Source of the DNA: Propionibacteriaceae bacterium
Lineage (GTDB): Bacteria > Actinomycetota > Actinomycetes > Propionibacteriales > Propionibacteriaceae
Direction: 5' to 3'
Assembly (NCBI GenBank): GCA_031267295.1
Contig: JAIRZI010000045.1
Location: 1 to 35,869 of the forward strand
DNA length: 35,869 bases
Shown here piece by piece: positions 1-35,869 of this stretch (the first letter of the stretch is position 1; each line of letters begins with the position of its first letter). Made by a program: the position numbers and the translations under genes. Under the pieces are notes generated by a model, which saw only the letters and a program-made list of their open reading frames with translations, was not told the DNA's origin and made no database searches.

Positions 1-2
1 TT

Positions 3-1046
3 GATGTTGCGGAGCAGATTGAGTTGTTGGGGTTAGATGCCACGGTTGTTGCGGGGTCAAGCCCGCAGAGTGTGTCGTTGTTTGTGTCGGATTATTTTGT
101 TGATCGTAGTGAGATGGCAACAGATTTGGGGTGGGTGAGTCAGGAGTGGTCTTCTTTGGGAGCTTCGGTCACGGTGGAGACAGCGTTATCGGGTACGGTG
201 TTGATGTTGGTGGGGGTGGCTTTGTTGGCGGGTGCGGTAGGCATGGTGGTGTGTGCTGTTACTAGCGCTAAAGGGTTACGTTTCTCGGTTGGAATACTGC
301 GGGTGATCGGGTGGCGTGAACGGCGAATTTTACGACTAGTAGCAGGCGAGTTGGCTCCGGCATCGTTGTTAGTTGCTGTGATGGGCGTGGGGTGTTTCAT
401 GTGGGTGCCTTATCAGTTGCGTTCGCTTTTCGCGGCAGGTGTGGTGTTCGCAGGAGTGTTGTTTGGGGCTGAGACGGTGGCTGCGTTGCGTCCTACACGG
501 GTTCGTTCGGGTACATCGCGTGATGGTGAGCCGGTGCTGAGTTTGCGTGGAGTTGCGCTGCGGTTGTTGCGTAGTCGTGCGGTTTGGGTGGGGTTGATTG
601 TTGTGGGAGTGTCGTTGGTTGCTGTGTTGACAACGTTGGGTGTGGTGGTTGTTCGGGAGGGTCGAGAGCGTGCCGGTGCGACTCGGTTAGCTGAGTTTGC
701 GTTTAGTGCTACCGGCTCGTTGACGTTGGGGATTGAAGTGTTAGGGGTGGGTGCTGCGATATTGTTGCTGGTTTTGGCGCACCGGATGGAACGTTTGCAA
801 GCTGCTGGCGATACGGCTGTGTTTAATGCCGTCGGGTTTACGCTTGCAGCACAGGCGGTTATTGCTCGCTGGCAGGAGTTTTTGGTTGCTGTTGGATGCG
901 CCATTGCGGGGCTGGTTGTTGTTTCGGTGGTCTCGGTGATGTTTGCTGGCGGATGGGTAGCTTGGCTGGCTGGGGTGGGCGCTTTGGTGTTAGTTATGAT
1001 GCTGCGTTTTGTGAGCAGTTCCAATAAGACGGAGGTGATTCGGTGA
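3..1046 (+). CDS. FtsX/MacB-like ABC transporter permease, C-terminal part (cut by the window edge)
   Basis: The reading frame is open to the left edge, so the 5' part is missing; the start at 24 in the ORF track is not real. The visible ~347 residues hold about six hydrophobic segments (around SGTVLMLVGVALLAGAVGMV, LVAGELAPASLLVAVMGV, VGLIVVGVSLVAVL, GIEVLGVGAAILLLVL and two near the end). After the first comes the FtsX-type cytoplasmic stretch VGILRVIGWRERRI, and the second half repeats the theme with AVFNAVGFT. This is the layout of FtsX/MacB permeases, which pair with an ATPase to export or release substrates or to signal across the membrane. The ATPase gene would lie outside the window, and the substrate is unknown. 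The stop codon is followed directly by relaxase debris, so this gene marks the left border of the island. Confidence 0.75.
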   Translation, partial: DVAEQIELLGLDATVVAGSSPQSVSLFVSDYFVDRSEMATDLGWVSQEWSSLGASVTVETALSGTVLMLVGVALLAGAVGMVVCAVTSAKGLRFSVGILRVIGWRERRILRLVAGELAPASLLVAVMGVGCFMWVPYQLRSLFAAGVVFAGVLFGAETVAALRPTRVRSGTSRDGEPVLSLRGVALRLLRSRAVWVGLIVVGVSLVAVLTTLGVVVVREGRERAGATRLAEFAFSATGSLTLGIEVLGVGAAILLLVLAHRMERLQAAGDTAVFNAVGFTLAAQAVIARWQEFLVAVGCAIAGLVVVSVVSVMFAGGWVAWLAGVGALVLVMMLRFVSSSNKTEVIR

Positions 1047-1049
1047 ATG

Positions 1050-1529
1050 TGCCGTCTGGGCTTGCGATGGTAGTTACGGAAACCGGCTCGGAAAGAGACG
1101 GTGTTGATTTGATGGGCAGATTGTGTTTGTCCGGTGATGATGCGTTCGTGTCTGGCTTGTTGGTTGAGTTGGTGTACGGTTTCGTTACTGTCTGCTATTA
1201 GTAGGGATGTGAGGCTGTGGTTGGTATCGTTGCGCCGTGTTTCGTAGGCGATTTGGGTGATGCTGTCTAGCTGACTTTCGTGTATGCGGTCGTGTTCTGC
1301 TAGCCATCTAGCGGTGTTTTCGCATTCGATACCCAAATCTTCGGCGAGTACTGCGGCGGCGGTAGTGGGTGGTGCTAAACCAACTATGCTGTGGGTTCCG
1401 TGGGTGGTTTCCCATGCGGTGCGGAGTTTGGTGGACTTGGCGGGGTATTTCTCAAATTTGGGTGTTTCGTTGGAGTGGCTTGTCAGGGAGTTTTTTTCGG
1501 TTGAAGATGGGGCAAGTTGAGGTTGTTAT
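1050..1529 (-). pseudogene. Relic of a MobF/TrwC-type conjugative relaxase (helicase portion)
   Basis: On the minus strand a frame open from about 1529 reads WETTHGTHSIVGLAPPTTAA, then ECENTARWLAEHD, then SLLIADSNETVHQLN. These match the helicase half of TraA/TrwC relaxases, where a Gly-Leu-Ala-Pro stretch, an N-T-A-x-W-L motif and a SLLIAD...V..LN..AR motif follow each other. The N-terminal relaxase domain and Walker A region are absent, and recognisable similarity stops near the permease stop codon. The rest of the 413..1336 ORF is only a shadow of the permease gene. The fragment cannot encode a working relaxase. It is evidence that a conjugative or mobilisable element once carried DNA here. 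Confidence 0.6.
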
Positions 1530-1562
1530 AAGGCCAAAAATTGTGGATTCTCGGGGTTTGTT

Positions 1563-1736
1563 GTGCAAAATTTGAGAGTTTCTCAAACCCGGTTGCCCCT
1601 GAATCGAGTTGATGAACTGTTGACCGGGTATGTGGCTGGGGTGCCTGTTAAAGAGTTGGCGTTACGTTATGGGGTGAGTCGTCAAACGATTTATGAACAC
1701 ACTTCCAGAGAGCTGGTGTGGTCAACAAACCATTAG
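1563..1736 (+). pseudogene. Small helix-turn-helix protein remnant
   Basis: This 57-codon frame is not in the ORF track. It starts with GTG and reads VQNLRVSQTRLPLNRVDELL, then VPVKELALRYGVSRQTIYEH. The second stretch is a clear helix-turn-helix of the resolvase or Hin C-terminal type, with a turn at YGVSRQT. Small proteins of this kind commonly accompany actinobacterial conjugative or recombinase modules. It ends at a TAG at 1734 where homologues would probably continue. The following frame (1740-1970, RLVADIRRIMAEYRDGERI) may be its debris, but I do not recognise that part. It is probably a degraded gene of the same element as the relaxase relic. Confidence 0.45.
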
Positions 1737-1979
1737 CGTTTGGTGGCTGATATTCGTCGAATCATGGCAGAGTATCGTGATGGTGAAAGGATCGAGGCCA
1801 ACGCGGTTAAAAGTTCCGCTGCCATGGTGGATGCCAACTTAACCAACGATTCTCTGCTAGTCACCCAAAGTAGTTGCGCGGAGTTCGTCCAATATTTTGC
1901 CGAGACGAATCCTGCGTTAATTTTTTATATAGGGTGGCTTTGGTTGGGTGTTTTGTTCACGAGAGTATAGGAGAAAGTG

Positions 1980-4805
1980 ATGATTGATCCGCGTCGGGTG
2001 GCAATCTTGATTCGTTCTCAAATTGGAGATATCTATCAAGACCGGACGAGCGATGTGTATCAATGGGAACGAACCTCGGTGGGTGCGAACATTGTTTTTA
2101 AGCAGTTGACAGAGACAAAGAGCTACTCCTACAGAGAAGATTCGGGGAAGCTGCTCGTTCTTGAACGTCCGTATCGGGAACTGCTTGAAGGTCGTCTGGT
2201 CGAAGTGCGAGGCAGTTTGTGGCTCAACGTGAGTGAGGTGTTGCGCTTTGGCTGTGCTACTGGTTCCTGGACGCGTGTCTTTTACAGCACAAAGGGTGGT
2301 GAAAGCTACAAAACCTACCTTTCGAGTGAAGTTCGTATTCTCACAGATATTGCCAAGCAGTCGCGAGCTACAAAAATTTTGAACTATTGGCATGATCTTG
2401 TGAATCATCTTCCGAACCTAAAAAGCGGGCCTAATCCGCTTGTTCATGCATATGAAAGTATGGAAATCATTCACCCTGATAGCGTTCTAGCACACTACCT
2501 TTCTGGCAAACGGATAAGTGAGAAACAAGACGGAAAGCTTCCCCTCTTTCCATTTTCCTCAAACTTAAGCCAACGCGACGCATTGTTGCAGGCATTGAAG
2601 TATCCAATTTCGGTCATTGATGGGCCACCTGGCACGGGTAAGACACAGACCATTCTCAACCTGCTGGCTACTCTAAGCGCGATGCCGGGGGTTTGCATAG
2701 GCGTTGTTTCGGCCACCAACACGGCAGTCGATAACGTCCGCGACAAGCTTGACGAACTGGGGTTTGGGTATGTGATTGCGAATCTGGGAAATAAAGACAG
2801 GAAAGAGGCTTTCTTCGCGGCGCAAGAAGATCGCAATACCGTAGTTGATAACTTTCTTGCTTCGAGTAGTTCTGGCACTAGGAACACTAGTGCGGAATCC
2901 GTTGTGAAAGGACAGTTGCGTGTACTTGAGGGCAAGCTTCTCAAGTTGCAAGAAAATGAGCGAACTCTTGCCAGATTACGACAGAGTTTGGACAGCTACC
3001 GGCTGGAGTATCGCCATTTCACCCGGTATTTGAATGGATATGAGGTGGCCAATCTTGATGGAGTGGTGCTGTTAGACCGGGCATCAGATCGAATTCTTGA
3101 TTATCTAGTTGAAACTCAGCTACCTGAAAGCCATCTGGTGTGGCCACTTCGCTGGATAAAACGATTACGCCAACAGGTTAAGTACGGTTCGCTTAAAGAT
3201 GTTGACCCTACAGACTCCGATGTTGTTCTTAGGCTTCAGCGAGCCTACTACGAGAAAAAGATCAGTGAGTTCGAAGAACAGGTCATCACCCTAGAAGACG
3301 AGTTGTTTCATGGTGATCTGAAAAAAATGGTTGCACAGCAGCAGAAACTTTCATTGCAAGTACTCCGTACTGGTCTGCGAGAGCGTTACAGTGCCCTGGA
3401 GCGGAAACAGTATGATGAAGCTAAATACTTGGATAAGCTTGATGCATTCAGTGTTGATTATCCAATCATTTTGAGCACCTGTCACTCATTGCGTCAGAGT
3501 GTCGGCCAAGAGCGCTTGCTCGACTATTTGATCATTGATGAAGCATCTCAAGTAGATCTACTTGCAGCAGGTTTGGCGTTGGCTTCCACTAAACGTGTAA
3601 TCGTCGTCGGCGATCTTGCTCAACTCCCTCATATTCCAGTGACCGAGGCAGTCGATAGTGTCGGTATATCCTCGCCATTACCTGCTTACGATTACGTTAA
3701 ACACAGCCTGCTCTCGTCACTGCAAGAACTATATGGCGACAAGCTTCCGCGAACGATGCTGTGCGAGCATTACCGATGTGATCCCGCCATCATTGGGTTT
3801 TGTAATGAGAAGTTTTATGGTCAGAAGCTCATCCCCTTCACGACTAGCACCCCTGAGCATCACCCATTGATTCTGCACACTACAACGGAGGGCAACCATA
3901 TGCGCTCGCACCGCGAGGGTGGATTGTCTAACCAGCGTGAGGTTGATGTGATTGAGCAAGAGGTGATTCCGAGATACTGCACTGGTATCTCGCGAGATGA
4001 GATCGGAATAGTCTCCCCGTACCGGAAGCAGGTCGGCAAGATTAACGATATCCTTGTCGGCGAATTTGAAGAGATTGAAGCCGATACGGTGCATCGATTC
4101 CAGGGTCGCGAGAAACAGGCCATTATCATGAGTACAGTGCTTGACGAGACTTGGCGGGGGCGACTGGGAACCTCGTTTATAGATGATCCGCATCTAGTCA
4201 ATGTGGCAGTTTCCCGCGCTAAAGACAAATTTGTGCTAGTGACAGACCACGACATGCTGCCAACAAGCAAGAATCTTCGTGACCTCATGGGCTATATCCA
4301 ATATTATGACCCGGAACATCAACCGTATCAAAGCTCAATAGTTTCAGTTTTTGATCTTTTGTATAGGAACTATTCGGCGCGTCTTGAATCATTATTTAAC
4401 CGTGTGCTGAACCGGACGAAGTATCGCTCCGAAAACATAATCTGGACTGTGATACAGGATATTCTGGCAGAAGAGCCATACCATGATCTGAACGTTCACG
4501 CCCAGGTACTTGTGCAAAATTTACTTTTGGGATTAGAAGGGCTCACGGAAGAGGAAACTACCTATGTCAAGAATCGATGTTCGCTTGATTTTGTGGTGTA
4601 CCGACGCGTAACACGTCAACCAGTTCTAGCGATCGAAGTGAACGGGTTCGCTTTTCACGAGAATAATCCTAAGCAACACACTAAAGATACGCTTAAAAAG
4701 GCCATCCTCGATAAAAATGGTATCCCGCTGTTAGCGCTACCCACGACCGGCAGCGGTGAACAAGCTCTTATCCGTGCCGCCCTAAACGTAGCAATGAACA
4801 GATAA
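1980..4805 (+). CDS. Superfamily I (Upf1-like) helicase with C-terminal PD-(D/E)XK-like nuclease domain
   Basis: The ATG at 1980 is preferred over the GTG at 1977 because AGGAG lies 6 nt upstream of it. The 941-residue product has Walker A GPPGTGKT near residue 215, Walker B IIDEASQ near 519, motif III VVGDLAQLP, and late helicase motifs TVHRFQGREKQ and VNVAVSRAKDKF, placing it in the Upf1/Dna2-like SF1 group. A long charged insertion between motifs Ia and II is probably coiled coil. The C-terminal ~100 residues (LDFVVYRR, then AIEVNGFAFHE, then GIPLL) resemble the DUF2726-type restriction-endonuclease fold, with Asp and Glu in the usual positions but Asn where Lys is common. The gene runs with the DISARM genes, 258 nt upstream of drmD. 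Helicase-nuclease fusions are frequent in defence islands, so a role in nucleic-acid defence is inferred, not shown. No named system can be assigned. Confidence 0.8.
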   Translation: MIDPRRVAILIRSQIGDIYQDRTSDVYQWERTSVGANIVFKQLTETKSYSYREDSGKLLVLERPYRELLEGRLVEVRGSLWLNVSEVLRFGCATGSWTRVFYSTKGGESYKTYLSSEVRILTDIAKQSRATKILNYWHDLVNHLPNLKSGPNPLVHAYESMEIIHPDSVLAHYLSGKRISEKQDGKLPLFPFSSNLSQRDALLQALKYPISVIDGPPGTGKTQTILNLLATLSAMPGVCIGVVSATNTAVDNVRDKLDELGFGYVIANLGNKDRKEAFFAAQEDRNTVVDNFLASSSSGTRNTSAESVVKGQLRVLEGKLLKLQENERTLARLRQSLDSYRLEYRHFTRYLNGYEVANLDGVVLLDRASDRILDYLVETQLPESHLVWPLRWIKRLRQQVKYGSLKDVDPTDSDVVLRLQRAYYEKKISEFEEQVITLEDELFHGDLKKMVAQQQKLSLQVLRTGLRERYSALERKQYDEAKYLDKLDAFSVDYPIILSTCHSLRQSVGQERLLDYLIIDEASQVDLLAAGLALASTKRVIVVGDLAQLPHIPVTEAVDSVGISSPLPAYDYVKHSLLSSLQELYGDKLPRTMLCEHYRCDPAIIGFCNEKFYGQKLIPFTTSTPEHHPLILHTTTEGNHMRSHREGGLSNQREVDVIEQEVIPRYCTGISRDEIGIVSPYRKQVGKINDILVGEFEEIEADTVHRFQGREKQAIIMSTVLDETWRGRLGTSFIDDPHLVNVAVSRAKDKFVLVTDHDMLPTSKNLRDLMGYIQYYDPEHQPYQSSIVSVFDLLYRNYSARLESLFNRVLNRTKYRSENIIWTVIQDILAEEPYHDLNVHAQVLVQNLLLGLEGLTEEETTYVKNRCSLDFVVYRRVTRQPVLAIEVNGFAFHENNPKQHTKDTLKKAILDKNGIPLLALPTTGSGEQALIRAALNVAMNR

Positions 4806-5050
4806 CGCACCTATGGGATACTGGTGATCGAAGCAGCAGCAATGTAGCGCTACTCGGAAAAGCAGCAATACCCCCGTCTGGCTCGGCTTGCTGCGCTGTG
4901 GTAGCCACTTCGACAAACGCCTTCCGGGGCACTGCCCGAAAAATCAAAGCCCACGCTAGCATCCGCCCATTCCCCAATGACGGCTCCATTAATTTTTCCC
5001 GAATCGATTGAGCTACATAGACAATGGCGTGATCTGTAGTCCGCTCCTAA

Positions 5051-5056
5051 TAGACT
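5051..5056 (+). promoter_or_regulatory. Candidate -10 box (TAGACT) for leaderless drmD transcription
   Basis: TAGACT fits the actinobacterial TAnnnT consensus and ends 7 nt before the drmD ATG, so transcription would begin at or next to the start codon. There is no Shine-Dalgarno sequence upstream of that ATG, which agrees with a leaderless mRNA. No convincing -35 hexamer is visible. The same box and spacing occur before mfd. Confidence 0.35.
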
Positions 5057-5063
5057 TAACGGC

Positions 5064-8000
5064 ATGTCTTTACGCGCGCCGACAGGTGGCGTGGCTGTGG
5101 ACTCCACAGTCACACGCCATCAGCATCCTACGCCGTCTTTGCCCGAACCGGGGCAGGTAGTTGAGGTACGCGGCTCGACATGGGCGGTCGCTGGAGTCAC
5201 AGCGCAGGGGTTGCCGGTGTCTCCGGCGGATGATTCGACGGTCGGTTTATCGCATGTGGTCGATCTGCAGTCGATGGACGAGGATCGTTTGGGTGAGATG
5301 CTGTCGGTGGTGTGGGAGTTGGAGGTTGGGAACTCGATTACTCCGGCACAGGGTCTGCCTGATCGAATCACCGACCAGGGGTTCGACGATCCGGTGACGT
5401 TGGCGGGGTTCATTGACGCGATGCGGTGGGGCGCGGTCACCTCGGCTGATCCGAACCGCTACCAGGCTCCATTCTGGTCAGGCGTGAATGTAAATGCGTA
5501 CCAATTGGAACCGCTGCACCGCGCATTGTCGTCACCTCGCGCGAATCTGCTGTTGGCTGATGACGTGGGTCTGGGGAAGACTATCGAGGCCGGGCTTGTT
5601 GTCCAGGAACTCTTACTGCGCCACCGGGCGCGGACGGTCGTGATTGTCTGTCCGCCGAGTTTGAGCATGAAGTGGGCCGACGAGATGCGGGACAAGTTTG
5701 GCTTGGGATTCGTTATCGTCAACTCCGAACTGATGTCGTCGATCCGCCGCAGCCACGGGTTGAATGCGAACCCGTTCACGTTGTTCCCGCGTGTGATCGT
5801 GTCAATGGCTTGGCTGCCTCAGAACCGCGCTCAACGCCTGCTGCGCCCGGTTTACGCTGAGGTCGACAATCCGAAATCGGGCCGCCGGTTCGCGTTTGAT
5901 ATCTTGATCGTTGATGAAGCCCACCATGTCGCACCATCATCCCCGTTGACCGTCGCACAGGGGCGGGGCTACGCCACAGACACGAACCGCACTGTCGAGG
6001 TGCGCCGTCTGGCCGAACGTTGCGAGCACCGCCTGTTCCTTTCGGCGACTCCGCACAACGGCCATCCAGAGTCGTTCATGGCACTGATGGAGATGATCGA
6101 TCCGCAGCGCTTCTCGCGCGGCGCATTGCTCGACAGTGTCGCGCTGAAGGATGTTATGGTGCGCAACCTCAAACGCGACTTGACCGATAAGGGGTTCAAA
6201 CGCCGCCAGGTCAAGTCGTTGGTGTTCACCCCGTCCGATCAAGAGCAAGTCATGTTCTCTGCCCTAGATGAAATCGTGCGCGCGTCGGCTAAACTGAACG
6301 ACGCTAAACCGGGTAGCGACATTGTGACGATGCTGTTGAAAAAGCGGTTTATGTCCAGCCCCTACGCCTTCGGCCAGACCTTGGCGCGCTACATGAACTC
6401 CCGCGACGGCTCCGGCCTGATCGATGACGATTACGACGACATTCTGGGCGAGGGCCAGTCCGACGAGGAAGAGGGCCTGTGGGAGCAGGATGAGTCGGAG
6501 TATCTGAAAATGTCGAAACGCTCCGGCTCCGACCCACTGCGATCCGCCACCCGCGAGCAGCTTGAACAGCTGCGAGATTGGGGATTGGGCTACGAGTCGA
6601 AAACTGATTCCCGAGCCGAGGCGCTGCTGGGCTTCCTTGACTCGGTGTGTCGCCCAGACGGCAAGATGTGGACGAATGAGCGGGTGGTCGTGTTCACCGA
6701 GTACGCCCACACCGTGGATTGGCTGGCGAGAATTCTGCGGCAACGCGACTACACGGACAGAATGGCTGTGATTCAGGGTTCGACACCGACGGGCAAGCAG
6801 CCCGGCGAGCGGGGGTATATTCGCGAGCAGTTCACCGAGAATCCGGTGGAGCAACCGGTCAGGGTATTGCTAGCGACTGACGCTGCCGGAGAGGGCATTG
6901 ACCTGCAAGACTACTGTCATCGGCTCGTCAACTTCGACATTCCGTTCAACCCATCCCGATTGGAGCAGCGCATCGGTCGAATCGACCGTTACGGCCAAAC
7001 TCAGGCTCCGCTAGTGTTTCACTTCCTGCCCGACCAAACGTCGTCAACCTATGCGGCGGACACGGCGTTCATGGGCGGTATCGCCCGGAAGATCGCCAAT
7101 GTCGAGCAAGACCTCGGCTCAACCAATGAGGTCATCGCCGACCAGATCCAGCGCCACTTCACCGGCGGCAAAGTCCCGACAAAACCAAAGGCTAGAGGCA
7201 ACAACTCTAACGATGTCATCAATCAGAACCTGGCGAGCGGCTTAGAGTTGAACGCCCGTTTGACTGAGTTGGAGCAGGGCTACGACGAGTCGCGTTCCCA
7301 GATTCACCTAGAGCCGGACAACCTTCGCCGTGTGGTCGACACCGCGTTGCGGATCAATAACCAGCTACCGCTGGTGCCCATCGCCGACCCATTCATCCCC
7401 TACGACCCTGACGGAGATGTGAAGCCCGCCGACACCCAGGTTTTCGAGGTGCCAAACCTGACCCTAGGTTGGCAGGTCGCACTGCGGGGTCTCGACATAG
7501 TTCTCAAACCAGGCGAGCGCCGACCTATTACATTCGATCCGGCAGCGATGGAGATCCGCGAACCCGACGGGGCGGGCGGAGTAACCGTCCGGCGGCGCAA
7601 CGATTTGGCCTACGTCCACCTTGGCCATCCGCTCGTCCAGAAAGCTCAACGTTTGCTGCGCCGCTCCTTGTGGAACGTTGGCTCGTCGCTGAACCGGGTG
7701 ACCGCAGTTGTCGTGGACGATTTGCCGGAGTCGTTCGTCGCCGCTGTCACGCGGATGGTGCTGGTCGGCAGGGGCGGTGTCCGGCTACATGAAGACGTGT
7801 TCCTTGCCGGAGTTCGTTTGCACGGCCGCCGAGTCATGGACGAAGACAAAGCCGAGGGTGCCCTCGATCAGGCTCTCGACACGGGCAACCTGGCTTTAGC
7901 CGACGAGCGCGTACGGCAGCAGATCGCCGCGATGTGGAACGCGCCGGATGCGCCGATCAAGGCTCGGCTCGAAAGCCGCATACAGACTCTCGCCGCACGC

Positions 8001-8345
8001 AAACACAAAGCGGTGCAGAGCCTGCTCGACAAGCGCCACGAGTCCGACGTGAAGCGCGCCCATGACATCTTCGCTGCGTTCCGCGAGAACCTGCGCCAGT
8101 CGCTGCGGCAACTCGAAGATGCACAAGCCGAGGAGGAAGCCCGGCTTTTCCTCGACCCAGACCAGCAGCGACAGCGACGGCGGGACATGGAGGCCATGAG
8201 TCGCCGCCTGGACGAGCTCGCCTCCGAGGAGGATCGAGAAATCACCGCGATCAACGAGCGCTACACCCAGCCTGAGCCGAACACCACAGCAGCGGCTTTG
8301 GTGTTTGCCCTGACCCGCGCCGACGCCGAAGGATGGATCGACTGA
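5064..8345 (+). CDS. drmD: DISARM SNF2-family helicase DrmD
   Basis: This 1093-residue SNF2-type ATPase has Walker A DDVGLGKTIEAG near residue 162, the DEAH box IVDEAHH near 282, motif III FLSATPHNGH, and the C-terminal lobe with VVVFTEYAHT, TDAAGEGIDLQ near 604 and RIGRIDRYGQ near 636. The N-terminus (GQVVEVRGSTWAV) and the long Glu/Arg-rich, coiled-coil-like C-terminus agree with DrmD of Class 1 DISARM. In that system DrmD works with DrmA, DrmB, DrmC and the adenine methyltransferase to restrict incoming phage DNA; its exact step is not established. It heads the operon and overlaps drmMI. The ATG at 5064 has no Shine-Dalgarno sequence, but a TAGACT box lies 7 nt upstream, so the start is plausible if the mRNA is leaderless. 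Confidence 0.9.
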   Translation: MSLRAPTGGVAVDSTVTRHQHPTPSLPEPGQVVEVRGSTWAVAGVTAQGLPVSPADDSTVGLSHVVDLQSMDEDRLGEMLSVVWELEVGNSITPAQGLPDRITDQGFDDPVTLAGFIDAMRWGAVTSADPNRYQAPFWSGVNVNAYQLEPLHRALSSPRANLLLADDVGLGKTIEAGLVVQELLLRHRARTVVIVCPPSLSMKWADEMRDKFGLGFVIVNSELMSSIRRSHGLNANPFTLFPRVIVSMAWLPQNRAQRLLRPVYAEVDNPKSGRRFAFDILIVDEAHHVAPSSPLTVAQGRGYATDTNRTVEVRRLAERCEHRLFLSATPHNGHPESFMALMEMIDPQRFSRGALLDSVALKDVMVRNLKRDLTDKGFKRRQVKSLVFTPSDQEQVMFSALDEIVRASAKLNDAKPGSDIVTMLLKKRFMSSPYAFGQTLARYMNSRDGSGLIDDDYDDILGEGQSDEEEGLWEQDESEYLKMSKRSGSDPLRSATREQLEQLRDWGLGYESKTDSRAEALLGFLDSVCRPDGKMWTNERVVVFTEYAHTVDWLARILRQRDYTDRMAVIQGSTPTGKQPGERGYIREQFTENPVEQPVRVLLATDAAGEGIDLQDYCHRLVNFDIPFNPSRLEQRIGRIDRYGQTQAPLVFHFLPDQTSSTYAADTAFMGGIARKIANVEQDLGSTNEVIADQIQRHFTGGKVPTKPKARGNNSNDVINQNLASGLELNARLTELEQGYDESRSQIHLEPDNLRRVVDTALRINNQLPLVPIADPFIPYDPDGDVKPADTQVFEVPNLTLGWQVALRGLDIVLKPGERRPITFDPAAMEIREPDGAGGVTVRRRNDLAYVHLGHPLVQKAQRLLRRSLWNVGSSLNRVTAVVVDDLPESFVAAVTRMVLVGRGGVRLHEDVFLAGVRLHGRRVMDEDKAEGALDQALDTGNLALADERVRQQIAAMWNAPDAPIKARLESRIQTLAARKHKAVQSLLDKRHESDVKRAHDIFAAFRENLRQSLRQLEDAQAEEEARLFLDPDQQRQRRRDMEAMSRRLDELASEEDREITAINERYTQPEPNTTAAALVFALTRADAEGWID

Positions 8346-11300
8346 TGTTTCACCGCCCGCATCAACGCCGCGCCCTCAACGCCACCGAACAACACCGCGC
8401 TTGGCTCCAACTTGTCGACACCGATGGCCCGTTCCTCGCCGTGCCTGTCCTTAAACGGGTCTGGCCAGACGGCATACCCAATTTCGCCACCATCCATCCC
8501 GAGCGCTACGACCTGCTACATGACAAGTTCAAGACGTTCGGTGCGGCTTTCGATGCTGTCGATGCCGAACCCGAATCCGAAGAGCTTCAAGCCAGCTATC
8601 GACAGACCCGTGACCAGTGGGTCGAGACGGTGCTGCGGGCCGTGGTCGGTTGGGGCGATACGCTCGACTGGGGCGAAACGACGGGCATCCGGGCCACATC
8701 CCCGAACCGGGCTGTAACCATCCACTCCCAGGGCGTGCTGCGCGGCGCGGATGGTATCGGCGCGCTCGTCCATATCGTCGAACGCACCGTCAGCCTCCGC
8801 TCCACCCCCGCCGACCTATGGGCCACGACGCCCATCGACCGGATGGATGCCTTGCTGCGCGCCTCCGGCGTTCCCATCGGCATCGTTACCGACGGCCAAT
8901 GGTGGGGTCTAGTCTGCTCTCGCGAAAGCAGAATGACCGCATCCGGCATCGTCGACGCGCTGACCTGGATTTCCGAGCCGCGCACCCGTGATGCTTTCTT
9001 CACCTTGCTTGATCGGCAGTACATCATCGGAGGCGACCCTGACGAGCTTCTGCCGGAACTGTTCAAGGCATCTGAGACTGAGGCTGAGGAGACCACCGAA
9101 GCGCTGGGGGCGCAGGTTCGCAGCGCCGTTGAACTGCTCATCCAAGCGTTCGCCGAAGCCGCCGTCGAGGCCAAGCGTCGTGGCCAGGGCGACTCGCTGC
9201 CAGACGATCCGCACGCCACCTACGAGGCTGCGGTCACGGTGATGATGCGGGTCGTGTTCTTGCTGTTCGCGGAGGAGCGCGGTCTGCTGCCGTCCGGCGA
9301 CCTATTCGACCAGGGCTACGGCATCGCCCAAGAACTAGCCCGGCTCGAAACCCGCGAAGCCGCTGAGAGTGAGGAGATACTCGACTCCACCACCTTAACC
9401 TGGCACCGGTTGCTCGCCACCAGCCAAGCGCTCTACACCGGTGCGTCGTTCGAGAATCTGCGCATGCCCGCCTACGGTGGCTCCCTATTCGACCCGACCA
9501 GGTTCCCTTTCCTCAACGCCACCACCGAGCAAGGCAGCCTCGCCGTCGCCGTCTCTGACCGCGTCATGCTCCATGTCCTACGCTCTGTCCAGCTTGTCAA
9601 GGTCGGAGGCGAGTCCAGACACATCTCTTTTCGCGACATCGACGTGGAACAAATCGGCTACATCTACGAAGGTTTGCTTGGCTTCACTTGCCGCACCGTC
9701 GGTGAGGTTTACGTTGGCCTGCAAGGCACAGCAGGAGCTGAACCTGATATTCCGCTCGCCAGACTCGAAACACTGCGCGCCGAGAACCCAACCCCCGCCG
9801 CGTTCGCCGATGCCCTGCGCGCCTGGCTGGTCACCGACCAGCCATCAACCAAACCCAAGTCCGCGTCCGCCATTGCCCGCGCCTTGGACGCGCTGCCCGA
9901 CCCGATCATCGTCAGCGCCCTCACTCAGGCCGTCGGCGGCGACACCGACCTGCGCGCCCAGATTGAGCCATGGCTCGGGCTGATTCGCCCCGATTTGCGC
10001 AACCAACCCTTCATCGTCCTGCCTGGCGGGCTACTCGTCAAAGAAACCCCGTCGCGCAAGAACGCCGGAGCGCATTACACGCCCCGCTCTTTGGCCGAGG
10101 AAGTCGTCCTTCATGCGCTCCAGCCGCTTTGCTATTCGCCCGGCCCCTACCAAAGCGCTGACGAAAGCAGATGGGTGCTCAAGGGCTCCGTTGACATCCT
10201 GCGATTACGGATCGCCGACATCGCCTGCGGCTCCGGCGCATTCCTTGTCGCCGCCGCCCGCTACCTCGCCGACCGAATGGTCGAAGCCTGGACTATTGAA
10301 GACCCCTCGAATACCTACCACCGCGACCTCTACAGCCGAGCCATCCGCCAGGTCGTCGCCAAATGTCTCTACGGAGCCGACATCAATGGCATGGCCGTCG
10401 AGATGTGCAAACTATCGCTGTGGTTGGTTTCCCTCAACCCGAAATTGCCTTTCAGCTTCGTCGACGACAAAGTGTTGCACGGCAACTCCCTACTCGGCCT
10501 GACCGACCTTGACCAAATCCGCGAACTCCACATCTACCCGGCGGATGCCCGCAGCAACGGCGACCGGGATGCCCTGTTCTACACCAGCGCCGGGCGCATG
10601 ATGACCCAGCGGATCGACGTCAACGGTGTCATCTCCCGCGTCGCTGAACGTCGCCAACAACTCGCCAGCGAAGTCTCCGAAACCGACCCGGCGCGCACTG
10701 CGACCGCCAAGCGCCGCATCATGGCCGATAACGAACGCGACCTCGTCCAACTGACGACCCTCGCTGATGCCGTCGTGGCTGCCGGACTGCCCCTCGGCGC
10801 GCCCCGAGGCCGCGACAAGGAAACAACCCGCCCCGAGGTCGACCCAGACGGCAACGCCCGCTTCGTCGTCGAACACACCCCCGATGCGAAGCTCCAGACC
10901 AAATACAAGGCGTTGGCCGAGACCGCCAGCGTCGCCTTCCCCAAGAATGGCGACGGAGACCGTTCCGAAATTCTGCGCCTCATCGACACCGGCCTCACTC
11001 CCACCGTCGAAACGGACTATGACCACTGGCGATGCCTACATTGGGTTCTCGCAGTTCCCGACGTGATGGAACGTGGCGGCTTCAATGCCATCATCGGAAA
11101 CCCGCCGTTCTTGGGCGGACAGAAGCTGACCGGGGCTATGGGCACTGATGTGCGCGACTGGTTTGTCAACGTGCTGGCAGAGGGCCGCAGAGGAAGCGCC
11201 GACCTGGTGGCCTACTTCTTCTTGCGTGCCACCTCGCTCTTGCAAGCGAATGGGACTTTGGGGTTGATTGCCACGAATACTGTTGCGCAGGGCGATACTC

Positions 11301-12463
11301 GGGAAGTTGGTCTTGATGCGATGGTTGCGGAGGGGTTCACTATCACCCGCGCTATTCAGTCAAGGTCTTGGCCTGCTGCGAGTGCCAACCTTGAATATGC
11401 TGCCGTCTGGGGTACTCGCGCTGCTGTCGCCGACGCAGTGTCGAGAGTGGCCGACGACAGTCCGGTACGACGCATCAGCACCCTACTCGAACCAGCTGGA
11501 CGAGTCGAAGGTAATCCAGTCAGGTTGGCCGAGAACACAGGCATCGCCTTCCAAGGTTGCATCGTCCTTGGTATGGGATTCGTCATCGAGCCAGAGTTGG
11601 CACATGAGTGGATTGCCGCTGATGCACGCAACGCTGAGGTGTTGCTCCCCTACCTGAACGGTGAGGATTTGAACTCCCGCCCGGATGCCTCGGCATCCCG
11701 GTGGGTCATCGATTTCAACGACCGCAGCGAGGAGGAAGCTGCTAAGTACGAGTTGCCCTATGCGCGCACTTTGGAACTGGTCAAGCCAGAACGGCAACGG
11801 TTGAATGCGGAGGGGTCTTTCGTGCTGCGGAGACCACTACCGGAGCGCTGGTGGCAATACGGAGAGAAGAGACCGGCCATGCGGCAGGCTATCGCCGCTT
11901 TGTCGGAGGTGTTGGTCATCGCGCTTGTCAGCAAGACGGTCATGCCTGTTCGGGTTCCAACGGGACAGGTCTTCAGCCACGCCCTCGGGGTGTTCGCCTC
12001 GGATGACTACAGTGACCAGGCAGTCTTGTCATCAAGCCTGCATCAGGCTTGGGCAATCACTTACGGTTCGGGGATGCGCAACGACCCGCGTTACACGCCA
12101 TCAGATGTGTTCGAGACCTTCGCTCGCCCCGCCGCGACCGGGAGACTTGAGAGTGTCGGGCAGATTCTCGATAGCGAACGGCGGACAATCATGGTTCGCC
12201 GGAATCTGGGCTTGACCAGCCTCTACAACATGGTGAGTGATCCCGACATTACTTCAAGCGGCGACCATGACATCGCTCGACTGCGCGACATACACGTCGA
12301 ACTCGATGACGCAGTCTTGGATGCCTACGGTTGGTCAGACATTGACCTGCAGCGGGGTTTCCATGTCTTCAGACAGATGCGGCGATGGACTGTAAGCCCG
12401 GCCGCTCGAATCGAAATTCTGGGTCGTCTTTTGGAAGAGAACCACCACAGAGGTGATCGATGA
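8345..12463 (+). CDS. drmMI: DISARM class 1 N6-adenine DNA methyltransferase DrmMI (expressed copy, switchable 3' end)
   Basis: This large Type IIG/PglX-like adenine methyltransferase has AdoMet motif I (ADIACGSGAFLVAA, about residue 620) and catalytic motif IV NPPF (IIGNPPFLGG, about 920). Residues after ~1000 form the presumed target-recognition part. In DISARM this enzyme marks host DNA so that the restriction proteins spare it. The ATG at 8345 overlaps the drmD stop by one base (TGATG), suggesting translational coupling; the in-frame ATG at 8333, used in the ORF track, is possible. Codons ~1092-1128 (numbered from 8333) are the left arm of a perfect 111-bp inverted repeat. The ~248 codons beyond it have a diverged, inverted alternative at 12482-13330. 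The gene therefore looks like the active face of an inversion switch. Its end lies 18 bp from the stop of the silent cassette. Confidence 0.9.
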   Translation: MFHRPHQRRALNATEQHRAWLQLVDTDGPFLAVPVLKRVWPDGIPNFATIHPERYDLLHDKFKTFGAAFDAVDAEPESEELQASYRQTRDQWVETVLRAVVGWGDTLDWGETTGIRATSPNRAVTIHSQGVLRGADGIGALVHIVERTVSLRSTPADLWATTPIDRMDALLRASGVPIGIVTDGQWWGLVCSRESRMTASGIVDALTWISEPRTRDAFFTLLDRQYIIGGDPDELLPELFKASETEAEETTEALGAQVRSAVELLIQAFAEAAVEAKRRGQGDSLPDDPHATYEAAVTVMMRVVFLLFAEERGLLPSGDLFDQGYGIAQELARLETREAAESEEILDSTTLTWHRLLATSQALYTGASFENLRMPAYGGSLFDPTRFPFLNATTEQGSLAVAVSDRVMLHVLRSVQLVKVGGESRHISFRDIDVEQIGYIYEGLLGFTCRTVGEVYVGLQGTAGAEPDIPLARLETLRAENPTPAAFADALRAWLVTDQPSTKPKSASAIARALDALPDPIIVSALTQAVGGDTDLRAQIEPWLGLIRPDLRNQPFIVLPGGLLVKETPSRKNAGAHYTPRSLAEEVVLHALQPLCYSPGPYQSADESRWVLKGSVDILRLRIADIACGSGAFLVAAARYLADRMVEAWTIEDPSNTYHRDLYSRAIRQVVAKCLYGADINGMAVEMCKLSLWLVSLNPKLPFSFVDDKVLHGNSLLGLTDLDQIRELHIYPADARSNGDRDALFYTSAGRMMTQRIDVNGVISRVAERRQQLASEVSETDPARTATAKRRIMADNERDLVQLTTLADAVVAAGLPLGAPRGRDKETTRPEVDPDGNARFVVEHTPDAKLQTKYKALAETASVAFPKNGDGDRSEILRLIDTGLTPTVETDYDHWRCLHWVLAVPDVMERGGFNAIIGNPPFLGGQKLTGAMGTDVRDWFVNVLAEGRRGSADLVAYFFLRATSLLQANGTLGLIATNTVAQGDTREVGLDAMVAEGFTITRAIQSRSWPAASANLEYAAVWGTRAAVADAVSRVADDSPVRRISTLLEPAGRVEGNPVRLAENTGIAFQGCIVLGMGFVIEPELAHEWIAADARNAEVLLPYLNGEDLNSRPDASASRWVIDFNDRSEEEAAKYELPYARTLELVKPERQRLNAEGSFVLRRPLPERWWQYGEKRPAMRQAIAALSEVLVIALVSKTVMPVRVPTGQVFSHALGVFASDDYSDQAVLSSSLHQAWAITYGSGMRNDPRYTPSDVFETFARPAATGRLESVGQILDSERRTIMVRRNLGLTSLYNMVSDPDITSSGDHDIARLRDIHVELDDAVLDAYGWSDIDLQRGFHVFRQMRRWTVSPAARIEILGRLLEENHHRGDR
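11606..11716 (+). repeat. 111-bp inverted repeat, left arm (inside drmMI)
   Basis: By direct reading, these 111 bases are identical to the reverse complement of 13220-13330. Identity breaks at both edges: TGAGTGG against GGAGTGG at the start, and GATTTCA against GATTTCG at the end. The arm is exactly 37 codons and lies in the same frame in drmMI and in the silent cassette, so a crossover anywhere within it keeps the reading frame. Confidence 0.97.
11676..11705 (+). other. Candidate serine-recombinase crossover site in drmMI
   Basis: A 14-bp left arm (CCCGCCCGGATGCC) and a 14-bp right arm (GGCATCCCGGTGGG) match as inverted repeats at 12 of 14 positions around a central TC. Serine recombinases bind imperfect palindromes and exchange strands at a central 2-bp overlap. 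A non-palindromic overlap such as TC fixes orientation, so two inverted sites give inversion. The site sits inside the 111-bp repeat. Function is inferred from this organisation and from the adjacent recombinase gene. Confidence 0.55.
11989..12070 (+). repeat. 82-bp inverted repeat, left arm (inside drmMI)
   Basis: A second perfect match to the silent cassette: 11989-12070 equals the reverse complement of 12887-12968. It encodes VFASDDYSDQAVLSSSLHQA and a few more residues, in frame in both copies. The sequence between this block and the 111-bp repeat is much more diverged, so the identity is a local block, not uniform similarity. It contains the palindrome AAGCCTG-CAT-CAGGCTT. Confidence 0.95.
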
Positions 12464-12481
12464 GACACATCCCACGGCGGC

Positions 12482-13342
12482 CTACGAGTTTTGCTTTCCG
12501 TTAGCACGATGATGGTTCTCCTCAAGCAGACGGTCGAGTATCTCCAGCATGACTGCCTCGGAACAAGCCCAACGTCGCGCGCCTCGATATGAATAGAATC
12601 CGTAGTCAAGGCGGAGGTCGCCCCAACCATAGGAAGCGACGACAGCCTCGTCTAACTCTCTATGAATGGCACGAAGGTGCGCTACGTCTGCGTCGGCTGC
12701 GTCTAGCACATCCGGATCGTTGACCAAGTTGTAAAGCTTGGTGAGGCCGAGGGATCGCCGGAGCATGATCTCTTGCCTCGTACCGTCCAGGGTGGCTCCA
12801 ACAGTGCCCAAGCCGACCGTTGACCGTGGGCGAGGGAACGTCTCGAAGACATCGGATGGGGTGTAGCGCACCCTGGTCTCTAACGTCGAACCGTAAGTGA
12901 TTGCCCAAGCCTGATGCAGGCTTGATGACAAGACTGCCTGGTCACTGTAGTCATCCGAGGCGAACACCACGCAGGCATCGCTGAGTACTTGCCCAGTGGG
13001 TACCCGCAGAGGCATGACAGTCTTGCTGACACGCGCGATGACCAACACCTCCGACAAGTCTGCAATCGCTCTGCGCATCGCTGGAGCCCACGCCGCAAAG
13101 AGCCACCAGTTTTCGCGGCGATAGTCGATAGAGACTTTGTCCCGCTGCGGCTTGACATAGTGCAATACTCGGTGGAACGGGAGTAGATACTTAGCCGCTT
13201 CCTCTCGACTCTTCGTGCCGAAATCGATGACCCACCGGGATGCCGAGGCATCCGGGCGGGAGTTCAAATCCTCACCGTTCAGGTAGGGGAGCAACACCTC
13301 AGCGTTGCGTGCATCAGCGGCAATCCACTCCTGCGCCGGCAA
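12482..13342 (-). CDS. Silent alternative C-terminal cassette of drmMI
   Basis: This open frame reads toward drmMI, tail to tail, and its 282 residues from EWIAADARNAEVLL onward parallel the DrmMI C-terminus throughout. Residues 5-41 are identical through the 111-bp repeat, followed by a diverged section, the identical VFASDDYSDQAV block, another diverged section, and a shared RLLEENHHR near the end. The track's start is a TTG just outside the repeat with no ribosome binding site, and there is no methyltransferase catalytic domain, so it is unlikely to be translated alone. Inversion between the 111-bp arms would join it in frame to the DrmMI body, giving a protein of about 1373 residues against 1376 now, counted from 8333. 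The divergent parts probably confer a different DNA recognition specificity; this is inferred from the Type IIG/PglX layout. Confidence 0.85.
   Translation of the reverse strand: MPAQEWIAADARNAEVLLPYLNGEDLNSRPDASASRWVIDFGTKSREEAAKYLLPFHRVLHYVKPQRDKVSIDYRRENWWLFAAWAPAMRRAIADLSEVLVIARVSKTVMPLRVPTGQVLSDACVVFASDDYSDQAVLSSSLHQAWAITYGSTLETRVRYTPSDVFETFPRPRSTVGLGTVGATLDGTRQEIMLRRSLGLTKLYNLVNDPDVLDAADADVAHLRAIHRELDEAVVASYGWGDLRLDYGFYSYRGARRWACSEAVMLEILDRLLEENHHRANGKQNS
12887..12968 (-). repeat. 82-bp inverted repeat, right arm (in the silent cassette)
   Basis: Exact reverse complement of 11989-12070. It could serve homologous recombination or gene conversion between the active and silent copies, producing chimeric C-termini in addition to the whole-cassette swap. 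Confidence 0.95.
13220..13330 (-). repeat. 111-bp inverted repeat, right arm (start of the silent cassette)
   Basis: Exact reverse complement of 11606-11716, checked base by base. The recombinase start codon lies about 43 bp beyond its outer edge. Any recombinase promoter in the outer part of the repeat or in the following 40 bp therefore stays with the gene in both orientations. Confidence 0.97.
13231..13260 (-). other. Candidate serine-recombinase crossover site in the silent cassette
   Basis: Inverted copy of the 30-bp imperfect palindrome at 11676-11705. On the plus strand its central dinucleotide is GA (13245-13246), i.e. TC on the minus strand, so the two sites face each other. Exchange between them would invert the ~1.55 kb from 11691 to 13245. 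Confidence 0.55.
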
Positions 13343-13372
13343 ATGGCAGTTGTAGGGTCAGCATTGTTAAGC

Positions 13373-14695
13373 ATGAACCTAATGAAACAAGTCTGTCGGT
13401 GTGTCCTGTACGCTCGGCTCAGTGTCACCAAAGAAGAATCCGTCTCCATTGCCCGGCAGCTTCAATCCTGTCGCAGCTACGCTCAGGCGCGCGGCTGGGA
13501 AGTCGTTGGTGAGTTTGTTGACGACGGCGTGTCCGCGACAGCGAATCGTCCCGAGGAACGCAAGGGTTGGGCGGCGCTCTTGGCCACAGGCGGCTTTGAT
13601 GCCGTCGTGATTTGGAAAGTGGATCGACTCGCCCGGCGTGTTCTCGACTTCCTGCACGCCGACGAAGCCCTCCAGAGGCGCGGCGCTGGCCTAGTCGCAG
13701 TGGAAGACCCTATTGATATGACCAGCCCCCAGGGTCGGGCTTTCGCCGTCATGCTGGCCGTGTTTGGCGAGATGGAGGCCGAGGCGATGCGGGCGCGAGT
13801 GCGCGCAGCTCGTTCGGCGTTGCTCAAGGTTGGGCGCTGGCCGGGCGGTGGCATCCCGTTCGGTTATCTGTCGGTAGCGAACCCCGATGGGCCGGGACGG
13901 GTGCTCGCGAAGGATGCCGAGCGTATCCACTGGCTGGCTGAGGTGGCGGCGATGGCCTTGTGCGGCGAGGCTGTCAATGCCATCGCCCGATGGCTGACAA
14001 CCGAGGGCGCACCAGTCCCAGGAGAACGCAAAGTGAGTCAGAGCGATCCCATCTGGAACCGGCAGACAGTCTATGGTCTGTTGCGCAACCCCATCCTGGC
14101 TGGGATGCGACCCCACAATCCCGGTCGAGGCAGGCAGGGCGCACGAGTCGACCCGTTCTCTGTCGTCCGTGACGATGTTGGCGTGCCTGTCATCGATGAA
14201 TCGCTAGCAGTTATCACTTTAGATGAATTCACCCAGCTTCAGCAGCTGCTCGATTCCCGTGACCTGCCGCAGGCTCGGAAGCATGGCGAACGGGTGACGA
14301 CCAGTCCGTTCCTCTCCTGTGTGGCTCGCTGCGATGATTGTGACGTGTTTTTGTGCCGGGGTACTAATCAGGGTAGGCCTGTTTTGTCGTGTCCGCAGTG
14401 CCGTCAGACTATAGGTCGTACTGCTCTCGATCCGTACCTTGCTGAACGTCTACTTACCGAACGTGGTGGTGAGCCGCTTGGCGATTCTACTGTCCGAGAT
14501 TGCTGGAATGTTGTCAAGTACAACGAGTCCGCCAAGCGTGACATTCTTCTGACTCAGCTTGATTTCCTGTATATCCGCCGAGGTGTGGTGGGTCGCTACT
14601 TCGATGAGGAGCGCATCATCCTGGCTTGGCGCAGATCTGCCGATCCTGCGCATTCTGGCATCGGCGACGGAAACTGTCATACCTGGCTGGAATAA
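13373..14695 (+). CDS. Serine recombinase (compact large serine recombinase), probable drmMI invertase
   Basis: The N-terminal resolvase domain carries the catalytic serine motif VLYARLS, then SIARQLQSC, VIWKVDRLAR with the conserved Arg residues, and FGEMEAEAMRARV at the start of the long helix. A Recombinase-type DNA-binding domain follows (GIPFGY, then VYGLLRNPILAG). A zinc ribbon follows that (CVARCDDC, then CPQC), and finally a ~90-residue tail. About 440 residues is at the short end for large serine recombinases, but all parts are present. The start is taken at 13373 (MNLMKQVC), since the longer track start at 13343 adds only low-complexity residues; 13382 is also possible. None has a good Shine-Dalgarno sequence. 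Lying between drmMI and drmA and next to inverted copies of the drmMI 3' end, it most likely catalyses inversion. An integrase role for the whole island is the alternative. Confidence 0.85.
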   Translation: MNLMKQVCRCVLYARLSVTKEESVSIARQLQSCRSYAQARGWEVVGEFVDDGVSATANRPEERKGWAALLATGGFDAVVIWKVDRLARRVLDFLHADEALQRRGAGLVAVEDPIDMTSPQGRAFAVMLAVFGEMEAEAMRARVRAARSALLKVGRWPGGGIPFGYLSVANPDGPGRVLAKDAERIHWLAEVAAMALCGEAVNAIARWLTTEGAPVPGERKVSQSDPIWNRQTVYGLLRNPILAGMRPHNPGRGRQGARVDPFSVVRDDVGVPVIDESLAVITLDEFTQLQQLLDSRDLPQARKHGERVTTSPFLSCVARCDDCDVFLCRGTNQGRPVLSCPQCRQTIGRTALDPYLAERLLTERGGEPLGDSTVRDCWNVVKYNESAKRDILLTQLDFLYIRRGVVGRYFDEERIILAWRRSADPAHSGIGDGNCHTWLE

Positions 14696-14721
14696 TGGAG
14701 TCTGGATTGAAGAGGTGACAG

Positions 14722-15045
14722 GTGAACTTGCCAGACAGAGTCAGCGCCGAGGCGGGCGAGCGGGGTGCGGGTGTGTCTTCTGGGTCTGGAGGTGAAGCGG
14801 TGAGAAAGCGCGAGTACTACGAGTTGGAAGCGGCGCGGAACGGGTGGACGGGTCGGGAGTTGGAGCGGCAGGTCGACTCGATGTTGTTTGAGCGGGTGTT
14901 ATTGTCGCAGGACAGGAAATCGGTTATGGAGATGGCTCGGCGGGAGCGTCTACCTGAACGTCCAGCCGAGTTGAAGCGCGAGATCAAGGCGGTCGAAGAG
15001 CAACAGGCCGATGCCGAACAGGAAAGCGAGAGTGAAAATGACTGA
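14722..15045 (+). CDS. Truncated DUF1016_N (YhcG-like) protein
   Basis: This 107-residue ORF starts with GTG, preceded by an AGAGG box at 6 nt. Its middle (REYYELEAARNGWTGRELER, then SMLFERVLLSQDR) resembles the DUF1016 N-terminal domain of YhcG-family proteins, which are normally ~350 residues and end in a PD-(D/E)XK nuclease domain. Here the family's first ~100 residues and the whole nuclease domain are missing, replaced by a Glu-rich tail ending ESESEND. The stop overlaps the drmA start region (ATG at 15038), so it may be translated and coupled to drmA. It could be a stump left by past recombination or a small adapted accessory protein. It is not a standard DISARM component as far as I know. 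Confidence 0.55.
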   Translation: MNLPDRVSAEAGERGAGVSSGSGGEAVRKREYYELEAARNGWTGRELERQVDSMLFERVLLSQDRKSVMEMARRERLPERPAELKREIKAVEEQQADAEQESESEND

Positions 15046-18000
15046 AACCGTAACACCACCAACCGCACCCGGCTATCAACTCGGCTATCCGTTGGATGGT
15101 ACCTCGTATGCGGTGCGGGAAAATTTCGTCGACATTCTCGGCAGGGAGCTTGTCGGGCCGATGAACGGTTCTGAGGAGGTCGTGCTACTGAGCCCGCGCC
15201 AGCTCTATTTAGCGGGATATCTGGCTCCGGTGAAGGTGGTAGAGACATCCGCCGAAACCGAAACCGAAACCGGACGAGATGATGACGGCAATCTGGTCGA
15301 GATGCTAGCCGATCCGGGAGCGCGGGCTGCGGGTCGTGGCGTACCGGTCGCCATAGTCGATTCCTCAGACGCTGATGATGAAGACGATGATGCCGAAGAT
15401 CGCGCACCAAAGTCTGGGTTGATGGCGGCATCGTCGATGGGGTTGCGGTTCCAAATTGGTATGGACGTGGAGTCTTTTCAGGTGACGGCATCATGGGGGT
15501 TGTACGAATCGGTGGCGACGGACAAGATATCGAAGTCGGGCCATCCGATTCGTCATTACAAGCGCACACCCATTGAAGAGCCACGCACCATCAAAGTTGC
15601 CGACTTACAGCTGGGTGTGACAAAGACGGTGCCGTTGCGTGATGCGGCGGTGTTGCGCATTGACCGGTACGACGACGCGGAACACGGTCGGCGGCTGATC
15701 GAAATCGCTTTGTGTAACGACCGGGAGACGCCGTTGCCAATCCCGTTGGGAATGTGGATGTGGCAAACGGGTATGCGGGTAGACGCTTGGGGCGCTGAGG
15801 TGTTCCTGCCGGTGCGCGACATGCTGGAGCAAGACTGGCAGGAACACGACGAAGAGGTCAGGCGACTGAATCTTCAGTACCGCGACAGGCTGGAGTTCGC
15901 GGTCGGACGGACGTGTTCGGTGGACTGGGTAGTCAAGGCTGGTTCGCGGCGAGCAACAGAGGTGTCTACGACGTGGGTGCCGACGGCGGAGACGCCGCAG
16001 ACTTTGGCCGGGTCGGTTGAGGGAGCACTGCTGAGCATGGATGCTTTGTCGGCAGCGGATGCGCAGGCTGTCAAGGCTGGATTAGCCCCATTGGTGGACG
16101 GCTACGGAGCGTGGCTTGATGTTCAGGAGTCCGCCGCAAAGAACCTGCCGCCATGGCTGGCCGAGACCGCCGATCTGGCGTTGTGGGAGGCGCGGCGCGC
16201 ACACCAGCGACTGGTGGACGGTTTGGAGTTCTTGGGGTCAGATGTGGAGGCGCTGCGGTGTTTCCAGTTTATGAACCGGGTCATGCGCGACCAGCGGGTC
16301 GCGTCGCAGGTAGCTGGGGAACGGGCGGGCAACCCGTCGGTATCGATCCAGCAGGCTCGTGACCAGGTGCTAACCGACAGTTCTGGGAATCAGGTGGCAG
16401 CTTGGCGTCCATTCCAGTTAGCGTTCATCCTGATGCAGCTTCGGGCGTTGACCGACCCGGCGGCGACTTTACGGAGCGCCGAGCACCAGGCGCAGGTCGA
16501 GTTGCTGTTCTTCCCGACCGGTGGCGGTAAGACCGAGGCGTATCTGGGGTTGGCTGCGTACACGTTCGCCATCCGCCGTCGCCAGGGCGTGATCAAGTTG
16601 GCAGACGATTCATTGGATGGGTTGGATGGCGTGTCGGTGTTGATGCGGTACACGTTGCGGTTGTTGACGGCGCAGCAGTTCCAGCGGGCGACGGCGTTGG
16701 TGTGCGCGGCAGAGTTGGCTCGCCGGGAGGATGAAGCGATGTGGGGTTCGACGCCGTTCCGAATCGGCTTATGGGTGGGCACAGATGTGTCCCCGAAGCA
16801 GTTCGAGGAGGCGAAGGAACAGCTCGATCGGGTCAATGACCATGGCGGCTATCGGCTACCGGTGTTACAGATCAAGCGCTGCCCGTGGTGTGGCACGCCG
16901 ATCACTCCGGCGCAAGTGAAGACCGACAAAACCATGCGGCGGGTCTATGTGTATTGCGGCGACGATCTGGCACGCTGCCCGTTCTCCAAAGGCGGCGGCA
17001 TCGTGGAAGGTCTGCCGGTGTTGACGGTGGACGAGGAGATATACCGACTGACCCCAGTGTTCGTGATTGCTACGGTCGATAAGTTCGCCCGACTGGCTCG
17101 GGAGGGTCATGCGGCATCGTTGTTCGGCTACGTGTCGAAGAAGTGTGGCAGACACGGCTACGTCCACCCGGACTACTTGGGTTGCACCATCACCACCCAG
17201 CACCAAGCCGAGGATGGCCATCCGAAGGCAACCATTACCCCAGTGAAGCGTCTGCGTCCGCCTGATTTGATTATCCAGGACGAGTTGCACCTGATCACGG
17301 GGGCTTTGGGCACATCGGTTGGTTTGTTCGAGGTCGCAGTCGAGACATTGTGTTCTTGGGAGGCTTCGGATGGCCAGCCGGTCAGGCCGCTGATCGTGGC
17401 ATCAACGGCGACAGTACGAAACGCCCGTGAACAGGTGCGCGGCTTGTATGGCCGGGCGGTGTCGATCTTCCCGCCACAGGTGTTGGACGTGGCCGACACG
17501 TATTTCTCCCGCGAGATGCCGGTAAACCGAGATCATCCGGGTCGCCGCTATGTCGGCATATCGGCTTATGGGGTGCGGCTGACGGCGGCTGAAATCCGGG
17601 TCGCCGAGACTCTGTTGGAGAGCGGGCAGTTGTTGTTCGACCAGGTGGGAGCGGTTGCGGATCCGTACATGACGTTGGTGGGCTATTTCAACGCAACCCG
17701 CGAGTTGGCCGGTATGCGTCGGTTCATTGACGACGACGTGTCCAGCCGAGTGAAACGTCCACGGCTTGGCTCTGGCTTCTCGCCCAGGCGAGGCGCATTC
17801 CCGAACGGCATTCTAGGAGTCGAGGAGTTGACCAGTCGGAATGACTCAGACCGGATCGCAAACGTGTTGAACCTGCTCGGCTTGGCGTTTGACCCGGACT
17901 ACGACACGACTACCGCCTATCAAGATCGGATGGCTCGCATTAAAGCTAAAGAGAAGGTGCCGCAGCGCAAAGAGAAAGACTCTCCGTTCGATGTGGTGCT

Positions 18001-18778
18001 GGCCACGTCGATGCTGCAAGTCGGTGTGGATGTGCCCCGGCTCGGCTTGATGCTGGTGGTTGGCCAGCCGAAGAACACCGCCGAGTACATCCAGGCATCC
18101 TCCCGCGTGGGCCGCGACACCGGCAGGGGTGTCGAGCGTGATAAGCCCGGCCTAGTGGTTACGCTAGCCAACTGGGCCAGACCGCGCGACCTGGTGCATT
18201 TTGAGCAGTTCCGCCACTACCACGACACGTTCTACGCCCAAGTTGAAGCGTTATCGGTCACACCGTACTCACCGACGTCGCTGGAACGCGGCATTGACGG
18301 GCTACTAGTATCGACCGTCAGGGTGCTGCAGGCTCCGCTTGACTACGGCCTATCACCGGAACGCAACGCCGGGCGGATTGCCGCGCAGCATGACGTGATC
18401 GCCAAGGCTGTGGAGCGGTTGAAGGCTCGAATCGCCACCGCAGCGCTAGACGACAAGGCCACCAGGCAGGCGTCCGACGCGCTGGCCAACCGACTCGACC
18501 GGTGGGCCGAGCGCGCCAGACACGCCGCCGCGATGAGCCAAGCGCTGGTGTATGAGCGGGTCGGCGGCACGGGGCAATTCCTGTCATTGATTGTATCGCC
18601 GGAGAATTTGCGGGCAGCCAGCGGGATGGGAGACCGAGCTCCGTTCGTCGTCGCCAACTCGATGCGCGAGGTGCAGCCTGAGATCAACGTACTCGTCTCA
18701 CCGCTACCCGACCGCATGTTCACCAGCACCCCCGGCGGCGTCGCCGGATGGACGTTGCCCGCCGAAGGAGATGACTGA
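15038..18778 (+). CDS. drmA: DISARM helicase DrmA
   Basis: The ATG at 15038 overlaps the upstream stop and is preferred over the track start at 15011, giving 1246 residues. Features in order: an N-terminal domain with SGLMAASSMGLRFQIG, typical of DrmA; Walker A FFPTGGGKTEAYLGLAAYT near residue 495; a Cys cluster (CPWCGTP, then CGDDLARCPF) probably binding zinc; a DEAH-like box QDELHLI near 747; motif III STATVRNA; and the second RecA lobe with ATSMLQVGVDVPRLGLM near 988 and QASSRVGRD. DrmA forms a complex with DrmB that loads on DNA with 5' single-stranded ends and is central to restriction by DISARM. It contains a CCGAAA hexamer repeated three times (15252-15269, in frame). Its separation from drmMI by the inversion module is unusual, since Class 1 loci usually run directly from one core gene to the next. 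Confidence 0.9.
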   Translation: MTETVTPPTAPGYQLGYPLDGTSYAVRENFVDILGRELVGPMNGSEEVVLLSPRQLYLAGYLAPVKVVETSAETETETGRDDDGNLVEMLADPGARAAGRGVPVAIVDSSDADDEDDDAEDRAPKSGLMAASSMGLRFQIGMDVESFQVTASWGLYESVATDKISKSGHPIRHYKRTPIEEPRTIKVADLQLGVTKTVPLRDAAVLRIDRYDDAEHGRRLIEIALCNDRETPLPIPLGMWMWQTGMRVDAWGAEVFLPVRDMLEQDWQEHDEEVRRLNLQYRDRLEFAVGRTCSVDWVVKAGSRRATEVSTTWVPTAETPQTLAGSVEGALLSMDALSAADAQAVKAGLAPLVDGYGAWLDVQESAAKNLPPWLAETADLALWEARRAHQRLVDGLEFLGSDVEALRCFQFMNRVMRDQRVASQVAGERAGNPSVSIQQARDQVLTDSSGNQVAAWRPFQLAFILMQLRALTDPAATLRSAEHQAQVELLFFPTGGGKTEAYLGLAAYTFAIRRRQGVIKLADDSLDGLDGVSVLMRYTLRLLTAQQFQRATALVCAAELARREDEAMWGSTPFRIGLWVGTDVSPKQFEEAKEQLDRVNDHGGYRLPVLQIKRCPWCGTPITPAQVKTDKTMRRVYVYCGDDLARCPFSKGGGIVEGLPVLTVDEEIYRLTPVFVIATVDKFARLAREGHAASLFGYVSKKCGRHGYVHPDYLGCTITTQHQAEDGHPKATITPVKRLRPPDLIIQDELHLITGALGTSVGLFEVAVETLCSWEASDGQPVRPLIVASTATVRNAREQVRGLYGRAVSIFPPQVLDVADTYFSREMPVNRDHPGRRYVGISAYGVRLTAAEIRVAETLLESGQLLFDQVGAVADPYMTLVGYFNATRELAGMRRFIDDDVSSRVKRPRLGSGFSPRRGAFPNGILGVEELTSRNDSDRIANVLNLLGLAFDPDYDTTTAYQDRMARIKAKEKVPQRKEKDSPFDVVLATSMLQVGVDVPRLGLMLVVGQPKNTAEYIQASSRVGRDTGRGVERDKPGLVVTLANWARPRDLVHFEQFRHYHDTFYAQVEALSVTPYSPTSLERGIDGLLVSTVRVLQAPLDYGLSPERNAGRIAAQHDVIAKAVERLKARIATAALDDKATRQASDALANRLDRWAERARHAAAMSQALVYERVGGTGQFLSLIVSPENLRAASGMGDRAPFVVANSMREVQPEINVLVSPLPDRMFTSTPGGVAGWTLPAEGDD

Positions 18779-18780
18779 CC

Positions 18781-20853
18781 ATGACTATGACCGAGACCAT
18801 GACCGAGACCATCGCTGCTTTCGAAGCGCCCGTCATGTTGGAAGATACCCAAACCCTCGACCCGCTGGCCGATGCCGAAGAAGCCAACGCCAAGAACCGT
18901 GCTAAGGTCGGCACCGCCCGTCCCTCGTCGCTGCTCTACACGTACGGGCCAGGGTCGATTATGGATTTGCCGAACTTCTCAGTCATGCCCGCCGGATTGG
19001 ACGACTGGGAGCCGATCTGGAGATGTCGCTCCCAGATTCCAGTCATCGCTGAACCGCGCCTGCTGGACGTGGTGCGCCTCCACCTAGGGCCGCAGGTGGA
19101 CTCACTGCGCCCCTATCCGTGGCAACCATCCCGTGGGTTCGGCACCCAGGAAGGCTCCGACCTGGGCATCCCAGCCAGAGTGTTCCCGCAATGGCTGCGC
19201 TGCACCGGCTGCGACTACCTCGGCCCGCTTCCCCGGTTCACATATGAGAACACCCACCCGTTCCGGCCTGACCGAGCTGAGTTCACTCACACCGGCTGCC
19301 CTGGTCGTAGCGGGCAAAGCTTCGGAAAGCGCAAAAGTTCCGCCGTCCCGACTCCGCATCTACTGACCTGCACCAACGGGCATCTGGACGAGTTTCCCTA
19401 CGCGCTGTGGGTTCACAACGGCCTGCCGTGCCCGAACACCGATCCGGGCGTGATCCCTGACTTGAAGATGCGCGACGCGAATCTGGGAAAGTCTGTCGGC
19501 TCCACTATTAGCTGCGGAGCCTGCGGCGCGAAGCGCGGCATGGCCGAAGCCCAAGGTGAGGTTGGCAAGCAGAAACTTCCCCAAACCTGCCGTGGGCGAC
19601 ATCCGCACTTGGGCGCGTTCGATCCAAGCTGCGACGCCAAGCCGACGCTGATCATGATGGGCGCGTCCAACCTGTGGTTTCCGTCCACCCAGTCGGTTAT
19701 CGTCATGCCGCGCACAGATGCGAACAAGACCGAAGCCATCGCTGACCATCTGCGAGCCGAACTGGGTCTGGACTCGCTCCGGCAGTTCGGCGACCAAATT
19801 GCCGTCATTCGTGCGCTCGCGGCTGCCCGAAGCATCGACCTGATCGGCGTGACCGATGCGGATATCCATGCGATTGTCGCTGATGCGCTCAAACCGGCAG
19901 ATTCCGTTGAGGAACGGATGGAGAAGCTCGCCCGCTGGGATCCGGTAGAACTTCTCGTCTCCGAATGGGACTACCTGCAACGCCCAACCCTGTTCGCTCA
20001 GCAGGAGAACTCGTCTGGGCTGATGGTCACCGAGATGCCGCTCGGCGACAGCTTGCGTCCCGGAATCACACGGGTTGTCGCGGTGAACAAGATGAAGAAG
20101 ATCAACGCCGTTCTCGGCTTCACCCGCCTTGACGAAATGGATCGGGCGGGCGACCTCGCTTCCCGGCTGGTCAAGCTCACCAGGGATCGCAAGCCCCGCT
20201 GGGTGCCCGCCACCGAGGACCGGGGCGAAGGCATCTTCCTGCAACTCGACCTCAACGCTGTGGAGGCTTGGGAGCGGCAGGTGCTCGGCTCAGCCTTATG
20301 GGAAGCCCACCGGGCGGCGCACTACCGCAACTTCAAGAACCGCTACTCTGAGACCGCCCAGTGGGTCAATCCCGACACCCGGCTGCCAAAGCCGCGCTAC
20401 TGGCTGCTCCACACTCTCGCGCACATCCTCATCCGCGAGATGGCGATGTTGTGTGGCTATGGGGCAGCGTCTTTGAGCGAGCGTATCTACGGCTGGAGCC
20501 AGTCTGCCAACCGTGCCGCCGCTGCCGGGCTACTGATCTGCACCACTGCGTCCGACTCAGAAGGGACTCTCGGCGGACTGGTCGCTCTGTCCGACCCGGT
20601 GCGGCTGCAAGGGATTGTTGAATCGGCGTTGCGCCGAGCCTGCCGCTGCTCATCTGACCCACTGTGCGCGACCCGAACCCCAGGTTCCAGCGAGGATTTC
20701 CTACACGGCGCGGCCTGCCATTGCTGCGCATTCGCGTCGGAGACCAGTTGCGAGCGCTCCAACCGGTTCCTTGATCGCCGCTTCCTGCTCGACCTGCCTC
20801 AACCAGTCGGCGAGCCAACCGTGCCCGGCTTCTTCGGGAGAATTTATGCCTGA
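18781..20853 (+). CDS. drmB: DISARM DUF1998 protein DrmB
   Basis: This 690-residue protein starts two bases after the drmA stop. The N-terminal RPSSLLYTYGPGSIMDLPN is typical of DrmB. Several Cys pairs follow (CTGCDYLG, CTNGHLDEF, CGACGAKRG). The C-terminal DUF1998 part has LLHTLAHILIREMAMLCGYG, ICTTASDSEGTLGGL, and Cys-rich CRCSSDPLC and CHCCAF, probably zinc-binding. DUF1998 is shared with the MrfA helicase-nuclease. DrmB partners DrmA in DNA binding and supports its ATPase. The first codons contain a duplicated 12-mer (ATGACCGAGACC at 18787 and 18799), giving MTMTETMTET with three in-frame ATGs, so the exact start is uncertain by a few codons. It overlaps drmC by 8 nt. Confidence 0.92.
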   Translation: MTMTETMTETIAAFEAPVMLEDTQTLDPLADAEEANAKNRAKVGTARPSSLLYTYGPGSIMDLPNFSVMPAGLDDWEPIWRCRSQIPVIAEPRLLDVVRLHLGPQVDSLRPYPWQPSRGFGTQEGSDLGIPARVFPQWLRCTGCDYLGPLPRFTYENTHPFRPDRAEFTHTGCPGRSGQSFGKRKSSAVPTPHLLTCTNGHLDEFPYALWVHNGLPCPNTDPGVIPDLKMRDANLGKSVGSTISCGACGAKRGMAEAQGEVGKQKLPQTCRGRHPHLGAFDPSCDAKPTLIMMGASNLWFPSTQSVIVMPRTDANKTEAIADHLRAELGLDSLRQFGDQIAVIRALAAARSIDLIGVTDADIHAIVADALKPADSVEERMEKLARWDPVELLVSEWDYLQRPTLFAQQENSSGLMVTEMPLGDSLRPGITRVVAVNKMKKINAVLGFTRLDEMDRAGDLASRLVKLTRDRKPRWVPATEDRGEGIFLQLDLNAVEAWERQVLGSALWEAHRAAHYRNFKNRYSETAQWVNPDTRLPKPRYWLLHTLAHILIREMAMLCGYGAASLSERIYGWSQSANRAAAAGLLICTTASDSEGTLGGLVALSDPVRLQGIVESALRRACRCSSDPLCATRTPGSSEDFLHGAACHCCAFASETSCERSNRFLDRRFLLDLPQPVGEPTVPGFFGRIYA

Positions 20854-21547
20854 CAATCCGTTCACCGCGCTCGGCGCGTACCTCACTTCGACCGAAGCCG
20901 AGGCTCTCGCCGTGCTCCTTGAGAACGGGCAGCACATCTCTCTTGCCGTCAACAGCGTCAACCAATCCCGGCGCGAGAAAGCCAAGAAGTTGCTGGCCGA
21001 CGCGGGTATCAGCCATACCGAACCCAGGTTTGCCGGGGCGGTATTACGCTCTGTCGTCGGAGCCAAGTCCGTTCTCCATGACCTAGTCCCAGTGTGGACG
21101 ATGCCCGGTAACGAGGCCGACACTGGACACTTGACCGGCGAGTTCTCCCGGCTCGTCCACAACGCTAGAATCTCAATCACCTGCGCCACCTACAACTTCG
21201 AGACCACCTCCCAGATGTGGGATGCCCTCAAACAAGCCGCCGAGCGGCTCGACATAGCCGTGACTGTCTATCTTGATGCCTCCGCCTCCGCTTCTGCCGC
21301 TGTCAAGACCCGGTTGGCTAAAGCGACGGTGTACCGGTCGTCCAACATCGCCGGGAAACTAATCCGTAGTCACGCCAAGTTCGTTATCATCGACCACACC
21401 CTCGTCCTACTCACCAGCGCCAACTTCTCCTGGTCGGCCGAGAACCGCAACATCGAGTTTGGTCTACTTGTCCATGATGCCACGCTCGCCACCAGTGTCG
21501 AATCCACGATGGTTTCCAAGCACGGCACCTTGTACGAAATTGTGTAG
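20846..21547 (+). CDS. drmC: DISARM phospholipase D-like protein DrmC
   Basis: The true start is the ATG at 20846 (MPDNPFTALGAYL), with GGGAG 5 nt upstream and an 8-nt overlap with drmB. The track's longer ORF from 20615 runs through drmB in another frame. The 233-residue product has one HKD-type motif, SHAKFVIIDHTLVLLTSANF, followed by NRNIEFGLL, as in PLD-family nucleases that dimerise to complete the active site. DrmC is a core DISARM gene but was reported as dispensable for protection in the system studied experimentally. It is the last gene of the operon and is followed by a stem-loop. Confidence 0.9.
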   Translation: MPDNPFTALGAYLTSTEAEALAVLLENGQHISLAVNSVNQSRREKAKKLLADAGISHTEPRFAGAVLRSVVGAKSVLHDLVPVWTMPGNEADTGHLTGEFSRLVHNARISITCATYNFETTSQMWDALKQAAERLDIAVTVYLDASASASAAVKTRLAKATVYRSSNIAGKLIRSHAKFVIIDHTLVLLTSANFSWSAENRNIEFGLLVHDATLATSVESTMVSKHGTLYEIV

Positions 21548-21565
21548 ACAACGTCGCGTACTCAA

Positions 21566-21591
21566 TCAGCGGGCATCCCACGACCCGCTGA
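21566..21591 (+). terminator. Stem-loop after drmC, possible operon terminator
   Basis: TCAGCGGG and CCCGCTGA form a perfect 8-bp stem with a 10-nt loop, starting 19 nt after the drmC stop. No T-run follows, so it is either a weak intrinsic terminator or an mRNA-stabilising 3' hairpin. I recognise nothing in the ~140 bp between it and the IS element. Confidence 0.4.
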
Positions 21592-21725
21592 CGACAGTCT
21601 TCGACTTGGCGGTGTCACTGAACGATGTACCGTATTCATACAGCCCTGACGGACCGCTACCGTTGCCTGACAGCGAATTTGGCTATGCATTTAAGAACTG
21701 TTCCCTCTCCAGGCGATGCATTCCA

Positions 21726-21735
21726 AGTAGTGCCA
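21726..21735 (+). repeat. Left copy of a 10-bp direct repeat flanking the IS (AGTAGTGCCA)
   Basis: AGTAGTGCCA occurs here and at 23365-23374, just outside the terminal repeats of the IS1634-family element, consistent with a target-site duplication. The last two bases overlap the left terminal repeat as I have drawn it, so the exact element ends may be off by 2-3 bases. Confidence 0.5.
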
Positions 21736-23361
21736 CCCGAGTTCGCCATTTTAGTGCGGAATGGTTTGTAGTTGGTTGAGGATGGTTGTGGTGGTTTGGG
21801 GTATTGCTGGTGGGATGGTGGTTTGTTGTCCGTTGATGTTGATGGTGGCGGAGCGTAGTGGTTGTAGTAGGTTTCTGAAGCGTTTCAGGGTGAGGCCGGT
21901 GCGGGTTTTGATGGTTCTGGTGATGGCGAGTGCGGCGAATACGGTGGTTAGATGGGTGTCTATTGAGTCTCGTTGCCGGTGGAAGATTGGTTGGGCTTTC
22001 AAGTCGTGTTTACTCATTTCTGAATGATGTTTCGACTTCGAAGAGTTGGTGGTAAGCGGTAATGATTTGTTGTGGATCGGTGATGTTGAGGTCGAGGTTC
22101 GTTATATAGCCTTTGATACCGGCTCGTAGACGGGCTTGTTCAACAAGGGTGGTGTTAATGCTTGGTTGACCGCCCCGTATGCTCACGAACCGGTTCGTTG
22201 ATACTGGACGGGTTCCTTCGCTTACTTGTAACGCTTTAGCGATTTGTTTATCAATGTTACGCAAATCAAGACTCGCTCGTTTCTGTCGATACTGGTAGAC
22301 AACATTCCAGTCTCGGGGTTTAGTTAACGTGCCTTGAGTCCAGTTCTCAACAAAAACTTGCCCATCGGTGACAGGTTTTCCAACACTAGTTGTGTATTCA
22401 CTGATCGAGTACGGTGTTTTTTTGACTCTGGAACCAACAATGAATTTAAACCCGGCGTCTTCTAACACGCCAAGATTCGTTTCAGATAACATGCCAGCAT
22501 CAGCAACGATCGTTACCCCGGAAAGATCATGATCGGAAACGAAAGCTTCAACCACCGGAAGAATAGTAAGCGTCTCGGCTTTATTCCCCTCGAAAGACTG
22601 CACAGCGAGCGGGAAACCATCAACATTAACAAGCAACCCCACAATGATTTGTGGTTCTAAACGCCGTTCTTTCGAATACCCCGGTATCCGGTAATCATCT
22701 TCTTGATGAACCTCGAAATATAGTGTTGTCACATCGTAAAGCAGTAAACCTAAACCGTTCGAACCAACATGAGCGAAACACGCCCGCTGCAACAAACCCC
22801 GATAATCTTGTTCCTGGCAACGACGCAAACTCCGATAGATTCCCGACACGGAACCCGAACAAACACCCAAATCTTCTAACACCCGAATCGAATCCAGTTT
22901 CGATGTCGGTTCCACAACCCGCGCTAACACCAACCGCCGAAACACCTCATCATCAAGCAACCCGAAACCAAGCTGAACCCACAACTGCTCCAACGCATCC
23001 CACAACACCGAAGAGAAAGTACGAACAACCTCAACAGTTGAACCACCCTCACCAGGAAACAGTGAATCCTGACCAGCATGAATCAACCTGTCAGCCTCCG
23101 CGACCAACAACGCAACCTCAACCTCACTACAACCAGAACCCACATGAGTCATATCTTTCCGACCACCATGTTCAGACCACACCACCTGAACAGCAACCGC
23201 CCCAGAAGCAGTCCCAACCCTACGAACATAAGCCACAACCCCAATCTACCCCCCAAACCAACCACCACCTTAGTGCGGAAAAACCCACCCCAAAAACAAC
23301 AAAACACCTAACCAAAACAACAACCAACACCAAAACCCACAAAAAGCGACGAACTCGGGTG
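21734..23361 (-). mobile_element. IS1634-family insertion sequence
   Basis: The element of ~1.63 kb is bounded by a perfect 12-bp terminal inverted repeat, CACCCGAGTTCG at 21734-21745 and its reverse complement at 23350-23361, with weaker similarity continuing inward. A 10-bp direct repeat lies just outside. It carries one transposase gene, on the minus strand, now frameshifted. It sits between the DISARM operon and a truncated IS3-like element. Confidence 0.75.
21751..23236 (-). pseudogene. IS1634-family DDE transposase, frameshifted
   Basis: The N-terminal 408 residues (22010-23236) have the family's LLLYDVTTLYFE (first Asp), VTIVADAGMLSE (second Asp) and FEVETSFR (Glu) motifs. Directly after the Glu motif the frame hits a stop. 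Homologous sequence resumes one base over as MSKHDLKAQPIFHRQRDS, then LRSATININGQQ, to the natural end at 21751. Removing one A from AGAAATGAG at about 22013-22020 on the minus strand would restore a ~490-residue transposase. The gene is therefore probably inactivated by a 1-nt insertion. Programmed frameshifting is not typical of this family, and a sequencing error is possible. Confidence 0.8.
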
Positions 23362-23364
23362 CAT

Positions 23365-23374
23365 AGTAGTGCCA
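23365..23374 (+). repeat. Right copy of the 10-bp direct repeat flanking the IS
   Basis: AGTAGTGCCA, identical to 21726-21735; a candidate target-site duplication of the IS1634-family insertion. Confidence 0.5.
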
Positions 23375-23391
23375 TCGGCTGAGTGATTCGG

Positions 23392-23535
23392 TGAACCGCT
23401 CTGGGTTTGGTGGAGGGTTTGATTCCGCGAAAGGATCAGATCATGTCTGTAGCTAGGAAGTATCCTGATGAGTTGAGGCTCCAGGCTGTGCGGTTTGTGT
23501 TGGATGCTCGGGAGCAGGAACCGGAATTCGAAGCC
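23392..23535 (+). mobile_element. Truncated IS3-family element (left end plus start of OrfA)
   Basis: TGAACCGCTCTGGGTTTGGT at 23392 resembles the TGAACCGC-type left terminus of IS3-family elements. An ATG at 23443 opens MSVARKYPDELRLQAVRFVL, the start of an IS3-type OrfA, which is lost after about 28 codons. The rest of the 23407..23736 track ORF runs through unrelated CA-rich DNA and then antisense through a tRNA. The fragment is dead. A small perfect hairpin (CGAAGCC-CTA-GGCTTCG) lies at the break point. Confidence 0.6.
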
Positions 23536-23647
23536 CTAGGCTTCGCCATCATCGGCAACAAACACACTCAACAACAAGCACAAAAAAACACCACCAACCC
23601 AACCCACAACACCCACGATGTCCAGGGTTTGAACATTACCCATCAGG

Positions 23648-23720
23648 TGGAGCATAGGGGACTCGAACCCCTGACCTGTTCGTTGCGAACGAACCGCGCT
23701 ACCACCTGCGCTAATGCCCC
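23648..23720 (-). tRNA. tRNA-Ala (anticodon CGC)
   Basis: The minus strand folds into a complete 73-nt cloverleaf. The acceptor is GGGGCAT with ATGCTCC, including the G3-U70 wobble that identifies alanine tRNAs. The D arm is GCGC/GCGC, the anticodon stem is GTTCG/CGAAC with loop TTCGCAA, and the T arm is AGGGG-TTCGAGT-CCCCT. The anticodon CGC reads GCG. The 3' CCA is not encoded (CC followed by T). Its 3' end faces the island, the usual side for integration of mobile elements, although I found no second copy of the 3' end within the window. Confidence 0.95.
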
Positions 23721-23750
23721 ACTGCTTTGTATTTAGCAGTAGCGAAAGTG

Positions 23751-23756
23751 ATTCTA
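23751..23756 (-). promoter_or_regulatory. Candidate -10 box of the tRNA-Ala promoter
   Basis: On the minus strand TAGAAT lies ~30 nt upstream of the tRNA 5' end and fits a -10 element. No strong -35 is visible. Confidence 0.3.
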
Positions 23757-23879
23757 TCATCGGGTACTGGAGCCGGGGAAACTCGTAGGATTTCGTAAGC
23801 AGACATACCTAGCGGTAGTGTTTTTCCTTGCCTGGCGAGGGGCGAGGCGCCCGTCATCGACTAGCTGATGGCCGTGCGG

Positions 23880-23907
23880 TTGCGCGCTGTCCTCTTTCGG
23901 GTAGTAC
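23880..23907 (+). promoter_or_regulatory. Candidate promoter of rplY-pth
   Basis: TTGCGC (23880-23885) and TAGTAC (23902-23907) are separated by 16 bp and lie ~36 nt upstream of rplY, a plausible housekeeping promoter. Identified by eye only. Confidence 0.3.
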
Positions 23908-23942
23908 AACTTTATGTACCGAAAATTGAGAGAGAGTGACCG

Positions 23943-24566
23943 ATGGCCGAGATTGAGCTAATAGCTGGCGCGCGTAGTGAGTTTGGTAAAGGTGCCGCTC
24001 GCCGAGTGCGTCGGGCAGGGTATATCCCCGCAGTGTTGTACGGACATGGTGCCGATCCCATTCATATCACCTTGCCAGCACATGAAACGATGCTGGCGTT
24101 ACGGCAAGCTAACGCACTGCTAGAGATCGCGCTTCCGGACGGTAAGAAGCAGCTCGCATTACCAAAGCAGGTGCAGCGTGACCCGATACGCGACGCTGTG
24201 GAGCATGTCGATCTTGTCATCGTGCGGAAAGGTGAGCGGGTCACCGTCGAGGTACCGTTGACGCTTACTGGTGATGTGGAATCTGGCGCTTTGTTGGTAC
24301 AAGATCGTACTTTCATTACGGTACAGGCGGAAGCTACTGGTATTCCGGTGGGGATCGAAGTTTCGGTAGCAGGGTTGAGTGTCGGTACCCAGTTAACGTT
24401 GGCTGATGTGCAGTTGCCTGTCGGTGTCGAACTTGCCGATAACCCAGAAGTGTTGGTGTTGGCGGTATCGCAGCCTCACGTTGCTGCGCCGGAAGAGAGC
24501 GCCGAGGACGCAGCCAGTGCAGCTGTTGAAGATGCTTCCGCTGGGTCTGCGGAGTCTGCTGCGTAA
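23943..24566 (+). CDS. rplY: 50S ribosomal protein L25 (general stress protein Ctc type)
   Basis: The 207-residue protein has the L25 N-terminal domain that binds 5S rRNA (IELIAGARSEFGKGAARRVR, then GYIPAVLYGHG, then HVDLVIV) and the extra beta-barrel TL5/CTC C-terminal domain (VPLTLTGDVESGALL, then VQLPVGVEL). It ends in an Ala/Ser/Glu-rich tail usual in Actinomycetota. A GAGAG box precedes the ATG. The stop overlaps the pth start by one base, the common L25-Pth pairing in this phylum. Confidence 0.95.
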   Translation: MAEIELIAGARSEFGKGAARRVRRAGYIPAVLYGHGADPIHITLPAHETMLALRQANALLEIALPDGKKQLALPKQVQRDPIRDAVEHVDLVIVRKGERVTVEVPLTLTGDVESGALLVQDRTFITVQAEATGIPVGIEVSVAGLSVGTQLTLADVQLPVGVELADNPEVLVLAVSQPHVAAPEESAEDAASAAVEDASAGSAESAA

Positions 24567-25156
24567 TGACCTGGTTGGTTGCCGGGCTAGGCAACCCCGG
24601 CGCTGCATACGCCGACACTAGGCACAATGTCGGTTGGATGTGTGCTGACGAGTTGGCGCACCGTTCAAAAGTTTTCTGGAAGAAGCCACTGTTGGCGCGC
24701 GCTCAAGTGGCTGAGGTGCGGCTACGTGATTTTGGAGTAGCTGGGGAGAGCGCCGCTGAGAAACTAATTCTTGTCAAACCGCTGACCTATATGAACGATT
24801 CCGGTATAGCGGTGCGTAAGCTGGCCAGTTTCGCTAAAGTGCCGCCAGATCATGTCATCGTAGTTCACGATGAGCTTGATCTAATATTCGGTACGCTTCG
24901 GTTAAAGTTTGGCGGTGGCGATAACGGTCATAATGGGTTGAAATCGGTTCGGGCGCATCTTGGCACCGGAGACTACTACCGGGTACGCATCGGCATTGGA
25001 CGTCCAGCAGGCAGCCAAGACCCTATTGACTATGTGCTCGGCAAGTTTCCTAAGAAAGATGCCACCGAACTGGCGCTTACTATTGGTGACGCTGCTGATG
25101 CCGTGCTGGCACTGCTCACCGACGGATTAGCTAACGCGCAAAACCGTTTCAACTGA
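24566..25156 (+). CDS. pth: Peptidyl-tRNA hydrolase
   Basis: The 196-residue cytoplasmic enzyme cleaves the ester bond of peptidyl-tRNAs released from stalled ribosomes, recycling tRNA. The family signature is visible: GLGNPGAAYADTRHNVGW with catalytic His20, KPLTYMNDSG, VVHDELDL with the catalytic-site Asp, and GGGDNGHNGLKSV. Length and both ends match the family. The ATG overlaps the rplY stop (TAATGA), so it is translationally coupled. No insertions or defects were seen. Confidence 0.97.
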   Translation: MTWLVAGLGNPGAAYADTRHNVGWMCADELAHRSKVFWKKPLLARAQVAEVRLRDFGVAGESAAEKLILVKPLTYMNDSGIAVRKLASFAKVPPDHVIVVHDELDLIFGTLRLKFGGGDNGHNGLKSVRAHLGTGDYYRVRIGIGRPAGSQDPIDYVLGKFPKKDATELALTIGDAADAVLALLTDGLANAQNRFN

Positions 25157-25171
25157 ACTGACAATACTGGC

Positions 25172-25195
25172 GCGGTGTGCGGTGTGCGGTGTGCG
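25172..25195 (+). repeat. Heptamer tandem repeat GCGGTGT (3.4 copies)
   Basis: GCGGTGT is repeated three times in a row plus three bases, between pth and the lipoprotein gene. It is non-coding and prone to slippage; no function is evident. Confidence 0.8.
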
Positions 25196-25253
25196 AGAAC
25201 GACCACTTTGGTTCGACTGGTAACGTTGTCCCCAGCGATTAGGAGGTGGGAAA

Positions 25254-25757
25254 GTGCGCAAGGCGATATGTGCGGCGTTGCTGGGAGCGACGGTGCTGTT
25301 GGCAGGAGCTTGCACGCCGTCGTCAAGTACTGCATTCAGTGTGGATGGCAAAGTTACCACTAATAATGAGCTGGATAGCTGGGCGGCGGCTTGTGCGCAG
25401 GCGTTCGACAAAACCTCAAGCGAAATGCAGACGATTGTGTTGGGGTTTTTGGTAAACGCTCAGGTGGCTGAGCGTATCCAAGCTGAGACGGGCATCAGTT
25501 TCTCAGATGCCGAACGTGAGAATCTGTTGCGACAAAGTGACACAGGTCGGGCTATGTTACGTAATCCGTTATGCAAAGAAGTGGGCTATGGCGTGGCTGA
25601 ATATGCGTTATTGATAGACCGAATGCGAATAACGGAGTTTAATGCGGCTCAAAGGCGAATAGCTGTGGTTGTAAACCCGCGTTACGGATATTGGGATTCC
25701 AGCTCCGCTCTTGTTACCGGTGAGGGTTCACTTTCCGGACAGGCTGGCGATAGATGA
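25254..25757 (+). CDS. Small lipoprotein, SurA_N-like
   Basis: A GTG start is preceded by a strong AGGAGG box. The 167-residue product begins with a lipoprotein signal, MRKAICAALLGATVLLAGAC, with the lipobox cysteine at residue 20, so it should be exported and lipid-anchored. The mature part (FSVDGKVTTNNELDSWAAAC, then FLVNAQVAERIQAETGISFS) resembles the N-terminal chaperone segment of SurA/PrsA-type proteins: a beta strand, then helices with a 'not-sure-when-to-end' LVNAQV motif. There is no PPIase domain. Comparable small SurA_N-like lipoproteins occur close to eno and mfd in other Actinomycetota, which agrees with the context here. The role is probably envelope protein folding; the substrate is unknown. 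Confidence 0.75.
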   Translation: MRKAICAALLGATVLLAGACTPSSSTAFSVDGKVTTNNELDSWAAACAQAFDKTSSEMQTIVLGFLVNAQVAERIQAETGISFSDAERENLLRQSDTGRAMLRNPLCKEVGYGVAEYALLIDRMRITEFNAAQRRIAVVVNPRYGYWDSSSALVTGEGSLSGQAGDR

Positions 25758-25837
25758 CGCAGATCAGGCGGCGCGGACAGCGGGTGCGCGCGCTTGAAGC
25801 GCAAGTTATGCGCTACGGAAAACTTAAGTTAGCGCGC

Positions 25838-25843
25838 TAGAAT
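25838..25843 (+). promoter_or_regulatory. Candidate -10 box for eno
   Basis: TAGAAT lies 40 nt upstream of the eno start. No clear -35 partner is seen at 16-18 bp. Confidence 0.35.
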
Positions 25844-25853
25844 GATCGTTTGA

Positions 25854-27173
<1,320 letters not shown>

Positions 27174-27207
27174 TTTGCTGAACTGCTCCCAGCGGCTCCG
27201 CATTAAC

Positions 27208-27251
27208 AACGTTCGTTTCGAGTTAGCGCTTTGGCGCGAAAACGTTTTTTT
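27208..27251 (+). terminator. Rho-independent terminator of eno
   Basis: An inner GCGC-TTTG-GCGC hairpin is extended by ACGT...TTTC pairing with GAAAACGT (3-nt bulge) and is followed by seven T residues. It starts 35 nt after the eno stop. Confidence 0.7.
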
Positions 27252-27299
27252 GGTAAATCTACCGTCTTTTTTAGAGGCTTCGGGTAAGCGACTCCGTAC

Positions 27300-27540
27300 T
27301 TAACAGTGAGTTTCTCCCGCAACGTACCGCGAATATGCTTCTCACAAGCAATAAATAAACTTCAATAATACAAAGTTTAATAAATAAAATAAATGCGATA
27401 TAGCCGGGTTTTGTGCCGGAAAATGGGGATAATTGGAGTATGAAATAATCGCTAATAGTTGTATTATTAGTTCCTGCGTTCAATTATTTGCGCTTAGAAT
27501 TAAAGTTCCTGGGCGAAAGCGGCATAAGACCCTTCCTTCC
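27300..27540 (+). other. AT-rich intergenic leader of the surface-protein gene
   Basis: The 394-bp gap after eno holds the eno terminator and then a stretch (about 27320-27480) visibly richer in A/T than its surroundings, with runs such as AATAAATAAACTTCAATAAT. No gene is seen. It presumably contains the promoter of the SLH protein, but I cannot pick one box with confidence. The last ~100 bp before the gene returns to mixed composition and contains the start of the track's over-long ORF. Confidence 0.4.
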
Positions 27541-27567
27541 TCCCCGGAGCGGATTTTGGAGGGATTT

Positions 27568-30500
27568 ATGTTTCGTAAAGTTAATATTGGCAGCCGTTGC
27601 AGTATCGCTAAGAGGTTATCGCTCATGTTGGCCGTCGCTTTAATGGCTGGAGTACTTCCATTTGGTGCGGTGGTACAAGCTGCTCCGACTGCAACCATCA
27701 ATGTGGGCAGTACTGCCATTACTGGCGGCACGGGTTGGAAGTATGCCAACAACGTGTTCACCATCAGCAACGCCGCTAAGGTGGTTCTCACCGGTAACAC
27801 TACTGCGAATCGGGTGGTGGTGGCTGCTGGTGCTACTGCGACAGTGACGTTACAAAATGTGAATATTGACCTTAGCGCTATGTCCGATACCACCGCTTTT
27901 GACTTAAGCGGTGCAAACGTCACCTTGATACTTGCCGGTAAGAACACTCTGAAAAGTGCTGGTAGGGCTGCTGGAATTCACGCAAATATCGGTTCCGCGT
28001 TGACTATCGAAAGCGCTAATGGCGGAGGCTCCACGAATGGCGTTTTGGATGTTATCGGTGGGGACAGAGCTGCTGGTATTGGCGGTAGCGGTTTTGGTAA
28101 TGACGTATCGCTTGCTGCTGGAGCAGCGGCATCTCGTGCTGCTGGGAGTATCACCATCAATGGCGGAACGGTGAATGCTACCGGGAGTGGTTATCAGGTA
28201 GCAACCGAAAACAAAGTTGGCGGTGGTGCTGGCATTGGCGGTGGTTATCAGGGTGATGGCGGCACAATCACTATCAATGGTGGCGAGGTTAGAGCGCAAG
28301 TTAACACCGATGATTGGGGCGCTGCCTGCATCGGTGGTGGTGGTAGCGACACCGATAACGATACTTTTGACGCCGGTGAGGCTGGTGATATTACGATCAC
28401 TGGTGGTGTAGTGAAGCTGGAGTGTGGGTTGTGGAGTGCTGGGATTGGTAGTGGATACACTCCGCGAAACCGCAATGATAACGGTCGTATCACTATTACC
28501 GGTGGTGTGGTTACGGTGTCATCTAAAGATGGTGGTGCCGCTATTGGTGGTGGCAATTTGGGCAATGCCGGCACGATTAGTATTAGTGGCGGTGAGGTCT
28601 CAGTGCTTAGTACGCGCTACGGTGCAGGTATTGGCGGTGGTGACCGTGGTGGTTCTGGGACAATCAATATTAGCGGAGGCACCGTCTCGGCGGAAAGCCA
28701 GGATAGTGGTGCTGGTATTGGGAGCGGTTACTCCGGTGATGCCGGCCAGATCAATATTAGTGGTGGCACAGTTTCGGTAATAGGCTGGAATGGTGCTGGT
28801 ATTGGCGGAGGTCAGCGAGGTAGTAGTGGGGTGACCCATATTTCTGGTGGTACGGTTACGGCGACAGGCAATGGTGGGGGTGCTGCTATTGGTGGTGGTC
28901 TAAATGGTAAGAGCGACACCGTCATTATTTCTGGTGGTACGGTTACGGCGACAGGCAATGGTGGGGGTGCTGCTATTGGTGGTGGTCAGGATGGTACGGG
29001 TGGTGCGATCAGTTTTCTTGGCGGCACGATTACGGCGACGGGTATGGTATATGGTGCTGGCGTTGGTGGTGGCCAGCGTGGCGCGGGTGGCACCATCAGT
29101 TTTCTTGGCGGCACAGTTACGGCATTAAACAAAAAATATGGTGCTGCTATTGGCGGAGGTCTTTTTGGTGCCGGTGGGAAAATTTGGGTTAAGGGCGGCA
29201 CAGTTTGGGCAACAAGCTTAGGTGGCGGTGCTGCTATGGGCGGCGGTTACTCTGGCGCTGCTGGAGAGATATTGATTGATGGTGGGATGATTGAGGCTCG
29301 GTCTTTTCAGGAGGGTGCTGGTATTGGTAGTGGTTTCCAGGGCGCTGGCGGCACGATAACCATTAACAGCGGCAGGGTTTTTGCGCACACGACGAGAGCT
29401 GATGGTACTGGCACTAGTGCTACGGTTGGTAATCCGGCAGCGATTGGCGGCGCTCGTGGGAGTGGTTCTGGCGTGATTAATATTTCTGGCGGGGTGGTTG
29501 TTGCTGACACCGGCGATGCTTCAAGTGCTGGTATTGGTGGTGGTTTTGGACAGACTACTGGCGAGATTAATATTTCTGGCGGGGTGGTGATTAGTTACGG
29601 CGGAGTTGGTGTTAATGCTAGCAATGATGATATGGGCGCTCGTATCACGACTCGTATTTCTGGTAATGCGATGGTGTTTGCTAACAATGATAAAACAGAG
29701 GCTATCAATAATCAGAGTAACCAGGGTGGGTCTGTTTTTGGCAATGATGGTATGGACATAAAGTACAACGTGATACGTCTTAAAGCTGATTTGACGATTC
29801 CGGAAGGTGCGTTTCTTATCATTCCAGAAGGCTATTGTCTTCGTACTGCTGATCGTAGGCTCACAAATTATGGCGTGATTATCAGTGAAGGTGAAATAAT
29901 CGGTGATGTTCCGCCGCTTTATCCCATAAGTTTTACCGCCATTCTTGCGGGCGAAGGGAGCAACACTATGATGAACGCAACTTACGCTGGGGAGTCCGTC
30001 CTTAGCGGCGCGCAGGTATCAAGCGGTGAAACACTGATCGTTTCGGTATCTACTGAGAATACGAATCCGCATTCGTTTGAGTGGACGAAAAATAATATTG
30101 TCCAGGACGAAACATCAAATACGTTCACGGTAAAAAATATTTTCGGCCCAACTGCGCTAACTTGTACGACGCGGGTTAGTTTATCTAATGCAGTGTTGGT
30201 GATTGCTGACCAAGCATGGACCGGTAGCGCGTTAACTCCGGCTGTGCAGATTGAGTTATCAGGCGAGATCGTTGCCTTGACGGAATCTAAGGATTATGTG
30301 ACGAAGTATGCTCTCAATATCGATCCCGGTACTGCGTCCGTGACGGTAGTTGGTATTGGTAAATATACTGGTGCGGCAACCGGTTCGTTTCAAATTATCC
30401 GACTTCCTGTGGTGCCGACGTTTGTAGATGTAGCGGCTACGCATGTGTTGTTTGAGCGAGTTGAATGGTTGGCGGCGCAAGGGATCACTTCGGGTTATTT

Positions 30501-30996
30501 GGGTGCTAATGGCGCGGAGTATCGACCAGCTAACACTGTGTTGCGTTCTGAAATGGCTACATTTTTGTATCGCTTGGCCGGTTCCCCAACGTTTAATGCG
30601 TTAGGTTCGTCTGCGTTTGTCGATGTGCCCACTACTGCGGGTTACTTCAACGCGATGTCTTGGTTAGTTGAACATAAAATCACTTCTGGTTATACCGGCG
30701 CTAACGGGGTGGAGTACCGTCCGGGGAACAATGTGTCTCGCGCCGAGATGGCTACTTTCTTGTATCGCCTAGCTGGTTCTCCAGCGTTCTCAGCTCCGGT
30801 TGACTCTATGTTTGTTGACGTGTCTCCTAGTGCTGGTTACTACAAGGCAGTGGCTTGGTTGGTATCTACGGGAGTGACTACCGGCTATGCAGATACTGCT
30901 GGCACCCAATACCGTCCTAGTAACTCGGTGACTCGCGGCGAGATGGCAACATTCCTATGGCGAATGGCTGATAAGGAGTTAGTGGCAAACTTCTAA
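27568..30996 (+). CDS. Secreted SLH-domain surface protein with Gly-rich beta-repeat region
   Basis: The start is the ATG at 27568, with GGAGG 6 nt upstream, not 27433 as in the track; the product is 1142 residues. A signal peptide (basic SRCSIAKR, hydrophobic LSLMLAVALMAGVL, cleavage after VVQA at ~38) is followed by a domain like the Cthe_2159 carbohydrate-binding fold (TITGG-, NVTLILAGKNTL-type strands). About 20 Gly-rich repeats of ~29 residues follow (ISGGTV..., then GAGIGGG), probably a parallel beta-helix. Next comes an Ig-like segment (SFEWTKNNIVQ). The C-terminus has three SLH domains (FVDVAATHV, FVDVPTTAGYF, FVDVSPSAGYY, each with YRPxNxVxRxEMATFLxR), which anchor proteins non-covalently to secondary cell-wall polymers. 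Likely an adhesin or polysaccharide-binding protein; the ligand is unknown. Confidence 0.85.
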   Translation: MFRKVNIGSRCSIAKRLSLMLAVALMAGVLPFGAVVQAAPTATINVGSTAITGGTGWKYANNVFTISNAAKVVLTGNTTANRVVVAAGATATVTLQNVNIDLSAMSDTTAFDLSGANVTLILAGKNTLKSAGRAAGIHANIGSALTIESANGGGSTNGVLDVIGGDRAAGIGGSGFGNDVSLAAGAAASRAAGSITINGGTVNATGSGYQVATENKVGGGAGIGGGYQGDGGTITINGGEVRAQVNTDDWGAACIGGGGSDTDNDTFDAGEAGDITITGGVVKLECGLWSAGIGSGYTPRNRNDNGRITITGGVVTVSSKDGGAAIGGGNLGNAGTISISGGEVSVLSTRYGAGIGGGDRGGSGTINISGGTVSAESQDSGAGIGSGYSGDAGQINISGGTVSVIGWNGAGIGGGQRGSSGVTHISGGTVTATGNGGGAAIGGGLNGKSDTVIISGGTVTATGNGGGAAIGGGQDGTGGAISFLGGTITATGMVYGAGVGGGQRGAGGTISFLGGTVTALNKKYGAAIGGGLFGAGGKIWVKGGTVWATSLGGGAAMGGGYSGAAGEILIDGGMIEARSFQEGAGIGSGFQGAGGTITINSGRVFAHTTRADGTGTSATVGNPAAIGGARGSGSGVINISGGVVVADTGDASSAGIGGGFGQTTGEINISGGVVISYGGVGVNASNDDMGARITTRISGNAMVFANNDKTEAINNQSNQGGSVFGNDGMDIKYNVIRLKADLTIPEGAFLIIPEGYCLRTADRRLTNYGVIISEGEIIGDVPPLYPISFTAILAGEGSNTMMNATYAGESVLSGAQVSSGETLIVSVSTENTNPHSFEWTKNNIVQDETSNTFTVKNIFGPTALTCTTRVSLSNAVLVIADQAWTGSALTPAVQIELSGEIVALTESKDYVTKYALNIDPGTASVTVVGIGKYTGAATGSFQIIRLPVVPTFVDVAATHVLFERVEWLAAQGITSGYLGANGAEYRPANTVLRSEMATFLYRLAGSPTFNALGSSAFVDVPTTAGYFNAMSWLVEHKITSGYTGANGVEYRPGNNVSRAEMATFLYRLAGSPAFSAPVDSMFVDVSPSAGYYKAVAWLVSTGVTTGYADTAGTQYRPSNSVTRGEMATFLWRMADKELVANF
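28839..28987 (+). repeat. Exact 62-bp tandem repeat, 87-bp period, inside the SLH protein gene
   Basis: 28839-28900 and 28926-28987 are identical, with starts 87 bp (29 codons) apart, the protein repeat period. The surrounding repeats (about 28.2-29.6 kb) are similar only at protein level. This pair is therefore a recent duplication or is kept alike by recombination. Confidence 0.9.
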
Positions 30997-31051
30997 ATCA
31001 CAGCAAGTAACTTCTCTTACGAGTGAAAGCGGGTAACACTTTCGCAAAATA

Positions 31052-31104
31052 GGGGGTTCCGTAGTGGGTTGCGCGATTACGCTGACGTCCATTACGGAAC
31101 CTCC
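31052..31104 (+). terminator. Long stem-loop downstream of the SLH gene
   Basis: GGGGGTTCCGTAGTGG and CCATTACGGAACCTCC form a 16-bp stem with two G-T pairs and a 21-nt loop. It lies 55 nt after the SLH stop and between convergent genes, so it could end transcription from either side. There is no T-run, which makes it atypical. The rest of the 213-bp gap shows nothing else. Confidence 0.5.
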
Positions 31105-31209
31105 TTACCCGTTTATGGGTGAATAGCCGCACATAACAACTGGTTTTGGTATGGCTTGCGGCTTGCGGTCATATCAAAAGTGGGCACACCTTAAGATAAC
31201 TGGTGCAAG

Positions 31210-31902
31210 TTAGTTTTCGTTTGTATTCAACGCGCGACCGAAAGAACGGTAGGTATCTCGGCCAACATCGCGACCTGCGATGTAAGTGTGTGCTGATGGT
31301 GGCGCTTTGCGGTGACGAATATCACCAGAATTCGCCAACGCTTCGGTGATAGTTTCTTTCGCACGGTCTCGCACTGGTATTAAACCGCTTTGACTACCAT
31401 GTTTGTTCTCGTATTGGGTGACGCGCTGGGTTGCGGCGGCGGCACAACCGTCCCAAAAACCGCGAATAAAACTAGCTCGTTCTAGGCGGCGTTCCTGACG
31501 TAAAGCGACGGTTGCAGCGCAGATCGCCGCTAAACCAAGGCTGAGCCGCCGGAATGGTTCTGGGTCAGTGATTGCCATGTCTAACTGGGTTGGCAATCTA
31601 CTGCCGCTCCAGCGTGTCATTAGGCCATATCCGCCGAGCGCTCGCGCCAGTTTCAAAATGCCGTAGCCATGCTCCAAGCTGTAAGGGGAGGGCAGTTGTG
31701 CTGCCGTAATGGTTATTGTTGCAACTCCATAGTCGCTGCGGTGGTCGCTGTTCGCTGTGTTTAGCATCGCTTGAGTCACCGCGTGCTCTGCCATCATGTC
31801 GAGCGCTTTATCTTGATAAGTATCCGCCTCAGCCACATTTCCTAGCATGGCCGCAGACTCTGCATGAGCCAACAAAGCTCGGATACGCTGCTCAACATTC
31901 AC
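31210..31902 (-). CDS. DUF2786-like protein of unknown function
   Basis: The start is taken at the GTG at 31902 (VNVEQRIRALLAHAES); the track's 47 further N-terminal residues are not conserved-looking. The 230-residue protein opens with RIRALLAHAESAAMLGNVAE and KALDMMAEHAV, matching the short DUF2786 domain (RIRxLLAxAEsTxxxxEAxAaxxKAqELMaxh). The remainder (GYGILKLARALGGYG, then FIRGFWDGCAAAATQRV) resembles the DUF7168-type region that follows it in Actinomycetota. It is cytoplasmic, with no membrane segment. It reads away from mfd, with the two starts 161 nt apart, and towards the SLH gene. Function is unknown. Confidence 0.65.
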   Translation of the reverse strand: MNVEQRIRALLAHAESAAMLGNVAEADTYQDKALDMMAEHAVTQAMLNTANSDHRSDYGVATITITAAQLPSPYSLEHGYGILKLARALGGYGLMTRWSGSRLPTQLDMAITDPEPFRRLSLGLAAICAATVALRQERRLERASFIRGFWDGCAAAATQRVTQYENKHGSQSGLIPVRDRAKETITEALANSGDIRHRKAPPSAHTYIAGRDVGRDTYRSFGRALNTNEN

Positions 31903-32051
31903 GATGAATAACCCTACTAGACGGTTGCACGGTTGATTTCTCAAGTCATGCTTGGCAGGTGAACCGGTTGGGTGTAATTGATAAGTTGCACTAGTTGGGT
32001 TAAATAACTTAACTGGTGAGAAGAGATACCTGCTGACAACCAAAAACTGTT

Positions 32052-32057
32052 TAGACT
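32052..32057 (+). promoter_or_regulatory. Candidate -10 box (TAGACT) for leaderless mfd transcription
   Basis: TAGACT ends 6 nt before the GTG start of mfd, and no Shine-Dalgarno sequence is present. This is nearly the same geometry as at drmD. A CTGACA upstream is too close (13 bp) for a normal -35. Confidence 0.35.
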
Positions 32058-32063
32058 AGTGCA

Positions 32064-35000
32064 GTGCGGCTCGCCGGGCTGGTTGCGGCCTTAGCAACGG
32101 ATGCCACCGTTTTACAAGCGGTGGAGTATGCCCGTATGCGAATTTCAACGCTTGATCTAAGTGCTCCAGCGGCGGCTCGGGCATTTGTGATCGCCACTTT
32201 GGCTGCCGAGTCTGCGCGACCCATGCTCGTCGTCACCCCTACTGTGCGCGCAGCGGAAGCTTTGCTTGCTGATCTAGCTGCGGTGTATGGAGGTGATGCT
32301 AGTGGCAAACCCGGGGAACCTGCTGCCGAAGTGGCCTACTATCCCTCTTGGGAAACACTGCCGCATGAAAGGTTTTCTCCGCGTTCTGACACTGTGGGGC
32401 AACGGTTGCGGGTGTTGCGTCGTCTCGCTGGCCGCGACCTGCTTGACGCTCCGCAAATAATAGTGGCTCCGGTTCGCGCACTGCTGCAACCACAAGCGGC
32501 TGGGTTACAAGAGTTACTTCCGGTTACTTTGCGTGTCGGTGCCGACTACGAATTGGCGCAACTCGCCGCCGATTTAGTAGCGGCTGCTTATAACCGAGTT
32601 GACTTGGTGGAACGTCGCGGTGAGTTTGCAGTGCGCGGCGGCATTGTCGATCTGTTCCCGCCAGATGAATCGCACCCGGTGCGTATCGACTTCTTTGGTG
32701 ACACCATTGAGGAGATACGCCATTTTGGAGTAGCCGACCAGTTATCACTAGAGGATACCCTGGATGAACTCACGGCTGCCCCTTGTCGGGAACTGCTCAT
32801 CACCGCTGAGGTGCGGGCGCGAGCTGCTGCACTCATCGACGACCATCCGGCGCTTTCCGACATGCTGGAACGAATCGCTCAAGGTCAGGCAGTGGAGGGC
32901 ATGGAGGCGTTATTGCCTGCTTTAGTGCCCAAAATGGAGTTATTCATCGATAAGTTGCCTCCGGACGCACTCGTCGTTGTTATCGATCCAGAACTGACTA
33001 CTAGCCGTGCTAGTGAACTTGTGCGCACGAGTCAGGAGTTTTTACATGCTGGGTGGGTGGCTGCTGCTGCCGGTGGTAAAACCCCAATTGACCTAAAAGC
33101 CAGCGCCTACTGGGAGTACAAAGACGTGCGTGCTCGCGCTTTAGCGGCAGGTATGAGTTGGTGGGGATTGTCAACTTTTATGACTGACGCAGTTGCGTTT
33201 GATGCCGCTGTAGCGCAAGCAAACACTGCTGTTACGCATACCATTTCCGGCGATCACTTAACGGGCGTTACGGAAACGGGAGTAAGCACTGCGCTGGCGT
33301 TGCCCATCAGGCCGCTTCCCACTTTTCGAGGTGATGCTGACGGTGCCATTCAGGCGATGCGTGCCGATGTGCTGCATGGTTGGAGCGTAGTGGTGGCCGT
33401 CACGGGCAAAGGGCTTGCTAAACGGTTGGCCGAACTGCTTTCTGCAGTTAATGTGAGCGCCAGTGCCGCCGCCGAGTTCACCACTTTGCCACACTCCGGC
33501 ATGGTCACCATTGTGTCAGCGCCGCTCACTGCCGGATGGCGTATGCCCGAATTGAAACTTGCGCTCTACACGTCAGCAGACATCTCTGGGCAGACGAATG
33601 AGCGACAGCAGCGCACGAAACTGGCATCCAAAAGACGCAATCAAGTGGTGCCGTTGGAGTTAAACCCCGGCGACATAGTGGTACATGAATACCAAGGTAT
33701 AGGCAGATATATCGCGATGGCGCACCGCAGCGTCGGCGGTGCTGAACGGGAGTATCTCGTTATTGAATACGCACCGCGTAAGCGGGGTCAGCCTGGAGAT
33801 CAGCTCTATGTTCCTATGGATCAACTCGATCTCGTCACTCGTTATATTGGCGGCGAATCTCCGGCGTTAGACCGGATGGGAGGCGCTGATTGGAAAGCGC
33901 GCAAATCCCGCGCCCGTAAGGCAGTACGTGAGATTGCTGCGGAACTTATCAAACTGTATGCCGCGCGACAAGCCACCAAAGGGCACGCTTTTAGTTCCGA
34001 TACGCCTTGGCAGCGTGAGATGGAAGATGCTTTCGCATACACCGAAACGCCCGATCAACTCACCGCTATTAACGATGTCAAAGCCGATATGGAGTTAATC
34101 GTTCCGATGGATCGCTTAGTGTCCGGGGATGTCGGTTACGGCAAAACTGAAATCGCGGTGCGAGCAGCGTTCAAGGCGGTGATGGATAGCAAGCAAGTAG
34201 TCGTATTGGTGCCAACAACGCTGCTAGTCAGGCAGCATTTCGAGACGTTCACTGCGCGTTACGCCGGATTTCCAGTACGGGTACGTCCGCTGTCGCGCTT
34301 TCAAAACGACACTGAGGTTCAAGCGACTCTCGCCGGGCTAGCCGATGGCACCATCGATGTAGTCATCGGCACTCACCGACTACTCAGTGGCGACGTGAAG
34401 TTCAAAGACTTAGGGCTAGTTATCGTGGACGAGGAGCAGCGCTTTGGCGTAGAACATAAAGAATCTTTGAAACGATTACGGGTCAACGTGGACGTGTTAT
34501 CGATGAGCGCCACGCCGATTCCGCGCACCCTGGAGATGGCAGTTACCGGAATACGTGAAATGTCAACTATCGCCACGCCGCCGGAAGAACGTCACCCGGT
34601 GCTTACTTTCGTCGGAAATTATGACGCAGGGCAGGTTAGCGCCGCTATTCGACGCGAATTAGCGCGCGAGGGACAGGTGTTCTATGTACATAATCGGGTG
34701 CAATCCATCAACAAAGTTGCCGCTCGGTTGCGCGAATTGGTGCCGGAAGCGCGAGTGATCGTCGGGCATGGGCAGCTAGGGGAGCGGCAGCTTGAATCCC
34801 TGATGCAGGATTTTTATGACCGCAAAGCCGATGTGCTAGTTTCCACTACGATCATCGAATCGGGTTTAGATGTTGCTTCCGCGAACACTTTGATTGTGGA
34901 AAATGCTGATCGTTTTGGCTTGTCACAGCTACATCAACTCAGAGGACGGGTGGGGCGTAGCCGAGAACGCGGCTATGCGTATTTCCTGTATCCGCCGTTG

Positions 35001-35726
35001 AAAGAACTACATGAAGCTGCTCACGATCGACTGAGTGCATTGGCCACTAACACTGATTTGGGTGCTGGAATGGCGATCGCCATGCGTGATCTGGAGATTC
35101 GTGGAGCCGGTAATCTGTTGGGCGCAGAACAGTCCGGCCACATCGGTGATGTTGGTTTTGATCTCTATCTCAGATTGGTAGGTGAAGCGGTTGCTGATTA
35201 TCGCGGTGGAGCGGACGAACACGCAGCGGAAGAGATTCCGATGCGTATCGATTTGCCGGTGGATGCGCACTTAAGTGTCGCATATATCGAATCGGAGCGA
35301 CTGCGGCTAGAGATGTATAAACGCATCGCTGAGACGCGCAGTATGAGTGATCTGCGTGCTTTGGGCACAGAGTTAGTTGATAGGTACGGTGAACCGCCAG
35401 CGGAAACTGCGCGGCTGTTAGCAGTAGCGGCGTTCCGATTGACTTGTCGGGAAATCGGTTTGCGTGAGGTGGTAGCTCAAGGTGAGTTTTTACGGTTATC
35501 ACCGGTAACTGCCGTCGGTGCTACTTCGCAGTTTGGCGCGGGGGAAGGCGTTCAACTGCCCCAGTCGCGGGTGATGCGGTTGAACCGAGTGTATCCCGGG
35601 TCTCTCATCAAACCCGGACAAATTTTGGTGCGCCGTCCCCGCACTGTCTGGGCAGTAAGCGCTACTAAAACGGAGTTTGACTGGCTGCAATGGTCGTCGG
35701 ATGTTATCAAGGCTCTTTTTGGATGA
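32064..35726 (+). CDS. mfd: Transcription-repair coupling factor Mfd
   Basis: The 1220-residue DNA translocase removes RNA polymerase stalled at lesions and recruits UvrA. Domains in order: UvrB-like N-terminal region ([54 protein letters not shown]); RNA-polymerase-interacting CarD-like domain near 530 ([17 protein letters not shown], then [11 protein letters not shown]); RecG-like translocase with Walker A [16 protein letters not shown] near 688 and DEEQ box [14 protein letters not shown] near 788; [20 protein letters not shown]; then the TRG and C-terminal UvrA-binding region. Length is normal. The GTG start has no Shine-Dalgarno sequence and may be leaderless. The 143 bp after the stop to the window edge hold no recognisable gene. 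Confidence 0.96.
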   Translation: [1220 protein letters not shown]

Positions 35727-35869
35727 AAAGCGCAGAGGTTTCCTTAACAGGTGGGTTGCGGTAGGTATTTTCACCGCTATGAAACATTAACTCGCACGTA
35801 TGTTTTTATGTGTTAGGATACCCATGGTGTTCAAATAACCATTTGGATACTTAAGTGTCTGGGTTGTTG

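What the first reader, a model, noticed from the sequence alone, without database searches (positions are those of the whole stretch)
11606..14695. Candidate phase-variable DISARM: an inversion switch that swaps the methyltransferase C-terminus
A silent, start-less, inverted copy of the last ~280 codons of drmMI lies tail to tail with the active gene. The two share a perfect 111-bp in-frame inverted repeat, diverge beyond it, and are followed by a serine recombinase gene. Inversion would produce a full-length DrmMI of nearly unchanged length with a different C-terminal region, the part that in Type IIG/PglX-like enzymes reads the target sequence. Inversion switches are known for Type I hsdS and BREX pglX; I know of none described for DISARM. 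Switching the self-mark would also change which phages, carrying marks from previous hosts, are restricted.
Basis: partly seen in the sequence, partly recalled or inferred. Interest (0 to 1): 0.95.

Follow-up and report, generated by a model that had tools for sequence, protein, structure and literature searches.

The report
DISARM defence with switchable DNA mark
A bacterial anti-phage system (DISARM) carries a spare, back-to-front copy of the part of its DNA-marking enzyme that reads DNA, next to a DNA-flipping enzyme, so that cells can probably shuffle which DNA sequence they mark as their own; this kind of switch is known in other defence systems, but I found no description of it for DISARM.

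Summary
A complete Class 1 DISARM operon (drmD, drmMI, drmA, drmB, drmC) holds an open, inverted 286-codon copy of the drmMI C-terminus, a perfect 111-bp inverted repeat and an intact serine recombinase. The switch interpretation is well supported by comparison, although no inverted read was seen. At least 10 other actinobacterial DISARM loci have the same layout with an orthologous recombinase. Five Streptomyces/Nocardiopsis loci have it with an unrelated tyrosine recombinase. Which module is active differs between relatives. Silent copies are under purifying selection. Short blocks of drmMI are conserved at synonymous sites only in switching loci. In three isolates the drmMI contig and the recombinase contig end at the same base of a shared repeat. 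The swapped modules carry the residues that in MmeI read base pairs 3, 4 and 6: 806/808 is R-D in the active copy and E-R in the silent one (in MmeI E-R reads C:G, K-D reads G:C). Inversion should therefore change the methylation motif. Invertible specificity domains are known for Type I hsdS and BREX pglX; I found none described for DISARM.

The parts
5064..8345 (+). drmD, SNF2-like helicase
   Evidence: NCBIfam NF038317 DISARM_DrmD 1165 bits, cut-off 610
8333..12463 (+). drmMI, adenine methyltransferase with MmeI-type target recognition domain at its C-terminus (active copy)
   Evidence: PADLOC DrmMI 1608 bits; Pfam MmeI_Mtase, Eco57I, MmeI_TRD 1083-1267; model matches MmeI 5hr4 Z 24.9
11606..11716 (+). 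crossover block C, arm in drmMI: perfect 111-bp inverted repeat
   Evidence: synonymous-codon conservation z 9.2 in switching loci, about 0 in controls
11903..11924 (+). crossover block D, arm in drmMI (core TCGGAGGTGTTGGTCATCGCGC)
   Evidence: synonymous conservation peak z 13.3
11989..12070 (+). crossover block E, arm in drmMI: 82-bp perfect inverted repeat around CAGGCAGTCTTGTCATCAAGCCTG
   Evidence: synonymous conservation peak z 11
12482..13342 (-). silent cassette: start-less C-terminal target recognition domain of DrmMI, 286 codons
   Evidence: DrmMI 397 bits; MmeI_TRD 36 bits
12887..12968 (-). crossover block E, silent arm
13033..13054 (-). crossover block D, silent arm
13220..13330 (-). 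crossover block C, silent arm (perfect 111-bp inverted repeat)
13343..14695 (+). serine recombinase (Resolvase + Recombinase domains, zinc ribbon); real start probably at 13376 or 13385, where similarity to orthologues begins
   Evidence: Pfam PF00239, PF07508; catalytic YARLS and DRLARR motifs conserved in orthologues; only homologue in this genome
15011..18778 (+). drmA, helicase
   Evidence: NF038325 DISARM_DrmAS 1327 bits, cut-off 950
18781..20853 (+). drmB
   Evidence: NF038324 DrmB_fam 643 bits, cut-off 240
20846..21547 (+). drmC, phospholipase D-type nuclease
   Evidence: PADLOC DrmC 305 bits

Best explanation
This is a recombinase-driven specificity switch of a Class 1 DISARM system. 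The serine recombinase inverts the DNA between matching blocks in drmMI and in the silent, start-less copy. Inversion at block C (the 111-bp repeat) exchanges the whole target recognition domain. Inversion at the inner blocks D and E exchanges only the middle and C-terminal parts. With three usable blocks the locus can encode up to eight full-length DrmMI proteins of 1369-1380 aa. The exchanged modules carry the residues that in MmeI read base pair 3 (751/773), base pair 4 (774/810) and base pair 6 (806/808), so each variant should methylate a different motif, changing both the self mark and the phage DNA recognised as marked. Shown: anatomy, conservation, differing arrangements among relatives, selection on silent copies, homology to base-reading residues. 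Inferred: catalysis by this recombinase on these blocks, ongoing inversion in this strain, and a changed motif.
For: 1. Anatomy. 2. Same layout with recombinase orthologues (about 63-80% identity) in Microbacterium, Aeromicrobium, Lentzea, Cellulosimicrobium and MAGs; every orthologue found above 60% identity lies in a DISARM locus. 3. The same slot is filled by an unrelated tyrosine recombinase in five Streptomyces/Nocardiopsis loci. 4. Active and silent modules have traded places between relatives: after the repeat, Streptomyces L094 active matches L097 silent (87%) but L097 active only 43%; in the serine group ten of ten scorable loci hold exactly one GMRND-type copy (p 0.0055 by random pairing), active in four and silent in six. 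5. Middle and C-terminal modules occur in all four pairings. 6. Synonymous-site conservation peaks at blocks C, D and E only in switching loci. 7. Silent-silent dN/dS 0.11 against active-active 0.15. 8. In three isolates the drmMI contig and the recombinase contig end at the same base, or within two bases of it, of a shared 63-, 99- or 190-nt repeat. 9. Swapped modules differ at MmeI base-reading residues in all 14 loci tabulated.
Against: No reads, no second isolate of this species and no inverted contig were available; the window shows one orientation. Contig ends can also arise from static repeats. Blocks C, D and E share no clear common motif, which one would like to see for a single recombinase. 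Two relatives have a broken recombinase, so some loci may be locked. Most dS values are near saturation.
Confidence: 0.88

Rival explanations
1. The silent copy is shuffled by ordinary homologous recombination or gene conversion between the long repeats; the recombinase is a passenger.
For: Repeats of 82-601 bp are long enough for RecA. Stretches outside the crossover blocks are also homogenised in some loci (106 bp in L064, 334 bp in L097). A 52%-identical relative of the recombinase sits in a pilus ATPase gene, as a mobile-element integrase would.
Against: Recombinase orthologues above 60% identity occur only in DISARM loci, at the same place; an unrelated tyrosine recombinase occupies that place in another lineage. 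Homologous recombination does not require codon-level conservation of short blocks across genera.
Confidence: 0.1
2. A dead duplication: the inverted copy is a decaying remnant and the locus no longer switches.
For: Only one orientation is seen in the window. Recombinases in L047 and L064 are disrupted and silent copies in L037 and L123 have lost their N-terminal part.
Against: In this window the silent frame is open over 286 codons, the repeat is perfect and the recombinase intact. Silent copies evolve under purifying selection as strong as active ones.
Confidence: 0.06
3. The switch works but does not change specificity: both versions methylate the same motif.
For: No methylome data. Specificity is inferred from homology at about 19% structural identity to MmeI.
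Against: The two versions differ at residues aligned with MmeI 751, 773, 806 and 808, where substitutions are reported to change the base read (PMC4833311).
Confidence: 0.05

Closest known systems
BREX phase variation of pglX
   Same: [quoted passage not shown] inversion switches of pglX are known to me from memory.
   Different: A different system (no pglZ, brxC or brxL); here the operon is DISARM with drmA, drmB, drmC and drmD. The only mechanism I could read for pglX/brxX is a homopolymeric tract (PMC6326788).
Inverting Type I hsdS loci (for example pneumococcal SpnIII/SpnD39III)
   Same: Silent specificity half-domains, several inverted repeats, combinatorial recognition (six forms in PMC4190663; PMC4948785).
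   Different: There the specificity subunit is separate and the known recombinase is a tyrosine enzyme (PsrA, PMC7096588). Here the recognition domain is fused to the methyltransferase and the recombinase is a serine enzyme.
Class 1 DISARM (Ofir-type operon)
   Same: drmD, drmMI, drmA, drmB and drmC are all present and in order.
   Different: Typical relatives lack the inverted cassette and recombinase (66 of 80 fetched relatives show neither an inverted copy nor a recombinase hit).
MmeI, Type IIL restriction-modification
   Same: Methyltransferase and recognition-domain fold and base-reading residue positions.
   Different: MmeI is a stand-alone restriction enzyme and is not described as switching in the papers read.

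Membership tests
Class 1 DISARM | Core genes drmA, drmB, drmC | tested here: met
   NF038325, NF038324 above cut-off; PADLOC DrmC 305 bits
Class 1 DISARM | drmD helicase and adenine methyltransferase drmMI | tested here: met
   NF038317 1165 bits; PADLOC DrmMI 1608 bits
Class 1 DISARM | Anti-phage activity | not testable with these tools
   Needs experiment
Site-specific inversion switch of a specificity gene | Inverted repeats in frame between an active gene and a silent copy that lacks a start | tested here: met
Site-specific inversion switch of a specificity gene | Adjacent, intact site-specific recombinase tied to the locus | tested here: met
Site-specific inversion switch of a specificity gene | Both arrangements exist | tested here: inconclusive
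   Opposite module arrangement between related species and contigs that end together in the repeats; not within one strain
Site-specific inversion switch of a specificity gene | Recombinase catalyses the inversion | not testable with these tools
   Needs a reporter assay or deletion
BREX | pglZ/brxC/brxL and a PglX above its family cut-off | tested here: not met
   P0001 scores 27 bits for BREX-1 PglX against a cut-off of 500; no PglZ hit among the operon proteins scanned
MmeI-type target recognition domain | Recognition domain with the MmeI fold | tested here: met
   Pfam MmeI_TRD 30 and 35.8 bits, cut-off 27; model against 5hr4 Z 24.9 over 551 residues

The most novel reading that the evidence does not exclude
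DISARM systems of Actinomycetota contain a multi-site specificity shuffler in which three crossover blocks separate modules that each read different base pairs, so that one locus can produce up to eight DNA marks; the arrangement arose at least twice, with unrelated recombinases.
Probability: 0.6. Interest if true: 0.88.

Novelty: new variant of a known kind. Interest (0 to 1): 0.82.

Why it matters
If DISARM can change its self mark, phages marked in one sub-population would be unprotected in the next. That makes DISARM a moving target and gives an evolutionary reason for at least some of the recombinase genes in defence islands. The residue-level mapping onto MmeI turns this into a specific test: the base 3' of the methylated adenine should flip between G and C when block E inverts. 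It also raises a direct question about DISARM: how does a cell survive when its own genome suddenly lacks the new mark? Work on DrmAB (PMC9142583) proposes sensing of DNA structure plus methylation, and a switching strain would let that be tested.

Tried and rejected
A shared TCTTG-type core for all blocks looked promising by eye, but counts and PWM comparison did not support it, so I do not claim one common site. Scans of viral contigs found no relative of the recombinase or of DrmMI; a 16-nt block E pattern gave seven isolated exact matches that I did not follow. Plasmid searches gave distant serine recombinases only (about 31% identity or less in the listed rows) and a DISARM plasmid without the switch. 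Same-genus genomes carry no detectable match to the cassette, so orientation could not be compared within the genus. The systematic survey of programmed inversions (Milman et al. 2023, PMC9881135) and the original BREX paper were not held, so I cannot exclude an earlier mention of DISARM there. Contig ends in L041, L078 and L104 showed no sign of the switch or could not be resolved. My first in-silico double inversions used wrong arm positions and were redone.

Full report
WHAT IS THERE. The window is contig 36 of a 1.69-Mb, 97-contig genome; the family-level matches are Propionibacteriaceae MAGs and isolates, so I take the host to be a member of that family. The operon is a complete Class 1 DISARM: drmD (5064-8345), drmMI (8333-12463), drmA (15011-18778), drmB (18781-20853) and drmC (20846-21547), with drmD, drmA and drmB far above curated cut-offs and drmMI and drmC strong PADLOC matches. 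Between drmMI and drmA lie a silent inverted cassette (12482-13342, minus strand) and a serine recombinase (13343-14695). There is a second inverted repeat within the same domain, 86% identical over 198 bp with perfect stretches of 82 and 25 bp.

THE SILENT COPY IS A TARGET RECOGNITION DOMAIN. Pfam MmeI_TRD covers residues 1083-1267 of DrmMI and 7-173 of the silent frame. An AlphaFold model of residues 560-1376 (pLDDT 89, pTM 0.82) matches MmeI bound to DNA best (Z 24.9 over 551 residues), followed by CamA, M.BseCI and BrxX.

THE LAYOUT IS CONSERVED. tblastn on 80 related loci plus genome searches found the same inverted pair with an orthologous serine recombinase in Microbacterium sp. 5K110, Aeromicrobium sp. 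Leaf350, Lentzea waywayandensis, Cellulosimicrobium cellulans and several MAGs. Recombinase matches at 60% identity or more all lie in DISARM loci; the one exception found in the family search, at 52%, sits in a pilus-type ATPase gene like a mobile-element integrase. In Streptomyces and Nocardiopsis five loci have the inverted pair followed by a tyrosine recombinase (Phage_integrase family) at the same position. In 393 Streptomyces genomes that tyrosine recombinase was found in three, each time in DISARM beside an inverted pair. Two unrelated recombinase families in one position is the pattern expected if the inversion itself is what is selected.

THE MODULES HAVE CHANGED PLACES. In Streptomyces tuirus (L094) and Streptomyces sp. 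LBL (L097), after the repeat the active copy of one matches the silent copy of the other at 86-87% and the active copy at only 43%. In the serine group the C-terminal module comes in types GMRND, TLETRV and GAMKND. Each of ten loci holds exactly one GMRND copy and one other; random pairing gives this with p = 0.0055. GMRND is active in four loci (including this window) and silent in six. The middle module (ALVS...FSH or ARVS...SEA) pairs with either C-terminal type, and the N-terminal module pairs with more than one middle type, so the modules assort independently.

CROSSOVER BLOCKS. I compared synonymous codons across the 11 serine-switch loci with a codon-usage null. Peaks lie at residues 965-973 (z 9.9), about 1015 (z 8), 1093-1105 (z 9.2, block C), 1195-1203 (z 13.3, block D) and 1228-1237 (z 11, block E). 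Non-switching drmMI genes show nothing significant at these places; in that control set significant values occur only nearer the C-terminus. Blocks C, D and E fall between the exchangeable modules. Inverting at every combination of C, D and E in silico yields eight distinct open DrmMI products (the resident 1376-aa form and seven others, 1369-1380 aa). I could not find one motif shared by all blocks, so whether one recombinase uses all of them is open.

SELECTION AND ASSEMBLY EVIDENCE. Median dN/dS between silent modules of the same type is 0.11, against 0.15 between active ones (many dS values are near saturation). Catalytic motifs of the recombinase are intact in 12 of 14 orthologues checked. 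In Nocardioides sp. Root240, Actinomadura chibensis and Lentzea albidocapillata the drmMI contig and the recombinase contig end at the same base (Actinomadura: within the last two bases) of a shared 63-, 190- or 99-nt repeat, while the recognition domains themselves are missing from the held contigs (contigs under 3 kb are not held). The Granulicoccus phenolivorans contig stops exactly at block D. This is what an assembler does at a fork with two continuations. Static repeats can also do it, so I count it as suggestive.

WHAT CHANGES. A profile alignment to MmeI places MmeI 751, 773/774 and 806/808/810 at DrmMI residues 1198, 1216/1217 and 1249/1251/1253. In MmeI these read base pairs 3, 4 and 6; E-R at 806/808 exclusively specifies C:G and K-D exclusively G:C, and R or K at 751 with D at 773 converts base pair 3 from C:G to G:C (PMC4833311). 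In this window the active copy has L-H-A and R-D-R, the silent copy R-D-A and E-R-R. All 14 switching loci tabulated differ between their two copies at one or more of these residues. Hence the prediction that block E inversion flips the base after the methylated adenine, and block D inversion changes base pair 3. The R-D to G:C reading is by analogy with K-D.

RELATION TO KNOWN SYSTEMS. Inverting specificity genes are established for Type I hsdS (PMC4190663, PMC4948785), and phase variation is reported to be common in pglX of BREX (PMC11341690). My literature searches found no account of a DISARM inversion switch, but the library is limited to open licences and the most relevant survey was not held. 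I therefore rate this a new variant of a known kind.

LIMITS. No reads, no methylome, one orientation in the window. Inversion in this organism, the identity of the catalyst and the change of motif are inferred.

Noticed in passing
window 1977-4805: A large superfamily 1 helicase (AAA_11/AAA_12 with a DUF2726 domain), similar to MkoA/MkoC models, lies directly upstream of DISARM; probably another defence gene of the same island.
   Followed up: partly
window 22010-23236: DDE transposase on the minus strand just downstream of drmC, a possible edge of the defence island.
   Followed up: no
window 27433-30996: Large protein with beta-helix repeats and S-layer homology domains, a likely cell-surface protein.
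   Followed up: no
L047 12553-19502: The recombinase orthologue is split by about 5.7 kb (residues 20-69 and 63-432 lie apart), so this locus may be locked.
   Followed up: partly
L064 11667-12586: The recombinase orthologue is degenerate (catalytic region missing), and the middle modules of the two copies have become identical, as expected if switching has stopped or conversion took over.
   Followed up: partly
L126 11103-16365: drmA is interrupted by about 1.5 kb in a genome that keeps the switch.
   Followed up: no
L127 8899-10437: A 52%-identical relative of the switch recombinase sits within what looks like a pilus-type secretion ATPase gene, suggesting that the switch enzyme derives from a mobile-element integrase.
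   Followed up: partly
L145 5651-7263: A Streptomyces locus with the tyrosine recombinase has a 601-bp perfect inverted repeat spanning most of the recognition domain.
   Followed up: no
L037 and L123: The silent cassette lacks its N-terminal part but keeps blocks D and E, so only the inner exchanges look possible there.
   Followed up: partly
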